DNA of 64,000 nucleotides from Bacteroidetes bacterium GWA2_40_15 (lineage in GTDB: Bacteria > Bacteroidota > Bacteroidia > Bacteroidales > VadinHA17), in NCBI GenBank assembly GCA_001768195.1, contig MENI01000077.1:1-64000 (forward strand), written 5' to 3'. Of this stretch, positions 1 through 64,000 are shown piece by piece. The translations under genes were made by a program, and so were the position numbers. Below the pieces are notes generated by a model. It did no database searches, had not been told where the DNA came from, and was given only the letters and a program-made list of their open reading frames with translations. Numbering within the stretch: position 1 is the first letter of the stretch; every line of letters starts with the position of its first letter.

Positions 1-82
1 TTGGGGTCGGGGTAAACGAAGAAAATCATTGAAGTTATATGTATGATTCCTGATACTCATTTAACAAATAAAGATTCTGGCC

Positions 83-694
83 ATGAAAACAAGATTCCTG
101 ATATTTCTGATTCTCCTTTCAGTTTTAGCATGTAAAAAAGATGAAGAGGAACCTGTTGAAGAGGAGATAATTCCGGATCAGCTTTTAGGTGACACCGATG
201 CGGAATTGCTTCAGAGTGTATTCTTGAGTAGTATTCAGGCTACAACAACCGGTGAAAGGTACAGTGGCTCTATGACTACATATGGGTTTAACCTGGGCAG
301 AGTTGAAAATGTATCCCGTTCTCCGATTCATAGTTTTATGATATCAAGAACAAATCCTGATCCTATTTACTATGCTTATTATTCCCAAAGATATCCCAGA
401 ACAATGCCATATGGAAATGACCTTACTTTAAAGGCCCATATAAAAGGCGTCGATCTGGAAGGAGAAGGCATATCGCTTATAATCAGATGTGAAGATAAGA
501 GTTTAGCACCTGTTCAGGTTGTAACTACAGAAGGGAGTGTTAGTATAAAGGGAACTTTTGACTGGACTGCCTATACAGTTGAACTTAAAGATCTGCAAAG
601 CACTGTAGATGTTCTTTACGTTTATCTTAATTATCTTCCGAACACCACAGGGAAAGTATATTTTGACGATATTACTCTGACAAGGACTGAATAG
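83..694 (+). CDS. Putative lipoprotein with carbohydrate-binding-like fold
   Basis: A 203-aa protein. It begins with a lipoprotein signal peptide (hydrophobic stretch, then a lipobox ending LSVLAC with Cys17), followed by an acidic linker rich in Glu. It is therefore probably anchored to the outer or inner membrane. The remainder has no Cys or enzyme motif. It ends in VYFDDITLTRTE, a pattern common at the last strand of galactose-binding-like beta-sandwich domains in Bacteroidota. I infer a binding or structural role; no substrate can be named. It is a single gene, convergent with the FG-GAP gene downstream. Confidence 0.65.
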   Translation: MKTRFLIFLILLSVLACKKDEEEPVEEEIIPDQLLGDTDAELLQSVFLSSIQATTTGERYSGSMTTYGFNLGRVENVSRSPIHSFMISRTNPDPIYYAYYSQRYPRTMPYGNDLTLKAHIKGVDLEGEGISLIIRCEDKSLAPVQVVTTEGSVSIKGTFDWTAYTVELKDLQSTVDVLYVYLNYLPNTTGKVYFDDITLTRTE

Positions 695-768
695 TCCGGA
701 TCCCGGTAATAATGGTTTGAAATTGATTAATTGCCCTTAAAATAAGATTGAGGAGAGTATTCAATATG

Positions 769-2097
769 TCATTCTTTAGGGCTGATGATCCAGCCGACAA
801 CGTGTGTGGCCATATCTTTGTACCACGACTGTATTTCATCAGCTCCAAATAATAATATTGTGTTATCAGGATCTTGAAGTGCCATCCGCATCATGTGAAT
901 ACCCCATCCCTTATGGAGAACATATCTCCGGAATTTCAGATTGCCCTTGTTTAAGTACAGATACAACTTAGGATCCTGATTCCTGGGGAACCACCATCCA
1001 CCGGCAGTCATCTCTCCAACAATTATGTCGGGACGACTATCGTTGTTGATGTCGGTTACCACAAGGCTATGCGGGCAGTAGATCCCGGTATCAATAATTG
1101 TTTCTTTCCACAGATCACTTGAATTAACCATATTGCGACAAAATATTCCGACACGACCATCAGGGATCTCTGCATCCGTAGCTATAATATCTACCATTCC
1201 ATCGCCATCCATATCACCAAGATCGAGCTGGTTCATACCACCGAACCTTTCCTCGTTCACCCAGTCAGGCACTCCTGATACAGAACGGATGATTTTGCGA
1301 TCCCATTCACTATAGCGGTGAAGCTGCCATAAGTCAGTGGTTGGATCGGCCGGGCATTCTGCCCAGAAGTTGCCACAGACAATATCCTGTCTTCCTTTGC
1401 CGGCAATATCACCTGCAACAAGGCCTGATTGAGCGAATTCAGCACCATAAGTACTCATATCTGCAATCAGGTGTTGATTCCATGGTTGATAATAGTCTTC
1501 CGGAATCTCATACCAATAGAGGCTTTTGCGATTGACAACAATTACTACACCTCGTACGGTTTTACCCGGGACCTTCATTTCAAACGGCATTATATCATGA
1601 AACCCTTCTTCTCCATCCCTCTGCCTGAGATTTCCAATAAAGTGCTCCTTCCATTGAGTCTGACCGCGAATCTCTTCAAACCACAATAAATCTGTCCCCG
1701 GCTGTTTGGCTGTCCGGCTAACGATCATCTCATCGATATTGTCATTGTTGATGTCCATTGCACACGCTCCATTCTGATAATTCTCAGGAGTTGGAGGGAC
1801 AACCTCAATGGTTGGTGCAGAGATTTGTACAGACCATTCCAGAATCCTGTTCCCTGATGCGGCAATCCGTGGTCCGTTAATTCCCCGTCTGTAAATCGCG
1901 TTCCCAAAATGTTCACTCCCGGGCTGATTGATCAGCATCGGTTTAATCTTCACGGGAAGTTCAGAATCGGATGCATTTGTTCTAGAAGCAAGCTGATTAC
2001 AGGCTCCTGTACAGAGACACAACAGGATTAAACTGACTAACCAGAAACGCTGAGCCATTCTGAATTGCCTGATTGAAACTTTTATAAAATTTCTCAT
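769..2097 (-). CDS. FG-GAP/VCBS repeat lipoprotein
   Basis: Secreted lipoprotein with calcium-binding-type repeats of the FG-GAP/VCBS beta-propeller class. Repeats visible include MDINNDNIDEMIVSR, GDMDGDGMVDIIATD and TDINNDSRPDIIVGE, each with the D-x-[DN]-x-D-G loop. A lipobox (CTGAC) follows a hydrophobic stretch. The open frame extends up to 2178, but the extra N-terminus is charged and has no signal character. I prefer Met at 2097, or Met at 2058, which would leave a more typical 20-residue signal. Such propellers in Bacteroidota are often extracellular binding or scaffold modules. No catalytic domain is visible. Divergent from the 2367 cluster. Confidence 0.75.
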   Translation of the reverse strand: MRNFIKVSIRQFRMAQRFWLVSLILLCLCTGACNQLASRTNASDSELPVKIKPMLINQPGSEHFGNAIYRRGINGPRIAASGNRILEWSVQISAPTIEVVPPTPENYQNGACAMDINNDNIDEMIVSRTAKQPGTDLLWFEEIRGQTQWKEHFIGNLRQRDGEEGFHDIMPFEMKVPGKTVRGVVIVVNRKSLYWYEIPEDYYQPWNQHLIADMSTYGAEFAQSGLVAGDIAGKGRQDIVCGNFWAECPADPTTDLWQLHRYSEWDRKIIRSVSGVPDWVNEERFGGMNQLDLGDMDGDGMVDIIATDAEIPDGRVGIFCRNMVNSSDLWKETIIDTGIYCPHSLVVTDINNDSRPDIIVGEMTAGGWWFPRNQDPKLYLYLNKGNLKFRRYVLHKGWGIHMMRMALQDPDNTILLFGADEIQSWYKDMATHVVGWIISPKE

Positions 2098-2366
2098 GTT
2101 ATGATCGGGTTTAGAAGATATAATTTCCGGATCATTGTCAAATCGAATTTTCCGGTTAAGCCAACATAACCAGATCAAAGTTATGATAGAATTTCAATAT
2201 AAGTCAAAAATATTTTACCTGAAATTTTTTGGTTAAAATGAGTTAATTTATACCTGCAATGCAATTGCCTTGACAATTATTGATATTTTTGAGTGATCCG
2301 TTTATTCTGATGGTATATGAATAAAGGAAATCAGAAATATTTGTGTAGTTCTGGCATCAGGTAGCT

Positions 2367-5300
2367 ATGAGAATCGTAACATGCCTTCTTCTCTGCTTAT
2401 TTGCAATATCTGCTCCGGCGCAGTACTATGACTGGCCTGCATGGAGGTATGACCATAACCGTTCAGCATCATCCCCTGAACAACTGGCTGATAAACTCTA
2501 CCTGCAATGGAAGGTGAAATATTCAGAACGGACACCTGTATGGGATGATCCGCTGAACCAGAACCTGATGCAGTTCGACAGGATCTTTGAACCAATTGTT
2601 GCCGGAAACAAGTTATTCCTTGGTTTCAATGACCAGGATAAGGTAATTGCACTTGATTTAAATACAGGTCAGGAGCTCTGGCATTATTATGCCGACGGTC
2701 CCGTGCGCTTGCCGGTAACGGCCAATAAAGGAAAGCTCTATTTCATAAGCGATGACGGTTTCTGCTACTGTCTCAATAGTGATAACGGTTCACTCTTATG
2801 GAAGCTTTCTCTTGCTCCGGCCTCAAATAAGCTACTTGGAAATAAACGGCTCATTTCAATGTGGCCCGCAAGAGGCGGCATCGTTATCAAAGATGATATA
2901 TTGTACACATCAGCAAGCATATTCCCCCTGATGGGAACTTTTATCTATTCTATCAATGCAGAAACCGGTGAAGTGATCTGGAAGAATGAGGGAACCGGAA
3001 GCAACTACATCCTGCAGCCCCATAGCTCTCCGGCATTTGCAGATGTAGCTCCACAGGGGAATTTTACGATCAGTGGCAATAAACTGCTTGTAGCAGGAGG
3101 ACGATCAGTCCCGTCGGCTTTTGATCTGAGAACAGGTGAGCAGCTCTATTACAAACTTGCTGAAAGCGGTAAGACCGGAGGCGCTTTTACCTGCGCAAAT
3201 GATAAAGTATACTTCAATCATCACAGGGGGAGGATGACATATATGTATGATTCCCAAACAGGTAACAGGATTAAAACAGAAACCGGAGAATATCCTGTTA
3301 TTGACGGAAATACAATCTACTTTTCGGGAGATGAAATAAGCGCTTCCCTGCTGACTGACAGCAATAACCTTAAATCATTATGGAAATCAGCTATTCCTGC
3401 ATCCAATGATCTTATTAAATCGGGTAATCGTTTGTATGCAGCCGATAGCAGTGGAATAACCGCAATTGAGATTGCTGATGAAACAGCTGTAATAAAATGG
3501 AGGATCCCACTGGAACAGAATATTCAAAGATTAGTAGCTTCAAACGGGAAGCTGATTGCTGTTTCGGATGATGGTGAAATCCTGGTATTCGGAGAAGCCT
3601 CTGTTTCGGAAGTTGCCTCTGTTAATAAACCTGAATCTGAGTTGAACAGCGGATCATTATCTGCAAAAGAGATCATAAATACCACAGGTTTAACAAGCGG
3701 ATACGGAGTTGTCTTCGGAACAGATGATATTAATATGCTTGAGAGCCTCATAGCAAAAACTAATCTTACATTGATAGCTTATGATAGTGATCCGTCAAGA
3801 ATATTGTATCTGCGGGAATATTTTGACAGACTCGGGGTTAAAGCTGACCGGCTGAGTTTCCTTCATTTTGATCAAACTTTTCCATTACTGCCTCAGTACT
3901 TCTCAGCACTTACAGTAATAAATGATTTGAGCTATATCAGGTTTTATGATGCTGATATTTTGAAGAAAGTATATGAATCCACCAGGCCATACGATGGAAA
4001 GATATGGATCAAAACCGGCAACAGGGAACGTAAATTACTTACAGCAGCTCTGGAAAATATTGGTTTATACGGATTGGAAAAGAGTGAGAACAGAGGCTCT
4101 GTAGTTATTTCCAGAACCGGGGCTCTTGATGGTTCAGCTGAGTGGACACATAACTACGGAGATATCTCGAACACTGTTAAATCGAATGACAGGAGGGTTA
4201 AAGCGCCTCTGGGTATATTATGGTTTGGAGGAAATTCCAACCTCGATGTCCTTCCGCGTCATGGCCACGGACCAGGGGAACAGGTAATTGATGGTCACCT
4301 TATTATTCAGGGGATGAACAGCATCAGTGCCAGGGATGTTTACACTGGAAGAGTTTTATGGGAGAGGAAATTCGAAAAACTTATAGACGATAACATGATG
4401 GTCTATTTTGATGAATCCTATGATGGAGAGAATCCACTTGATACCAAATATAATCAGGAGCACATTCCCGGATCAAATTCCAGGGGAACAAATTTCATTG
4501 CAACAAAGGAATATGTTTATGTTATTGAAGGAAACAGGTGCCACCTGATCAGTATCGACTCTGGTGATCTTATAAAGACATTTGCAACAGGAGATTCCGC
4601 AACGAAGAAACTGGGTTATATCGGGGTTTATGATAACTATCTGATCCTTGGTAATAATTTTCCCGATTTTCCTGAAATCAGGGATCCTGATGAGAAGGTG
4701 GAGAATCCTGCTTTCAGCAATTTTGATATTGCTGCAAGCCGTGAGTTAATAATCCTGGATAGATTCAGCGGTAACAGGATCTGGAGCATAAAAGCAAATC
4801 ACGGATTCATCCACAATTCGGTGATCTGCGGCGACGGACTACTCTTTTGCCTCGATAAGCTCCCGCAGAACCTGGAAACGAAACTAAAGCGAAGAGGGGA
4901 ACCACTTCCATTGGGCTCAAGACTGGTTTACATAGACATAAAGACAGGTAAAATAACTCACCAGGAGAAAAATGACATCTTTGGAACCTGGCTTGGCTAT
5001 TCTTCCGGCCATAAGTTTCTTTTGCAGGCTACCCGTCCTTCGCGCGATATGCTGACAGGGGAGTATGGAAACAGAATGATTGTGTACAATGTAAACACCA
5101 GGGAAATGGTGTGGGACCGTGATATAAAATATGCCAATCCGCCAATAATCCATGGTGACAAAATTTATACGGAAGGAGAGGGTTTCAGTCTGCTCACAGG
5201 GGATCCGATAATTGAAAAGGACCCTTTGACGGGGGAAGATAAAAAATGGAGCTATAAAAGAGAGTATGGATGCGGTATAATTGTTGCAAGTGAATATCTT

Positions 5301-6077
5301 CTTACATTCAGGTCAGCTTCTGCCGGGTTTATCAACCTTGATTTATTTGACGGTACAGGTAGCCTGGGTGGCTGGAAATCAGGATGTTCGACTAACCTTA
5401 TTGTTGCAGACGGCGTTCTGAATTCACCCGATTATACAAGGACATGCCAGTGCCCCTACCAGAACCAGACATCACTTGCTCTTGTCAATATGCCATGGAT
5501 GACATACTGGGCAAACAGCAATTATAAATGGAGCGGAAAGCAGATAAAGCAGCTGGGCCTGAACCTCAATGCCCCTGGAGACAGGACAGCTGATAATAAT
5601 ACTCTCTGGCTCGAATACCCTGTTGCCGGTGGAGCTTCACCTGATATTCCCGTAAAAATAGATTCTGCTGACTATTTTGAGATAAGAAAAGATCCTATAT
5701 CAGTGATTTCTGAAAGTTCACCATGGATAAGCTCCAGTGCAATCGGAGGAATAAGATCTCTGGAGATAACTTTGTCAAAAGATCATCAATCTGCTGAAAC
5801 AACATATAAAGTCAGCCTCTATTTTTCCGAGCTTGAAAACAAAAAGCAGGGAGAACGTGTGTTTGATGTCATAATACAGAATTATAAGGTTCTCGATGAC
5901 TTTGATATTGTAAATGAAACCGGCAGGGTCAATAAAGAGATTATCAAAACATTCACAGGCATTACTGCCGGTAAAACTCTGACTATTGAAATGCATCCTG
6001 AAAAGGGAAATACTATATTGTCAGGCATAGAGCTTACACAGGAGACTACCCCGCAAAAACAAATAAGCTTAAGATGA
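2367..6077 (+). CDS. Large exported PQQ-like beta-propeller protein with methyltransferase-like insert and malectin-like C-terminus
   Basis: A 1236-aa exported protein (signal peptide about residues 1-18). Residues about 20-420 are PQQ/WD-type propeller blades with repeated D-x-x-T-G-x-x-x-W motifs such as DLNTGQELW. Residues about 435-590 look like a class I SAM-methyltransferase fold (GYGVVFGTDD, later LTLIAYDSDPSR), although its catalytic status is unclear. A second propeller half (600-1060) contains LPRHGHGP and four clustered cysteines (YGCG, SGCS, TCQC at about residue 1026). Residues about 1100-1225 resemble a malectin-type sugar-binding domain. Similar propellers with this cysteine block occur in Planctomycetota, as I recall. 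The stop overlaps the next gene (ATGA). It is not an obvious quinoprotein dehydrogenase. Function unknown. Confidence 0.8.
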   Translation: MRIVTCLLLCLFAISAPAQYYDWPAWRYDHNRSASSPEQLADKLYLQWKVKYSERTPVWDDPLNQNLMQFDRIFEPIVAGNKLFLGFNDQDKVIALDLNTGQELWHYYADGPVRLPVTANKGKLYFISDDGFCYCLNSDNGSLLWKLSLAPASNKLLGNKRLISMWPARGGIVIKDDILYTSASIFPLMGTFIYSINAETGEVIWKNEGTGSNYILQPHSSPAFADVAPQGNFTISGNKLLVAGGRSVPSAFDLRTGEQLYYKLAESGKTGGAFTCANDKVYFNHHRGRMTYMYDSQTGNRIKTETGEYPVIDGNTIYFSGDEISASLLTDSNNLKSLWKSAIPASNDLIKSGNRLYAADSSGITAIEIADETAVIKWRIPLEQNIQRLVASNGKLIAVSDDGEILVFGEASVSEVASVNKPESELNSGSLSAKEIINTTGLTSGYGVVFGTDDINMLESLIAKTNLTLIAYDSDPSRILYLREYFDRLGVKADRLSFLHFDQTFPLLPQYFSALTVINDLSYIRFYDADILKKVYESTRPYDGKIWIKTGNRERKLLTAALENIGLYGLEKSENRGSVVISRTGALDGSAEWTHNYGDISNTVKSNDRRVKAPLGILWFGGNSNLDVLPRHGHGPGEQVIDGHLIIQGMNSISARDVYTGRVLWERKFEKLIDDNMMVYFDESYDGENPLDTKYNQEHIPGSNSRGTNFIATKEYVYVIEGNRCHLISIDSGDLIKTFATGDSATKKLGYIGVYDNYLILGNNFPDFPEIRDPDEKVENPAFSNFDIAASRELIILDRFSGNRIWSIKANHGFIHNSVICGDGLLFCLDKLPQNLETKLKRRGEPLPLGSRLVYIDIKTGKITHQEKNDIFGTWLGYSSGHKFLLQATRPSRDMLTGEYGNRMIVYNVNTREMVWDRDIKYANPPIIHGDKIYTEGEGFSLLTGDPIIEKDPLTGEDKKWSYKREYGCGIIVASEYLLTFRSASAGFINLDLFDGTGSLGGWKSGCSTNLIVADGVLNSPDYTRTCQCPYQNQTSLALVNMPWMTYWANSNYKWSGKQIKQLGLNLNAPGDRTADNNTLWLEYPVAGGASPDIPVKIDSADYFEIRKDPISVISESSPWISSSAIGGIRSLEITLSKDHQSAETTYKVSLYFSELENKKQGERVFDVIIQNYKVLDDFDIVNETGRVNKEIIKTFTGITAGKTLTIEMHPEKGNTILSGIELTQETTPQKQISLR

Positions 6078-6859
6078 AAGCTGTATATTACAGGACAATA
6101 ATTTTAGCATCACTTATCTGTCTGGCCTGCACAACAAGGGTCTCCGAATGGGTGTTGCTGAATGCCCTGCCGGATCAGTATACCCTCATCTATTTCCATA
6201 AAAATCCGGTTACCGAGACGGTAAAAAAGCAGAACAAAGAGGTTGTTGACGGGATGAAAACTGCAAATATCCATTTCAAAACAGTAGCCCGTAATGATGT
6301 CAGCGAATCCTGGTATGGATTATATTATGAAGAGAGGCTCTTTATTCGTTTCAAAACACTCCCTGAAACAAAGAATATTATCAGCTCTCCTTTACGTGAA
6401 AAAATTTCATCAGAGCTGATGTCAGGAAAACTTTGCGTGATGGTATATCTGCTGACCGATAATAGAGAAAAGGATGACACTGGCCGAAAAACATTGCAAA
6501 AGGCACTTGGAGCTTCTCCATTCGGAAGTATCATTTCAGTTGTTGAACTGAGCAGAAACAGTAAGGAAGAGAGCATTTTTGCTTCTTTACTTCTAAATGT
6601 TGAAGATGATCTTAAGGATATCCGCGAACCAATGTTATTCGGTGTTTTTGGCAGATTCAAAGCACTGGAACCGTTGTTGGGCAAAGGCATCACAGAGGAG
6701 AATATTAATCTGATGATTGATTATCTGACTTCAGAGTGCAGCTGCCTGATTAAAGACGATCTGCCGGGAACAGACATTCTGTTCAATGGTAATTGGGATA
6801 ATCCGGCTCCTGCCCTTCTGAATACAATAATTGACTCTAATCCGGCACTTGGCTTGTAA
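6074..6859 (+). CDS. Lipoprotein of unknown function with C-terminal C-S-C motif
   Basis: A 261-aa lipoprotein (lipobox LICLAC, Cys19), so probably membrane-anchored and facing the periplasm. No named domain is recognised. The C-terminal half has a conserved-looking block, REPMLFGVFGRFKALEP, followed by LTSECSCLIKDDLPG with a C-x-C pair. The start codon overlaps the stop of the propeller gene and its own stop overlaps the next start (TAATG), so the genes are translationally coupled. The cluster context (propeller protein, FtsX permease, ATPase) suggests it is a dedicated periplasmic partner of that transporter. The C-x-C pair suggests metal or disulfide chemistry, which is inference. Confidence 0.7.
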   Translation: MKAVYYRTIILASLICLACTTRVSEWVLLNALPDQYTLIYFHKNPVTETVKKQNKEVVDGMKTANIHFKTVARNDVSESWYGLYYEERLFIRFKTLPETKNIISSPLREKISSELMSGKLCVMVYLLTDNREKDDTGRKTLQKALGASPFGSIISVVELSRNSKEESIFASLLLNVEDDLKDIREPMLFGVFGRFKALEPLLGKGITEENINLMIDYLTSECSCLIKDDLPGTDILFNGNWDNPAPALLNTIIDSNPALGL

Positions 6860-7080
6860 TGCAGAACGATACAATATCATACGACACACTCGACAGCAGA
6901 CCTCTGCCCAAATGGCTGACTGACCAGAAGTCAGGAGTAAATACAATTCAGCCGCAGAAGATTACAATGAAGGAGGATAATTCGTTAAAAATTTCTTTTA
7001 TTGCAACAACAATTATTATTTTGGTTGCAGTTTCATTTTTAACATTTTACATTCTCAGAAAGCATAAGGATCAGGCATGA
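6859..7080 (+). CDS. Small single-pass membrane protein
   Basis: A 73-aa protein with a hydrophilic N-terminal half of about 45 residues, one hydrophobic helix (about residues 45-66) and a short basic tail (RKHKDQA). The topology is probably N-out/C-in by the positive-inside rule. No family is recognised. Overlapping start and stop codons on both sides (TAATG upstream, ATGATA downstream) argue strongly that it is a real gene. It may be a small subunit of the downstream FtsX-type transporter. Confidence 0.65.
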   Translation: MQNDTISYDTLDSRPLPKWLTDQKSGVNTIQPQKITMKEDNSLKISFIATTIIILVAVSFLTFYILRKHKDQA

Positions 7081-8246
7081 TAAAAACATCAAAACTTGTA
7101 ATAAAAGAGCTCCTTTACAGGAGGATCAGTTCAATAATAATCCTTTTCACAGCTATCGTGGCAAGTGCAGTCTCTGTTGCTGTTTATACTTTAAGCAAGG
7201 CAAGCGAAAACGAAACCCGGAAAATAATGCGCGAACAGGGTCTCAATCTTTACATTTTCCCGAAGGGCACAAACCTTATTGATTTTTATTCTGTAAACAA
7301 TACCGGAACATTTCCCGACAATTATGTGGATGTGCTTGCAGAATCAAAAACATTTGATGCTGTAAGACATTTAACAGGCATTTTGCAGATAAAGTATCCC
7401 GACTGGAAGGATGCAAACGGATCGACTCATCAAATAGTTCTTTTCGGATACAAAGACGAAGCTCAGCAGAAGTATCTGCCTCAACAGGAAATCATGGGAT
7501 TTGATGTAAAGAAAGGAACTGTTCAGGTTGGAGCTCTGATTGCGAAGAATATAAAACCCGATGCTCCTTTCATCATAACCGGAGTCGATGGAGAACAATA
7601 CAGTTTTAAGGTCGATAAACGTCTCGAAGAGGGAAGAGGGATAATGGACCAGGGAGTTTCGTTTTACCTTGAGGATCTTCAGCAGGTGCTTGGAATGCAG
7701 GGAAAGATCAATAAGATCGAGGCATTGGGCTGCGTTTGCAAGGATGGAAGGATAAAAAATGCCAGGAACCAGGTCCAGGCAATATTCTCTGATCTGGAAG
7801 TTACCGAATTGAGCAGCATCGCTGATGCACGCGAAAATCAAAGGGAGATGATGAATAAGTATGGCGCATTTATCATTCCCTTTATTATAATTTCTTCCTT
7901 ACTAATAACAGGACTTCTGTTTTATCAGAATGTTAATACGAGAAAAGGAGAAATCGGACTGTTAAAAGCAATGGGGAACAGTACTTTCAAAATTATGTTC
8001 CTGTTTCTCTTAAAGGCATTTATACTCGGATTAACCGGAAGCATTATTGGTTTCTTCGCCGGCAGCTGGATTGCAGAATATTTTGGCACGGAGATATTCA
8101 GGTTCACAGCTTTAAGTATAAAACCGCTGTGGTCCCTGTTTTATTATACTATCATAATTTTCCCGCTTCTGTGGATGATCAGCAGCTGGATACCTGCACT
8201 GCTTGCAACACAGGTTGATGCTGCGAAAACACTTAGTCAGGAGTAA
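7077..8246 (+). CDS. FtsX/MacB-type ABC transporter permease
   Basis: A 389-aa permease with one N-terminal helix, a large periplasmic domain (about residues 45-255, MacB_PCD-like) and three C-terminal helices forming the FtsX domain, including RKGEIGLLKAMGNS. This is the layout of MacB/LolC/E-type mechanotransmission transporters, which extrude or lift substrates at the periplasmic face rather than conduct small solutes. The periplasmic domain contains IEALGCVCKDGR with a C-x-C pair. The start overlaps the preceding stop (ATGA). The ATPase gene lies 102 nt downstream, beyond a repeat. Confidence 0.85.
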   Translation: MIKTSKLVIKELLYRRISSIIILFTAIVASAVSVAVYTLSKASENETRKIMREQGLNLYIFPKGTNLIDFYSVNNTGTFPDNYVDVLAESKTFDAVRHLTGILQIKYPDWKDANGSTHQIVLFGYKDEAQQKYLPQQEIMGFDVKKGTVQVGALIAKNIKPDAPFIITGVDGEQYSFKVDKRLEEGRGIMDQGVSFYLEDLQQVLGMQGKINKIEALGCVCKDGRIKNARNQVQAIFSDLEVTELSSIADARENQREMMNKYGAFIIPFIIISSLLITGLLFYQNVNTRKGEIGLLKAMGNSTFKIMFLFLLKAFILGLTGSIIGFFAGSWIAEYFGTEIFRFTALSIKPLWSLFYYTIIIFPLLWMISSWIPALLATQVDAAKTLSQE

Positions 8247-8280
8247 GGCAGGGGGCAATGAACAAAGAGCAAAATGGCTT

Positions 8281-8317
8281 TAAGTTCCCCTCTTGGGAGG
8301 GGCCAGGGGTGGGTTAT
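8281..8317. repeat. REP-like G/C-rich imperfect palindrome
   Basis: Lies between the permease and its ATPase. The core is cccctcttgggagggg followed by ccaggggtgggtt. Related cccctcc/ggagggg palindromes occur at 9131-9160, 43239-43260 and 43569-43588 in this window. Could form an RNA hairpin inside the operon transcript and modulate expression of the ATPase. Confidence 0.55.
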
Positions 8318-8348
8318 TCAAGGTTAAAGAAAATCAAAAGAAATAAGA

Positions 8349-8996
8349 ATGCTGGAAATCAATAATATATCAAAAACTTACAAGAAAGGCCCTGAGGAGT
8401 TTATAGCATTGAAAGATGTGACCCTGAAGATTGAAAAGGGTGAATATATTGTTGTTTCAGGTGCAAGCGGAGCCGGTAAATCAACACTCCTATATGCTCT
8501 TGGCGGTCTTATTCATCCGGAGAAAGGTGAGGTTTTATATAACGGAACAGATATCTATAAGCAGAACAGCAGTCTGACTGATAAATACAGAAAGAACCAT
8601 ATCGGATTTATGTTCCAGCAATTTCATCTTATGCCCTACCTGACTCTCCTTGAAAATATCAGGCTTTCCTGCAGGAATAAACAACAATTGGGATCAATTG
8701 ACAATTATCTTGATAAATGCTCACTTTCAGCTTTGAAAAATAAGTATCCATCGGAACTGAGTGTGGGAGAAAAGCAGAGAACTGCTTTTATCAGGGCAAT
8801 AGTATCTGATCCCGTTATTCTGCTAGCTGATGAGCCGACAGGAAATCTTGATCCTGAGAACAGCAAAATTCTTATGTCCCTTATTGATGATTTTCATAAG
8901 AGCGGAGGAACTGTTTTACTGGTTTCGCATGATCCTCTCGCAGCAAAATATGCTGACAGGAACATAATTCTCGAAAAAGGCAGACTCAGGGACTAA
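8349..8996 (+). CDS. ABC transporter ATPase, LolD/MacB family
   Basis: A 215-aa nucleotide-binding subunit. Walker A is GASGAGKST, the Q-loop region is MFQQFHLMPYLTLLEN, the ABC signature is LSVGEKQR (a variant of LSGGQ), Walker B is VILLADEPTGNLD and the switch His lies in LLVSHDPLA. The size and the F-Q-x-F-x-L-x-P region fit the LolD/FtsE/MacB class that works with FtsX-type permeases. It should power the permease encoded just upstream. No membrane span of its own. Confidence 0.9.
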   Translation: MLEINNISKTYKKGPEEFIALKDVTLKIEKGEYIVVSGASGAGKSTLLYALGGLIHPEKGEVLYNGTDIYKQNSSLTDKYRKNHIGFMFQQFHLMPYLTLLENIRLSCRNKQQLGSIDNYLDKCSLSALKNKYPSELSVGEKQRTAFIRAIVSDPVILLADEPTGNLDPENSKILMSLIDDFHKSGGTVLLVSHDPLAAKYADRNIILEKGRLRD

Positions 8997-9025
8997 AGTC
9001 CCGGTTGGGAAGAGAACTCTACATC

Positions 9026-9383
9026 GGGCTGTTGAAAAAGTCCATTTCTACCCCCAAACCCCCCAAGGGGCATAGCCGTCAAGCTAAGAGTAGTAATATT
9101 GATACAGAGATCAGATGAAGTCAGATGAAGTTTCCCCTCCTTTTGAAGGAGGGGAAACTTTAATGACCAAACTACATCTCAATATTTTAATCCGTTTGCC
9201 TTTATTGATCTACCATGTAATTCCTTTCTCAGACTCCTTAACTTGACGGCTATGCCCCAAGGGGGGCTTTATAACTTACTGGATTTCAATAAGTCTCCCC
9301 TTCGCCTTCGCGTAGCCGCTTCGGCGGAGCAAGGCTGGGGGATTTAGGTGTGAATTAGAGGAGGTCAACTTTTTCAACAGCCC
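9026..9383. mobile_element. MITE-like element with 16-bp perfect terminal inverted repeats
   Basis: The ends are gggctgttgaaaaagt (9026-9041) and its exact reverse complement (9368-9383), an end type seen in several DDE insertion sequence families. No transposase can be coded in the 358 bp between. Inside is a second, imperfect inverted pair containing catagccgtcaag (9061-9088 against 9237-9264, about 25 of 28 matching) and a palindrome of cccctcc/ggagggg (about 9128-9160). The gene-free stretch 8997-9486 is mostly this element. Confidence 0.7.
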
Positions 9384-9427
9384 CCAATTGAGTCACTTTT
9401 CAGGATTACAGTAAAGATATTCAATTG

Positions 9428-9481
9428 CCGTTGGCTTTAGCCAACGGATTGCAAATCAGCTTACAACAAGGGCTTTAGCCC
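9428..9481. terminator. Two small hairpins, possible bidirectional terminator or REP
   Basis: ccgttggctttagccaacgg (9428-9447) is a near-perfect stem-loop, and gggctttagccc (9470-9481) is a second one directly at the 3' end of the minus-strand TonB receptor. No long T tract follows either, so termination is a guess. The ggctttagcc core resembles short repeats dispersed in many bacterial genomes. Confidence 0.4.
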
Positions 9482-9486
9482 AATGA

Positions 9487-11541
9487 TTAAAATTGTATCT
9501 GTATTCCGCCGTAAAAATTCCTCGGCAAACCCGGATAGTAATACCGTGGCTCAACATTATTGAACCCAATTGCATTAACAATCAGCATCGAAGCGTAGTG
9601 AGTGTCTGAAAGATTATTAATGCCAACATAAAACTGGAAAGGGAATCTCTTATTTTGAAAAAACTGAGAGTTTATTTTAATGTTACTTAAAAAATATCCC
9701 GGATAGTCGAGGGAGTTACTATCATTCAGATACTGCTTTCCGGTATATTGTAAATGAGTACTGATCTCCAGCATCGGAAGTGCTGCCCACCTGAACTGCA
9801 GAGCCACCGAATGATGGGGTATACCCGGAAGAATATTTCCGTCATAATTATTGCCTCCATCAGTGAATTCAATGAACCGGTTGATTGAACCTGTATAACT
9901 AATGTCCGCCAGCAGCCTGCCCGGAAAACTGCCATAATCAAACACTTTCGAATGAAATGACAGTTCAAAACCCTGGTGGCGCGACTTGCCGGCATTCATC
10001 CCGGTAAAAATGTCCTCGGCAACCCTTTTTGTAACTAACAGATCCTTAAGCTCTATCCAGTAAAGGGCAGCATCGATCCCGATTTTTCTATCCAGCACAT
10101 TAAACCTCGCTCCAACTTCATACTGCATCCCCTGCTCGGGCCTGATATCGGGATTTACATCTCCTTCAGGTAAAAGAGTCTCCTCAGGAGAGGGAAGAGA
10201 AAATCCATGTCCGATAGAACCATAAACTGCAAGAATATCTCCCGGAGCGTAGTTGATCCCAAGACGTGGTGAAACGATAAGGGGAAATTCACGGCTGCCC
10301 GACTGATCCCCATTGGCCGGATATAGATCTGTCAACCTGTATGAAACATGATTCAAAGCTCCTGCCAGTGAAATGTTAAGTTCCGGAACAGGTTTATAAT
10401 ACATTATCCCGAAAACATTAAGATGTCTCCGGTTTTCGCTGTTCTCATTAAGAAGAGTATTGTCTCTGTCGAGTTTCCATTTATACTGCTCTGCAATATA
10501 TTCTACTCCACCTGTAAATTCACTCTTCTTTGTTCTATAACTTAGCTTGCCACGGATTCCTACGCTCATCGACTGGTCATCGAGATTATTGAACGGACGC
10601 CTTTCATAGTTATCATTCAGCTTACCGAATAATGTTAAGTTGCTGGTGATCCGGCCGGATATTTTATTTGTTAATGAAATAGCTGACACACCTCTGTAAT
10701 AATCTTTATAACCGCCGATTGCTTTCCAGGCAGGAGCTGCTGACTCAGGATTTTCTTCGAACATTGTCTTACCCAGTGAGCTTGGTATGCCTCCATTTAC
10801 ATCAATAAAAAGAAATGTTGCATTAACCGACCAGGTTGGCTGGATCCAACGGGCAGTGGACAGCAATGTTGTCCGACTGTACTGGTTGTTCTCACGGTAA
10901 CCTTCGGAATTCAGATGACTGAGATTTCCCCACAATCTTGCCTTTCCGCTGTTGACAGTTCCCGAGAGATGTGCTTTAAGGGTATTAAAACTTCCGTACT
11001 GTATGCCCGGGTTCGCCTCATTTTCTGTTCTTTCCGGTGTGTACATATTGATGCTTCCTCCTAGCCCTGAACCATAGAGAGCGGATGAAGGTCCCTTTAT
11101 CACCTCTATCTTTTCAAGGCTGTTCAGATCGATCTCTTCTGGAGTTGAAACACCATCAGCGGATGTCAGGGGTATCTCATTCAGGTACGACCTGATCCTG
11201 TTGGTATTGTAGGGTGTCCTGCTTCCCATGCCCCTGATAACGATCCTGTTTGTCAGGAAAGTTCCTGTCTGCATGGTTATACCGGGAAGTGTGTTCAGGG
11301 TTGCAGCCAGGTTTGTCGCATCTGCAAGATTCAGATTATCTGTTCTTAAAACTGAGATGCTGCCGGGAATATTACGGAGCTTCCCGCTTGTCCTGTATGC
11401 AACAACACTTACATCACTCAGTATCCATATTGAATCAGGACTCTGGATTGGTGTAATGGTTTTTTCACTTTCCTGCGAATATGCATTCAGGAAAAAAAGT
11501 GCAAGCAGGATGACAAGAGCACCCTTGTGAGATCCGGTCAT
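9487..11541 (-). CDS. TonB-dependent outer-membrane receptor (candidate PQQ receptor)
   Basis: A 684-aa receptor with a signal peptide (cleavage near AYSQE), a plug domain (about residues 45-165; IVIRGMGSRTPYNTNRIRS, LEKIEVIKGPSSALYGSG) and a C-terminal 22-strand barrel ending in aromatic FYGGIQIQF. It lacks the N-terminal carboxypeptidase-regulatory domain of SusC-type proteins and has no SusD partner, so it is more like siderophore, vitamin or cofactor receptors. It lies 22 nt downstream of a PQQ-dependent sugar dehydrogenase gene on the same strand. The E. coli receptor YncD/PqqU imports PQQ and is of similar size, so PQQ uptake is a reasonable inference. Iron chelates remain possible. Confidence 0.85.
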   Translation of the reverse strand: MTGSHKGALVILLALFFLNAYSQESEKTITPIQSPDSIWILSDVSVVAYRTSGKLRNIPGSISVLRTDNLNLADATNLAATLNTLPGITMQTGTFLTNRIVIRGMGSRTPYNTNRIRSYLNEIPLTSADGVSTPEEIDLNSLEKIEVIKGPSSALYGSGLGGSINMYTPERTENEANPGIQYGSFNTLKAHLSGTVNSGKARLWGNLSHLNSEGYRENNQYSRTTLLSTARWIQPTWSVNATFLFIDVNGGIPSSLGKTMFEENPESAAPAWKAIGGYKDYYRGVSAISLTNKISGRITSNLTLFGKLNDNYERRPFNNLDDQSMSVGIRGKLSYRTKKSEFTGGVEYIAEQYKWKLDRDNTLLNENSENRRHLNVFGIMYYKPVPELNISLAGALNHVSYRLTDLYPANGDQSGSREFPLIVSPRLGINYAPGDILAVYGSIGHGFSLPSPEETLLPEGDVNPDIRPEQGMQYEVGARFNVLDRKIGIDAALYWIELKDLLVTKRVAEDIFTGMNAGKSRHQGFELSFHSKVFDYGSFPGRLLADISYTGSINRFIEFTDGGNNYDGNILPGIPHHSVALQFRWAALPMLEISTHLQYTGKQYLNDSNSLDYPGYFLSNIKINSQFFQNKRFPFQFYVGINNLSDTHYASMLIVNAIGFNNVEPRYYYPGLPRNFYGGIQIQF

Positions 11542-11563
11542 TAAAGGAGATGGTTTGAATTTG

Positions 11564-12991
11564 TTATTCCACCGGCATCAGCCGGACTATCTTTCCGGGA
11601 TTCTCGATAGCAACATATACATAACCGTCAGGGCTCATGACCACGTTCCGGACCCGGCCAATCCCTTCCAGCAGTTTTTCGCGATGCATTACGGAATGGC
11701 CGTTTAACACTACCCTCTCGAGATATTGGAAACTAAGTGATCCTATCAGCAGATTGTTGCTCCATTTTTTATACCTGTCGCCGGTCACAAATGTCATACC
11801 ACAAGGCCCGATCGATGGTATCCAGTAGAAGTTTGGCTGTTCCAATCCTTCTTTCTCGGTGAGAGGGGTAAGAACTGTACCATCATAGTTAATTCCATAA
11901 CAGATTACAGGCCAGCCATAGTTTAATCCTGGTTTAACCTGGTTCAGTTCGTCACCTCCTTTTGGGCCATGTTCAGAAATCCAGAGTTCTCCTGTGACGG
12001 GATGAAAGCATGTTCCCTGCGGATTCCGGTGGCCATAGCTGTATATTGAAGGAATTGCACCGGGAGTATTAACAAACGGATTGTCTGCAGGAATTGTACC
12101 ATCGTCATTAAGGCGATGCATTTTCCCGTTCGTATTATCCAGCTTCTGAGGAAAATCAAAATGTTGTCCGCGGTCACCGTTCCCGAAAAAGATATGACCT
12201 TTGCCGTCAAAAGCTATTTTTATTCCAAAGTGATAATTACGCTCTGTTTCAGGATTGCCTTTATAAACAGGCTGCTGGTCCACCAGTTTATTTCCCTTGA
12301 ACCTGGCTCTGAGAATGGCTGTATTACTAAAACTTTTCTCTCCCTCTTTTCGCAAAGATGAGTAGGAAATGTATATCCATCCATTATTTTTATAATCGGG
12401 GTGCAAAGCAATATCAAGCAACCCCCCCTGCCCTGAAGCCATAATAGGAGGCAACCCTTCTATCGGAGGAGAAAGTTTTCCTTTTGAAAAACGGTGAAGT
12501 GTACCTGATCTTTCAGAAATCAGCAGGTCGCCATCGGGAAGGAATGCAAGTCCCCATGGAACCCTTAGCCCTGTTACCACAGTATCAACCACAAATCGCT
12601 GAACCTCCGATTCAGTAATTCCACCCGGCAATACAGCAGACTTAAGCAGACTTTTATCTTCAGGAACTCCCTTTTTCACATATGCAGCCAGCGCATCTAT
12701 TTCAGGATCTGAAAAGGTTTTCTGAAAAGAAGGCATCCCTGCTTTTTCCAGTCCGAACTTTATGCTGTTGAATGCAAGAATATTGCCCTTTTCCTCCATC
12801 CATGCCCTGGCTGCAAATTTTTCCAGGTTGGCTCCATGGCAGCCTGAACAGAAATTCTGATAATTCATGGCAGCAGTCCGTTGTTGCTGATAATAAGCTG
12901 TATAATCTGAATTACTGAAGGAATACAAGCCAATAAAACCGGCTATAACCAGTATGATGAAGCTTACTGAAATGATTGATCTCTTTTTCAT
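11564..12991 (-). CDS. Cytochrome c - PQQ-dependent sugar dehydrogenase fusion
   Basis: A 475-aa exported protein. After an N-terminal membrane or signal helix comes a c-type haem site CSGCH (about residues 48-52) with a likely axial Met in GMPSFQKTF. From about residue 130 there is a soluble glucose dehydrogenase-like six-bladed propeller (GLRVPWGLAFLPDGDLLIS, GQGGLLDIALHPDY, YGHRNPQG, WISEHGPKGGDELN, NYGWP). Family members oxidise aldoses with PQQ and Ca2+ and pass electrons to a cytochrome, here apparently fused. No PQQ synthesis genes are visible in the window, so the cofactor may be imported. Likely cotranscribed with the TonB receptor downstream. Confidence 0.88.
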   Translation of the reverse strand: MKKRSIISVSFIILVIAGFIGLYSFSNSDYTAYYQQQRTAAMNYQNFCSGCHGANLEKFAARAWMEEKGNILAFNSIKFGLEKAGMPSFQKTFSDPEIDALAAYVKKGVPEDKSLLKSAVLPGGITESEVQRFVVDTVVTGLRVPWGLAFLPDGDLLISERSGTLHRFSKGKLSPPIEGLPPIMASGQGGLLDIALHPDYKNNGWIYISYSSLRKEGEKSFSNTAILRARFKGNKLVDQQPVYKGNPETERNYHFGIKIAFDGKGHIFFGNGDRGQHFDFPQKLDNTNGKMHRLNDDGTIPADNPFVNTPGAIPSIYSYGHRNPQGTCFHPVTGELWISEHGPKGGDELNQVKPGLNYGWPVICYGINYDGTVLTPLTEKEGLEQPNFYWIPSIGPCGMTFVTGDRYKKWSNNLLIGSLSFQYLERVVLNGHSVMHREKLLEGIGRVRNVVMSPDGYVYVAIENPGKIVRLMPVE

Positions 12992-13067
12992 CTTTTGTTG
13001 GTGATAAGTGAGTAATATGTTCTAATCAACGAATTAATTACTTGAATTGTTCATTATATATCATTAT

Positions 13068-14222
13068 CTACTTTACTACCAATGAATCAGCAATTCTTAG
13101 GAGCCTTCCATCATTGTAGATAGTCCATCCCTTACCTGTGGGATCATTTGGAAAATAACTTTCGAAGGTGGTACGGGTTGCGAGGATTGCAGGCTCAGAA
13201 AGTCCCTCAGAAAAATCCTTCATGCTTAAACCGATTTCTGACAGACTTGACGAGTATTTTTTATTCTTCGCATAATACTCATTTTCTGCATAATAAATAA
13301 GCCTTAATGCCCACTTCAGATCCCGGTCATTATCAGGGACAAAAGCCTCTTCACCGGCTCCGGCTGTAAGTGATGAAAACTGAAGGTAACCCCACATCTC
13401 AGGCATGTGCATATTTATGCGGCCCTGAGGCGACCATACCCAGTTCTCTTCAGGGAATGGTCTGCCTGTGTCAGGATTGATATCCTTGACATAAGTACTG
13501 TTCTCAATATGAGTTCTCCATTCCACTCTTGAAAAGCCAAGCCTCCAGTGGTCTCCCGGTTTTGGCAGCTGTCTTCCAATCGAACATTCACTCATTACAA
13601 TAAGAGGTATAACTATCTCTACTGTCCATCCTTTGTCCTCGTCAGCCGGATTGTTTATTGTACCCTCAATGTGTACCCCGACCTTCAGTCCGGCAATGTC
13701 CCAGCCAAATACAGCAGGACCCCCATCGCGGTATGGCTTAAGTAACAAAAGATCCCAGGGTGTGCCAAATGCATTAACTTCGAGTTCATAATAGGCATGT
13801 GTGTCTCCGTCAGGATCAATGAATATTTCAAAGTCATTGTCGATGAATATTATTGTATCTCTTTGCCTGAGGTTTGCCCAGACATGCGGTTCCTCAAGTT
13901 CTGCAGCAAAATAGATATTGGTGTCATCCCAGAGGACCTTTGCTCGGGTCTTAAACCAGGGATCTGGCTTTTTCGGACCCTCAATATCACGAAAGTAGGT
14001 GGTCCAGGGAGCTTTGATCCAGGCCTCTTCATCCAGCACACCATCGGGAACTATGGGAGTTGAAGTCCGGTAGGCTACATAGCTTTCAGGCTTTGGTTCA
14101 GGTGGAAAGCGGTCTGCAGCAGTTGAAATTACCGGGACAGAGTGTCTGCATGATGAGAAAATCAATATAAACAATCCAAATAATAAAGGTCTGGTAAGCA
14201 GTTGAGAGAATTTCTTATCCAT
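13068..14222 (-). CDS. CBM9-like carbohydrate-binding lipoprotein
   Basis: A 384-aa lipoprotein (lipobox FSSC, Cys25). Residues about 50-280 match the family 9 carbohydrate-binding-like domain found in many Bacteroidota proteins: VPDGVLDEEAWIKAPWT, VLWDDTNIYFAAELEEP, FIDPDGDTHAYYELEVNAFG and WRLGFSRVEW. The C-terminal 90 residues (about 300-384; LIYYAENEYYAKNKKYSSSL) have the character of a pilin-like processed repeat. It probably binds polysaccharide at the cell surface. It lies upstream of the sugar dehydrogenase on the same strand with a 76-nt gap. Confidence 0.8.
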   Translation of the reverse strand: MDKKFSQLLTRPLLFGLFILIFSSCRHSVPVISTAADRFPPEPKPESYVAYRTSTPIVPDGVLDEEAWIKAPWTTYFRDIEGPKKPDPWFKTRAKVLWDDTNIYFAAELEEPHVWANLRQRDTIIFIDNDFEIFIDPDGDTHAYYELEVNAFGTPWDLLLLKPYRDGGPAVFGWDIAGLKVGVHIEGTINNPADEDKGWTVEIVIPLIVMSECSIGRQLPKPGDHWRLGFSRVEWRTHIENSTYVKDINPDTGRPFPEENWVWSPQGRINMHMPEMWGYLQFSSLTAGAGEEAFVPDNDRDLKWALRLIYYAENEYYAKNKKYSSSLSEIGLSMKDFSEGLSEPAILATRTTFESYFPNDPTGKGWTIYNDGRLLRIADSLVVK

Positions 14223-14286
14223 AGATTTGGGTTTTTGGAAGAAGGTTGAACATGATTAAAAATATTACCAAACATTAAATTATTTA

Positions 14287-14312
14287 GCCCCCCTTGGGGG
14301 GTTGGGGGTTTA
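14287..14312. repeat. G/C-run REP-like repeat
   Basis: The short stretch agccccccttggggggttggg forms a small palindrome in the 190-nt intergenic region between divergent genes. It belongs to the same visual family as the cccccaaacc/ccccaagggg runs at 9051-9070 and 9254-9266. Confidence 0.45.
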
Positions 14313-14397
14313 AGATTCAATAAATTTAAGACAATTTGTGCTGAAATCTATTTCAAATAGCATAAATTTATTGTGAATGAAAATAATTAAACCAATC

Positions 14398-14405
14398 AAA
14401 GGAGG
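14398..14405 (+). promoter_or_regulatory. Strong Shine-Dalgarno sequence
   Basis: aaaggagg lies 8 nt before the ATG at 14414. Bacteroidota genes usually have weak or no Shine-Dalgarno sequences, so this one is notable and fixes the start of the beta-helix protein. Confidence 0.6.
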
Positions 14406-14413
14406 ATAATACT

Positions 14414-15583
14414 ATGGACAACCCGGGCTTTTCACGTCGTAATTTCCTGTCAGCAGGTTCAGCGCTGGCAGTATCGGCAGTTATACCTTCATCAATAAAC
14501 AATAAAGGAGATTCCCCTGCCGGGAACTCCCGGGGACTTCTAAATGTGATGGAATTCGGTGCAAAAGGCGATGGTGCAACAGATGATACTCCGGCAATCC
14601 AGAAGGCACTCGATACTGCCGGAAAAACATACGGTGCAGTATTTATCCCCGAAGGGAATTTCCTCTGCTCGGAACTCAGAGTTCCTGCAGGAGTAGGTAT
14701 TCATGGATTACCGGCATGGAGTTACAGGGACGGAATGGGGACTATATTAACTTTGAATGATGAAAAAGCCAAATGTCTCATCAACCTTACCAATGCTTTC
14801 GGTGCTTACCTCTTTGGGCTTTGTCTGAAAGGAAAGAACCTCGGTTCTGAAATTCACGGGATACTTATCGATAAGCCTGATTACGGAAAGCAGGAGGATA
14901 CTCCGCGTATCGATACATGCAGAATAGAAAGATTCAGCGGTGACGGGATTAAACTGGAGAGGATATGGTGCTTTGTTGTACGTCACAGCCATTGCTATGG
15001 AAACAAAGGATGCGGTTTAAGGGTACGCGGATGGGATGGCTTCATTCTCGATAACTGGTTTTCGGGAAACGGGAAAGCAGGCTATGCTTCGTACGATGAG
15101 AATGCATCGAATACTATTACCGGAAATCGCATTGAATGGAATCGTGAAGGCGGAATAGTCATTTATGGAGGCTCACATTATAATATTACAGGTAACTATA
15201 TTGACCGGTCGGGACGTTGCGGAATTGCACTTATGAAAGGAAGAGACAGAGGCTGTGAAACAATCGCACTTACCGGAAACGTTATCTACAGAAGTGGAAA
15301 GCCTGAATGGGGAAAAGGAGATGATTACGACAGCTCACATGTAAGGATAGAGGGTGCAAAGGGGCTTACATTTATCGGTAATGCACTTAACTCCGGAAGA
15401 GATGATGGCGGCCAGGGATCATATTCTCCCGACTTCGGGATGGTTCTGAAGGGTCTTGAGAGTTCAGTTGTAAAAGATAATGTCTCTCACAACGGTGCCA
15501 TGAAGCAGCTCATTGCCGACCTTGGTGAACATGGAGAAGGTGTCATAATAAAGGATAATGTTGGAACGCTCAGGAAAATATAG
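14414..15583 (+). CDS. Right-handed beta-helix (pectate lyase/rhamnogalacturonase-like) protein
   Basis: A 389-aa protein with a Tat-like N-terminus (SRRNFLSAGSALAVSAV). Residues about 45-110 are the pectate-lyase-3/GH28-like entry region (VMEFGAKGDGATDDTPAIQKAL, VFIPEGNFLC), followed by parallel beta-helix coils with N-x-I-T-G-N motifs such as SNTITGNRIEWN, YNITGNYID and ETIALTGNVIY. Proteins of this fold cleave or bind acidic polysaccharides; the specific chemistry cannot be read from the sequence. A strong ribosome binding site precedes it. The GH2 gene follows on the same strand after 120 nt. Confidence 0.8.
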   Translation: MDNPGFSRRNFLSAGSALAVSAVIPSSINNKGDSPAGNSRGLLNVMEFGAKGDGATDDTPAIQKALDTAGKTYGAVFIPEGNFLCSELRVPAGVGIHGLPAWSYRDGMGTILTLNDEKAKCLINLTNAFGAYLFGLCLKGKNLGSEIHGILIDKPDYGKQEDTPRIDTCRIERFSGDGIKLERIWCFVVRHSHCYGNKGCGLRVRGWDGFILDNWFSGNGKAGYASYDENASNTITGNRIEWNREGGIVIYGGSHYNITGNYIDRSGRCGIALMKGRDRGCETIALTGNVIYRSGKPEWGKGDDYDSSHVRIEGAKGLTFIGNALNSGRDDGGQGSYSPDFGMVLKGLESSVVKDNVSHNGAMKQLIADLGEHGEGVIIKDNVGTLRKI

Positions 15584-15703
15584 AAAATTTACAACCTGAG
15601 TTTGAACCGGGTGAAAGGTTGCTGATCCTTCCTGAGGGTAAAACCCTTAAAATGAAAGTTACCTTGCAATCAAATAAATTAACATACTATACGTTAAAAT
15701 ATT

Positions 15704-18319
15704 ATGATAAAAAAAACACTATTTATACTGGCCATTTTTACAGTTATTTACACAGACCTTTTTGCACAACCTTCATCATTCCTGCTGCACGATAACTGGA
15801 AAACAAAAAGAGCCACCGATGTACTGGCTGACGGAACGGAAATTACCTCATCCAGCTTCAAACATGAAGGCTGGATAGAAGCAACTGTTCCCGGAACCGT
15901 ATTGACAACACTTCTCAATAACAAGCAGATACCAGATCCATTCTTCGGAATGAACAATAATCTCATTCCTGATGTACACGATACAGGAAGGGATTATTAT
16001 ACATACTGGTTTTATAACGAGTTTGTGTTACCAGAAATAAAGGAGGATCAGCAGGTATGGATCAGTTTCAGAGGGATAAACTACTTTGCTGATATCTTCC
16101 TCAACGGAAAAAGGATAAATACAGATACTCACCAGGGAATGTACCTCAGGGAGAAATACCTGATCACACCTTATCTCAATAAAGGAAAAGAAAACAGGCT
16201 TGCGGTATGGGTGGCACCGCCCGATCCTGTCGGAAATCCCAATGGGGGACAGGGAGGAGACGGAACAATAGGACGAAACGTAACCATGCAGTTCACAGCC
16301 GGATGGGACTGGATTTGCCCGGTCCGCGATCGCAATACAGGAATATGGGATCAGGTAAAAATAGAAATAACAGGTACTGTGGATCTTCGCGATCCTTTCG
16401 TTGAGATGAGAGTGCCCGGAGTCAGAGAACCCGGTGCAAAACAACAACCGGCTTACCTGAAACCATCGGCTGAACTTGTCAATCCTTCATCAACGGCTGT
16501 ACAGGGCACCCTGACAGTATCAGTTGACGGACAGACTAAAAGTGTAAAAGTTACACTTAATCCTTTCGAAGTGAAGGCTTCGTCTCTTCCGGAATTCAAG
16601 ATTGAAAATCCACGCTTATGGTGGCCAAACGGGATGGGCGAACAACCCATGTATAATGTGAAGTTTGATTTCGTTGTCCAGAGCGGAAGCAACCTCGACT
16701 CTGAAGAGGTTACTATTGGAATAAGAGAGACAGGTAATTACCGGGACGAAAAGATCAGATCGAAAGTATTCACTGTCAATGGCCAGAAGGTATTTATCAA
16801 AGGCGGTAACTGGATAGCATCAGATATGCTTATGCGCAATTCAAAAGAACGCTATGAGGCAGAAGTGAGGTTGCATGCCGGGATGAACATGAATATGATA
16901 AGGATCTGGGGAGGCGGACTGACAGAACGACCTGAATTTTATGATGCCTGCGATAAGTACGGAATCCTGGTATGGCAGGATCTGTGGATCTCAGGAGACT
17001 GTAACGGTGAATGGAACGATCCTACAAAAAAAGAGTCGCAGGCACGGCGAAAAGCCTATCCCGATAACCACAACCTGTTCCTTGAGTCAGCAATCGATCA
17101 GATAAAAATGCTGAGGAATCACCCCAGTCTTTACATGTGGTGCGGCAGTAATGAAACATTGCCTGTAGCCGATATACTGAAGGCCCTGGAGGAAGTTATT
17201 TTTCCGCGCTACGATCCGGGAAGATATTTTCTTGAGTATTCGACATCTGCCGAACTAATGACTAACAGTATAGGTGGAGTCGGTGACGGTCCTTATGGCA
17301 TCCGTGAACCCGAAAAGATCTTCACCGAAAGGTCTTTCCCGTTCAATCCTGAAACAGGGTCCATCGGAATTCCCAATTTCGACGGATTGATAAAGTTCAT
17401 GCCTGAGGATGAATTGGTACCACCTCAGGGACCCCGTCCGGGCAGATCATGGCAATACCATAAATACCTTCCACTGATGGATTTCCCTGACAGGTACGGG
17501 AAGGTGAAGGATATCAGGGACTTCTGCTTCAAAGCACAGCTTGTCAGCTATGAACAATACCGTGCATTGCAGGAGGCATTCAATCACAAGATGTGGGACT
17601 GGTATGCAGGGATGCTTGTCTGGAAAAACCAGAATCCCTGGACAGCATTAAGGGGATCCTTTTATGATTATTACCTCGATTACCAGGGAGGATATTTCGG
17701 CTTCAAACATGCAGCAGCGCCAATCCACATTCAGCTTAATCTTAACGATTCTGTTGTTTGCGCCCTCAACCAGACAGCCTTAAAGAGCAATCTCCTGACA
17801 GCCAGAGTCATGTTGTACGACATGCACGGGAAACTGCTTTCGGAAGAAAATAAGGATATTACACTTCAGGCACATGGTATGGAGCTCCTGAACAAGGTAG
17901 CACTGCCTGAGAACACCAACGAAGTTTTCTTCCTGAAACTTCAGCTCACTGACAGGGACAAAGTGGTTGATGAGAACCTCTACTGGCTCTCGAACATGCA
18001 GCATTCATATGAAAAGCTAAACGAACTCGGTAAAGTGACAGTCACCACTGAGATTAATAAGACGGGAGAGGGGCAGTCTGTTATAAAGATATCAAATCCA
18101 GAAAACGAAACAGCATTCTTCATCCGTCTGAAAGTAACCGATAGTAGTAATGAACTGGTACTACCTGTTTACTTCACTGAGAACTATATAACATTACTAC
18201 CGGGCGATGCCAAAGAGATAACGCTCGACCTTTCCGCAGGGAAAGTCAATGGTAGTTTGAATGACCTCCGGCTTGTAATTGAGGGGTGGAATGTTTTGCC
18301 GGAGGAGATAAAATTCTGA
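15704..18319 (+). CDS. GH2 glycosidase, mannosylglycoprotein endo-beta-mannosidase-like
   Basis: An 871-aa exported protein (signal peptide ending near LFAQ). Domain order is a GH2 sugar-binding jelly-roll (about 25-200), an immunoglobulin-like domain (about 230-340; ENPRLWWPNGMGEQP), then the TIM barrel (about 345-690) with GGNWIASDMLMRN and MIRIWGGGLTE. The probable acid/base Glu is in MWCGSNET and the probable nucleophile Glu in FNPETGSIGIP. The latter and the following MLVWKNQNPWTALRG block resemble plant endo-beta-mannosidase, which cuts Man-beta-1,4-GlcNAc in N-glycan cores. Exo-beta-glucosaminidases (CsxA) are the closest alternative. Confidence 0.8.
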   Translation: MIKKTLFILAIFTVIYTDLFAQPSSFLLHDNWKTKRATDVLADGTEITSSSFKHEGWIEATVPGTVLTTLLNNKQIPDPFFGMNNNLIPDVHDTGRDYYTYWFYNEFVLPEIKEDQQVWISFRGINYFADIFLNGKRINTDTHQGMYLREKYLITPYLNKGKENRLAVWVAPPDPVGNPNGGQGGDGTIGRNVTMQFTAGWDWICPVRDRNTGIWDQVKIEITGTVDLRDPFVEMRVPGVREPGAKQQPAYLKPSAELVNPSSTAVQGTLTVSVDGQTKSVKVTLNPFEVKASSLPEFKIENPRLWWPNGMGEQPMYNVKFDFVVQSGSNLDSEEVTIGIRETGNYRDEKIRSKVFTVNGQKVFIKGGNWIASDMLMRNSKERYEAEVRLHAGMNMNMIRIWGGGLTERPEFYDACDKYGILVWQDLWISGDCNGEWNDPTKKESQARRKAYPDNHNLFLESAIDQIKMLRNHPSLYMWCGSNETLPVADILKALEEVIFPRYDPGRYFLEYSTSAELMTNSIGGVGDGPYGIREPEKIFTERSFPFNPETGSIGIPNFDGLIKFMPEDELVPPQGPRPGRSWQYHKYLPLMDFPDRYGKVKDIRDFCFKAQLVSYEQYRALQEAFNHKMWDWYAGMLVWKNQNPWTALRGSFYDYYLDYQGGYFGFKHAAAPIHIQLNLNDSVVCALNQTALKSNLLTARVMLYDMHGKLLSEENKDITLQAHGMELLNKVALPENTNEVFFLKLQLTDRDKVVDENLYWLSNMQHSYEKLNELGKVTVTTEINKTGEGQSVIKISNPENETAFFIRLKVTDSSNELVLPVYFTENYITLLPGDAKEITLDLSAGKVNGSLNDLRLVIEGWNVLPEEIKF

Positions 18320-18329
18320 AAACAGGATC

Positions 18330-18860
18330 CTATTTGTAGCTTTCCAGTAATTCAAGGATACAGCCAAGCTGCTTCTCTGAACTAATATAGCTGTATGCTC
18401 CTCCGTCCCATCCGCCGCTCATTACAGTCGGCATTCCCTGCATCTCAAATTTCATTTCCATTCCATTGATATCCTTAACCCGGAAGGCTATATGATGTAT
18501 TCCTTCCCCTTTTTTGTCGAGATATTCCTGCCAGGTGCTTTTACCGCCCATTGGTTCAATGAGTTCAATCTGCAGATTTTCCATTGATATAAAAGCCAGT
18601 TTGGCTTTGGCGTCGGAAGGTTTTCCGTTGTAAAGAGTAGGTCTTGATGGATGACCTTCTGCAACACTCACTTCAGGAGGTTTTATTCCGAGGGTCTGTG
18701 CCCAGGCGTTGCGGGCTTTTTCAATATCCCTGACAATTATGGCAACCTGAGTAACTGTTTTAGAATCTATCAGTGGTTCCGGAGCATTTTCCTTTTTTGC
18801 AAGGAAAGAGACTGAAACAATACTGATTAACAATAAGACTGCTATTAGAATGTTTTTCAT
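18330..18860 (-). CDS. VOC/glyoxalase-family protein, exported
   Basis: A 176-aa protein with an N-terminal signal-like helix (residues 1-21), then one vicinal-oxygen-chelate domain (about 38-174): VTQVAIIVRDIEKARNAWAQ, IQLELIEP-type strand LQIELIEPMGG and GEGIHHIAFRVKDI. The metal-ligand pattern (first-strand residue Q, then E in ELIEP and H in IHHIAF) is compatible with methylmalonyl-CoA epimerase or glyoxalase-like members, but the export signal is unusual for these. Last gene of the minus-strand island running down from 25901. The reaction is unknown. Confidence 0.75.
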   Translation of the reverse strand: MKNILIAVLLLISIVSVSFLAKKENAPEPLIDSKTVTQVAIIVRDIEKARNAWAQTLGIKPPEVSVAEGHPSRPTLYNGKPSDAKAKLAFISMENLQIELIEPMGGKSTWQEYLDKKGEGIHHIAFRVKDINGMEMKFEMQGMPTVMSGGWDGGAYSYISSEKQLGCILELLESYK

Positions 18861-18919
18861 GGCTCGTAGAATTATAAGGTTGATTTTTTACTAAACAATA
18901 TTGAATTTTATTGAAGCAA

Positions 18920-19333
18920 TCAATGTTTAAGATAACCGCTGTCATTAAGCCAGTCTGCCATCCGTTGAGGCCAGTTTCTGACAGCAGTATATGAGGACCT
19001 GTCGCCCATATTGAAAGCATGCTTGCCCCTGGTCAGGAAGAAAACCTCAACAGGAACTTTTGCTTCACGGAATTTCTGAAGCAGTTCAAAAGTTACTTCG
19101 TCACATCCATATTCGTCATCATTGGCAATATCAGCAGGTGGACGGAAGAGTGTCAATGAAGGGTTATTAATACTTTTTACCCACCAGTCCTGTGACTGTT
19201 CAGGAATCTCCTTTAAGTTTTCAAATCCCCGGGCCCCGTTTTTCCAGAGCGGAATAACCTCCGGTTTAATTTGAGCCAGTGCACCCGCTGGCAATAATAC
19301 CAATAAAAGAAGAATGTAAATAAATGATCTCAT
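18920..19333 (-). pseudogene. Alpha/beta hydrolase (carbohydrate esterase-like) with internal deletion
   Basis: A 137-aa remnant; Met at 19333 starts a good signal peptide (ending AGALAQ). The N-terminal part (IPLWKNGARGFENLKEIPEQ, SLTLFRPP) matches the start of acetylxylan-esterase-like hydrolases of about 300 aa. It then jumps in frame to their C-terminal part: ANDDEYGCDEVTFELLQKF with the acid Asp, and FFLTRGKHAFNMG with the catalytic His. The central 120-150 residues, including the oxyanion loop and the GxSxG nucleophile, are absent. Because the join is in frame, a stable short protein could still be made, but it cannot be an active esterase. Confidence 0.75.
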
Positions 19334-19371
19334 GATGAAATAATTTAAGATTTGCTTATCAATGATACTGC

Positions 19372-20250
19372 TCATTCCAGGGCATCTTTATCAGGTGGGT
19401 ATATCTTCACTGTAAAAAACTGATAACCTGAATCAGGGACGTTTAAACTCCTCTCTCCATCACTATCAATCAAACCTGACCTGGCATTTATTTTCTTCTC
19501 TCCCTGAGCTGCATTTACTTCCAGGACTGGCATATGTACAGACAGTGCCCAAAGTTCTGCCGAAGACTCATGAAAAGTCCTGTATTTCTGCGCTGAACCT
19601 GAATTAATGCAATGAACAATAAACTCAGCGCCCATCTGCTTCAACTTCCAGGGTAAATATGGATTTGGAATCGTTGTATAACCGGGTGTTGCCCAGAGAT
19701 CATTACATATCAGGATACCGAAACTGTGATCATGCCATCTAAAGACCTTTAACTCCCCTTCTAAATAATCTGTCATCTCCCCTGATCCGGGAAGTTCTAA
19801 ACTGCTACATCGTAGAATTTTGGAATATGCTCCAAGAAAACTTCCATCTGAAGAATACACTCTTACCTGGTTATAGCAGTATTCTTTCCCCGACTTTTGC
19901 TCTTTATAACATGTTCCGAGCATTAATCCCACCTTCATTCTTTTTGCTTCGGCCAGTACTTCGTTCAGAGCTGGCATTAATTCACCCTGGTTGAAATTAG
20001 CAGTATACCCCGACAATGAACCTTCCGGAGTTACCAGAAAATCGGCACCTTCTTTTGCAGCTCTATATAATCCGGAGATAATCAGCTCCTTGTTCTTCAT
20101 GATATTATTTGTTACATCCATCTGTAAACCTGATATCACAACTGGCTCCATCACTTTCATATCCTGTGCATTAAGTTTTCCGACCGGAAAACTTATGATC
20201 AGAACAATTAGAACAAAATATATACTTCTTAAAAAAACTAGTTTTTTCAT
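19372..20250 (-). CDS. Exported carbon-nitrogen hydrolase (nitrilase superfamily)
   Basis: A 292-aa protein of the nitrilase/amidase fold with the expected Glu-Lys-Cys triad: Glu in VTPEGSLSGY, Lys in GAYSKILRCS and Cys in FGILICNDLW. Family members hydrolyse amides, nitriles or N-acyl groups. An N-terminal signal peptide (about residues 1-28, ending KLNAQ) is unusual, since most family members are cytoplasmic. It sits 29 nt downstream of the enolase-superfamily gene in the degradation island, so the substrate may be an amide or N-acyl group on a glycan breakdown product. That is inference. Confidence 0.82.
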   Translation of the reverse strand: MKKLVFLRSIYFVLIVLIISFPVGKLNAQDMKVMEPVVISGLQMDVTNNIMKNKELIISGLYRAAKEGADFLVTPEGSLSGYTANFNQGELMPALNEVLAEAKRMKVGLMLGTCYKEQKSGKEYCYNQVRVYSSDGSFLGAYSKILRCSSLELPGSGEMTDYLEGELKVFRWHDHSFGILICNDLWATPGYTTIPNPYLPWKLKQMGAEFIVHCINSGSAQKYRTFHESSAELWALSVHMPVLEVNAAQGEKKINARSGLIDSDGERSLNVPDSGYQFFTVKIYPPDKDALE

Positions 20251-20279
20251 GGAATTTATCTTAATACAGTTATCCCTGT

Positions 20280-21593
20280 TTATATCTCAGCAATTAATTC
20301 AACTATAGCATCCCCGTTTTTAAAAAGTTCTTCCTTAATTTCCACTCCCAATCCCGGACCTTCGGGAGCAGTTATGTACCCATCAACCGGTACCGGAACA
20401 CTGTTTACAAAATAAGGGAACTGATGAGTGTATTTCCAGTAGTTGCTCTCCATGTATGAGAAATTCTGTATCGCTGTGCACAGGTGTGCCGAAGCGACAT
20501 AGAGCAAAGGCCCGCCGCAGGTATGAGGTGATGCGGGAATAAGGTATGCATCGGCCATATCGCACATCTTTTTTGCTTCTGTCACACCTCCGCACCAGCA
20601 GATATCAAACATTAAAATATCGACAGCCCCGGCTTCAAGAAAATCTTTAAGCTGGTAGCGGGTGGCCATAACCTCACTGTGGGCAATGGGGATACTTGAC
20701 TCTTCAGCCAGTTTCTTATAAGATTGTGCTGAATTTGGCATAAGAATATCCTCGATATGTATCACATTGAACTTCTCGCAGGCTTTTATTATCCTCTGCG
20801 CCGCCGGTACATCAAAACCGCCCCATCCGTCAATGAGTATTTCCATCTTTTTCCCGGCTGTTTTATCAATCTGCCTCAGCCATTCGATACCGTTATCGAT
20901 TCCAACTGTACTTATATACCCTCCTTCTGATCTGAAAGGGTATATTTTAATGGCTGTTATTCCTCTTTCAAGAAGAAAAGTAACAATCTTTTCAGTATCG
21001 GCTCCCATCTTCATGTTATTGATAGCCCAGTAATCGGTTGTGGTATTGTATACCCTGACTTTTGATCTTGTTTTACCACCCAGAAGTCTGTAAAGAGGCT
21101 GCCCGGTAGTTTTTCCAATTATATCCAGGAGAGCCATGTCGATAGCGCTCTGCATATGCATTTCAGAGCCTCCGGCATTTCTCATGGCCTGGTATTTATA
21201 AATCCCTTTCCAGATCTTTTCAATGTCCCTGGGATCCTTTCCTATCAAATAATCTTTCGCAATATCCTTTAAACTACCCAGTTCTCCGTTTATCGAAGGA
21301 TAAGTCTCTCCAATCCCTACAATTCCGGTATTGGTATGGATCCGTATCCAGCAAAATTCAGTACTGCCGTTTCCCCCTGAACCTCCACCGATCTTAAGAT
21401 TTTCGTTAAACCTGATGCTCTCAATCTTTGTGATCTTCATTGGTTCAGCCTTTTGGAACCGGGAACTGCTTCCTTCACTACCGGCGAACATAGTTCCTGT
21501 TCCCAGAAATGATGTTGCACCTGCAGCTGCACTCATCCCAAGGCCTTTAATCATCTGGCGCCTGTTGATAGTTCTCTTGTTATCCTTTACCAT
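20280..21593 (-). CDS. Mandelate racemase/muconate lactonizing enzyme family dehydratase (enolase superfamily)
   Basis: A 437-aa protein with a Tat-like leader (INRRQMIKGLGMSAAAGA). The N-terminal capping domain is at about 50-170 and the barrel domain at about 180-420. Visible active-site elements are Lys in ITAIKIYPF, metal ligands in EILIDGWGG (Asp), VIHIEDILM (Glu) and the IAHSEV strand, and a C-terminal His in SPHTCGGPL. This resembles sugar acid dehydratases such as galactonate or mannonate dehydratases, which convert aldonates to 2-keto-3-deoxy acids. Export of such an enzyme is unusual. Operon spacing: 18 nt after the preceding gene. Confidence 0.82.
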   Translation of the reverse strand: MVKDNKRTINRRQMIKGLGMSAAAGATSFLGTGTMFAGSEGSSSRFQKAEPMKITKIESIRFNENLKIGGGSGGNGSTEFCWIRIHTNTGIVGIGETYPSINGELGSLKDIAKDYLIGKDPRDIEKIWKGIYKYQAMRNAGGSEMHMQSAIDMALLDIIGKTTGQPLYRLLGGKTRSKVRVYNTTTDYWAINNMKMGADTEKIVTFLLERGITAIKIYPFRSEGGYISTVGIDNGIEWLRQIDKTAGKKMEILIDGWGGFDVPAAQRIIKACEKFNVIHIEDILMPNSAQSYKKLAEESSIPIAHSEVMATRYQLKDFLEAGAVDILMFDICWCGGVTEAKKMCDMADAYLIPASPHTCGGPLLYVASAHLCTAIQNFSYMESNYWKYTHQFPYFVNSVPVPVDGYITAPEGPGLGVEIKEELFKNGDAIVELIAEI

Positions 21594-21611
21594 ACTATAA
21601 CTATTCGTTAA

Positions 21612-23627
21612 TCAATATTGAGGTTCTGCATCATAAATCTTCACTTCAAAAGGTTGTAACGTGACACTGAATTCCTTCCCCTTTGCTGTAATTTGCTTTA
21701 CTCCGGTTGCAATTTTAGCTTTTACATCATAAAATAAAAAGTTATTATTTACTCCTGCTGGCAATTCAAATACTTCAGCAACATCTACACTGTAATCTTT
21801 TGTGATTTCCGAAGGATTACGAAGGGAGATAAGAGACTTTCCCTCAGACCAGGCTGCAAAACCGTAAACTTCACCTTTTCCCGGATCACCTCCAACCCAG
21901 TGAATGTCGGTCATTACAGTTTCATTTTCTTTGGCCCATCCTGCTGCAGCTGCAAGACAATCCCAGTTTGCTGTGTTAAGCTTATGTGGATTTATATACA
22001 GCTCCTGAAGGTTTGTACCGGTAGCAAAAAATGACCATATCTCATCCGAGATATCTTTATCGTTCATCTCAAACAGACCGGGATTGCCATTATCTGCAAT
22101 ACAGATTCCGCACAACATCAGTGAATTGAGAGGATAAAGCGGACCTCTCTTTACAATATTTTTATAAGTATCGGCATCTCTATATGTGATCCACTTCTGA
22201 CGCTTCGAGCCTTCGCCCATCATATTTGTATCATCACCTCCACGCCATATATTATCGCCATATTTCAGCCAGTAAACGGATGGCCATGTTCCGGTGGTAA
22301 GGCTTAAATAGATATCAGGTTTCAGACCAGGCAGGTCACCAAGCAGTTTCAGAAAAGACTCAACATCATTCCGGTAAACGGTTAAGTCGCCACTACCCGC
22401 ACCGATTCCTGCTCCCACACCATCAAACTTAAACATGCTGATGTCATATTTCCTAATGAAATCAGATGTCACCTCCTTGAAACGGTTATAATAAACAGGA
22501 CCGGAAAGGGAGAATCCATTGGCATTAGTTTCAAATGGAGGATTCTGCTTATTGCCGTATTCGATCCGTGAATTTTTTGGTTCGCCATAGCCCCCAAATG
22601 GAGACATCCACACGCCGACATCCGAATTATATGACTCCGCTGCCTTTTTCAGATTTATGAATCCTTCAGGAAATCCTGAATGAAATTTCCAGAGTGTCCG
22701 GTTATCATCCCATCCGTCATCAAACAGGAATCCGGTCATATGTACATTCCGGCCATTGATAAGACTGTCCCCAAACATCCTGATCCTGTCGAGTGATTCC
22801 CTCTCGTCGAATTTTCTGTTACCCCATGATATGTCAAACCATGAATTGTAATGCAGAACCTGGTGATATGGGTGCGCCCGCTCCCGTTCAACATAATAAA
22901 GAAATCCCCTTCGCAGTTGATTAACCGGTGTTACACCCCATACTGTCGATAGCTCTTTTGTCAGCCGCGAAACAGAAATGGTTGTAAAATTGTCTTCTTT
23001 TTCAATTTTTGAAAGAGGATACTCCAGAGCAACAAACATGTTTTTGATGATCAGTGGTGATCCATCTACAGTCCCGGCTCTTTCAGCGCCTGAATCTGAG
23101 GGAAGCTTAATAAGTGTGATACGGGTAATCTGATTTACATCAGCGGAAGTGAATCTGAAAATATTTCTGATATAGTTGGAGCCATCCCTCAGTTCAGCTT
23201 CCCAATGTACAATAATTCCAGACCTCTTTTCTTCCAGATCGGCTGTAATATTCTTTCCGGGCTGCCTATCAGCCATAACGGTTGAAGCCGGATTCCCTTC
23301 AATAATTGCAATTACTGGTTTTTTTAAGATGGCAAAATCATTTGATGTTAATGTTTTTCCATCAAGCGATTTCAATTCAAACAACAATAAAGGTTCCCTG
23401 ACCAACCTGTTGCCGGTTTTTTTATCATAAAAATCAGTAATGCTTATATTTCTACCGTCGAAGGAGAAATGCATCTTCAGCAGATTGTTCTCAAGTATAA
23501 CCTCCCCTCCAGCTGACTCAGAGATGGCAGCTTTTCCCGGAAGATCTCCCGGATATGAGATCTGGGCACTGATGTTTGTTACCAGACTCAGGGTGAAAGA
23601 CAGAAAACACATAAATCTGATTTTCAT
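21612..23627 (-). CDS. Alpha-galactosidase-like glycoside hydrolase (clan GH-D type)
   Basis: A 671-aa exported protein (signal peptide ending ISAQ). An N-terminal beta-sandwich (about 25-250) precedes a TIM barrel with GFLFDDGWDDNRTLWKF and GVWMSPFGGYG, and MFKFDGVGAG, where the Asp of KFDG is in the position of the nucleophile of GH27/GH36 enzymes. A C-terminal beta-domain ends the protein. Related Bacteroidota proteins are often labelled enterotoxin or alpha-galactosidase. An alpha-galactosidase or alpha-N-acetylgalactosaminidase role is likely but the precise specificity is not. Lies 41 nt downstream of the GH18 gene on the same strand. Confidence 0.75.
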   Translation of the reverse strand: MKIRFMCFLSFTLSLVTNISAQISYPGDLPGKAAISESAGGEVILENNLLKMHFSFDGRNISITDFYDKKTGNRLVREPLLLFELKSLDGKTLTSNDFAILKKPVIAIIEGNPASTVMADRQPGKNITADLEEKRSGIIVHWEAELRDGSNYIRNIFRFTSADVNQITRITLIKLPSDSGAERAGTVDGSPLIIKNMFVALEYPLSKIEKEDNFTTISVSRLTKELSTVWGVTPVNQLRRGFLYYVERERAHPYHQVLHYNSWFDISWGNRKFDERESLDRIRMFGDSLINGRNVHMTGFLFDDGWDDNRTLWKFHSGFPEGFINLKKAAESYNSDVGVWMSPFGGYGEPKNSRIEYGNKQNPPFETNANGFSLSGPVYYNRFKEVTSDFIRKYDISMFKFDGVGAGIGAGSGDLTVYRNDVESFLKLLGDLPGLKPDIYLSLTTGTWPSVYWLKYGDNIWRGGDDTNMMGEGSKRQKWITYRDADTYKNIVKRGPLYPLNSLMLCGICIADNGNPGLFEMNDKDISDEIWSFFATGTNLQELYINPHKLNTANWDCLAAAAGWAKENETVMTDIHWVGGDPGKGEVYGFAAWSEGKSLISLRNPSEITKDYSVDVAEVFELPAGVNNNFLFYDVKAKIATGVKQITAKGKEFSVTLQPFEVKIYDAEPQY

Positions 23628-23668
23628 GGCCTGAATAATTATGTTACTATAGACTTTCAGAGACTGAG

Positions 23669-24637
23669 CTACTTTTTATATGCAGTTTTGTAAATCGCTT
23701 TTAGTAATGATTTTGAACCCCTGGCATCCCCTCCCAGCTGCCATATCATAATACCACCAGCTTTTTCCATAGCAAGCCGGGTCTTCTTTTTTATTGTAGG
23801 AATACCATTATAATACATGATCTTACCGTCTTCAATTGGCAATTCATCCAATTCTTCAGAACCCGCATATTTTTCAACGATCTGCCTGTAGTTCATACCT
23901 ATGGCTTTAGATGTAAGCTCAGGTCCGAAACCATAACCATAGAACGGCACTCCCAGCATCATCTCTTTTGCAGGAATGCCCCTGGTAACTCCGAAGTATT
24001 CAATATCATTGATGGCATCCTCGTATGATGCATGCTGACCTGGTTTGTCGGGGCGCCATGGTCCTGTATGATCATATGACATGATATTAACAAAATCATA
24101 CTGCTCCAGCGCTTTATCTGAAAAGAGAGGTTTGGAGGTAACCACCACAGCGGCAGTCAACAGTTTATTATGTGCATTCAGAGCGGATCTCAGTTCAACT
24201 ACAAAAGGTTCATAGTTTTCGTCAATATCGCCATGTTCCAGATCGTTGTCTACTCCGTCAAGATCATTTTCAACAACCATGTCGACCAGCTTCTGAGCAA
24301 TCATTCCTCTTGTGTCATCCCGCAACAGCCTGTGATAATACGGATGCTCTCCACCTCCTCCGATTGATAATAAAACCTTTATTCCCTTTTTGTGGGCTTT
24401 TTTTACAAATGGTTCCAATAGTGTCAGATCCTGATTATAATTTCCAAGTGTATCCGGATTAAGAAAAAACAGGTTGACATGAGTGACTCTTTTAAAAGGA
24501 AATTTTTTGAAATCATTCATTGCAGAACGCATAGAGTAATATCCTACTATCTTAAAATCAGGGGGTTTTTCCTGAGCAATCAGTGGATAAATCAAGATAC
24601 AAAATAGTAAAAGCAGATATGATTTCCTGTAGTTCAT
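23669..24637 (-). CDS. GH18 glycoside hydrolase (chitinase / endo-beta-N-acetylglucosaminidase type)
   Basis: A 322-aa exported protein (signal peptide ending PLIAQ). Single GH18 barrel with the SIGGGG-type strand KVLLSIGGGGEHP and the catalytic DxxDxDxE motif intact as DGVDNDLEHGD (about residues 130-140), followed by VNIMSYDHTGPW and the closing IMIWQLGGDA. Enzymes of this family cut beta-1,4 bonds next to GlcNAc using substrate-assisted catalysis. No chitin-binding module is present, so chito-oligosaccharide or N-glycan core substrates are both possible. Neighbours in the island favour glycoconjugates. Confidence 0.88.
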   Translation of the reverse strand: MNYRKSYLLLLFCILIYPLIAQEKPPDFKIVGYYSMRSAMNDFKKFPFKRVTHVNLFFLNPDTLGNYNQDLTLLEPFVKKAHKKGIKVLLSIGGGGEHPYYHRLLRDDTRGMIAQKLVDMVVENDLDGVDNDLEHGDIDENYEPFVVELRSALNAHNKLLTAAVVVTSKPLFSDKALEQYDFVNIMSYDHTGPWRPDKPGQHASYEDAINDIEYFGVTRGIPAKEMMLGVPFYGYGFGPELTSKAIGMNYRQIVEKYAGSEELDELPIEDGKIMYYNGIPTIKKKTRLAMEKAGGIMIWQLGGDARGSKSLLKAIYKTAYKK

Positions 24638-24662
24638 ATGTATGTTTTTTAATTGTGAATAA

Positions 24663-25901
24663 TCATAATTTCATCCTGACACCAACTCTTATAAGCAAGC
24701 CTGTAATTGCAACGCACAGAATTGCAAAAAGGAAGGTTTTCACAAGGCCAACGCCCCCGGTTCTCAGCGTTTCAGGCAGACTTATATGAAGAATATTCCT
24801 GATCCCGTATACAAGATAAGGCACCAGATAACATAGTATTGTAGCAGTACCGGCAGGTTTTATAATGTCAAACCATTTTGATTTTTTACCAACGTCCGCT
24901 ACCCAGTAAATTGCCACGAATGTCAGTATCGTAAATGCGCTGCAAAGGAACAGCCATGCAGGTGTGGCACCAAGCTTTGCAAGGCCCCAGTAAGGTCTGG
25001 TTAAGATTGAGAATAATATCAGCAAAGCAGAGAATCCCAGCAATACAAGTGTCATGCGCAGGTTTTCTCCTTTCCTGATAAAGTGCCGGAATATTACAGA
25101 GGTCAGTACTCCTCCCATTGTCAGGCCGGTAAGAGTCCCCCCGCTTATTGCACCCGGAACAACCGACAATATTTCGCGAGGGATCAAATGGGCTTTGGCA
25201 ACCATGCTCAAAATGCAGAAAAATGCCCAGCCTCCCAGTATGACCAGGAAATTTCCCTTTGCAAAAACTGTAATTAACCCGCTCACCAGGTATGCCCATC
25301 CGATAAGTCCAAGGATGCCCCACCACTGCGGCGAGAACCTGTAAATATTGTCAGCCGGACCTCCCCTGTATATGATTGCCAGAATCAGCAGAGTTACGAT
25401 TGCTACTGCCCTGGCTGCATATGAGATATATTTATTCCATGAATCAGGGTAGGTATTCCATATCAGGATAAAAGAGATGCAAATGAGAGGATTCCATAAG
25501 TACCTGGGCATTCCGGTTGCTGCTGCATTGAAAGTCTCCCCGTTTACAAGGAAAACACCCATCACAAGAAGTGCAATTGTACGTATTACTACATGCTGAA
25601 CCAATTGCCAGAGAGAGTCTCCTTTTTTCAGTCGGTTAGCGATAGCATATGGAAGTGATAATCCTACTATGAACAGGAATGCAGGGAACACCACATCTGC
25701 CAGTCCGATCCCGTCAACGCCTCTTTTCATATGCCCGAGCCATGCAGGTATGTCCTTAAGAGACCACAGATCATTCACAAAGATCATCAGAACCATTGTC
25801 AAGGCCCGGAGGATGTCAATTGTAGCTATACGCTGGGTTACCGGGAAAGAGTGATCTTTTCCAGAAGTGTTACTGATAGCTGAGTCTGAATTTTTATTCA
25901 T
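24663..25901 (-). CDS. HGSNAT-like membrane acyltransferase (DUF5009/COG4299)
   Basis: About 412 aa with 10-11 predicted transmembrane helices. The first helix block reads RIATIDILRALTMVLMIF, then DVVFPAFLFIVGLSLPYAI, typical of bacterial relatives of human heparan-alpha-glucosaminide N-acetyltransferase. That enzyme moves an acetyl group from cytoplasmic acetyl-CoA across the membrane to glucosamine. A His in PAWLGHMKRG is a candidate catalytic residue. The frame is open to 25937, but Met at 25901 (MNKNSDS) avoids an isolated hydrophobic N-terminus. The gene lies 25 nt upstream of the GH18 gene, consistent with amino-sugar handling. Confidence 0.82.
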   Translation of the reverse strand: MNKNSDSAISNTSGKDHSFPVTQRIATIDILRALTMVLMIFVNDLWSLKDIPAWLGHMKRGVDGIGLADVVFPAFLFIVGLSLPYAIANRLKKGDSLWQLVQHVVIRTIALLVMGVFLVNGETFNAAATGMPRYLWNPLICISFILIWNTYPDSWNKYISYAARAVAIVTLLILAIIYRGGPADNIYRFSPQWWGILGLIGWAYLVSGLITVFAKGNFLVILGGWAFFCILSMVAKAHLIPREILSVVPGAISGGTLTGLTMGGVLTSVIFRHFIRKGENLRMTLVLLGFSALLILFSILTRPYWGLAKLGATPAWLFLCSAFTILTFVAIYWVADVGKKSKWFDIIKPAGTATILCYLVPYLVYGIRNILHISLPETLRTGGVGLVKTFLFAILCVAITGLLIRVGVRMKL

Positions 25902-26035
25902 GTGTATAAGGTTTAATGGATAGAAGATCCAAATCATTCATTCCTAATTTAGAACAATTTTGTTCAATCTGACATATTAAACCGGGTATTTAACTTTATT
26001 TAAGAAACAGGAGGATGTCCTGATGGCTTAATTTT

Positions 26036-26078
26036 TTTTGCCACCAGGGCACGAAGGCACAAAGTATCACAAAGCTAT
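26036..26078. repeat. Dispersed ccaccagggcacgaaggcac repeat
   Basis: A short A/G-rich unit resembling the ccaccaaggcaccaaggcacaaag type of repeat scattered in many Bacteroidota genomes. Only one copy is in this window. Located at the 3' side of the minus-strand TIM-barrel gene. Confidence 0.35.
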
Positions 26079-26094
26079 AAGGAACATATATTAT

Positions 26095-28176
26095 TCAGGG
26101 TAGTAATATTTTAATTGCTTTTGTTCTGCCTGAAGGAACTGTTAAAGCGAGACGGTTTCCCTTAATCGGCACCTGATTCCCTGAAATCATCTCAACAGCT
26201 GTAAATCCATCCGCTAAGCCAAGTTCATTAAGATCAAGTTCAATGTTGCAGGCAGCATCTTTAGTCCCATTATTTCTGACTGTAAAATAAAACTTATCGC
26301 TGGTCCCGAACCGCTCAATTCTCACGTCTTCTGTACTTACTTTTGCAGCTGTTACAGGTTCCCAGCCTGCACCTGAGATCTCCTTTATTAATGGAATGTA
26401 CTTTTTGAAAAAAGGACGGCCATTTTCAATTTTCTTCTTATCCTGCCAGTAGGGATCACTTGAGGCATCAACACTGAAGAAAGATGGAAAGAATCCATAT
26501 GCCAGCATCTTCTCAAAATAGATCTCGTACCCGCGATAAGGAGCTTCGGTAAATGCTTTGTCATTAAGCCCTTCATTGAGGAGAAAAACTATTGGTTTCT
26601 GGAAAGAAATCGCACGCTTGAAATCGAGAGCTGTAACATTATGATCGCCCGATGAATACCAGCTCAGTTCGGCTCCGAAGAGGTCGAGATTTGAAGCTGC
26701 AAAGGGATTCCATCCATGCCCGTTGCCCATCGCCAGCTTGCCCTGGGAATGCATTTCATCCGCGATTTTCTTCATAAACTCAAATTCCGAAACAAAATGC
26801 CAGATGGCCGGTCTGCCGACTCGGGCAGAATATGTCAGAGGATAGTCGGTGAAAGCTAAATGATCTTCATTGTAGTTGAGATCGTGATGCCAGTTCCACT
26901 CCATCGAGTCAAAATAAATTCCGTCAGCATTCAGTTTACGTGCAGGATTGATTTCGCGGTCAAGCACATAATTATACCTGTTGAAACCCGGCAGTTCCGG
27001 ATCGCAGTTTGTTGTAATGCTTACCGCCCAGCCGGTGGAAAACCAGGGTGTCTCAAGCCGACGTGTCTGCCATAATCCATTCTTGTCCTTCGTTGCACTG
27101 ACATCGAGATAAGCTTTGTGCCTCTCATTTATCATTTGTGGACTTACAAGCGTGTCATACGGAATTATCTTTGTTTTTATCGGGAGCTGCACATCCCACG
27201 GTTCAGTGTATTGAAAGCTGAGAACCCCCGTTCCTTTGTCAGAGAGTATATGAGAGATCTTCTGGCCCTCTTTCATGTCAGAGCTACCCCATGAAGTTTC
27301 ATGAAATGCAAATCCAAAATCCTCCCAACCCGCAATTGAGCGCATAGCTGTAAATGGAAGCCATATACCTTCGTTCACCACTCTCTTTTTGAAAGCTTCA
27401 GAATATATTGAATAGTAAGCTCTAAGGGCAGACCTCATCCCCCGGACAACATCAAATTCAAACCTGGACATTCTGAAAAAGGCCCTGTTGGGAAATTTCT
27501 TTGTAAGAGGAGATGTGGCAAAATCAAATTCGGTGACAACTCCTTTGCCCTTATCACCAATGAACCGAAATACTACCGGCAGGGTTATATCTACTCCTAT
27601 TCCTGTTCCAATGTTATCTGTTTCAACAGCACATAACGGATAATATGACATAGTGCCCTTTCCTACCGCATCCCCATAGCCCCCGTCAGAAAGGTTCATC
27701 CCGTTGAATGCACCTGCAGGAGGTACTGTTGTTCTTATGCTGACAGTATCACAATACATCAATCCAGCCTTCATCTCCTGAGACTTATCCAGTCCGCTGT
27801 ACCATTTCCAGTTTTCCCCTTTCAGCGGGAGTATGATCCTCAGTGTGACACATGAATTCTCCCCGCTCAGAGATTCGATCTCTCCATTTATTTCTGTATA
27901 GTTGCCTCTGTCAATCTCATGAATAACAACCTGATAAGATGCATTCCTGTAAATTGATATCCTGATTTCAGGAGAGCCGGTTTGCGATGAGAGGGGAATA
28001 CCGGTAATACCGGCGGATCTGGTTAACGGATCAGAATACTCAACCCTTATTGAAGAATTGGATAGACTGCTTTTATCAGCAGTGTTTTGTGCAAATGCAT
28101 CACTTCTGAAAAACAGGATACACAGAATTATTACCAATGAGACTTTGAAATACGGGGATTCAGGTAATATTCTCAT
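26095..28176 (-). CDS. Putative TIM-barrel glycoside hydrolase, specificity unknown
   Basis: A 693-aa exported protein (signal peptide ending DAFAQ). An N-terminal beta-rich region (about 35-270) leads to a barrel-like region containing DGIYFDSMEWNWHHDLNYN and AMGNGHGWNPFAASNLDLFG, with acidic residues at strand ends, and a C-terminal beta-sandwich. The overall plan is that of a large glycoside hydrolase, but I do not recognise the family and cannot assign catalytic residues. It lies at the head of the minus-strand island, separated by 193 nt from the acyltransferase gene. Confidence 0.6.
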   Translation of the reverse strand: MRILPESPYFKVSLVIILCILFFRSDAFAQNTADKSSLSNSSIRVEYSDPLTRSAGITGIPLSSQTGSPEIRISIYRNASYQVVIHEIDRGNYTEINGEIESLSGENSCVTLRIILPLKGENWKWYSGLDKSQEMKAGLMYCDTVSIRTTVPPAGAFNGMNLSDGGYGDAVGKGTMSYYPLCAVETDNIGTGIGVDITLPVVFRFIGDKGKGVVTEFDFATSPLTKKFPNRAFFRMSRFEFDVVRGMRSALRAYYSIYSEAFKKRVVNEGIWLPFTAMRSIAGWEDFGFAFHETSWGSSDMKEGQKISHILSDKGTGVLSFQYTEPWDVQLPIKTKIIPYDTLVSPQMINERHKAYLDVSATKDKNGLWQTRRLETPWFSTGWAVSITTNCDPELPGFNRYNYVLDREINPARKLNADGIYFDSMEWNWHHDLNYNEDHLAFTDYPLTYSARVGRPAIWHFVSEFEFMKKIADEMHSQGKLAMGNGHGWNPFAASNLDLFGAELSWYSSGDHNVTALDFKRAISFQKPIVFLLNEGLNDKAFTEAPYRGYEIYFEKMLAYGFFPSFFSVDASSDPYWQDKKKIENGRPFFKKYIPLIKEISGAGWEPVTAAKVSTEDVRIERFGTSDKFYFTVRNNGTKDAACNIELDLNELGLADGFTAVEMISGNQVPIKGNRLALTVPSGRTKAIKILLP

Positions 28177-28318
28177 GTTAGTGGTTTTTAAGATTGGGCT
28201 TATTTGAGAATAAAGGCATCCGGTAACAATATTAAATAAAGTTTGGGATTATCGGTAATTAATAATAACATATTGACAACTCCTGAATATTAATTATGTA
28301 GTTCTGCCTGACTCTCAC

Positions 28319-28434
28319 GAACTCACCCCCTTTATCCCCCTCTCTACTCCGTAAAGAGGGGGAATGTAACTGATATAAAGTGCGTTACATCCCCCCTCTT
28401 TGTGAAACAGAGAGGGGGGAAGGGGGGTGAGTTC
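28319..28434. repeat. 116-bp inverted repeat with purine/pyrimidine arms
   Basis: The ends gaactcacccc (from 28319) and ggggtgagttc (to 28434) are inverted, with further pairing of cccctctct against agagagggg, and a second inner pair atgtaac / gttacat. It would fold into a long hairpin. It occupies the middle of the 441-nt gap between divergent genes (28177-28617), which otherwise shows only AT-rich sequence. No coding potential. Confidence 0.7.
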
Positions 28435-28617
28435 ATTAAATGGGTCATGAATAATTGGTTTATTGCATACAAAATTTAGCATATATCAGGGATTGCCTAT
28501 ACTCATTTTAAACTTTAAGAAATATTTAACACCTGCCGGCAATAATTCAGTAAACAAAAGAATTGAAAGCTTTGTTTAATCTCAGTTACTTATGGGATTC
28601 TCTTTCAATTACAATTG

Positions 28618-31600
28618 ATGACATACCTCAAAATTACCAGGTTATTTCTGCTTATTCTGATGCTGTTTCCGTTTCTCTCATGCCAGAGGGAAAACACTCT
28701 CTTTCAAAAGGTTGATTCATCCCGTTCCGGGATCCATTTCAGAAATGATATAATTGAAAATGATTCCATCAACCAGCTCGATATTGAAAATGTCTATAAT
28801 GGCGGAGGTGTAGGTATTGGTGACTTCAACAGGGATGGCTTACCCGATATTTTCTTCACAGGAAATGTAGTTCAGAGTAAAATATATCTCAGTAAAGATA
28901 ACTTCCGGTTTAATGATATCACATCTGAATCAGGCATCAATACAGATGGAAAATGGTGCAGGGGAGTGGCAGTGGTTGATATAAATTCTGACGGATGGAT
29001 GGATATATATATCAGTGTGACTCTTAAAAAGAAGCCTGAAGAGAGAAGAAATCTTCTTTACATGAACCAGGGCTTAAATGCGGACCAGATCCCTTTCTTT
29101 AAAGAAGATGCAGCCGGATACGGACTTGATGATGATGGCCATACAACCCAGGCCGCTTTTTTTGATTATGACAATGACGGCGATCTTGATGTTTATCTTA
29201 TTGCAAATGAGATTAATGAAAAATTCTCTCCTTACCTGTTCAGGCCGGTAATTAAGAACGGCAGGAACCCCAGTACCGGAAAGCTTTATCGCAATGACTG
29301 GTGCGATTCATTAAATCATCCGGTTTTTACGGATGTTTCAGCAGCAGCTGGTATTCAAACAGAAGGATATGGCCATTCGGCAAGCATCACTGATTTCAAC
29401 AATGATGGATGGAAGGATATATATGTAGGCAATGATTTCTTTACCAACGATCTCCTATGGATTAATAACCGTGATGGTACGTTCACCGATCAGCTTACGT
29501 ATTACTTCAAACATACATCAGCAAATACTATGGGGAATGACATAGGGGATGTAAACAACGACGGGCTTCAGGATATGATAACCCTTGACATGAATCCCGA
29601 AGATAATTACCGCAAAAAGATGATGCTTCCTGCATCGAGTTATCAGCTTTATCAGTACACTGAACGCTACAATTACAGCTATCAGTATGTCAGGAACTCC
29701 CTGCAACTGAACCAGGGGAACCGCATTGAAAATGATTCTACCGGACCTCCGGTTTTCAGCGATATCGGTTATCTGGCAGGGATCACTGCAACTGACTGGA
29801 GCTGGACTCCGATGCTGACCGATTTTGACAACGATGGCTACCGCGATCTGATAATAAGCAATGGATTCCCCAAGGATATTACTGATCATGATTTTGCTAT
29901 GTTCAGAAGTAAAGCATACAAGGTTGCTTCCAAAGAAGAAATACTTTCACAGGTTCCTGTTGTCAAGCTTCACAACTATGCATTCCGCAATAATGGAAAT
30001 CTGACCTTCTCCGATGTTTCAGATGAATGGGGAATGACAACCCCCTCTTTCTCAAATGGTTCAGCCTATGCCGATCTTGACAACGACGGAGACCTTGACC
30101 TGGTAATGAACAATATAAATGATGAAGCATCACTGTACAGGAACTATTCCATGGAAAACCATCCTGAGAAGAGCCATTTTATAAGAATAGCTCTTAATGG
30201 AGAAGATACTAATCTTCATGGAATAGGATCACTTGTGACAATTTTCTACGATAATGGTAAAAAACAGGTTTGGGAAAATTCCCCGTTCAGGGGTTATCTC
30301 TCTACAGTTGAATCAACTGCCCATTTCGGACTGGGTCACGTCGGCAGTGTCGATTCAGTTATGGTCAGATGGCAGGATGGTAAAATTCATACAGTAAAAG
30401 AGCTTCCGTCCGATCAGACTATTACAATAAATATTTCTGAAGCACTTAAGCCTGGAAACCGGGACAGGAATTCCCATCGGAATGATCGGCTCTTCAGAGA
30501 TATTACAAAACAGACAGGTATTAATTATACTCACCGTGAGACAGATTTTGTGGATTTCAATATCCAGAAACTCCTGCCCCATAAGTTCTCGGAATATGGC
30601 CCCGGGATTGCAGCAGGTGACATTGACGGAAATGGTCTTGATGATATTGTTGTTGGTGGCTCTGCAAATAACAGTGCCATGTTCTTCCTGCAGCAGACAG
30701 ACGGTACTTTCATTGAAAAGTCACTTTTATCAGAATCCATTTTATCTTCAAAACTCCGGGACGATACCGGAATGCTCCTTTTTGATGCAGACAATGACGG
30801 GGACCTTGACCTATACATCGCATCCGGAGGATATGAGAATGAAAACAACACCTCCATCTATCAGGATCATTTCTACACAAATAATGGCCGGGGAGAATTC
30901 ACCGAGAATAATGAAGCCATATCATTGAACCACAACAGTAAATCCTGTGTACGGGCCGCTGACTTTGACAGGGACGGAGATACGGATCTGTTTATTGCCG
31001 GGAGGGTCGATCCCTGGCATTATCCCAGACCGGTTTCCAGTATAATTCTGAGAAACGACTCTTCACCGGGAAAAATAAAATTCACCGATGTCACTGCAGA
31101 AATTGCCGGAGAGCTTCTCAATATTGGCCTTGTATGCGATGCTCTCTTCACTGATTTTGATAATGACGGATGGCCGGACCTCTTACTTGCCGGGGAGTGG
31201 ATGCCGGTTACAATGTTGAAGAATGTTAACGGCCGATTCAGGAATATCACTTCATCCACCGGACTATCAGACATTACAGGCTGGTGGAATTCAATAGTTT
31301 CAGGCGACTTTGACAATGACGGCGACACTGATTATATTATAGGTAACCTCGGCCGGAACTCATACTTTAAAGCCAGTGAACAACATCCTGTATCAGTTTT
31401 TTCAGGCGATTTTGACAATAACGGGAGTTATGATGCATTCCTCTCACACTATCTGCCTGCCAGCCAGGATGAGAGTACAATTAAAGAATTTCCGGTTCAC
31501 GGGCGCGATGATGCAGTGAAACAGATGATAGGCATGAGATCAAAGTTCCAGAACTACAGATCATATGCCACGGCAACAATCGACCAGTTATTTTCATCCG

Positions 31601-32022
31601 AACAATATAAGAGCAGCCTGGTACTACGTTCAAACTGCTTCTCTTCATCATTTTGCAGAAATGAAGGGAATGGAAAATTTTCATTGATCGCATTGCCTGT
31701 AGAGGCTCAGATCTCAGTCATTAAGGGAATGGTGGCTGATGATTTCGACGGTGATGGAAATCTTGATATAGTAATTAATGGAAACGACTGGGGCACTGAA
31801 GTCCTTACTGGCCGGTATGATGCTCTTAACGGATTAGTCCTTAAAGGGGATGGAAAAGGTAATTTCTCAGCCCTTTCAATTGCAGAAAGCGGGATCTATA
31901 TCCCGGGCAACGGAAGAGGACTTATATCATTAAAGAGCAGTTCCGGGAAGCTGTTACTGGCAGCCGGTCAGAACAGAGGGCCATTGAAATTATTTGAACT
32001 TGTAAAAAACCCTGTAAAGTGA
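28618..32022 (+). CDS. VCBS/FG-GAP repeat lipoprotein with ASPIC/UnbV domain (CRTAC1-like)
   Basis: About 1134 aa. The frame can be opened at a TTG at 28615, but the adjacent ATG at 28618 is the natural start. Lipobox FPFLSC. Residues about 55-500 hold VCBS repeats (IGDFNRDGLPDIFFTG, DYDNDGDLDVYL, DFNNDGWKDIYVGND). An ASPIC/UnbV domain follows (about 520-605; NLHGIGSLVTIFYDNGKKQV). A second VCBS set occupies about 650-1100. The D-x-D-x-D-G loops bind calcium. Proteins of this build in Bacteroidota are surface lipoproteins of unclear role. The stop overlaps the GTG of the haloperoxidase gene. Confidence 0.88.
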   Translation: MTYLKITRLFLLILMLFPFLSCQRENTLFQKVDSSRSGIHFRNDIIENDSINQLDIENVYNGGGVGIGDFNRDGLPDIFFTGNVVQSKIYLSKDNFRFNDITSESGINTDGKWCRGVAVVDINSDGWMDIYISVTLKKKPEERRNLLYMNQGLNADQIPFFKEDAAGYGLDDDGHTTQAAFFDYDNDGDLDVYLIANEINEKFSPYLFRPVIKNGRNPSTGKLYRNDWCDSLNHPVFTDVSAAAGIQTEGYGHSASITDFNNDGWKDIYVGNDFFTNDLLWINNRDGTFTDQLTYYFKHTSANTMGNDIGDVNNDGLQDMITLDMNPEDNYRKKMMLPASSYQLYQYTERYNYSYQYVRNSLQLNQGNRIENDSTGPPVFSDIGYLAGITATDWSWTPMLTDFDNDGYRDLIISNGFPKDITDHDFAMFRSKAYKVASKEEILSQVPVVKLHNYAFRNNGNLTFSDVSDEWGMTTPSFSNGSAYADLDNDGDLDLVMNNINDEASLYRNYSMENHPEKSHFIRIALNGEDTNLHGIGSLVTIFYDNGKKQVWENSPFRGYLSTVESTAHFGLGHVGSVDSVMVRWQDGKIHTVKELPSDQTITINISEALKPGNRDRNSHRNDRLFRDITKQTGINYTHRETDFVDFNIQKLLPHKFSEYGPGIAAGDIDGNGLDDIVVGGSANNSAMFFLQQTDGTFIEKSLLSESILSSKLRDDTGMLLFDADNDGDLDLYIASGGYENENNTSIYQDHFYTNNGRGEFTENNEAISLNHNSKSCVRAADFDRDGDTDLFIAGRVDPWHYPRPVSSIILRNDSSPGKIKFTDVTAEIAGELLNIGLVCDALFTDFDNDGWPDLLLAGEWMPVTMLKNVNGRFRNITSSTGLSDITGWWNSIVSGDFDNDGDTDYIIGNLGRNSYFKASEQHPVSVFSGDFDNNGSYDAFLSHYLPASQDESTIKEFPVHGRDDAVKQMIGMRSKFQNYRSYATATIDQLFSSEQYKSSLVLRSNCFSSSFCRNEGNGKFSLIALPVEAQISVIKGMVADDFDGDGNLDIVINGNDWGTEVLTGRYDALNGLVLKGDGKGNFSALSIAESGIYIPGNGRGLISLKSSSGKLLLAAGQNRGPLKLFELVKNPVK

Positions 32023-33356
32023 AAAAAACAAAATCTTTATCATCATTTCCGGTGTGGTCATTAATAATAATGATCATTATCCTGTCGATATCATCATGTC
32101 GTCAGAAAAATTCCCTAAGGTTACCTGATAGTGAGATACTTCATCAGAATATGGATCAGCTTACACAGGTAATAATTTATGATGTCTTCACTCCCCCGGT
32201 AGCCAGCAGACTATATGTCTATGCAGCGCTCGCCTCGTACGAAGCCGTAAGATACCGCAAAGAAGGCAGCAAATCTATTGCAGAAAGACTCAATGGATTT
32301 GGGCCTCTGCCAAAACCTGAAGAAAACAAGGAATATGATTTAACACTTGCAGCCAGCAAGGCATTTTTCAATGTTGTTCGAAATGTTAAAGTTTTTTCAG
32401 TTGATTCACTGAACAATTATGAAGAGACTCTTTACCAAAGTTTCAGAGATAACCTTGATGACTCAGTTTATAATCGCTCGGTCGATTTTGGCAATAAAGT
32501 GGCAGAAGTAATCCTGGCCCGGGCTAAGAATGATGGATACTTTATTTCCAGGGGAAAACCGAAATATCTTGGAAGTAATGAACCTGGTAAATGGAGACCA
32601 ACTCCTCCTGATTACCTCGATGGAGTGGAATGGTGCTGGAATGAGATGCTCCCTATGGCAATGGATTCAGCATCTCAGTTCATACCTGAAAGACCACCTG
32701 TGTACAGTACTGATACAAGCAGCTTGTTTTACAGGAGCCTGCTTGAGGTTTATAAAATCAACATGAACCTGACTGAAGAAGAGATGGAGATTGCCAGGTA
32801 CTGGGATGACAATCCGTTTGTTATAGAGCATTCGGGCCATATGATGTTCGGAAATAAAAAGATAACTCCCGGAGGTCACTGGATTGGCATTTCCGCAATT
32901 GCTTCAAAGCAATCCGGGGCAGATGCTATTACCACTGCAAAAGCTTATGCACTTACGGCAATAGCACTTTATGATGGATTTATCTCATGCTGGGATGAAA
33001 AATACCGGAGTAACTATATAAGGCCGGTTACGGCAATTAATGAACTCCTTGACGATACTTGGATGTCATACCTTCAGACCCCGCCGTTCCCCGAGTATAC
33101 CAGCGGACACAGCACCATAACAGCTGCTGCTGCAGAAGTCCTGACTTCAGTTTTTGGTGATAATTTTGCTTTCCAGGATACAAGCGATCTCAGATATATA
33201 GGCATGCAGAGGCACTTCAATTCTTTTAATGAAGCTGCCGAAGAAGTTTCAATAAGCCGTGTATATGGAGGAATTCACTACATGTTCAGCGTTGATATCG
33301 GGGCAGAACAGGGCAAAAAGCTTGGACAGATGATAAATGAGAAGATTGCCGAATAA
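32019..33356 (+). CDS. Vanadium-dependent haloperoxidase-family lipoprotein (PAP2 fold)
   Basis: A 445-aa lipoprotein (lipobox SISSC) starting at GTG within the 4-nt GTGA overlap with the previous gene. The vanadate/phosphate pocket is complete: Lys and Arg in KYRSNYIRPV, SGH in EYTSGHSTITA, and the Arg-x5-His pair in RVYGGIHYMFS. The spacing matches vanadium chloroperoxidase (R and H six apart). The fold is shared with PAP2 acid phosphatases, so phosphatase activity is the alternative. Coupling to an ASPIC/VCBS lipoprotein suggests both act at the cell surface. Confidence 0.85.
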   Translation: MKKTKSLSSFPVWSLIIMIIILSISSCRQKNSLRLPDSEILHQNMDQLTQVIIYDVFTPPVASRLYVYAALASYEAVRYRKEGSKSIAERLNGFGPLPKPEENKEYDLTLAASKAFFNVVRNVKVFSVDSLNNYEETLYQSFRDNLDDSVYNRSVDFGNKVAEVILARAKNDGYFISRGKPKYLGSNEPGKWRPTPPDYLDGVEWCWNEMLPMAMDSASQFIPERPPVYSTDTSSLFYRSLLEVYKINMNLTEEEMEIARYWDDNPFVIEHSGHMMFGNKKITPGGHWIGISAIASKQSGADAITTAKAYALTAIALYDGFISCWDEKYRSNYIRPVTAINELLDDTWMSYLQTPPFPEYTSGHSTITAAAAEVLTSVFGDNFAFQDTSDLRYIGMQRHFNSFNEAAEEVSISRVYGGIHYMFSVDIGAEQGKKLGQMINEKIAE

Positions 33357-33372
33357 TAAATTCTTAATTCAG

Positions 33373-34617
33373 CTATGCATTACTCCTGACCTTGTATCCT
33401 TTTAAACCGAATATCAGTATCACCGCAAAACAAACCATAGGAACAATAAAACCTGTAGCCATATTTGACACATCGGCAATCCAGCCCATAAGCATTGGGC
33501 ATACAGCACCGCCTGCTACCATCATAACCAGAAGGGAAGATCCTTTCTTGGTGAGTCCCCCGAGATCCTTTATGCCAAGAGCAAAAATCGTCGGGAACAT
33601 TATTGACATGCAGAAATAAGTGATGTATATAGATATAAGTGATATCCATCCCAGCCCGAGTATTACAAACAGCATTGTCAGAACATTTACCCCGGCATAA
33701 AAGGCAAGCATCTGGTTAGGTTTGAACCAGGTCATCATTACGCTTCCCGAGAACCGGCCTATCATGAAGAAAACAAAACCGAGTGAAAGCAGGTAAGCTG
33801 CCTTCTCATTGCTGAACTGGGGCATTGTTTCGGTCACATAATTGATGAAGAAGCTGTTGATTCCTGTTTGTGCTGCCACATAAAGAAACTGAGCTCCCAC
33901 AGCAAACTTAAAATGACCGAATTTTAAAAGCTGGCTGTATTTGCCTTTATCACCCCGATTATCGTGTTCTCCTTCATGAATATCCGGCAATTTGGTAAAA
34001 ACGAACATGATGGCAACAAGCAGTACCAGGATTCCGATAATCATATATGGCATTATCATTGAATCAAATTTATTGGCCTCTCCTGCTTCAGCTGCACCGA
34101 AGATGAACCATCCCCCGACTGTTGGCCCGATGATCCACCCCAGTCCGTTGAATGATTGTGAAAAGTTAAGTCTCTGCTCTGAGGTATCTTTCGGTCCGAG
34201 CACGGTTGAGTAAGGATTTGCTGCAGTTTCGAGACATGTCAGTCCGCATGCAATTACAAACAGGCAGAAGAGTGTAAATTGAAATGTCTGTATCTCAGCA
34301 GCAGGTAAAAACAGGAATGCCCCGGCCGCATAGAGCAATAATCCGAAGATAATACCTTTCTTATATCCTATATGGCTCATGATCAATCCTGCCGGAATAG
34401 CCATTACGGCATACCCCCCGTAGAGAGCAGCCTGAACCCATCCCGACATGGCTTTGGTTATACCCAGTATTTCCTGGAAATGTTTATTCAGGACATCCAG
34501 AAGGCTGTGAGCAAAACCCCATAAAAAAAACAGTGATGTAACAAGAATAAAAGGGATTAAATATCCCGCTGTTACCAGTTTGCGGCGTCCGCTATTGGCA
34601 GTAATATCATTAGTCAT
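33373..34617 (-). CDS. MFS sugar transporter, FucP (fucose/glucose:H+ symporter) family
   Basis: A 414-aa protein with 12 predicted helices. Characteristic segments are FFLWGFAHSLLDVLNKHFQE, ALYGGYAVMAIPAG and GLTCLETAANPY, all typical of the FucP/GluP branch of the major facilitator superfamily, which imports hexoses such as L-fucose, glucose or N-acetylglucosamine with protons. Convergent with the haloperoxidase gene (16-nt gap). Its substrate may be a monosaccharide released by the upstream degradation island, but this is inference. Confidence 0.88.
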   Translation of the reverse strand: MTNDITANSGRRKLVTAGYLIPFILVTSLFFLWGFAHSLLDVLNKHFQEILGITKAMSGWVQAALYGGYAVMAIPAGLIMSHIGYKKGIIFGLLLYAAGAFLFLPAAEIQTFQFTLFCLFVIACGLTCLETAANPYSTVLGPKDTSEQRLNFSQSFNGLGWIIGPTVGGWFIFGAAEAGEANKFDSMIMPYMIIGILVLLVAIMFVFTKLPDIHEGEHDNRGDKGKYSQLLKFGHFKFAVGAQFLYVAAQTGINSFFINYVTETMPQFSNEKAAYLLSLGFVFFMIGRFSGSVMMTWFKPNQMLAFYAGVNVLTMLFVILGLGWISLISIYITYFCMSIMFPTIFALGIKDLGGLTKKGSSLLVMMVAGGAVCPMLMGWIADVSNMATGFIVPMVCFAVILIFGLKGYKVRSNA

Positions 34618-34704
34618 ACAATCCTTAATTTTAATAATACAAGATTGTTATGATTTACGACTTTACCAAAAAATAGTCCGGTTTTTGATAATTGTAAAAA
34701 AAAG

Positions 34705-34767
34705 TTCCCGCAAATCTCGCTGATTTTCGCAGATTTCTTCTGCGCTGATCTGCGGAATCTGCGGGAA
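34705..34767. repeat. Dispersed palindromic repeat with cgcagat/atctgcg arms
   Basis: Ends ttcccgca (34705) and tgcgggaa (34767) are inverted, with inner cgcagat / atctgcg pairs. The sequence type (aatctgcgggaa, gctgattttcgcagat) resembles a repeat common in many bacterial genomes. Lies between the YceI gene and the FucP-like gene. Confidence 0.55.
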
Positions 34768-34794
34768 AATCTTCAGACCCGGTCTGCCAAAGTT

Positions 34795-35361
34795 TTACTT
34801 AACCACCAGACTGACCTTCAGTTTGAATTCATCATAGATGGTTTTGTCGCCAAGGTTATCGAAGAATGACCCTGATCCGTATCGAACGTTATACTTTGTT
34901 CTGTCAACTATGATATTGGCAAAAAACCAGTTCCCGTCATCCTTTTTTTGATATGATGCTTTAAATTCTACCGGTTGAGTCACTCCTTTTATAGTAAGGT
35001 TACCTTTTACAGTTGCTGTACCTTTTTCAAATGAAGTGCTTTCAGAAATAACAAGTTTTGCTGTCGGAAATTTCTCAACTCCAAAAAAATCATCGGATTT
35101 CAGATGACCGACAAGCTTATCAAGATTTTCAAAACTTGTTATCGAGCTCATATCAATGATAAACTCTCCCGACTGGATTTTATTCTCTTTCCAGCTGAGC
35201 CAACCCGATTGCAGGTTAATTATTCCTTCATGTTTGCCTGTAACTTTTTCACCTAACCATTCCAGTTTTGATTTGCCAGCATCTGCAGTTAGCTTCTGCT
35301 GTGCATTCAGACTAAATATCATCAGTGCAGATAGTGTTAATAATGATAATGTTTTTTTCAT
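34795..35361 (-). CDS. YceI-family periplasmic protein
   Basis: A 188-aa exported protein (signal peptide ending LNAQQ). It covers the whole YceI lipocalin-like fold: KLEWLGEKVTGKHEG near the start, HLKSDDFFGVEKFPTAKLVI in the middle, VKGNLTIKGVTQPVEF, and a closing strand YDEFKLKVSLVV. Members bind long isoprenoid or amide lipids in a beta-barrel pocket; some are linked to stress or quinone metabolism. Monocistronic by spacing. Function in this organism is not evident from context. Confidence 0.92.
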   Translation of the reverse strand: MKKTLSLLTLSALMIFSLNAQQKLTADAGKSKLEWLGEKVTGKHEGIINLQSGWLSWKENKIQSGEFIIDMSSITSFENLDKLVGHLKSDDFFGVEKFPTAKLVISESTSFEKGTATVKGNLTIKGVTQPVEFKASYQKKDDGNWFFANIIVDRTKYNVRYGSGSFFDNLGDKTIYDEFKLKVSLVVK

Positions 35362-35454
35362 AATTTTATATTAATATTTACCAAACAAACGCTGTAATTA
35401 AGCCTTTTGTTCAAGGTTCATTAAAAAATCTTACAATCCTGGATGGTTGTTACC

Positions 35455-36234
35455 TCAGAGTTTGTGAATATTCAGACCTCCGCTGATCTCAAATATAGTC
35501 CCTGTTGAGAATGCCCAGTCGCCTCTTGCCAGTGATGCAACTGCCTTGCTGATATCGGATGGCTGGCCCCACCGCTTTTGAGGAATGAGTCCCTCATTTA
35601 TCAGTTTATCATATTTGTCTTTCACTCTTATAGTCATGTCAGTCTCTATGATCCCCGGTCGTACTTCATATACAAGTATCCCTTCACGGGAAAGCCGGTC
35701 GGCAAATACTGATGAGGCCATGCTTAGTCCGGCTTTTGAAACGCAGTATTCGGCTCTGCTAGTTGAAGTAAGTGCTGCTGATACCGATGTTATAAATACA
35801 ATTACCGGCTTATAACCTTCAATATGGTCTTTGAGCCAAACCATTTCCCTGGCCACTTTCTGGGCAAAGAACACCGGACCTTTAAGATTGATATTCATCA
35901 GCCTGTCGTAGCTCTCCTCAGTCATATCCAGTATATCATTTCTCTGAAGCGGTGCAACACCTGCATTATTGACCAATACATCAATCCTGCCATACCTCTC
36001 AAGTATATTCTTTACCACCTCTTTATGCCATCCTGTACATGAAATATCGAGTCCGACCGGAAAAAACTGAGAACCTGTTTTAGCGACTTCTGCAGCAAGA
36101 ATCTCCATGCCTTCACTGTCAGTCGATCGTGCTATGGCAGCAATGTCATAGCCTTCAGCTGCAAGACCAATTGCAACCGACCTGCCTATTCCTCTGCTTG
36201 CTCCGGTAACAACTGCAACAGGTTTGTCATTCAT
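35455..36234 (-). CDS. Short-chain dehydrogenase/reductase (FabG-like)
   Basis: About 259 aa from Met at 36234 (MNDKPVAVVTGASRGIG). The open frame to 36360 adds 42 residues without SDR character and is not used. The Rossmann glycine motif is TGASRGIG and the NNAG motif is present. The catalytic Ser (FITSVSAA) and YxxxK (YCVSK) are present, as is the PG motif after the active site (VRPGIIETDM). The family reduces 3-oxo groups or oxidises alcohols with NAD(P)(H). No neighbour identifies the substrate. Confidence 0.85.
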   Translation of the reverse strand: MNDKPVAVVTGASRGIGRSVAIGLAAEGYDIAAIARSTDSEGMEILAAEVAKTGSQFFPVGLDISCTGWHKEVVKNILERYGRIDVLVNNAGVAPLQRNDILDMTEESYDRLMNINLKGPVFFAQKVAREMVWLKDHIEGYKPVIVFITSVSAALTSTSRAEYCVSKAGLSMASSVFADRLSREGILVYEVRPGIIETDMTIRVKDKYDKLINEGLIPQKRWGQPSDISKAVASLARGDWAFSTGTIFEISGGLNIHKL

Positions 36235-36423
36235 GAGAAAAGGTATCTTCAGGTTCAAAAAAAGTCGCCTTAAAGGTAATAATTTGACTGATTCAGGCAA
36301 CAACCGGCCCGAATATCTTCTCAAGCGTCTGCAAAACCAAACGGCCCGGACAGAATCCACTTTTACTATAGGTATTAGTCAGCTACATAAAAATAGCAAA
36401 AACCTATAATTAAAATGCAATTT

Positions 36424-37704
36424 CTAGTCATAATTATTACCTCCGCTGTTTCCGAAGCGGGGATTCACAACATTATTGTAAATTGATCCGAATGTATAGC
36501 TAAGGCCGACGCCCCCCTGCAGATAGAAATTGGTAGCCTGCTGTTTCAGCCGCAATAACCTTTCTGCTTCTGACAGGTCTCCGATTGCCAGGTTAAGCTG
36601 ATTATTAATGTAAGATACCCCTGCATTAACTGAGAGTGACAAACCTTTTATTATCCTCAATCTTGTAAATCCCCAGAAATCAACTCTGTTCTTAGAAAAA
36701 TCATTCAGATAATTTGATGCAGAAACCGAAAAGTTTATATTGCCCCATTTTTTCTGAATCTGGTATGCTGCTCTTACTCCATGTCTGAATAAGTTTTCGG
36801 TAATCTTGTAGTAAATAGTTGTATCGATATAATTACAATACTGATAACCGATACTGTACTGGATCCTGAATTGCCGGTGTGTTGCCTCGGAATAAGGAAA
36901 GATATCATATTCAATTGTTGGCAGAATTACTGCGTTCAGGTTATAATTATTCGAAGTTGAGGAGCCAAGATCAGTGTTAAGTCCGGCCGACCAGTGGTTG
37001 CCAAGACTGAAGACAATCAGATTGTCAATCGACCTGCTGTTAACCTTATATTCGGTCACTGCCTCATCTTCTATAAAAGTCTGGTTATTGGTAAACTGAT
37101 CTATCTCTACCTCGAATTTCAGATCTGGTGTAACCTTTGTGATTTCGATTGAATTATAAAGCGAGACTCTGTTGTATGTCGCTTCAGCATTGTATCTTGG
37201 ATTTGTCTGAAGTTGAAAAACCCAGTTATTCCACTTATCCTCAGCCTCATGCTGCTTTATTTCACCATTATTCTTTATATCTATTTCATCAAAAAGTGGA
37301 GTTCTGGCAACATACCTCATTAGCCCCAGTTTGATCATATGGGTTTTTTTTTCCCTGATAATTGCCCATGTTTCATCAGGATTGCTGGTATAGATAAGTG
37401 TATCAGCCATGCCCTTAAATTTGCCCTGGCCAAGGAACTGAAATGTATACTGGGTACCCCCGCTTCCTGCTCCCTGACTCGTAACAAGCAGGTAAACCTC
37501 AGCCTCACGGGTATCTCTTACATAATTTACGAAAGGGACCTCCTGCCTTGTGTAGTTCATGTCACATGACCGGCAATCAAGAAAAAACTTCAGGGCATCC
37601 ACCCTTATGGTATCTTTTTTTTCATCAGCAGCCTGCGATTGAACAGATTCTGCAGACAATAATCCACAAATAACAAAAAAAACAGCTAATATCTTATTGC
37701 TCAT
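36424..37704 (-). CDS. Exported beta-rich protein of unknown function, paralogue A
   Basis: A 426-aa protein with a signal peptide (ending SVQSQ). The N-terminal third has CRSCDMNYTRQEVPFVNYVR and AGSGGTQYTFQFLGQGKFKG. The rest is built of alternating-hydrophobicity strands that look like an outer-membrane barrel, and the C-terminus is GLSYTFGSIYNNVVNPRFGN. A second copy of nearly equal length lies at 47006-48277 on the other strand and shares all these blocks. The family appears in other Bacteroidota as hypothetical proteins. No function is known to me. Confidence 0.75.
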   Translation of the reverse strand: MSNKILAVFFVICGLLSAESVQSQAADEKKDTIRVDALKFFLDCRSCDMNYTRQEVPFVNYVRDTREAEVYLLVTSQGAGSGGTQYTFQFLGQGKFKGMADTLIYTSNPDETWAIIREKKTHMIKLGLMRYVARTPLFDEIDIKNNGEIKQHEAEDKWNNWVFQLQTNPRYNAEATYNRVSLYNSIEITKVTPDLKFEVEIDQFTNNQTFIEDEAVTEYKVNSRSIDNLIVFSLGNHWSAGLNTDLGSSTSNNYNLNAVILPTIEYDIFPYSEATHRQFRIQYSIGYQYCNYIDTTIYYKITENLFRHGVRAAYQIQKKWGNINFSVSASNYLNDFSKNRVDFWGFTRLRIIKGLSLSVNAGVSYINNQLNLAIGDLSEAERLLRLKQQATNFYLQGGVGLSYTFGSIYNNVVNPRFGNSGGNNYD

Positions 37705-37889
37705 AAAAGAGTTACAATATCCAATAGTTCAAACACATTTATCCCTGAAATCATTTTATTTAATCAGGAGATCCTGTTTCGGGACAAATATGGTGATAAA
37801 ATCATCAGATAAATTTATGGCAGCACCAGAGCGGCTAAAAATTAATGTTTTTTAACACTTTAAGGATTATTGCTTTACGTTATCAAGGA

Positions 37890-38867
37890 CTATTTTTTTC
37901 TGTAATTTACTGACCTTGGAGTATCCCAGCTAAATTTCAGTAAAACTCCGGTATAGTAATCAATAATTCTTATAAAGATCAGTGTTCTCAAAAAGAGTTT
38001 TGGAATGAAAAAGAATATAAGCCCGGGTAAAGCTATGAGGCCCGCCGACAGAAGGTTATTGATTACCATGAAAGAGTGGATCAGGAATTTATCCGGCCCT
38101 GATCTGTGTTTATTCATGTAAATGTGCTTTGAGATGAGTACCTCTGCTTTTGTAATGGATGCTGTCTTTTTATTAATCCGGGAACTGCCTCCATGATTGT
38201 GCTCAATTGACACACAAGTGCAGAAAGCCACCTCTCCTCCCATATCACGAGCCCGCTTACAAAGATCAACATCCTCAAAATACATCCAGAAATCCTCATC
38301 GAATCCATTAAGCCTGAGGTAATTCTCCTTACTGATAAGAACCACGGAACCAGAGATCCAGTCAGGGAAAAATACATCTGAGGAATAGCCTTCTTTTACC
38401 CTGATCTGACTTTGAAATCCTGTCCTGAGAATTGCCCGCATAAAGCCTGTAAGATTCCGGAAACCGGGAAACGGACCCCAGGCAATGCTTTCTTTTCCTT
38501 TTTCATTTACCTGCCTGCATGAGGTGATCATAAATTCAGGATTTGATTTTGCTGTCTTTACTAATTCTTCCAGTGCTCCTTCTGTTGCAATTGTATCAGG
38601 ATTCAGAATAAGAATATACTGACCGTAAGCAAAACCCGCACCTTTATTACATCCGTTCGCATAGCCTCCGTTTACCTCATTATTAAAGAATCTGAATCGG
38701 GGATAGAGATTCGTAAAACTGCTGATAGCATCATCTCCCGGACAGTTATTGACTACTATCACTTCAGTACTGAGGTTACTGCCGCTGAAAGAATTCAAAG
38801 ATTCAAGGCATTGTTTCAGACGTTCATATCCCTTGTAACTGACTATTATGATCGAGAGATCAGGCAT
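37890..38867 (-). CDS. Glycosyltransferase family 2 (rhamnosyltransferase-like)
   Basis: A 325-aa GT-A enzyme. It has the N-terminal strand SIIIVSYKGYERLKQCLESL, the nucleotide-sugar site VIVVNNCPGDD, the metal-site variant LILNPDTIA, and the acceptor region WMYFEDVDLCKRARDMGG (ED motif), as in WbbL-type rhamnosyltransferases. C-terminal hydrophobic helices (about 255-300) suggest membrane association. It probably adds a sugar during surface polysaccharide synthesis, although no other polysaccharide genes are adjacent. Confidence 0.88.
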   Translation of the reverse strand: MPDLSIIIVSYKGYERLKQCLESLNSFSGSNLSTEVIVVNNCPGDDAISSFTNLYPRFRFFNNEVNGGYANGCNKGAGFAYGQYILILNPDTIATEGALEELVKTAKSNPEFMITSCRQVNEKGKESIAWGPFPGFRNLTGFMRAILRTGFQSQIRVKEGYSSDVFFPDWISGSVVLISKENYLRLNGFDEDFWMYFEDVDLCKRARDMGGEVAFCTCVSIEHNHGGSSRINKKTASITKAEVLISKHIYMNKHRSGPDKFLIHSFMVINNLLSAGLIALPGLIFFFIPKLFLRTLIFIRIIDYYTGVLLKFSWDTPRSVNYRKK

Positions 38868-38925
38868 TCTTTAATGATATGTTTAAAAATTAAATAATCC
38901 AATATAGTAAGAAAGGTCTCTATCT

Positions 38926-39015
38926 ATGAATAACCCACCCCCAACCCCTCACAGGAGGGAACCTCTCACCTCTCACCTCTCACCTCTTCCTCCTTCTCCT
39001 CCTCCTCTTCCTCCA
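38926..39015. repeat. Low-complexity ccacccccaacccc and cctctcac tandem stretch
   Basis: Begins with a cccacccccaacccctcacaggaggga unit related to the G/C REP-like repeats, then about three copies of the octamer cctctcac (38961-38987), then a tcc/ttc run. The stop codon and Glu-rich tail of the rhomboid gene lie inside this stretch, so the tail length may vary by slippage. Confidence 0.55.
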
Positions 39016-39631
39016 TCCATTCATATACCGGTGCCTGGGGGCCTTCTTTCCTGTACCAGACCGCTAAAGCTATCCCGGCGAAGAAGCCCAGCATATGCGA
39101 TTCCCAGGATACATTCCGGTATACGCCGGGGAAAATGCCCCATACCATTGAACCATAAAGAAATACAATTAAAAGGGACAATGCAATAAGCCTGAAATAT
39201 TTTCTTATGATACCACTGAAAAACAGAAATGAAGCCAGCCCGTAAACAACTCCGCTGGCACCTATATGCCATGCCTCCCTTCCGGCAATCCACACAAGAA
39301 TACCTGATAAAACCCATGTAAGAATGAATACTCTAAGTGCAACTTCAGAATAGAAGAAGAACAATGCAACTGAAAGAAAAAACAGTGGCAGGGTATTATT
39401 GAACAAATGATTGAAATCAGCATGAATAAGAGGAGACAGGATTATTCCGGCAAGACCGTCAGATGAAAGCGGGTGAATGCCAAGGTATGAAAAACCGATT
39501 CCAAAGAGAATCTCAATAATCTTAACCAGCCATATCAGAAAGACCACAATTATCGGGATAACTGTGCTGAGAAGGAGCTTTTTCCTGTAAAAGGCAGCTT
39601 CATTATTAATTTCTGAATCAGAGGTACTCAT
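38966..39631 (-). CDS. Rhomboid-family intramembrane serine protease
   Basis: A 221-aa protein with about six transmembrane helices. The HADFNHLFNNTLPLFF loop, the catalytic Ser in HIGASGVVYGL and the catalytic His in WESHMLGFFAGIAL are all present, so the Ser-His dyad is intact. Rhomboids cleave transmembrane segments of membrane proteins. The C-terminus is an unusual run of Glu (EEEEEEKEEE) encoded by a trinucleotide-rich repeat that overlaps its stop codon. It would be cytoplasmic and is probably dispensable. Confidence 0.9.
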   Translation of the reverse strand: MSTSDSEINNEAAFYRKKLLLSTVIPIIVVFLIWLVKIIEILFGIGFSYLGIHPLSSDGLAGIILSPLIHADFNHLFNNTLPLFFLSVALFFFYSEVALRVFILTWVLSGILVWIAGREAWHIGASGVVYGLASFLFFSGIIRKYFRLIALSLLIVFLYGSMVWGIFPGVYRNVSWESHMLGFFAGIALAVWYRKEGPQAPVYEWMEEEEEEKEEEVRGER

Positions 39632-39695
39632 CCTTTACAGCAAAGGATATATCCCTTGCATGTTGTAAAAATAAGTATTTCCTGCTGCCCGTGGA

Positions 39696-42017
39696 CTAAA
39701 GTGATTTTATTTTGACACCAAATGTAAATGTCCGGGGGGTTGATGGTCCGTAAATGTAATTGCTGTCCCTGTATTTGCCACTGTCAAAATCATTCTGATA
39801 TGAGTTGAATAAGTTTTTGATGCCTGCAGAAAATTCTATCCCGGATTTAATCGACTCAAATGAAAATGTATAGCCAACCTTCATTCCCAGCTCAGTAAAA
39901 GATTCTGTGGTTACGTACTCATTAGTCTGCTGTTCAGGGGCTCCTGCAAAATGTGCGATTTCCATCGGGCCCGTAAAGACCCCGTTAAATGAGGCATTGA
40001 ATTTATTATCCGGAGTAAATGAAAGCGTCAGATATCCGTATTCATTCGGAGACCTCAGAAATGGACGTTTTGGATCCAGTCCCGGAATATTCTCAATCGG
40101 TTCATCGAACAGACTGGTTTGCAGAGTAATGCCGCCTTCAAGCTGAATCTTCTTATTATAATTTCCCCTGAGTTCAACTGTAATACCCTGAACAGAAGCT
40201 CCTGCTCCGTTACGTTTCTCATAAAGATTTCCAAATTCATCATTTCCAATTGGCTGGAGATAAAATACATTATTGAGATTTGTATAGAATCCTTCAAATG
40301 TAAATCCGGCAATGAATGTTTTTGCTGTTTTATCATAATTAACTGAAGCGCTCACGCTGTTCGAACGTTCTTCCCTGAGCCCCTGAGCCAGCTGAATTCT
40401 TGAAACCCCGCCTCCTGCAAAGGCTATATGCATATCAGTATCAAATGCCTGAGGTGCCCTGAATCCCTGTCCCCATGTCAGCCTGAACTGTGTGAAGTCC
40501 CTGAGTTTGTACAAAAAAGACAATCTCGGACTCAAAATCAGTTTGTCAACAAAGTTATGCTTATCCCCTCTCAGTCCTGCAAGAAAACTTAATGAAGGAG
40601 TAATTTCCCAGTCACTCTGTGCAAATGCGCCAAAATTCAGAGTCGTCTGGTCAATACCATAATTATATGCAGGAATTGAGTCAAGCACATCATCATAAAC
40701 AGCTTCAATGCCGGCTGTTAAAACGTTCTTCCCGGTTATGAAATCCATTATCCTGTGGTTAACCTGTGTACCTGCCTGCAAAGTAATATTTGATGTATTT
40801 CCATAAGGAGGATCAATAACATGTTCAGCTATATCCAAAAGGGAATCAGGCATAGTACCGGTGTAGTGCTTCCTGCCTGTGGTCTGGCCTGCAAAATAGG
40901 TTATAAAGGAGCTGCTCTCTTCATTGAAATTCAACTGATAATCTATGCCTCCCATCAGAACATTATGAGTCCTTTCTTCTGATTGCTGGGCCTTATAGGC
41001 TGGCTTATCAACCATTTCACCGCCATACCTGTACTCATAAAGACTGCTGAAATTCATTTCAATTTTCTGATTTGGTGTCGGACTAAAAAATGCAGTCACT
41101 CCAAATGAGTTGTTTTTCAATTCCGGAAGTTCGGAAAAGTTGTCACCGTTATGATCATACCAATCCCTGTCACGCTTGCTGACAAAGACGGTTGCTCCTG
41201 CATTTCGTGAACGGTTAATCATGTTTACGTTGCCATTCAGCATAAAATCATTCGCTTCACCGTTAATATTCTGGAATGTTGTTCCAAAATCATATCCGCC
41301 CTCCTGTGGTATTTTTGTAATTATATTTACTGTTCCACCTATGGCACTTGAGCCGTATAAAGCTGATCCGGCTCCTCTTACTACCTCAATGCGCTCCACC
41401 ATATTAGAAGGTATCTGCTCCATCCCGTATAAACCGGTGAGCGGACTGAAGATAGGCCGTCCGTTAATAAGTATCTGTGAGTATGAACCTCCGAGACCGT
41501 TCATTCTCAACTGAGTATAGTTGCATGTCTGACAGTCAGTCTCTACCCTCAGACCGGATTGAAATTTAAGTCCTTCTGAAATATTGCAGGCCTGTGCCAG
41601 GCTTAATGATTTGCTGTCAAGTATGTTTACAATTACCGGAGATTCTGTCTGTCTTTTAGCTGTCTTTGTTCCTGTAATAACCACTGATTTCAATGCCATC
41701 ATCTCCTCCTTAAGCTCAAAATTCACCTCCTGTGTCTCCCCTTTTCTAACAGTTACGGTCTTTCTTTCGGTGCTATACCCCAGGAAACTCGCTACCAGAA
41801 CATGGGTTCCTTCAGGGAGGTTAATAAGCATATAATGACCCGTCTCATCTGTTGTTGTACCCCTGGTTGTTCCTTCAATAATGATACTGGCAAAGTAAAT
41901 ATGCTCCCCATTGGATTTAACATCGCCGAAAACATTGGCATCGGTATTCTGACTGAACGCAAAGTTGTAATGAAACAGAAACAGACAGTTAATCAAAAAA
42001 AAACTTAAAAGCCTCAT
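39696..42017 (-). CDS. TonB-dependent receptor with carboxypeptidase-regulatory-like N-terminus
   Basis: A 773-aa outer-membrane receptor (signal peptide ending FAFSQ). A carboxypeptidase-regulatory-like beta-sandwich (about 25-115; GTTTDETGHYMLINLPEGTH) is followed by a plug (about 120-235; QILINGRPIFSPLTGLYG, MVERIEVVRGAGSALYGSS) and a 22-strand barrel. The plug contains a C-x2-C pair (TDCQTCNYTQLRMNG). It is too short for SusC and no SusD gene is near. Similar receptors take up metal chelates or cobamides. Cotranscription with the oxidoreductase upstream is not obvious. Confidence 0.88.
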   Translation of the reverse strand: MRLLSFFLINCLFLFHYNFAFSQNTDANVFGDVKSNGEHIYFASIIIEGTTRGTTTDETGHYMLINLPEGTHVLVASFLGYSTERKTVTVRKGETQEVNFELKEEMMALKSVVITGTKTAKRQTESPVIVNILDSKSLSLAQACNISEGLKFQSGLRVETDCQTCNYTQLRMNGLGGSYSQILINGRPIFSPLTGLYGMEQIPSNMVERIEVVRGAGSALYGSSAIGGTVNIITKIPQEGGYDFGTTFQNINGEANDFMLNGNVNMINRSRNAGATVFVSKRDRDWYDHNGDNFSELPELKNNSFGVTAFFSPTPNQKIEMNFSSLYEYRYGGEMVDKPAYKAQQSEERTHNVLMGGIDYQLNFNEESSSFITYFAGQTTGRKHYTGTMPDSLLDIAEHVIDPPYGNTSNITLQAGTQVNHRIMDFITGKNVLTAGIEAVYDDVLDSIPAYNYGIDQTTLNFGAFAQSDWEITPSLSFLAGLRGDKHNFVDKLILSPRLSFLYKLRDFTQFRLTWGQGFRAPQAFDTDMHIAFAGGGVSRIQLAQGLREERSNSVSASVNYDKTAKTFIAGFTFEGFYTNLNNVFYLQPIGNDEFGNLYEKRNGAGASVQGITVELRGNYNKKIQLEGGITLQTSLFDEPIENIPGLDPKRPFLRSPNEYGYLTLSFTPDNKFNASFNGVFTGPMEIAHFAGAPEQQTNEYVTTESFTELGMKVGYTFSFESIKSGIEFSAGIKNLFNSYQNDFDSGKYRDSNYIYGPSTPRTFTFGVKIKSL

Positions 42018-42131
42018 TTATATGGGTTTAAATATGTGAATTATAAACTATTACAATTAATTAACAAATCAGGAGGAAGAAAAGTTCATTCTGCAGGATC
42101 TCACATATTTAAACAATAAATATTTCTGTTT

Positions 42132-43115
42132 TTAATCTCTGCCTGGAAAGACAATACCGGCAGAATTACGGATACTATCGAGTGCTTTCATAAGATCAAG
42201 ACTGAAAGAATGAGGGACAATTTCACTTTCAATTCTGCCTGCTTCGAGGCATTTCATAACCTCTGCAGCTTCGAACTGGTAACCCATTCCGTCGGGCAGA
42301 AGCGAATACTCCTTACTCTCTTTCCCGTTAAGTGAAACAGTAAGCCTTTGCGACATGTCACGTCCACGTGAAAACAACAGATTACCATTTTCGCAATAGA
42401 GAGTGCATGCTATCCCTGCAGCGGTGCGGAATGAACTGTAAACTGTTGCCATTCTTCCATCCTTGTAGCAGAAAGTAATACAGATAGAGTGTTCCGAACC
42501 GGTTTCAGTGAATGAAGCTTTGGCCGATACCTCATCAGGGATCCCCATAAAATAAAGAACATCTATAACAGGGTATATACCAATATCAAGAAGTGATCCT
42601 CCTCCCAGCGCGAGATTGTACTTTCTGTCAACCGGATCAAATGGCGGCTGAAATCCGAACCTGGCATCGAGATGGATCAGTTTTCCTGCCTCGCCGCTCT
42701 GCAGGACCTCCCTGGTTTTTTTATAGATGGGTTGAAATGGAGGCCACAGAGCTTCCATAAGGAACACACCCTGTTTTCGCGACTCGCCGATCATAACCTT
42801 AACTTCCCTGCTGTTGAGCGAAAATGCCTTTTCGCATAATACAGCTTTCCGGTTCTTCAGACAAAGCATGGTATGTTCAAAGTGGTGGGAATGAGGTGAT
42901 GCTATATAGATTATGTCCACCTTCGGGTCTGAAGCAAGTTCTTCATAGCTTGAGTAAGACCTCTTAAATCCAAATTCAGTGGCAAAATGATCTGCTCTTC
43001 CCTGATCGCTGGCTCCAACTGCATATAGTTCTGCGTTATCGAGTAGTTTAAGCGCCCTGGTAAATTTCGCCGCCATCTTACCGGCAGTCAGTATCCCCCA
43101 TTTGTATTTCTTCAT
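42132..43115 (-). CDS. Gfo/Idh/MocA-family oxidoreductase (dihydrodiol dehydrogenase-like)
   Basis: About 327 aa from Met at 43115 (MKKYKWGILTAGKMA); the upstream extension to 43163 looks non-coding. N-terminal Rossmann domain (GILTAGKMAAKFTRAL, IYIASPHSHHFEH), the EK motif as LCEKAFSLN, and the GGGSLLDIGIYPVID block in the C-terminal domain. This combination is typical of NAD(P)-dependent trans-dihydrodiol dehydrogenase or sugar oxidoreductases. It is cytoplasmic, with no leader. The physiological substrate is not indicated by neighbours. Confidence 0.87.
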   Translation of the reverse strand: MKKYKWGILTAGKMAAKFTRALKLLDNAELYAVGASDQGRADHFATEFGFKRSYSSYEELASDPKVDIIYIASPHSHHFEHTMLCLKNRKAVLCEKAFSLNSREVKVMIGESRKQGVFLMEALWPPFQPIYKKTREVLQSGEAGKLIHLDARFGFQPPFDPVDRKYNLALGGGSLLDIGIYPVIDVLYFMGIPDEVSAKASFTETGSEHSICITFCYKDGRMATVYSSFRTAAGIACTLYCENGNLLFSRGRDMSQRLTVSLNGKESKEYSLLPDGMGYQFEAAEVMKCLEAGRIESEIVPHSFSLDLMKALDSIRNSAGIVFPGRD

Positions 43116-43210
43116 TTTACTTTTTTTAATCTGATAAATATAATCATTTGCCCCTGATGCCATTGCCTTCCACCTTAGAGTAGTATTGTAAATACAGGGA
43201 CTATATAAAG

Positions 43211-43588
43211 TTTCCCCCCGCCAAAGCGGGGCAGGCTCTCCTTCTGAAGGAGGGGTGGCCGGGATAATTGATTATCTGATGTTTACAAGACTCATTTCCC
43301 GGCCGGGGTGGTTGATTTAATCGAATTTGACGGAGATGCCCACGGGGAATATCACAAATTACAGGAAGATGAAATAAGTGATAAATACCTGGAGTGCTTT
43401 GGATTCACAGTATTATGCTCTGGAAACAAAATATTGTTCCATGAAACTGAATATTTTAAAAGTGAGATAAGGAAAGTTTTCAATAAAAAATAGGAAGAAA
43501 TCTGATAAACTAATCAACCACCCCGGCCGCAACGAGCTTTTGCAATACCTTAACTATCTTTGTGTTGCGGCCACCCCTCCTTCAAAAG
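43211..43588. repeat. Inverted REP-like repeats bracketing a DUF559 remnant
   Basis: The outer arms ccttctgaaggaggggtggcc (around 43240-43260) and ggccacccctccttcaaaag (43569-43588) are inverted copies. The inner arms ggccggggtggttgatt (43301-43317) and aatcaaccaccccggcc (43512-43528) are perfect reverse complements. Between the inner arms is only the endonuclease fragment. The unit therefore looks like two head-to-head copies of one repeat around a small gene remnant. Confidence 0.7.
43308..43493 (+). pseudogene. DUF559-type endonuclease fragment
   Basis: About 60 residues resembling the C-terminal half of DUF559 (Vsr/restriction-endonuclease-fold) proteins: LIEFDGDAHGEYHKLQEDE, then YLECFGFTVLCSGNKIL and an amphipathic terminal helix. 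Full-length members are about 110-130 aa. The N-terminal half, with the usual helix-rich region and first catalytic strand, is missing and replaced by repeat sequence. The only in-frame start is a GTG inside the repeat arm. Probably non-functional. Confidence 0.6.
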
Positions 43589-43695
43589 CTAATCTTTCGT
43601 CACATCTTTTTCTCACTATCACTATTGTAGATGTATCTTCCAAATAACAAGAATGAGTTAATAAAATATCCGTTTTAGTGATTGGGAGATCCCTC

Positions 43696-43750
43696 AACTC
43701 ATCCACCTCATATTCATTGCTTTAGAGATGTGTCCTTGGGTGGATGAGTT
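43696..43750. repeat. 12-bp perfect inverted repeat
   Basis: aactcatccacc (43696-43707) and ggtggatgagtt (43739-43750) are reverse complements with a 31-nt spacer. Forms one of several stacked hairpins in the gene-free stretch 43494-44283. Confidence 0.6.
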
Positions 43751-43778
43751 TCGGGATGACACATTTTTTTGAGTGTAT

Positions 43779-43860
43779 GGGGGAAGGAAGCAGCGGCGAT
43801 TCACTTGAATGATGATTCTCTGATAAAATGACTATTGAATCGCCGCTGCTTCCTTCCCCC
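43779..43860. repeat. Strong hairpin with 25-bp perfect arms
   Basis: Arms at 43779-43803 (gggggaaggaagcagcggcg followed by attca) and 43836-43860 are exact reverse complements, separated by 32 nt. The adjacent gatgacac (left) and gtgtcatt (right) nearly extend the pairing. No ORF, no T tract. Could be an attachment-like site, REP element or remnant of a transposon end. Confidence 0.75.
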
Positions 43861-44040
43861 TTGCCTCCCTTACAACAAGTGTCATTCCAATAACCTGCGA
43901 AGGAGATGTATTGAGGAATCACCTTCTTACAAGCAGGATAAATAAAGATGTGATGAAAGATTAGCTTCAAAAGGAGGGGAAAATGTTATTACCGAACAGC
44001 ATTTCGATATCAAAATCCTTTTGCCTTAAATGATCCTCCC

Positions 44041-44115
44041 TGAATAAACTTTTTCAGACTCAGGTTGACGGCTATGCCATCAGCGCTTCACCTTCGGCCT
44101 TTCTCCTTTAAAAAT
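44041..44115. repeat. Fragment related to the 9026-9383 element
   Basis: Contains aactttttcag followed by ttgacggctatgcc, the two sequence types that occur at the end and in the inner arms of the MITE-like element. Probably a degraded copy. The rest of 43861-44160 shows nothing else recognisable. Confidence 0.4.
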
Positions 44116-44162
44116 AATAAAAAAACCTGTTTTGTTACATAATTGATTTACTGTCATTTATA

Positions 44163-44192
44163 AAATAAATGTAAAATTATTTACATTTATTT
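44163..44192. promoter_or_regulatory. 13-bp perfect inverted repeat upstream of PspC/PadR operon
   Basis: aaataaatgtaaa (44163-44175) and tttacatttattt (44180-44192) with a 4-nt spacer. The ATGT...ACAT-like half sites are the kind bound by PadR regulators. It lies just upstream of the second palindrome and the promoter, so it may be a second operator. Confidence 0.5.
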
Positions 44193-44194
44193 AG

Positions 44195-44213
44195 TACTAT
44201 GTATTGCATAGTA
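44195..44213. promoter_or_regulatory. Candidate PadR operator
   Basis: tactatg-tattg-catagta is a perfect 7-bp inverted repeat. It covers the likely -33 element (TTG at 44204-44206) of the promoter for the operon that encodes its own PadR regulator, so autorepression is the simple model. Confidence 0.55.
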
Positions 44214-44235
44214 TAATTATTTATATATATCTTTG
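44204..44235 (+). promoter_or_regulatory. Bacteroidota-type promoter of PspC-PadR-PspC operon
   Basis: TTG at 44204-44206, 21-nt spacer, then tatctttg (44228-44235), matching the TAnnTTTG -7 consensus. About 49 nt upstream of the ATG at 44284. Confidence 0.6.
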
Positions 44236-44283
44236 TATTGTAATGTTACTTGTATTAAACAGTAGTAAAAAACACAGACAACC

Positions 44284-44874
44284 ATGAAAATCACAGTAAG
44301 CATCAATCTCGGAGGTTACTCTTTCAATATCGACGAGGATGCATATGCCGAACTCAAGAGGTATCTGAGGAACCTTGAACTCCACTTTGCAGGAGAAGAG
44401 AGCTCTTCCGAGATCCTTTCGGATATCGAAACCCGTATGGCGGAAATATTCCGTGCCAGATTAACTTCATTTAAGCAGGTTATCAATATTGATGATGTGC
44501 AACAGGCCATTTCAGTGATGGGCACACCTGAAGATATTTCAGATAACGGAGGAAAGACCACCCGTGAAAAATTTTCAACACCGGGCTATCACAGGATGTA
44601 CCGCGATCCGGACAATCGAATAATCGGAGGTGTTTGTGCCGGTATGGGTGCATACTGGGACATTGAGCCCCTGATTATCAGGATTATCTTTATTGCACTT
44701 GTACTTGCCGGAGGTATAGGGGCATTAATTTACCTTATCCTTTACATAGTTCTTCCCGAAGCCAGATCGACCGCCCAGAAAATTGAAATGAAGGGCGATC
44801 CGGTGAATATTCACAATATAAAGGATGCCGTGAAAAAGGAGTTTGATACCGTAAGGAAAAATATGAAGTTGTAA
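44284..44874 (+). CDS. PspC-domain membrane protein (short form)
   Basis: A 196-aa protein. Residues 1-90 are a conserved N-terminal cytoplasmic domain (ISVMGTPEDI; DEDAYAELKRYLRNLE) shared with the larger PspC protein downstream. Residues about 100-160 are the PspC domain (MYRDPDNRIIGGVCAGMGAY) with one or two helices. PspC-type proteins take part in envelope-stress sensing. First gene of a three-gene operon, 19 nt ahead of the PadR regulator. Confidence 0.88.
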   Translation: MKITVSINLGGYSFNIDEDAYAELKRYLRNLELHFAGEESSSEILSDIETRMAEIFRARLTSFKQVINIDDVQQAISVMGTPEDISDNGGKTTREKFSTPGYHRMYRDPDNRIIGGVCAGMGAYWDIEPLIIRIIFIALVLAGGIGALIYLILYIVLPEARSTAQKIEMKGDPVNIHNIKDAVKKEFDTVRKNMKL

Positions 44875-44893
44875 ACCCGTTAAATTCAACAAT

Positions 44894-45220
44894 ATGGATT
44901 TAGAAAACACAAAGGCTCAAATGCGAAAAGGGATACTGGAATACTGTATTCTGTCAGTATTGTCCAGGAATTCCTGTTATGCAAGCGACATAATAAAGGA
45001 ACTCAAGGAAGCAGAAGTGATTGTAGTGGAGGGTACTCTCTATCCGCTTCTGACCAGGCAGAAAAATGCCGGTCTGCTTAGCTACCGGTGGGAAGAATCA
45101 CAGCAGGGGCCTCCCCGCAAATATTACGAACTCACCGATTCAGGACGAAACTATCTTGCCGATCTGGATAACTCATGGCAGGAACTTGTAGAATCAGTAA
45201 ACAGGATCAGAACCAGTTAA
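44894..45220 (+). CDS. PadR-family transcriptional regulator
   Basis: A 108-aa winged-helix regulator of the small PadR-s2 class: GILEYCILSVLSRNSCYASD, recognition region EGTLYPLLTRQKNAGLLSY, the wing QQGPPRKYYELTDSGRNYL and a short C-terminal dimerisation helix. Sandwiched between two PspC genes with 19- and 28-nt gaps, so all three are cotranscribed. It probably represses the operon by binding the palindromes at 44163-44213. The inducing signal is unknown; in relatives it is often a membrane stress or a drug. Confidence 0.92.
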   Translation: MDLENTKAQMRKGILEYCILSVLSRNSCYASDIIKELKEAEVIVVEGTLYPLLTRQKNAGLLSYRWEESQQGPPRKYYELTDSGRNYLADLDNSWQELVESVNRIRTS

Positions 45221-45248
45221 ATAAACTAACCATTTAATACTGAGCATA

Positions 45249-46841
45249 ATGGACAAAACCATAAATATAAACCTCGCCGGCACTCTTTTTAAAATTGACG
45301 AAGATGCATTTAAGATACTACGTGATTATCTTCAGGCTATTGACCTCCGGTTCAGGAACACAAGGGGAGGAAATGAAACTATTGAGGATATTGAATCACG
45401 GATCGCTGAGATCTTCAACTCACAGAAAGGGATAGCCGGGGTGATTTCAAAAGAGAATGTGGAATCGATGATTCTGATCATTGGCAAACCTGAGGATTTT
45501 GAAAGTGCAGAAACCGAAGAAGAGCTTGCAGATACTGGCTTCAGGAGAAAAAGGCTCTACCGGAATCCTGATGATACAATAATTTCAGGAGTATGCGGCG
45601 GCATTGGGGCATATCTTAATACAGATCCCGTTCTATTAAGAATCCTGTTTGTCATTTTTACGGTATTCTTCGGGGTTGGATTTTTTGTTTACCTCATTCT
45701 CTGGGTTGCATTGCCGGTCGCAAACAACGAGATCAGGAGAAGGGAAATGTATGGGAATGAATATGGCAGGGTGATGGCACAGAGACGACAATCTCCAGGG
45801 AATAATACAACATATTCACCTTCCTACAATAAGGGCTATTACCAGACCTCGAGGGTGGGAAATGCATTAAATGAATCGTTCCGGGCCGCAGGCAGGGTAT
45901 TGTTCATCATACTCCGGATCTTCCTTGTATTTGTTGGCGCTTTTCTACTGCTTACAGGATTCATCTTCCTGCTGACATTTGTTCTGATCTTCGTTTTCAA
46001 AATGCCGGGAGCTTTCTCAACAAATGCGTTGGACTTCAATATTGTATATCTCCCTGAGTTTATTAACTATCTGGTTTCCCCTGCTGTTTTTCCATGGATT
46101 ATCATCCTGGGTTCACTGGTTTTGATTCTGCCCCTGCTCGCACTTATTTACTGGGGTGTTAAGATGATATTCTGGTTCAGGGCAAATGACGGAGCAATAA
46201 GCCTTATACTTATTGTTGTATGGACCCTCTCTCTTACTGCGCTGGTAATACTTCTGTTCAGTGAAGAAGTAAGCTTTGCCGAAAAATCGAGATCCACATC
46301 AAAGATCCCCCTCAATAATCCATCAGACACAATCCATATTCTTGCGGCAAACAGGGTGTCGGATCTTATAACCGAAAATACACTGCCTTTTAATACTGAA
46401 GATTATTCTGTCCTCATAAATAATGAAAAGATGGAACTCTATATTTCGCCTGAACTCGAAATTGAGAATACCTCTGAAGAACCTTCAGGCATTTCCGTTA
46501 AAATGGAGTCATATGGCAGCAATGAAATCAAAGCATTTAACAATACAAAGGAGCTGATCTATAACTATAATATAAGTGGTGATACAATATTCTTTGATGA
46601 CTATTTTACAATTCCCGCGGGTCGCAGATGGTCGGTTGATAATATTGAAATAACAATCAATCTGCCTGAAGGCACAATTCTTAGAATTGATTCATCGCTT
46701 GAAAGACTTTTAGACATGAACCGTAATTTTGATAAAGGGGATAATGATTATCCGCTGGAACACAAGGAAGGTTACAGTTTCTGGAAGATCACAGATGACG
46801 GGTTAATGCCTGCCGGTCAATACTCTTCAAAACAAAAGTAA
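45249..46841 (+). CDS. Large PspC-domain membrane protein with C-terminal adhesin-like domain
   Basis: A 530-aa protein. The N-terminal domain is homologous to that of the 44284 gene product (INLAGTLFKIDEDAFKILRDY, IGKPEDFE). The PspC segment is at about 110-170 (LYRNPDDTIISGVCGGIGAY), followed by several hydrophobic helices (about 215-345). The C-terminal periplasmic region of about 180 residues ends with a beta-rich part (FFDDYFTIPAGRRWSVDNIE) reminiscent of DUF4097-type head groups. Last gene of the operon, followed by a good terminator. Confidence 0.87.
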   Translation: MDKTININLAGTLFKIDEDAFKILRDYLQAIDLRFRNTRGGNETIEDIESRIAEIFNSQKGIAGVISKENVESMILIIGKPEDFESAETEEELADTGFRRKRLYRNPDDTIISGVCGGIGAYLNTDPVLLRILFVIFTVFFGVGFFVYLILWVALPVANNEIRRREMYGNEYGRVMAQRRQSPGNNTTYSPSYNKGYYQTSRVGNALNESFRAAGRVLFIILRIFLVFVGAFLLLTGFIFLLTFVLIFVFKMPGAFSTNALDFNIVYLPEFINYLVSPAVFPWIIILGSLVLILPLLALIYWGVKMIFWFRANDGAISLILIVVWTLSLTALVILLFSEEVSFAEKSRSTSKIPLNNPSDTIHILAANRVSDLITENTLPFNTEDYSVLINNEKMELYISPELEIENTSEEPSGISVKMESYGSNEIKAFNNTKELIYNYNISGDTIFFDDYFTIPAGRRWSVDNIEITINLPEGTILRIDSSLERLLDMNRNFDKGDNDYPLEHKEGYSFWKITDDGLMPAGQYSSKQK

Positions 46842-46876
46842 TTCCTGTTTTTTCATTCCTTAATATCTTCCATGAG

Positions 46877-46914
46877 ATCCGGCTTCCTTGTTTGGTGCCG
46901 GATTTCTTTTTTTT
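46877..46914 (+). terminator. Rho-independent terminator
   Basis: Stem atccggc (46877-46883) / gccggat (46897-46903), 13-nt loop, then a tract of T (tttctttttttt). Closes the PspC-PadR-PspC operon. Confidence 0.75.
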
Positions 46915-46943
46915 GATAATTATTTGTTAAACAGAATTTTTCA

Positions 46944-46975
46944 TTTGACAGTAACCGATTCGTTTTATACCTTCG
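46944..46975 (+). promoter_or_regulatory. Bacteroidota-type promoter
   Basis: TTTG at 46944-46947, 20-nt spacer, taccttcg at 46968-46975 (7 of 8 to TAnnTTTG with C for T). Serves the gene starting at 47006. Confidence 0.45.
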
Positions 46976-47005
46976 GGCTTCTGATATAATATCACATTGC
47001 CTGCC

Positions 47006-48277
47006 ATGAAAAGTATCATGATAATTCTGCTTTCAACAGCCTTTTTTATTGAGGCTCATTCGCAATTAAACAGCATTTTAACCGATACCCTTCGGAAAGA
47101 TGCCCTCAATGTTTATATGGAAAACACAGATTACATCCGGAAGGAAATTCCATATATAAACTATGTGAGGGATATCAAAGACGCCGGAGTATATATTATT
47201 TCAACTGTACAGCATACCGGTTCCGGAGGACGTGAATATACCTATTTTTTTGTCGGACAGAACCAATACAAAGGAATGGCTGATACTCTTTCTTTCACCT
47301 CACCACCGGATGAAACCGACGATGAAACAAGGATCAAGCAGGTGAATACACTACAACTGGGATTGATTCGTTTTGTAGCCAGAACCCCTCTGGCAAAACA
47401 CCTGAAAATAACATATACACAGCCGATGTCCGAAAAGGTTTCAACTGACAGATGGAACAGCTGGGTATTCAGGGCTTCAATTAACGGATACCTCAATAAA
47501 GAACAATCATATGAAACAACTTATCTGAATGGTAATGTTTCTGCATCCAGGGTGACTGAGGCCTGGAAAATCAGCTTAAGAGCAAGATATGGGTACAGTA
47601 TTGAGAAATTCGACATAGATGAAGAGATTATTTCCAGCGAAAATACTTCACGATCATTCAGCAGTCTGATAGTAAAAAGCATTTCCGACCACTGGTCAGT
47701 CGGAGGCACTATAAATCTTGGGGCCGGCAGTTACAGAAATCTGAAAAATTCAGTTATTGTAATGCCTGGAATTGAATATGATCTATTCCCATATTCCGAA
47801 GCTACTCGCAGGCAGCTCAGGCTTTTATATTCAATAGGTTATAATGCTGCTGTATATATTGATACAACAATCTATGATAAAACGAGCGAAGCACATCTTC
47901 AACATTCAATTCTGGCAGCTTATGAGGTTGTGCAGAAATGGGGAACGATCGACATAAGTGCTGAGTACAGCAATTATCTGCATGACTGGAGTTTAAACAA
48001 TCTTTCTGTATTCGGACGATTTGAATTGAGAATAGCCAAAGGATTATCGCTGAACCTGGGAGGAGGAGCATCGCTGATCCACGATCAGCTGGGACTTGTT
48101 AAAGGAGGCGCAACCACAGAAGAGGTACTGCTCAGGAGGAAAGAGATTGCAACACAATTCAGTTACTGGACTAATTTTGGATTTTCATATACATTCGGTT
48201 CGATATACAACAATGTAGTTAATCCACGTTTTGGTAATTCCGGAAGTGGTGGTCAGATGATGTACATATCTTACTAA
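47006..48277 (+). CDS. Exported beta-rich protein of unknown function, paralogue B
   Basis: 423 aa from ATG at 47006 (a TTG at 46997 is the only earlier start). Signal peptide ending AHSQ. Shares with the 36424-37704 protein the blocks DYIRKEIPYINYVRD, TGSGGREYTYFFVGQNQYKG, KGMADTLSF, GLIRFVARTPL, IEYDLFPYSEATRRQLRL and FGSIYNNVVNPRFGNSG. It lacks the C-x2-C pair that paralogue A has near residue 45. Outer-membrane barrel is my best structural guess. The promoter directly upstream suggests independent expression. Confidence 0.75.
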   Translation: MKSIMIILLSTAFFIEAHSQLNSILTDTLRKDALNVYMENTDYIRKEIPYINYVRDIKDAGVYIISTVQHTGSGGREYTYFFVGQNQYKGMADTLSFTSPPDETDDETRIKQVNTLQLGLIRFVARTPLAKHLKITYTQPMSEKVSTDRWNSWVFRASINGYLNKEQSYETTYLNGNVSASRVTEAWKISLRARYGYSIEKFDIDEEIISSENTSRSFSSLIVKSISDHWSVGGTINLGAGSYRNLKNSVIVMPGIEYDLFPYSEATRRQLRLLYSIGYNAAVYIDTTIYDKTSEAHLQHSILAAYEVVQKWGTIDISAEYSNYLHDWSLNNLSVFGRFELRIAKGLSLNLGGGASLIHDQLGLVKGGATTEEVLLRRKEIATQFSYWTNFGFSYTFGSIYNNVVNPRFGNSGSGGQMMYISY

Positions 48278-48379
48278 AGAATATTGATTTACTTTTGATA
48301 AAAATTCCTGATTCTTTTCTTTGAGGTAAAGTAATTGTGTTATAACTTTATAAAAAACAATAACCTAAATTCCGATAAA

Positions 48380-49072
48380 ATGGTTTTGCAGATTCTGGAA
48401 GCTTTTATTATTGCAGGTTTGCTTGTTTACATTATTTTTCTGCATTTACAATTGTCGAAAAAGAATATTTTTATTGAAACAACCGTGAAGAAACTGGCTG
48501 GTCTGGAAAAGACCAGAAGCCTTGATGAAATGATGGAATTCCTGAAGGAGATAAATAAAGCCGGACTTTATCAGCGTGCAAACCATGATAAATTCATGGA
48601 GGAAAGCACAACTGATTTCATTCTTGAAAATGAAGATAAGCAGAAAATTTATATGCATTATACCCGCGATGAGGCAGATGCCAGAAATATCCTTAAGGTC
48701 GGTTTCAGGTTTGTCAACTCTTTTTACAAGACCGCATTACCGGTTACCAGGGACAAACTGGATATGATAATTAAGCATAACAGCCAGAAGTATTACGGAC
48801 ATTATCTTGTAATAATCTCAATAGCAAATGATACTGTCAGGAAGTTTTCCGGTGAAATCAAAAAAGCAGGCCTTAAAAATATCTCCTTTGAAAATGTTTT
48901 AACAGAAGAGCTGCCTTTACGGAATGAGAATGCGGAACCTGTTTTTATCCTGCCACACCAGTTCATAAAAGGTTACATCAATCATCTTACCGGTGAAATA
49001 ACAAGGAATCCGGATTTTGATCCGACCTATATCTCACCGGCATTCGAGAAAAATATTCTTACTATAAAATAA
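48380..49072 (+). CDS. Membrane-anchored protein of unknown function
   Basis: About 230 aa from ATG at 48380. The upstream TTG at 48335 would add a polar tail before the membrane helix, so it is not preferred. One N-terminal helix (about residues 4-24), a coiled linker, then a soluble domain with KIYMHYTRDEADARNILKVG, GHYLVIISIAND and PVFILPHQFIKGYIN. The HYT...A..IL..GF pattern is faintly like ADP-ribosyltransferase-fold proteins, but I cannot confirm a catalytic triad. Neighbouring genes do not help. Confidence 0.65.
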   Translation: MVLQILEAFIIAGLLVYIIFLHLQLSKKNIFIETTVKKLAGLEKTRSLDEMMEFLKEINKAGLYQRANHDKFMEESTTDFILENEDKQKIYMHYTRDEADARNILKVGFRFVNSFYKTALPVTRDKLDMIIKHNSQKYYGHYLVIISIANDTVRKFSGEIKKAGLKNISFENVLTEELPLRNENAEPVFILPHQFIKGYINHLTGEITRNPDFDPTYISPAFEKNILTIK

Positions 49073-49146
49073 TATTATGGGGCATATCTGTCATTACAGA
49101 TCATAAAAGTTATAACTATCTTTGAGATTAAATTAAAACAAAGGAT

Positions 49147-50211
49147 ATGAAAAGAGCATTATATTTTATTCTGATAATCAGTTTTATATTTTCATCCTCA
49201 GCCACTTCGCAGGGTCTGTTAAAGAAGGTCTCGAAATCAATGACTGACGAGCTTCTCGGCAGATCCAATAATAAATCCAACCAGCCGGAACCTGCTTCAG
49301 CGTGCGCTGATGCAGAACTCGTAATGGATATGGGAGGAAAACTCCAGCTCGATTATACTGAGTTAACAATAAGTATTTCAGACGATGGAAGAATCCTTGC
49401 CAAAGACCTGCACGCTGATAATTATTATATAGTAGAGAATGGCGTAACTGCAGGACCATTTAAGCCAGGAGATAAAAGGTTAAAAGGGTTTGAGAGTGTT
49501 ATGAGCCATAATACCTACACTGATTCCGATTCTGATACTGATACCGATACTAAAAAAAATTCCTGGGAGGGCAACCCGTACATAACAAAATCGGGAGATA
49601 AATTTCTGATAACCTTCGCTGGAAAAAGCTATGGTCCTTATGCCCGGATAAATAATATTAAAGTCACTAAATCAAAAGATAAGTTTGCTGCAGTTGTAGT
49701 TGAAAACATTGTTGTCACTGCTGACCAGGGCGACGCTATGGATAAGGCCATGAAAGAGGCAAAAACAGATCAGGAGAGAATAGATCTGGCAATGAAATAT
49801 GCAGCGGAAATGCAGCAGAAAATGATGCAGGGTGGCGGACCAAACAGCATGCTTGCCAAACTGATTACCAACATTCCGGGAGCCACTTTAGATCCGAATT
49901 ATGGCGCAAATCTGAACAACAACATGAAGTATGATGATATACTTGTAACTTCTATGGACAAAATACAGGACCTGAATGGTAAAACAATCCATACAGTTAC
50001 CAGTGAGCAGGCAGGTGCAGATTTTTTCATCAGTTCCGACAATACCCGAACTGCATGGTACAGTTACGGAACACTCAGCTTAAGCGATAAAACTACACTC
50101 CCCGAACTCTTCAATCCTCTGCTCATGAAAGTTGACGGTAAAATCTACCTTGCTTACATGTATTATTCGCCAAAAAAGAATTCGATAATGAAGTGTAAGA
50201 TTCCGTTCTGA
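49147..50211 (+). CDS. Exported protein of unknown function
   Basis: A 354-aa protein with a signal peptide (ending ATSQ). A beta-rich core has repeated short strands (ILAKDLHADNYYIVENG, FLITFAGKSYGPYARINN) that suggest a WD/Kelch-like or MORN-like repeat fold. A D-S/D-T tract (DSDSDTDTDT, about residues 126-135) is encoded by a short tandem repeat. Residues about 195-230 are helical (AKTDQERIDLAMKYAAEMQQ). A TAnnTTTG box (tatctttg, 49117-49124) lies 23 nt before the ATG. The lysozyme-like gene follows after only 2 nt, so the pair is probably cotranscribed. Confidence 0.7.
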   Translation: MKRALYFILIISFIFSSSATSQGLLKKVSKSMTDELLGRSNNKSNQPEPASACADAELVMDMGGKLQLDYTELTISISDDGRILAKDLHADNYYIVENGVTAGPFKPGDKRLKGFESVMSHNTYTDSDSDTDTDTKKNSWEGNPYITKSGDKFLITFAGKSYGPYARINNIKVTKSKDKFAAVVVENIVVTADQGDAMDKAMKEAKTDQERIDLAMKYAAEMQQKMMQGGGPNSMLAKLITNIPGATLDPNYGANLNNNMKYDDILVTSMDKIQDLNGKTIHTVTSEQAGADFFISSDNTRTAWYSYGTLSLSDKTTLPELFNPLLMKVDGKIYLAYMYYSPKKNSIMKCKIPF

Positions 50212-50213
50212 CA

Positions 50214-50921
50214 GTGAGATTCTTATCTCTCTTTTTTCTTTTTTCCATACTCCCGGTATTTGCCTTGACGCAATCAGTGGCCTATTCTGAGGTTTTTGGA
50301 TCAGACTGGGACAAGGCACTCTCATATGAAAAGGAGAACAGGAGCTGGATGAAACCCATTCTTGAAAAAAGCAATATTCCATATGATCTGGCCATAGCTG
50401 TAATATTCCCTGAACTTGTCAGGTATTCTGCCTTGCGCGATAAGATGGAAATAACCCTTTTAAAAGCACTTTATATTAATCTTGGGGAAACATATGCCAA
50501 TTTCTCAATCGGCCAGTTCCAGATGAAACCATCATTTGCGGAGATAATCCGCCGTGAGGCGCCTGCTGTTACCGAACGCCGGTCAGATATAATTTTTAAG
50601 CAGCCAGATGACTTTGACAACATTTCGGATTACAGAAAATCAATCGTTACCGACCTTGAAGATCCTAAAAGTGAATTCGTATATCTGGTCGCTTTCATCA
50701 AAATAGCTGACAGAAAATTCAGGACCGGCAGGATGAACGAACGTGACAGAGTTAAATTTCTGGCTACTGCTTACAATTTCGGAATAAACAAGAGTAAAGA
50801 GGAAATAGATGGTATGGCTGACAAGAAATACTTCAACACTAAACTTTTCAAAACACAGAATTATTCATATGCGGAAGTATCATTATTCTGGTATGATATG
50901 TACCGGACAACTAGAAAGTAG
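50214..50921 (+). CDS. Lysozyme/lytic transglycosylase-like exported protein
   Basis: A 235-aa protein starting at GTG, 2 nt after the previous stop. Signal peptide ending FALTQ. The pattern IPYDLAIAVIFPELVRYS (Glu as candidate catalytic acid), NFSIGQFQMKPSFAE and LATAYNFGIN fits the E...GxxQ...AYN motifs of lytic transglycosylases. They are spaced for a lysozyme-like domain. It would cleave peptidoglycan in the periplasm. The stop codon lies inside a palindromic repeat (50919-50944). Confidence 0.72.
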   Translation: MRFLSLFFLFSILPVFALTQSVAYSEVFGSDWDKALSYEKENRSWMKPILEKSNIPYDLAIAVIFPELVRYSALRDKMEITLLKALYINLGETYANFSIGQFQMKPSFAEIIRREAPAVTERRSDIIFKQPDDFDNISDYRKSIVTDLEDPKSEFVYLVAFIKIADRKFRTGRMNERDRVKFLATAYNFGINKSKEEIDGMADKKYFNTKLFKTQNYSYAEVSLFWYDMYRTTRK

Positions 50922-51038
50922 GTTCATGCCATGGCATGAACCTACAATTTAGACAAGGGTATAAGTAGGGACACGCCATGGCGTGTCCCTACAGGAAATG
51001 ACCCTATTTCCGTTCTATAATTTTCATGGCGTGTCCCT
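50919..51038. repeat. Palindromic REP cluster with ccatgg centres
   Basis: taggttcatgcc/atggcatgaaccta (50919-50944) is a perfect 26-bp palindrome. gtagggacacgcc/atggcgtgtccctac (50965-50992) is a perfect 28-bp palindrome. catggcgtgtccct (51025-51038) is a half copy of the second. This type of repeat is dispersed in many bacterial genomes. It separates the lysozyme-like gene from the GH92 remnant. Confidence 0.8.
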
Positions 51039-51100
51039 TATTTTTGAACATCTCTGCTTTTCTCCTAAATTTGGCAAATAATAATTCTAAACTCTGCTCT

Positions 51101-52986
51101 ATGAAGAAATTTACATTTATACTGATCATACTTATATTACTCATCATAACCTTTTCATGCAAGACTGCTTCGGTTCCGGAATCTGAAGACCTTACACAAT
51201 ATGTCGACCCTATGATCGGAACGGCACACTGCAGGTGGTTTCATGTTGCTCCCGGATCGAATCCGTTCGGAATGGCAAAACCCGGTCCATCAACAGACGG
51301 GCATCTTGGAAACCTGACCGGATGGGAAGCTGTCGGATATGATTTCAGGCATACATCCATTGAAGGATTCCCAAATTTCCATGAGTTCCAGGTTGGAGGC
51401 GTGGTATTCATGCCAACAACCGGAGAACTGAAAACTATTCCCGGCAAGCCTGATTCAAACGGGGAAGGATACCGCTCTTCATTTGATAAAAAGGATGAAG
51501 TATTAAAGCCCGGATACTATTCGGTAATTCTAAAGGATTATAATATTAAAGCTGAGGTAACTTCAACAGACAGAGTAAGTTTTCACCGCTACACATTCCC
51601 TGCCGGAGAAAAATCACACATCCTTTTCGATATCGGAAATAAGCAGGGTGAAAGCGGTGAAGTGAAAGATGCAAGGGTTACATATATGCCAGATGGCCGG
51701 ATTGAAGGATTCGTTGAGACTTATCCTGAATATGTAAAAAAATATCAGACAGGGGCAAGTGTAAAAATGTACTTCTCGGCTGACATCGACAGGAAACCGG
51801 AATCTTACGGGATCTTCAATAAAACGGTATCCGAATCGGGAAAGAATGAAGCAACCGGTCAGGGTGCTGGTCTTTATCATGCACTGAAGGGACGCGGCCT
51901 GGCAAGTGATATAAACGGCGCTTATCCAAAGAATGATGGCACTGTAGGACAGATACCCCCGGGAGCGGACAACAAGCCTCAATTTAAGTTCTATAATACT
52001 GATGGTATATGGGGAGGGCAGTGGAACCTGATACAGCTCTGGGCCCTGGTATACCCTGAATACCTTACCGGTTTCATTAATACCCATCTGACCGTTTACA
52101 ACGATGCCGGCTGGCTTGGCGATGGTATTGCCAACAGCAAATATGTATCGGGTGTAGGGACCAACCAGGTTCCACTGGCAATTGTTGCTGCATATATGTG
52201 CGGCATCAGGGATTTCGATATTCAGAAAGGCTATGAAGCATCCCTGAAAAATGAGATAACATCAGAGGGACGTGTTTTCGGAGCAGGTAAGATGGATGTG
52301 GAAAAGTTTGTAAAATACGGCTATGTCCCATACATGGAAAAAGGAGAAGGATCGGATGAACTATGGAGATTTGCCTGTTCACATACCCTTGAATATTCAT
52401 ACACCTCGTGGGAAGGGATGAATTCAATACCAGGCTCGACAGCATTTTCCTGATATCGCAGAAAGATCTGTTTGGCGGCGGTACTGAGATCCATGCCTTT
52501 GCAGGTATAACCAAACCCTATAACCATGGCAATCAGCCATGCCTCCATACATCATTCCTCTTCAACCACTCCGGAATGCCTTCAAAAACACAGAAGTGGG
52601 TCAGGGCCATATGTAAGGATTTCTATGGAACGGAAGGGATCCATGGGTACGGTTTTGGACAGGATGAGGATCAGGGTCAGCTGGGTGCATGGATAGTAAT
52701 GGCAGGAATGGGGCTTTTTGATGTTAAGGGATTAACAGATCAGGTGCCGGCATTTGGCATTGGCAGCCCTCTTTTTGATAAGATATCGATCAGTCTGAAC
52801 AACAAATATTATCAGGGAAAAGTGTTTGTGATAGAGGCAGAAAACAACAGCCCCGAGAATGTTTATATTCAATCGATGTTACTGAATGATAGCGATCTGA
52901 ACAGAACTTTTGTTCCTTTCCGGGAGGTCGTAAAAGGCGGTAGCTTGAAACTTAAAATGGGAAGCGAGCCTAAGGACAGTTACTAA
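51101..52986 (+). pseudogene. GH92 alpha-mannosidase with internal deletions and frameshift
   Basis: The start at 51101 gives a lipoprotein signal (TFSC). The GH92 N-terminal domain is clear (YVDPMIGTAHCRWFHVAPGS). After about residue 270 the chain jumps from SGKNEATGQGAG to LYHALKGRGLASDINGAY, missing about 90-100 residues of a typical member. At about 52410 it jumps again, from LEYSYTSWE to the out-of-frame RDEFNTRLDSIF. About 110-130 residues are missing there, including the TEGNAWQY-type segment with the catalytic Glu. The last part (HGNQPCLHTSFLFN, GQDEDQGQLGAW) runs to a normal C-terminus. Intact relatives are about 740 aa. Inactive. Confidence 0.85.
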
Positions 52987-52999
52987 AAACAGAAATAAT

Positions 53000-54247
53000 T
53001 CAATCCTGTAATTTGTCTGCCGTAACCGGTTTAATTGTTGCAAGCTGAAGAAACACAGCCAGAGCTACCGGTATTGCAAGAAGAGCAAGATCAGGTCCCA
53101 GGCTGCCTGTATCGGTCGATTTACCCAGCCAGTTGGTGACAAGTGCTCCGGCAAAAACTCCTGTCATATTCATAAGCCCATACCCTGCTGCGCGATGACC
53201 TGGCGATACAAACTGGCATAGTACCGGCATATTGTTGGCATCAAACATCCCAAAACCTATTCCAAATAAAATACCACCACCAATTATACTGAACAAACCT
53301 TCACCAAATCCGATTAATATGAGTGCAGGTATTGTCAGTGTCAGGCCTATTGCACCGGTATAGATCCTGCCTTTAATGTTTTTTGTTATCCACCGGTCAG
53401 CCGTCAGGCCTCCGAAGAGAACTCCGATAAATGATGAAACAGCAATTGTTATTGTACTTAAAGGACCAGCCACTGACATATCAATTCTCAGGTTTTCTGA
53501 GAATAATGTGGGCAGCCAGTTTTTAATTCCCCAGCCCGGAAAACTGGGGGTGGCAAAATAAAAGAGGATGACCCAGAAACTCATCGAACCCAACAGCACC
53601 GAGAGGCTATGAGTTACCGACCTGAATCCGCCTGATGAATCATCACTTTCCTGTGAAGCGCTGGGAACAGTTCTTTTCTCATACAATAACAGGATCAGGA
53701 CAATTGAATAAATCACTCCTGTTAGCCCGAAGCTCTGAAAGGCCGTCTGCCATGACCAGTTGTGTGCCACCGTTGCTCCGAATCCACCGAGAGCCTGTCC
53801 TGTATACAACCCTGTCATATGAATCCCGATTGCAAGCGACCTGGTATTTCCGCGATGATAATCTGCTATAAGCGCAAGTCCTGCAGGAATATAAAGCGCT
53901 TCGCTTACTCCCATTATAGCGCGCAATATATAAAGTTGATTAAAAGAAGTAGCAAAACCCATCGTCATCGTCACTGCCGACCAGACTCCAAGACTTCCGA
54001 TTATCAGCCATTTGCGGCTGATGCGGTCAGCAATCAATCCTGCCATCGGAGACATCAGTCCATAGATCCAGAGAAAAACAGCCATCAGCCTTCCGAAATT
54101 TTCCGCAGTATTCAGCTCACTGATATCTCCCATTATTGCCGCCTTCATTGTGGAAAGCATCTGCCTGTCCAGGTAGTTCAGAAGGGCAACCCCCCAAAGA
54201 AGGGCAACCACCAGCCAGGGATACCAGGATTTTTCTTTCAGCTTCAT
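53000..54247 (-). CDS. MFS transporter (anion:cation symporter type, sugar acid)
   Basis: A 415-aa protein with 12 predicted helices. Typical ACS-family segments are ALLNYLDRQMLSTM near the start, LIADRISRKWLIIGSLGVWS (the conserved loop 2-3) and ALYIPAGLALIADYHRG. Members carry hexuronates, sialic acid or other organic anions with H+. The start overlaps the stop of the sialate lyase-like gene by 4 nt (both minus strand), so the two are coupled. N-acetylneuraminate or another keto-acid sugar is the probable substrate. Confidence 0.87.
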   Translation of the reverse strand: MKLKEKSWYPWLVVALLWGVALLNYLDRQMLSTMKAAIMGDISELNTAENFGRLMAVFLWIYGLMSPMAGLIADRISRKWLIIGSLGVWSAVTMTMGFATSFNQLYILRAIMGVSEALYIPAGLALIADYHRGNTRSLAIGIHMTGLYTGQALGGFGATVAHNWSWQTAFQSFGLTGVIYSIVLILLLYEKRTVPSASQESDDSSGGFRSVTHSLSVLLGSMSFWVILFYFATPSFPGWGIKNWLPTLFSENLRIDMSVAGPLSTITIAVSSFIGVLFGGLTADRWITKNIKGRIYTGAIGLTLTIPALILIGFGEGLFSIIGGGILFGIGFGMFDANNMPVLCQFVSPGHRAAGYGLMNMTGVFAGALVTNWLGKSTDTGSLGPDLALLAIPVALAVFLQLATIKPVTADKLQD

Positions 54248-55170
54248 TTTACAGAGAACAGATAGTCGATATCAAGAGCTCTGACCTCTTCAACGAATAA
54301 AGAATAGGTTTTCTGGTCCACATTTTTTACCGGCAGACGGAACTCGCCGCAATCCAAACCGATATATTTCATGAATGCTTTCCCTGTTCCCATTCCTCCG
54401 TATTTGCCTAGCAGTGTTATCATATTGATCGAAAGCTGCTGAAGCCTTCTGGCTTCAGCCATGTTGTCCTCATCGTAAGCTTTGATCAACTTACTATAGA
54501 GAGGAGCTGCATAATTATATGTACTCCCCACTGCACCTCTTGCACCAAGGGCCAGCGCTGCAAGAAGGTTCTCATCACGTCCCCAGAGCATCTCATATGC
54601 CCCCTTATCATAATTCAGGCATGAGAGGAAATCCATGAAATCCTCATGCGTATATTTTATCCCGACAAAGTTCGGAAGCATTCCTGATATTTTCTTCAGG
54701 AAGTTTATCATTGGGAAATTAACACCTGTGAGAACAGGTATATGATAAAAATAGATCGCCATTTTAGGAACCGACTCTCCTACCATGGCGACAAATTCTG
54801 CCAGGTAATCTTCACCTGCCGGTTTGAAATAGTATGGCGCCAGGACAGCAATAGCAGAGATACCGGCTTCAAACGAGATTACTGCATTGTCAATACACTC
54901 TTTGTATGATGTCCCTCCCACAAGGTTAATTACACAGACACTTCCGTCTTTTTTGAAACAATCGGCCCATTTTTCAACATGCAGTTGTTTCTCCTTCTGA
55001 GTGAGTGAGACCCCTTCGCCTGTAGATCCGTTGATAAATGCCCCAACCACCCCGTTCTTTTTCAGGAAGTTGTAATATTCAGGTACCAGTTCAGTATTAA
55101 CATTGCCGCCTTTATCCATTGCTGTGAATGGTGCCGCAACAAGACCTTCAAATCTTTTAAACTTTTTCAT
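54244..55170 (-). CDS. N-acetylneuraminate lyase-like aldolase (DHDPS/NAL family)
   Basis: A 308-aa class I aldolase. The substrate carboxylate loop is INGSTGEGVSL, the catalytic Tyr is in FYHIPVLTG and the Schiff-base Lys is in VGIKYTHEDF, at spacing typical of the family (about residues 50, 140 and 168). The GSTGEG loop and the HIP segment favour sialate lyase over dihydrodipicolinate synthase, but 2-keto-3-deoxy sugar acid aldolases remain possible. It is coupled to an MFS transporter, fitting uptake and cleavage of sialic acid to pyruvate and ManNAc. Confidence 0.85.
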   Translation of the reverse strand: MKKFKRFEGLVAAPFTAMDKGGNVNTELVPEYYNFLKKNGVVGAFINGSTGEGVSLTQKEKQLHVEKWADCFKKDGSVCVINLVGGTSYKECIDNAVISFEAGISAIAVLAPYYFKPAGEDYLAEFVAMVGESVPKMAIYFYHIPVLTGVNFPMINFLKKISGMLPNFVGIKYTHEDFMDFLSCLNYDKGAYEMLWGRDENLLAALALGARGAVGSTYNYAAPLYSKLIKAYDEDNMAEARRLQQLSINMITLLGKYGGMGTGKAFMKYIGLDCGEFRLPVKNVDQKTYSLFVEEVRALDIDYLFSVK

Positions 55171-55365
55171 TATGCCTGTTTATTGCTTTGACACAAATTT
55201 AGATATTCCTGCAAACTTTGAAAATATCAAGGTGCATCATGGGTTACCCTGAGAAAAAAATATTCATAATTTTGATTCAATGAGCCTTTATCAGGTAAAT
55301 CAGGATTTAAAAAACCGGGGTCTCTTTTAACAGATGATTAATCTTAACCAATTAAACAGAAAAAA

Positions 55366-56064
55366 ATGAAAAAACTTGTTGCAGAATTTATTGGTACATG
55401 CTGGCTGGTTCTCGGCGGCTGCGGAAGCGCTGTACTGGCAGCTGCTTATCCTGAACTGGGTATCGGATTTGCAGGAGTTGCTCTCGCATTCGGGCTCACA
55501 GTAGTAACTATGGCTTATGCTATCGGCCATATTTCAGGATGTCATCTTAATCCTGCCGTTTCTGTCGGATTATGGATAGGAGGTCGATTTGAAGGGAAAG
55601 ATGTCGGTCCATACATTATAGCACAGGTACTTGGTGGTATTGCAGGTGCATCAATCCTATTCCTTATTGCCAGCGGGAAACCGGGTTTTGAGACAGGAGG
55701 CTTCGCTGCAAACGGCTATGGAGAGCATTCACCCGGAGGCTACGGAATGACTGCTGCACTTGTAACTGAGATTGTCATGACGTTTATGTTCCTGATGATC
55801 ATCCTTGGCTCAACTCACTCAAAAGCTCCTAAGGGTTTTGCCGGACTGGCTATCGGACTCGGATTGATGCTGATACATCTTATCAGCATCCCTGTTACCA
55901 GTACCTCCGTAAATCCTGCAAGAAGCACAAGCCAGGCTATCTTTGCAGGAGGCTGGGCTTTGGGTCAGCTCTGGCTTTTCTGGATCGCTCCCATAATAGG
56001 TGCTTCGCTGGCAGGTGTTTTATATAAGTACCTCTCACCTGAAAACGAATTCCCGGACTCCTGA
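55366..56064 (+). CDS. aqpZ: Aquaporin Z
   Basis: A 232-aa six-helix water channel. Both NPA motifs are present: HLNPAVS and SVNPARS. His in LMLIHLIS, Thr in PVTSTS and Arg of NPAR match the selectivity filter of water-specific AqpZ. The N-terminus is [20 protein letters not shown], which is diagnostic. Alone on the plus strand, with no operon partner. Confidence 0.95.
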
Positions 56065-56074
56065 AGCAGGCGGG

Positions 56075-56557
56075 TTATTTATTCCTGGTGAATATTACAT
56101 CATAATTGATTCCCTGCACTGCCTGAAAATAATTGCCTGAAAGGAGATCATTCCGGCGGTCATATATCAGATTGTACTTTGATCCCGGATAATTGGCATC
56201 CCTGAGTACAATCTCAACAAGGATATTGCCTTCATTGACGCTCCATACAGAACTGTCTACATTTATCGGACCGGGATTGAAATATCCAGCATCCATTTTG
56301 CCATTTTCCTTCACTGAAAAAATCTCAATAGTATAGGTACCATCAGATCTCAGCCATTTTCCCTTAAGCAAAACCTGGAGGGAATCAGCTGATACAACTG
56401 AACCGATAGCCGGTTCATCTGACTTTTTTTTAACATCTGCTGCAGCAGGAGGAGCAGATACTCCCTTAAGTGACTCCTGCCCTTTTGTTCGCGGTGTGGT
56501 GTTGCAGGCTGTGATGAAAAGCAAAAACATACTTAACAAAAGAAAAGAATCTTTCAT
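56075..56557 (-). CDS. Lipoprotein of unknown function
   Basis: About 160 aa from Met at 56557, which gives a clean lipobox (FITAC). The frame extends upstream to 56590 without signal character. The mature part (LLKGKWLRSDGTYTIEIFSV, VILREVNYPGSKYN-like strand VLRDANYPGSKYNLIYDRRN, DLLSGNYFQAV) forms a compact beta-barrel-like domain of about 110 residues. It resembles small lipocalin-like proteins, but no family name can be given. Convergent with aqpZ, 10 nt apart. Confidence 0.7.
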   Translation of the reverse strand: MKDSFLLLSMFLLFITACNTTPRTKGQESLKGVSAPPAAADVKKKSDEPAIGSVVSADSLQVLLKGKWLRSDGTYTIEIFSVKENGKMDAGYFNPGPINVDSSVWSVNEGNILVEIVLRDANYPGSKYNLIYDRRNDLLSGNYFQAVQGINYDVIFTRNK

Positions 56558-56572
56558 CCTTTTATTCCCGAC

Positions 56573-56605
56573 TTTGCTTAGTGCTGTCATATTTAAGTAT
56601 TTTTG
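56573..56605 (+). promoter_or_regulatory. Bacteroidota-type promoter of CNNM gene
   Basis: TTTG at 56573-56576, 21-nt spacer, tatttttg at 56598-56605, an exact TAnnTTTG. The start codon at 56629 is 23 nt downstream. Confidence 0.65.
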
Positions 56606-56628
56606 TAAAAATAACTATAATTACATAT

Positions 56629-57912
56629 ATGGAGATATTAGTTATCAGCATTCTTATAGTTCTGAACGGATTCTTTGCACTATCCGAAATCGCTCTTGTT
56701 TCAAGTAAACGATCAAGACTTGAACAGCTTAGAAAAGAAGGCCGCAGAGGATCTGAATCAGCTTTGCTTTTAATGAATGACTCGGAGAGTTTTCTCTCTG
56801 CCATCCAGGTAGGGATAACTCTTATCGGGATAATAACAGGTGTTTATGGAGGTATAAACATAGCAGACGACTTTGCACCATTCTTCGAACGTTTCGATTT
56901 ATTAAGGAATTCAGCTGACGAAATAGCCCTTACGGTTACTGTTCTGATAATTACTTACTTCTCGATACTTTTTGGTGAGCTGGTGCCAAAGACCCTGGCT
57001 TTAAGCAATCCTGAAAAGATTGCAGTCAGAATAGCTCCCGTTATATACTATTTCAGCCTGGTTTTTTATCCTGTGGTGAAATTCCTCTCTTTTTCAACCA
57101 CACTGATAAATAATATAATAGGTATCAGGAAACCCCATGAACATACAACAGAAGCCGAGCTGAGACATATGCTCAAGATTGCTTCGCATGAGGGTGTGAT
57201 AGAAAAAGAGCAGAACCTGATTCATGAGAAAGTCTTCTACTTCTCTGATAAACAAGCCAGACATATAATGACTCACAGAATGGAGGTTGAATGGATAGAC
57301 ATAAATCTTCCTCCTGAAGTTATTAAGGAAAGCATCCGCAGATCAAAGCACAGCCGGCTGGTATGCTGCATGGAAAACCTTGACAATTTTATTGGCGTCC
57401 TTAGTCTGAAAGACTTCCTTGCTGCCGATCACTTTTCCGATGAATTTGTGATCTCTGATCTTCTTACACAGCCGCTTATAGTCCCTGAAACTGCAGAAGC
57501 TTATAAAGTTCTGAATCTTTTCAGGGAAAAGCAGTTGCATTTCTGCATTGTGGTGAACGAGTATGGCAGCATTGAAGGGATAATAACTCTCCACGACATA
57601 CTCGAAAACCTTATTGGCGACATCCCTGAGGAGGGAGAAAAATATGAACCCGACATATTTGTCCGTGATGATAAATCCTACCTGGTTAGCGGTGATGCTC
57701 CCGTTGAAATACTCGACGGGATCTTCGATAACTATCTTACTGATCTTGAAAATGTTGACTATACATCAGTTGCAGGATTTGTATTGAGTAAAATAGATAA
57801 AAGTCCGCAGGTAGGAGACAAGTTTACATTCAATGATTTCATAATTGAGATAGTTGACATTGATGGTAAAAGGATTGACAAGGTCCTGATAAGTAAAAAA
57901 TTATTCGGGTAA
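56629..57912 (+). CDS. CNNM/CorC-type transporter (hemolysin family)
   Basis: 427 aa from ATG at 56629 (GTG at 56581 would put the start inside the promoter). DUF21/CNNM membrane domain with 3-4 helices (ILNGFFALSEIALVSSKR-type start, LSEIALVSSKRSRLE), then a pair of CBS motifs (about 210-330; RHIMTHRMEVEWID, VNEYGSIEGIITLHDILENL) and a C-terminal CorC/HlyC domain (YLVSGDAPVEILDGIF). Members regulate or perform Mg2+/Co2+ export; the old name hemolysin is misleading. Transcribed from its own promoter. Confidence 0.92.
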   Translation: MEILVISILIVLNGFFALSEIALVSSKRSRLEQLRKEGRRGSESALLLMNDSESFLSAIQVGITLIGIITGVYGGINIADDFAPFFERFDLLRNSADEIALTVTVLIITYFSILFGELVPKTLALSNPEKIAVRIAPVIYYFSLVFYPVVKFLSFSTTLINNIIGIRKPHEHTTEAELRHMLKIASHEGVIEKEQNLIHEKVFYFSDKQARHIMTHRMEVEWIDINLPPEVIKESIRRSKHSRLVCCMENLDNFIGVLSLKDFLAADHFSDEFVISDLLTQPLIVPETAEAYKVLNLFREKQLHFCIVVNEYGSIEGIITLHDILENLIGDIPEEGEKYEPDIFVRDDKSYLVSGDAPVEILDGIFDNYLTDLENVDYTSVAGFVLSKIDKSPQVGDKFTFNDFIIEIVDIDGKRIDKVLISKKLFG

Positions 57913-57925
57913 ATTATAAAAATCG

Positions 57926-58160
57926 ATGAAAAAGAACCGCAGGGATTTTTTCAGGATCTCAGGCCTGGCAGGTCTGGGCCTGGCAAGCTCCTCTTTCTTA
58001 AATGATCTTTCACAACAGACACATAGCCAAACATTTAACATGTCGGGTTATTCTGCTCCCAAACTCAACAAAGTGAGAACAGGCTTTATTGGAGTAGGTA
58101 CATTGTGAAGGGGCCTATATTCACGATCTTAATGGAGATTTCATGTGGTCTCATAATTAA
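57926..58160 (+). pseudogene. Gfo/Idh/MocA oxidoreductase remnant
   Basis: N-terminal 60 residues with a Tat leader (RRDFFRISGLAGLGLASSS) and the first Rossmann strand (KVRTGFIGVG) of a family of typically 400-450 aa, then a stop at 58108. The next 50 nt in another frame read GAYIHDLNGDFMWSHN and a stop at 58160, which could be the end of the same gene. The assignment of that tail is a guess. The rest of the gene is missing. A beta carbonic anhydrase gene follows. Confidence 0.65.
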
Positions 58161-58172
58161 TACCTGAATGTT

Positions 58173-58715
58173 ATGAATAAATTCCTTCCGGTCAATTCAA
58201 TCAGTGATATTCTTCCTATGTACACAGGAACTCCAATCGGACTTCTCCTTGAGTACCATAACCTGAACCGGCCCTATGAAACCTATGATAAAGCTGAACT
58301 TCTTGTAGGTATGTGCATGGACAACCGAAAGCATCTACATATCCCGGATAATTTTGCCTTCATCATCCGGTCAGGTGGAGCCAATCTTCGATACAGTGAA
58401 TTCAAAGTGTCATACGCAATAGCGGTTGGAAGTGTGAGCCACATAGTACTTATCGGTCACAACAACTGCGGCATGGTAAACCTTATCTCAAGAGAGGCTG
58501 AGTTTATAAGAGGTCTCGTAAATACTGCCGGATGGGAAAAAGAGCGGGCTGAAGAACATTTCATGCACTTTGCTCCGATGTTCGAAATTGGCAATGAAAC
58601 TGACTTCATACTGAGCGAAACTAAACGTCTCCGGCTTCGTTATCCGAAAGTTATAATAGCCCCATTATATTATAAAGTAGAAGACAATAAACTTTACTTC
58701 ATTAAAGAAAATTAA
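58173..58715 (+). CDS. Beta-class carbonic anhydrase-like protein
   Basis: A 180-aa protein. Zn ligand motif C-x-D-x-R is in VGMCMDNRKHL, and the H-x2-C pair is in IGHNNCGM (about residues 93-97), so all beta-CA ligands (Cys, His, Cys) and the Asp-Arg dyad are present. It lacks the long N-terminal arm of many members. It converts CO2 to bicarbonate; cytoplasmic, with no signal. It is intact between two pseudogenes, with a 4-nt gap to the next. Confidence 0.85.
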   Translation: MNKFLPVNSISDILPMYTGTPIGLLLEYHNLNRPYETYDKAELLVGMCMDNRKHLHIPDNFAFIIRSGGANLRYSEFKVSYAIAVGSVSHIVLIGHNNCGMVNLISREAEFIRGLVNTAGWEKERAEEHFMHFAPMFEIGNETDFILSETKRLRLRYPKVIIAPLYYKVEDNKLYFIKEN

Positions 58716-58719
58716 AAAC

Positions 58720-60110
58720 ATGACTACCCGGCTGACCTTTTTAATCCTGCTCTTATCTCTTATTTCTCATTCATGTTATTCAACCGACTGGCCTGTACTG
58801 AAAAAATATGACCGTGAACGCATCTACAAAATTGCTATGCCTGTAGGTGGAATCGGAACAGGTACTGTCTCTCTCGGGGGAAGGGGAAACCTCCAGGACT
58901 GGGAGATTATGGGAAGGCCGGCAAAAGGATATAACCCGGGACCGGGAAGAAACAATTCACCATTCTTCACCCTTTATACAGAAGCAAATGGCAAAAAAGA
59001 TCTCCGGCTAATTGAAGGAGCCCTCCCATTTTACGAGTATGAGGGAGCATCCGGCGCTATAGCCACAAATCATGGACTGCCAAGGTTCAGTGAAGCCACA
59101 TTCGATGCTGCTTATCCTTTCGGACAGGTAAACCTCAGAACTCCTCAGATCCCTGTAAGTGTCAGGATGAAAGCATTTAATCCGATGATCCCCGGCGATA
59201 TTGACAACAGCAGTATACCTGTGGCAGTAATTGACTATGAGCTGACCAATCACTCAAAGGAAGCGGTTAAATTCAGCATTTGCGGACCGATGAAAATCTG
59301 TTCAACGGAGAGTATTACATCCATAAAATAATTATCCCGGAGAAGGAAGATATACCGGAAGAACAGCTTGTGGGAATGGGGTCAGCTGATTATGGAAATC
59401 CCGATTACCAGCTGGGTGAAGGCTGCCTGGTGGACCAGCTTGTTGGCCAGTATCTTGCACATGTCTGCGGACTGGGTTATCTTCTCAAAAAAGAGAATGT
59501 TGCAAAAACCCTGGAGAGCATTATGAAGTACAATTACAAGAGCGACCTCTCAGATCATTTCAATTGTTTCAGGAGTTATGCCCTCGGCAATGAAGCAGCC
59601 TTGCTAATGGCCTCCTATCCAAAATCACGACCGGTCAATCCATTCCCGTACTTCACCGAAGTAATGACAGGTTTCGAATATACTGCTGCCATCGGTATGC
59701 TTTATGAAGGCCAGACTGACGAAGGATTGAAATGTATTGCCAATATACGCGACAGGTATGACGGGCGTAAGAGAAGTCCATTCGACGAAGCTGAATGTGG
59801 CCATCATTATGGAAGGGCTATGGCAAGCTGGTCGTCTGCTTTGGCATTGACAGGTTTCCATTATTCAGCTGTTACAAAGGAGATGAAATTTGGAGATAAA
59901 ACAGGCAGATACTTCTGGTCAGACGGATATGCATACGGAACAGCCGATATATCAGCCGGAGAAGCCGGAGCAAAAAGATCTGTTCTTATCACCGTTCTGA
60001 ATGGCAGATCAGAGATAATAAAAATGACAATAGAAGGAGCAGGATCAGTATCAGGAAAGAAAGTAAGATCATTAAATGCCGGGGATAGTGAAACTTTCAT
60101 AATCAGGTAA
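58720..60110 (+). pseudogene. GH116 glucosylceramidase-like gene with large internal deletion and frameshift
   Basis: The N-terminal part (58720-59300) has a signal peptide and the GH116 N-terminal domain: MPVGGIGTGTVSLGGRGNLQ and DWEIMGRPAKGYNPGPG. The chain is then interrupted near 59290 at FSICGPM. The remaining sequence, out of frame from about 59280, begins [16 protein letters not shown] and continues through the C-terminal part of the catalytic domain ([20 protein letters not shown]). The middle 400 or so residues, including both catalytic residues (by family knowledge), are missing. Intact relatives are about 850 aa. Confidence 0.82.
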
Positions 60111-60173
60111 CTGCATTTAAGATGATAGTGATCTGGCCTGATTTTTGTAATATTGCAGTCAAATACATATAAA

Positions 60174-60584
60174 ATGCATCTGAAGAAAACTATTGCCGGA
60201 CTGACAGCTGTAATAATATCGATGGTATTTTTTGGTTCATGCAGTCTTGATACTAAAACTGTTGAGCCCTATTTAATACAGGTCGACAGCATTATGGCGC
60301 CTGATACTGTTACTCCAAAAACTGTTTTTGAGATAAGGCTTTATGGCATCGTCGGACCAAGCTCCTGCTACTCACTCGAGAAAGTATATTGTTTTGTTAC
60401 GGAACAAAAGGATATAACGGTAGAGGTACGTGGAACTTACCGGTACGAAGGAATTGCATGTGCCGACGGGGTAGTCTATCTTGATACCAAAGTTGAAACA
60501 AATGTTCCAACCTCAGGAATATACACAATAAAGGTCCTGCTGCAGGATAACACTTTCATGGAAAAAAAGCTTGTTGGCAGGTAA
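60174..60584 (+). CDS. Small lipoprotein of unknown function
   Basis: About 136 aa from ATG at 60174; the TTG at 60153 is rejected. Lipobox FFGSC (Cys23). The mature part is a single beta-sandwich-like domain (MAPDTVTPKTVFEIRLYGIV, YCFVTEQKDITVEVRGTY) that resembles immunoglobulin-like adhesion modules. No partner gene is evident. A strong promoter for the next gene begins right after its stop. Confidence 0.65.
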   Translation: MHLKKTIAGLTAVIISMVFFGSCSLDTKTVEPYLIQVDSIMAPDTVTPKTVFEIRLYGIVGPSSCYSLEKVYCFVTEQKDITVEVRGTYRYEGIACADGVVYLDTKVETNVPTSGIYTIKVLLQDNTFMEKKLVGR

Positions 60585-60616
60585 TTGAATTATAACCGGA
60601 GAATTTTCTATCTTTC
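60585..60616 (+). promoter_or_regulatory. Bacteroidota-type promoter of GH gene
   Basis: TTG at 60585-60587, exactly 21 nt, then tatctttc at 60609-60616 (one mismatch to TAnnTTTG). Start codon at 60650. Confidence 0.5.
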
Positions 60617-60649
60617 TGTTGTTTTTTTAATTCACCTAAATTTCCTGAT

Positions 60650-62137
60650 ATGAGAAATCTTGTATTGGCGGGTTTTTTGTTTGTGCTATGCAGTTCATGC
60701 AGCAGCGACAAGGCTGACATTAACATTAATGCTGACCAGGTAAGGTATAAAATGGCAGGAGGTATAGGGGCATCATGGCATGCTATCAGCGAAGATACGA
60801 TTGATGAGGCTCCTGAATATAAATGGGCTTTGCGATACAAAAATTCCCGCGGAAGCGCCTGGGGAGGAAATCCTCCGGTAACAAACACTGAAGCATGGCA
60901 ACAGATCTTTAAGCATGCAGGTTGGCTGGGATTCTCATTCGTAAGGGTTGAGCTCAGCGCCCGTATGTATGAACCCGAAAGAAATAAATTCGACTGGGAT
61001 AATGAAGAGATGCTGGCTCTTTATAAAATTCTGGATTGGGCCGAAGCCAATAACGCTGATGTATTCCTGCAACAGATGTGGCACAATGTAAAGTGGAACT
61101 CATACCCGGGTGTTCAGCCTCTGCTTAGTGCACCAAAGTCGCTTGAGGATTTTGCCGAAGGAATAGCAACTCTTGTGGAACATCTTACAGTAACAAAAAA
61201 ATACAACTGTATAAAATGGGTATGCATAACCAATGAGCCTCCGGGTGGCAGCTGGGGATCGTGGTGGAGCATGGGCGAAACAAATCCTCCTGTTACTCCT
61301 GCCTGGAAAGAGGTGAGAAAAGCGCTCGATAAGAGGAATCTGACGCTACCAATATCAGGACCCGACTGGACTGACCTTCCGGTATTCGATGAAGCTAAAA
61401 TCGATTTTGATGAATTTATAGGAGCATACGATATCCACTCCTACCAGGGAATTGACGAAAAGAAGCAGAAGATAGTTGAGGACTGGGCAGAGTGGGCACG
61501 GAAACATAACAAACCGTTGTTTCTTTCAGAGATAGGCGACATGAGGCTGGGTTGGAAGGACAGCAATCCCGGACCAAAGTCGTTTGCCACAGCCCTCTCG
61601 AATGCCGAATCTGTGCTCAGAGGTCTGAACGCAGGGGTGAGCGCTTTTAACAGGTGGAGTTTTACCAACAGGGGCGATCTCGACGGGCAGTTTCAATTAA
61701 TACGAACGTGGGATATTGAAAATAAAAAGTACTATGATAAAATTGAGGTTGAACCGGAGGCCTTCTACGGTTATGGGATAATTACCCGGTTCATGGCAAA
61801 GCACTCCTCTGTTGTACACACAGATACAATTGCAAATAAGGCCATCCTCTCACAAACTCTTAAGAGCGATGGCGGGAAGATTACAACATATATTCTTAAC
61901 AAAAGTGATACCTCACTGGTTGTGAAAATCAGGATGACAGGCGTTGATGATCAGAAGTTATACCTGTATCGTGCTACAAAAGAGGAAGTTACAAATCCTG
62001 GCTTCAGGATGGATCCATTAAAGGAGATCGATCTCAGAGATGGAAAAGTCATAGTACTTGATCTTCCTGCGAAAAGCATCAGCACACTGACAAGTTTCAG
62101 AAGCATGCATGAAGATGCGGCGAGAGATGAGGAGTGA
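60650..62137 (+). CDS. Clan GH-A glycosidase (GH30/GH39-like)
   Basis: A 495-aa lipoprotein (lipobox LCSSC). TIM barrel with FSFVRVELSARMYEPERNKF, acid/base Glu in WVCITNEPPGG (NEP motif) and nucleophile Glu in KPLFLSEIGDMRL, then a C-terminal beta-sandwich (about 380-485). This fits clan GH-A retaining enzymes such as GH30 glucocerebrosidase/xylanase or GH39. The exact family cannot be read. The last residues (HEDAARDEE) run into a ga-rich stretch. Confidence 0.72.
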   Translation: MRNLVLAGFLFVLCSSCSSDKADININADQVRYKMAGGIGASWHAISEDTIDEAPEYKWALRYKNSRGSAWGGNPPVTNTEAWQQIFKHAGWLGFSFVRVELSARMYEPERNKFDWDNEEMLALYKILDWAEANNADVFLQQMWHNVKWNSYPGVQPLLSAPKSLEDFAEGIATLVEHLTVTKKYNCIKWVCITNEPPGGSWGSWWSMGETNPPVTPAWKEVRKALDKRNLTLPISGPDWTDLPVFDEAKIDFDEFIGAYDIHSYQGIDEKKQKIVEDWAEWARKHNKPLFLSEIGDMRLGWKDSNPGPKSFATALSNAESVLRGLNAGVSAFNRWSFTNRGDLDGQFQLIRTWDIENKKYYDKIEVEPEAFYGYGIITRFMAKHSSVVHTDTIANKAILSQTLKSDGGKITTYILNKSDTSLVVKIRMTGVDDQKLYLYRATKEEVTNPGFRMDPLKEIDLRDGKVIVLDLPAKSISTLTSFRSMHEDAARDEE

Positions 62138-62359
62138 GGACTTTGGTCTTTTTCTTTTCGCCTTCCTCCTTTTACATTTTCAGTATTGACATTTACATTA
62201 TAATTTATTAAATTTGGTAAGCAATGCATCCGGGGTGGCATAAGTGGTCTGAGCAATGCACTGAATAAGGTCTTGCATCCTTTGTTGGTTGCTTATTTCT
62301 TTGTGACTGACGGGGCGGTGCTGTAGGAGGGCGAAGGGCACAAGGCGCAAGGCTCAGGG

Positions 62360-62719
62360 CAAAAGACCCAAGACAAAAGACAAAAGATACAAGAGAAAGA
62401 ACAAAGGAATATTAAGAGTGCTAAACAATTTAAAAGTGGAATAAATATGGAAACAAAGAAAAATGATTTAGCCGACAGGCTATTTGAATTTGAACTTAAA
62501 AGTATTTTGGGTTCAATTGTTCAGAAATGCAGATAAACTAACCACAAATAGAAATACTTCCTCACGGCTTTGTTTCTTAAATCCTGGGTCTTGTTTCTTT
62601 TGTCTTTTGTCTTTTGTCTTTGGTCTTGTTTCCTGAGTCTTGTTTCTTTTGTCTTTTGTCTTTTGTCTTTGGTCTTTTGTCTTTTGTCTTTGGTCTTTTG
62701 ATTTTTATCTTTTATCTTT
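62360..62719. repeat. Inverted GACAAAAG / CTTTTGTC repeats around a small gene remnant
   Basis: 62360-62400 carries aagacaaaagacaaaagata-type units. 62586-62719 carries the complementary cttttgtcttttgtctttgg units in about 15 degenerate heptamers, with a larger period near 49 nt (two copies of gtcttgtttctttt starting 62588 and 62637). The four-helix remnant lies between. The gene-free stretch 62138-62446 otherwise shows only unremarkable sequence. Confidence 0.7.
62447..62536 (+). pseudogene. Four-helix bundle protein (S23/IVP-like) remnant
   Basis: A 29-aa reading frame. It starts KKNDLADRLFEF, like the first helix of the four-helix bundle/S23 family (about 115-125 aa), and continues directly with ELKSILGSIVQKCR, which resembles the last helix and C-terminus of the same family. 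The middle 85-90 residues are absent, and the join is in frame. Too short for automatic gene finders. The assignment rests on short matches. Confidence 0.5.
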
Positions 62720-62740
62720 ACAGCAAGTCTCGTTGCTGAC

Positions 62741-64000
62741 ATGAAAAAAAAGATTACTCTTAAGCGGATCTTTCACCGCGATGCATTACGTATTGCCATT
62801 TATTTCGGTTACGATGAAGAGCTGAAGAGAATGGTCAAATCGATACAGGGTATTCAATACAGTAATACCAACAAATGTTTTTATACAAATGATACTGAAG
62901 AGAATCTAAAGATCATTTTAAAAACCTTCAGGGAGATAGCCAACATTGATATTGAACAGCTTACTGATCAAAGCAGTAAAGAGAAAATACAAAATGAAAA
63001 AGTTATTTCCAATGAAATATCAGCCACCGAAGATTACCCGGTTGCTGTCAGGAAAGTATTAAGATCTGTTGAATTCAGGATAAATGAAAGCAGCGGGTAT
63101 CTGATTATAAGGCTGCCTATACCCTACTCCACTGAATGGGTTGATGAATTAAGGAGTTACCGGGGAAGCAGATATAACGGAGCAAGCAGGGAATGGTCGC
63201 TGCCATGGTCGAAGCTTACCTGCGATTCGCTTGCTGACTATTTCAGCAGGCAGGGTGTTGAGGTTGATGTGAAGAAGGAGATAGTTGATGAAGCTCTCAG
63301 GCTTGAGAGGAAGAGGATCGGAGATGATGTAAGGGATCGCACACCAGGAAGGAAAGCCCTGGACGGATTGGACAGTCTGACGATGTATCTTGATGAGAAC
63401 AGGTACAGTACACGTACCAGGGAGGCATATCTGTCGATGATGGATTTCTTCTTCAGGTATTTCAGTGACAAAGATCCGATGGAGATTTCAAATAGTGAGA
63501 TGTCGCGCTTTATATATGAATTCATAATCAAGCTCGGTTATTCGGCATCATATCAGAATCAGATGATATCGGCAATAAAGACCTACTATTCTATGATGGG
63601 AGAAAATGCTCTGAATATTGAGGTACCGGGACGTCCACGGAGGACCAGGTCGCTTCCAAAGACATTTTCGAAGGAGGAGGTTGTCAGGATCCTGAATTCA
63701 TCGGGTAACATCAAGCATAAGCTGTTGTTATGGATAATATATTCATGTGGTTTGCGTCGGTCGGAGGTAACGAATATAAAGCTGAAGGATATAGACCGGA
63801 ACCGGAGTATTATACATATCAGGGAAGGCAAGGGGATGGTTGACAGGATAGTGCCGGTATCGGAAAAGGTATGGCACAAGGTTGATGAGTACCTGGCAGG
63901 TTATTCGCCAAGGGAGTATTTATTTGAAGGACAGACGGGAGGCAGGTATTCATCGGAGAGTGTTTACAGGGTATTCAAGTCGGCGTTAGTTAAAGCAGGG
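62741..64000 (+). CDS. Tyrosine recombinase/integrase, cut by window end
   Basis: At least 420 residues from ATG at 62741, with no stop before the window ends. The first 200 residues are an unusual N-terminal extension (RIFHRDALRIAIYFGY). Then comes a SAM-like core-binding domain (about 210-290; YSTRTREAYLSMMDFFFRY) and the catalytic domain with Arg in YSCGLRRSEVTN and Lys in GKGMVDRIVPVS. The HxxR and Tyr motifs would lie beyond 64000. The layout resembles Bacteroidota integrases of the integron/XerD-like type. It lies 22 nt after the TTTTGTC repeat block. Confidence 0.85.
   Translation, partial: MKKKITLKRIFHRDALRIAIYFGYDEELKRMVKSIQGIQYSNTNKCFYTNDTEENLKIILKTFREIANIDIEQLTDQSSKEKIQNEKVISNEISATEDYPVAVRKVLRSVEFRINESSGYLIIRLPIPYSTEWVDELRSYRGSRYNGASREWSLPWSKLTCDSLADYFSRQGVEVDVKKEIVDEALRLERKRIGDDVRDRTPGRKALDGLDSLTMYLDENRYSTRTREAYLSMMDFFFRYFSDKDPMEISNSEMSRFIYEFIIKLGYSASYQNQMISAIKTYYSMMGENALNIEVPGRPRRTRSLPKTFSKEEVVRILNSSGNIKHKLLLWIIYSCGLRRSEVTNIKLKDIDRNRSIIHIREGKGMVDRIVPVSEKVWHKVDEYLAGYSPREYLFEGQTGGRYSSESVYRVFKSALVKAG

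Follow-up and report, generated by a model that had tools for sequence, protein, structure and literature searches.

Type VII ABC systems are defined, in the available text of PMC5985334, by four membrane helices, the first two of which flank a large periplasmic domain, and the same text describes their mode of action as mechanotransmission, in which the ATP cycle moves the periplasmic domain and nothing is transported through the inner membrane. MacAB-TolC, LolCDE, FtsEX, and YbbAP-TesA combine an FtsX-fold permease with a separate LolD-like ATPase, and the same pair is found in a five-gene cassette that we analyzed in a stretch of 64,000 nucleotides (here called the window) from Bacteroidetes bacterium GWA2_40_15 (contig MENI01000077.1, positions 1 to 64,000). 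The cassette occupies positions 2367 to 8996, with all genes on the forward strand, and encodes an exported β-propeller protein, an anchor protein, a one-helix protein, a permease, and an ATPase; judged from sequence, these genes form a single conserved unit. For two of the encoded proteins, no Pfam or NCBIfam family match was obtained.

The permease (positions 7077 to 8246, 389 amino acids) has the FtsX/MacB fold, with a Pfam FtsX match of 51.2 bits against a cut-off of 25.5 (1.5e-13). Hydropathy places its hydrophobic stretches at residues ∼11 to 42, 258 to 287, 299 to 333, and 350 to 378, which gives four membrane helices and, separating the first from the second, a large periplasmic domain, and among solved structures in the PDB its profile came nearest to MacB (3e-14) and LolE (4e-14). 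The ATPase (positions 8349 to 8996, 215 amino acids; Pfam ABC_tran, 2.7e-31) is of the LolD/FtsE/MacB type, and its gene position is syntenic in relatives. The engine of the cassette is of the type VII (MacB/LolCDE/FtsEX-like) ABC class, which is already known. Both proteins stayed below the NCBIfam cut-offs of the individual systems: the permease reached 25.5 against 362.45 for lolCE and 19.5 against 255 for FtsX_Gneg, the ATPase reached 184.1 against 307.75 for LolD and 175.1 against 264.85 for FtsE, and the MacB cut-off of 966 compares with 11 bits for the permease and 147.4 bits for the ATPase.

The first four genes are coupled start to stop, as an earlier sequence-only reading had proposed and the letters bear out. 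The propeller and anchor genes share an ATGA overlap at 6074, the anchor stop codon TAA (6857 to 6859) meets the ATG of the one-helix gene at 6859 in a TAATG junction, and the one-helix and FtsX genes share an ATGA overlap at 7077. The repeat that had been placed ahead of the ATPase gene was not confirmed: with up to 3 mismatches allowed, the G-rich motif at 8290 to 8315 has a single occurrence in the window.

The propeller protein (positions 2367 to 6077, 1236 amino acids; Pfam PQQ_2, 2e-25, and Malectin, 9e-12) consists of a PQQ_2/BamB-like propeller, a degenerate methyltransferase-like segment, a second propeller-like half, and a C-terminal malectin domain. Its former label, "propeller/methyltransferase," holds for the propeller; the methyltransferase part, placed at residues ∼440 to 590 by alignment with relatives, is degenerate here, with no Pfam match in the window's protein and a match in two of the three relatives tested (L056 and L071).

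The anchor protein (positions 6074 to 6859, 261 amino acids) has no Pfam or NCBIfam match and is homologous to the anchor of type B loci (hhalign, 99.3%; E = 5e-20). It had been called a lipoprotein, a class in which the N-terminal cysteine is preceded by a lipobox motif. This label is doubtful: by eye, the site reads CLAC in the window's protein, whereas relatives often have sites of the form A-x-A directly followed by C or forms such as the SLPC of L039, and several show RAC, NAC, or EAC. The anchor possibly comprises two thioredoxin-like domains, although the case for this fold is weak. Its profile weakly matches a monothiol glutaredoxin (E = 0.025), and its halves scored 0.3 and 1.1% against thioredoxins, compared with 0.1 and 0.2% for the FtsX and ATPase controls, with no likeness to each other (0.9%; 0.5% for the type B anchor). 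A relative from the arsenic-resistance (ars) branch described below matches thioredoxins at 63% with its first half and at 25% with its second, its two halves match each other at 96.5%, and comparison of this relative with the window anchor gave 56% (second half) and 0.2% (first half).

A separate gene for a one-helix protein (positions 6859 to 7080, 73 amino acids, read from the sequence) accompanies all 23 anchors that lack a C-terminal helix and none of the 31 other anchors. Because of this split, the one-helix protein is, by comparison of these sequences, the linker and membrane helix split off from the neighboring anchor protein. Under the positive-inside rule, by which membrane helices are oriented, its topology is probably N-out/C-in. 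Among loci L134 to L151, the one-helix gene was found only in L144, which represents the same genome as L036.

The sequence-only reading had pointed to C-x-C pairs in three of the proteins, and these are present as claimed, at TCQC in the propeller (residues 1027/1029), ECSC in the anchor (residues 222/224), and GCVC in the permease (residues 219/221). The pairs are real but belong to larger invariant sets: four cysteines in the propeller (C969 at 5271 to 5273, C1007 at 5385 to 5387, C1027 at 5445 to 5447, and C1029 at 5451 to 5453) and, in the anchor, the N-terminal C19 (6128 to 6130, the start of the mature protein) together with C222/C224 (6737 to 6745). The C219-x-C221 of FtsX lies in the periplasmic domain (7731 to 7739) and is invariant. 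Given the lengths of the three exported proteins and the cysteine frequency of window open reading frames (ORFs) (0.87%), the expected probability that every one of them contains a C-x-C at least once is ∼5e-5; six of the 46 window ORFs of at least 150 amino acids contain a C-x-C, and three of these six are cassette proteins. Conservation among homologues held up as well. All four propeller cysteines are kept in 45/45 nongap rows (47-row alignment, two rows being gapped in this region), and the anchor C-x-C is kept in 55/56 rows, as well as in 11/11 rows of a smaller alignment, the exception being a broken fragment from L057, where the gene is split into two overlapping frames and one piece forms the row without C-x-C. 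The FtsX pattern AL.C.C is present in 57/57 CxC-branch rows and 0/19 other rows, leaving out ORFs shorter than 300 amino acids and counting once those rows that share identical C-terminal 200 to 375 residues. In these alignments, an invariant set of cysteines is present in each exported protein.

We found the cassette at 42 loci, some of them cut short by contig ends, in Bacteroidota and Armatimonadota/Zipacnadia. Of the 393 genomes of the window's order, 12 contain the propeller, and 11 of these, comprising every genome with CxC FtsX (11/393), have both; the remaining one (G816) has the propeller on a 4.7-kb contig that is taken up by this gene and the anchor gene. Both checks that the sequence-only reading had set for itself, cysteine conservation and homologues that keep their neighbors, came out in its favor, the second within this order. 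These genome searches scored few candidates per genome (two for TonB), so that misses are possible. The co-occurrence of the parts is looser in the phylum Armatimonadota, where 7 of ten CxC-FtsX stretches have a recognized propeller and 9 an anchor (no propeller was recognized in L134, L135, and L141, and L135 also lacks the anchor). A plasmid collection yielded two weak FtsX matches and one malectin-region match, and no match to the anchor. Anti-phage defense found no support as a candidate function, with no PADLOC match for the propeller, anchor, or helix and only permease- or ATPase-type matches for FtsX and the ATPase. Heterodisulfide-reductase-like neighbors at 7 loci (six also with PurL) were likewise set aside, since they look like passengers of one genome group.

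The nearest FtsX relatives of the cassette lack the C-x-C and form their own clade (support, 98/98; CxC branch, 100/99) in a tree of 74 rows from which ORFs shorter than 360 amino acids were left out and for which the tree tool cautioned that the outgroup branches were long and that ten rows had an unusual composition. They reach 200 to 253 bits against the FtsX profile, versus 356 to 568 bits for full-length CxC-branch rows. Genes for ACR3, ArsC, ArsM, or ArsP are present at 19/21 loci of this sister branch (21 of 22 genomes, leaving out G862 with its 3-kb contig), versus 0/65 CxC-branch loci, a count that includes short loci and several from one genome. The neighbors, in Bacteroidales, are ACR3, ArsC, and ArsR and in some cases also ArsM and ArsP. 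All 21 loci encode a partner protein with a conserved Cys tail, which hhalign matched to the anchor families (94.5%, E = 8e-8; 92.7%, E = 4e-7), and a propeller was not found in any of the 21 stretches. In PMC4435449, which surveys the transporters encoded in ars operons, five ABC transporters are counted, and the available main text mentions neither FtsX nor MacB; the available main text of PMC6205960 contains neither "ABC transporter" nor "MacB."

One particular TonB receptor family occurs in 6/393 genomes of the window's order, all within the 11 cassette genomes (P ∼9e-11 if genomes are independent), and in two of the six it lies on another contig than the cassette. Profile searches placed this family at 16/38 Bacteroidota loci, many of which are on short contigs; it was not found beside any Armatimonadota locus, nor in the window genome when two candidates per genome were scored. 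The TonB receptor neighboring the cassette in the window is PqqU-like and follows a PQQ-type sugar dehydrogenase. Because cassette relatives use a different TonB family, we treat this receptor as a separate operon, and PQQ handling was rejected as a function of the cassette.

Our main reading, to which we assign a probability of roughly 45%, is that this type VII (MacB/Lol-like) ABC machine handles a periplasmic thiol-bound ligand, probably a soft metal or metalloid. ATP would reshape the periplasmic domain of the FtsX-ATPase pair, as in MacB, without moving the ligand through the inner membrane, and the FtsX C-x-C, the C...C-x-C of the anchor, and the four propeller cysteines would pass on, load, or release the ligand, most likely a soft metal, a metalloid, or a complex of one. 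In Bacteroidota the ligand would enter through the TonB receptor; it may arrive by another receptor in the window genome, since the usual one was not found there. The arsenic-cluster sister branch would be a detoxifying version of the same chemistry. A common thiol-binding ligand, as originally suggested, is plausible, and the location of the nearest FtsX relatives in arsenic-resistance clusters strengthens the idea, whereas nothing specific pointed to copper, the metal then named; no copper genes were recognized by eye in the gene listings beside the cassette. The ABC class also fits the suggested "export or lifting machine," but the TonB receptor and the ModABC importer discussed below point more to uptake or processing. 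Against the metal, the cysteines could form disulfides, and the CxC-branch loci have no ars genes alongside. More tentatively, the two branches might represent a class of ATP-driven envelope thiol relays, in which a C-x-C ABC engine hands a metal or metalloid between a tethered C...C-x-C carrier and a four-Cys propeller, with its own TonB receptor feeding it in many Bacteroidota, one branch serving acquisition or cofactor loading and the other arsenic defense.

If the cysteines do form disulfides, the cassette could be a maturation machine in which the anchor acts in thiol-disulfide exchange and forms or shuffles two propeller disulfides, the FtsX C-x-C acts as redox partner or gate, and ATP is spent on propeller folding. 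This is consistent with the even number of invariant propeller cysteines, with a membrane-tethered and possibly thioredoxin-like anchor, and with the joint presence of propeller and FtsX in 11/11 genomes of the order. We nevertheless consider it unlikely: a conserved CxxC was not found in the anchor alignments, the anchor C-x-C sits late in the conserved region, the ars branch keeps its Cys-tailed protein at 21/21 loci with no propeller found there, and the TonB receptor and ModABC are left without a role. The latter would have one if the cassette served molybdenum or tungsten acquisition, with TonB taking up a complex, the thiol proteins freeing the metal, and ModABC importing it for molybdopterin enzymes. 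A ModABC-type importer lies beside 4/14 type B loci (L058, L061, L065, and L066), two of which also have MoeB-rhodanese, and the binding protein exceeded the modA cut-off of 62.5 bits in the three cases tested (111, 108, and 117). However, the permeases and one ATPase tested fell below the molybdate or tungstate cut-offs, no ModABC was recognized when the genes listed for type A and Armatimonadota loci were read, and the neighbors may be passengers of one lineage, which makes this account improbable.

We judge Lol-like sorting, in which the machine would place the propeller in the outer membrane or at the cell surface and the cysteines would be structural, to be just as improbable. The closest matches are MacB and LolE for the FtsX protein and LolD for the ATPase, and many type B propellers begin with lipoprotein-like signals (by eye), but the LolCE and LolD cut-offs are not reached, the signal of the window's propeller looks SPase-I-like by eye, and both the FtsX C-x-C and the propeller-less sister branch would go unexplained. 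Finally, the cysteine pairs might play a structural part in each of three unrelated proteins and coincide in one operon by chance, given that single C-x-C pairs occur in 3 of the other 43 window ORFs of at least 150 amino acids; with cysteines invariant across two phyla in three proteins and a sister ars clade lacking the C-x-C, such a coincidence is very improbable.

Should the ligand be a soft metal or metalloid, as in our main reading, the cassette would be a new use of mechanotransmission, for thiol chemistry outside the inner membrane, and would also explain why Bacteroidales have an FtsX-ABC pair next to arsenic-resistance genes. This idea can be tested directly, because the cysteines are fixed, a TonB receptor is linked to the cassette, and an arsenic branch is related to it. 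The claim that no characterized system has this composition agrees with a full-text literature search, whose titles and abstract openings gave no description of the cassette composition or of its arsenic sister, so that the cassette is apparently a conserved cell-envelope machine undescribed so far.

Among known systems, NosDFY-NosL combines an ABC pair with a periplasmic protein and a lipoprotein for copper loading of nitrous oxide reductase; we presume a likeness to the cassette in the handling of a soft metal, with a different ABC type and unrelated partners. BamB and the PQQ quinoproteins share the PQQ_2-type β-propeller, but the cassette propeller scores far below their NCBIfam cut-offs (56.7 versus 285.2 for BamB and 30.2 versus 480.05 for PQQ dehydrogenase) and adds four invariant cysteines, a malectin domain, and a methyltransferase-like part. 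The FtsX-ABC module of Bacteroidales ars clusters has the kind of ATPase and an anchor-related partner in common with the cassette, whereas its FtsX lacks the C-x-C, it has no propeller, and ars genes lie alongside. Compared with MacAB-TolC, LolCDE, FtsEX, and YbbAP-TesA, the cassette carries a C-x-C in the periplasmic domain of its FtsX, its partners are a four-Cys propeller and an anchor outside any Pfam family, and in many Bacteroidota it is joined by a TonB receptor family of its own.

The five genes read from the sequence at 2367-8996 on the forward strand form a single row, and we consider it very probable (about 0.95) that they work as one functional system. The start-stop overlaps that the sequence-only reading had described for the first four genes (ATGA, TAATG, and ATGA) are present, and the ATPase gene lies 102 bases 3′ of the fourth. 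According to Pfam, the first protein contains PQQ_2 and malectin domains, the fourth is an FtsX protein, and the fifth is ABC_tran; no Pfam match was found for the second (the anchor, earlier called a lipoprotein) or the third (the one-helix protein). No NCBIfam family reached its cut-off for proteins 1 to 4, nor for the ATPase among the 25 best of 202 families. The C-x-C pairs claimed for the three exported proteins were likewise found. Given 0.87% cysteine, the frequency in the ORFs of the window, the probability that three proteins with lengths of 1236, 261, and 389 amino acids all contain at least one such pair is ∼5e-5. As for the repeat said to precede the ATPase, G-rich and C-rich repeat-like stretches do flank this gene on either side (8250-8330 and about 9030-9360), but a search allowing up to 3 mismatches finds the 8290-8315 motif just once in the window.

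Conservation of the cysteines among homologues was borne out by the alignments, being invariant in FtsX and the propeller. All 57 rows of the FtsX branch that carries the pair (CxC branch; rows of at least 300 amino acids, delimited by profile scores of 356 to 568 bits) contain the motif AL.C.C, which is absent from the nearest FtsX relatives (0/13 rows, 224 to 253 bits) and from outgroup FtsX rows of the window's own genome (0/6). Anchors scoring above 100 bits show C-x-C in 55/56 rows, the exception being a piece of the broken gene of L057, one of the fetched loci of relatives (L-numbers). The anchors fall into two types, which hhalign shows to be homologous (99.3%, E 5e-20) over the stretch that begins with the first Cys and ends with the C-x-C. 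In the chosen alignments, type A, to which the window belongs, retains C-x-C in 11/11 and the first Cys in 10/10 rows, one row lacking its N terminus, and type B retains both in 16/16. Propeller residues 969, 1007, 1027, and 1029 are Cys in 45/45 non-gap rows of a 47-row alignment.

The FtsX alignment, run against named bacterial genomes, yielded 42 loci, 38 from Bacteroidota and 4 from Armatimonadota/Zipacnadia. Environmental isolates with the cassette include Draconibacterium aestuarii (L042) and Mariniphaga sediminis (L049). The propeller is present in 37 of them, the ATPase in 35, the type A anchor in 26, and the type B anchor in 12; the anchorless loci (L050, L053, L055, and L071) come from short contigs or begin at a contig edge. 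In type A loci the order is propeller, anchor, one-helix, FtsX, ATPase, and in type B loci mostly FtsX, ATPase, propeller, anchor, with the anchor leading otherwise. Both anchor types occur in Armatimonadota loci. Heterodisulfide-reductase-like genes, named by eye, are located close to or directly 3′ of the cassette in L030, L037, L038, L040, L041, L048, and L053. Among the 14 type B loci of the scan (L055, L058-L067, and L069-L071), a ModABC-type importer adjoins or interrupts the gene row in four (L058, L061, L065, and L066), its open frames almost touching FtsX in L058. The binding proteins pass the modA cut-off of 62.5 bits (L065, 111; L058, 108; L061, 117), the permeases stay under theirs of 210 (L065, 206; L058, 201), and the L058 importer ATPase is far under its cut-off. 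A MoeB-rhodanese protein lies between cassette and importer in L065 (17286-18419) and L066 (13321-14496).

Across the 393 genomes of the window's order, FtsX proteins of the CxC branch (>300 bits) occur in 11 and the propeller in 12, namely, these same 11 plus G816, where a 4.7-kb contig is filled by a propeller and a type B anchor. The expected co-occurrence of the neighbors thus held for 11/11 FtsX genomes of the order but less strictly in the Zipacnadia/Armatimonadota phylum of genome G639. There, 10/151 genomes have a CxC FtsX, with a relative at 233 to 241 bits in 2 more, and one stretch from each of the ten (L134-L143) contained the anchor in 9, the ATPase in 9, and the propeller in 7. 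The propeller was not seen in L134, L135, and L141, nor the anchor in L135; frame errors and contig ends may have contributed to these absences. When 395 genomes were drawn evenly from the window's phylum, the window genome alone matched the type A anchor profile at 1e-6. The cassette is rare, and it moves as a unit in Bacteroidota.

Anchors outside the window's clade continue through a linker into a C-terminal membrane helix whose tail is basic, whereas those of the window's clade stop ∼40 residues past the C-x-C and are followed by the separate one-helix gene. In 54 non-redundant anchors, including those of L134-L151, this gene accompanies 23/23 helix-less anchors; the remaining 31 lack it, and 30 of these have a clear helix, with L137 marginally under the cut-off. 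On the simplest reading, the one-helix gene would be the product of a split of the anchor gene.

In a 74-row tree, FtsX proteins at 200 to 253 bits form a separate clade (98/98) next to the CxC branch (100/99). This sister branch occurs in 22 genomes of the order, and we examined its neighbors in 21 of them. All 21 loci contain a tandem-domain partner, along with genes that we take to be ArsR (20), ACR3 (18), ArsC (18), ArsM-like (9), and ArsG-like (9), as well as ArsP (8); ArsP and the methyltransferase domain were assigned from Pfam. At least one of ACR3, ArsC, ArsM, and ArsP is present in 19/21. None of these ars genes was found in 65 CxC-branch loci, some short and some from one genome, and neither the propeller nor the TonB family described below was found in the 21 ars-branch stretches searched. 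These Bacteroidales arsenic-resistance clusters (L152, L153, and L159-L177) combine an FtsX-ABC pair with an exported tandem-domain protein with a Cys tail, a combination that the available portions of two ars surveys do not name.

The arsenic partner has conserved cysteines at its end and an internal repeat (half versus half 96.5%, E 1e-9). Its first half resembles thioredoxins at 63% (E 7e-5) and its second half at 25%, with controls at 0.1% (FtsX) and 0.2% (ATPase). Its match to each of the two anchor families (92.7%, E 4e-7, and 94.5%, E 8e-8) comes chiefly from the second half. Since the anchor halves show no likeness to thioredoxins in direct comparison (0.3 to 1.1%), the thioredoxin-like fold that may be proposed for the anchors is indirect; nor do the halves resemble each other (0.5 and 0.9%), a result that fits our reading poorly. 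The anchor profile gave one weak glutaredoxin match (E 0.025).

Cassette-adjacent TonB receptors in 19 Bacteroidota loci (≤2.4 kb; L144, a duplicate of L036, omitted) form one family with 34 to 76% mutual identity, compared with 20 to 41% over 29 to 327 residues, or no match, to the window's own two TonB receptors. Sixteen of these loci belong to the set of 38 that the FtsX scan yielded for Bacteroidota. Of the loci flanked by ≥1.5 kb on each side (29, counting those of Armatimonadota), 10 have a member of the family ≤1.2 kb away, but because the profile was built from cassette-adjacent receptors, adjacency alone is not independent evidence. Order-wide and independently of adjacency, the family occurs at 1e-120 in 6/393 genomes, all among the 11 with the cassette (P ∼9e-11, genomes treated as unrelated); in G007 and G228, receptor and cassette are on different contigs. 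The profile search found no member beside the Armatimonadota loci or in the window genome, and the missing receptor of the latter does not fit our reading.

For one of the window's own receptors, in the region 9487-12991 on the reverse strand, the nearest PDB entry is the PQQ importer YncD/PqqU (5e-35), although the receptor stays under the PqqU family cut-off (167 versus 1200 bits). Its gene follows, after 22 bases, that of a cytochrome c-GSDH fusion, presumably a PQQ-type sugar dehydrogenase. The region is likely a PQQ-scavenging operon (PMC12124388). The plug region of the second receptor (39696-42017, reverse strand) contains a CxxC motif, DCQTCN. Two glycosidase-like genes, identified by eye on the forward strand (51026-52986 and 58720-60110), each appear as two overlapping ORFs in different frames and are possibly broken genes or sequencing errors.

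Exported propellers with a methyltransferase-like segment are encoded at L143 (3-3551, reverse strand), L056 (3655-8538), and L057 (4868-8425), and the segment of the window propeller is located at about 3680-4140. Several Armatimonadota proteins retain the segment's glycine-rich motif, which has decayed in the window. To our knowledge, S-adenosylmethionine is not to be expected beyond the cytoplasm, and retention of the motif in exported proteins also fits our reading poorly.

At the level of sequence, these comparisons establish one unit with fixed cysteines, a split anchor, a linked receptor, and a sister branch in arsenic resistance. They leave two roles for the cysteines, because sequence does not discriminate a disulfide from a metal role, and the strongest rival is that the system serves disulfide maturation of the propeller. 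That the cassette handles a soft metal or metalloid is a tentative proposal, to which we give a little less than an even chance. On this metal-handling proposal, the ligand that anchor and propeller would bind through thiols is probably a soft metal or metalloid, and the moving periplasmic domain of FtsX, bearing its own C-x-C, would act on the membrane-tethered anchor and on the propeller. No description of the cassette was found in the portions of the literature searched. In MacB-like systems, ATP use drives periplasmic movement, not inner-membrane transport (PMC5985334). The cassette is a real envelope system whose engine is of a known kind and whose partners are new.
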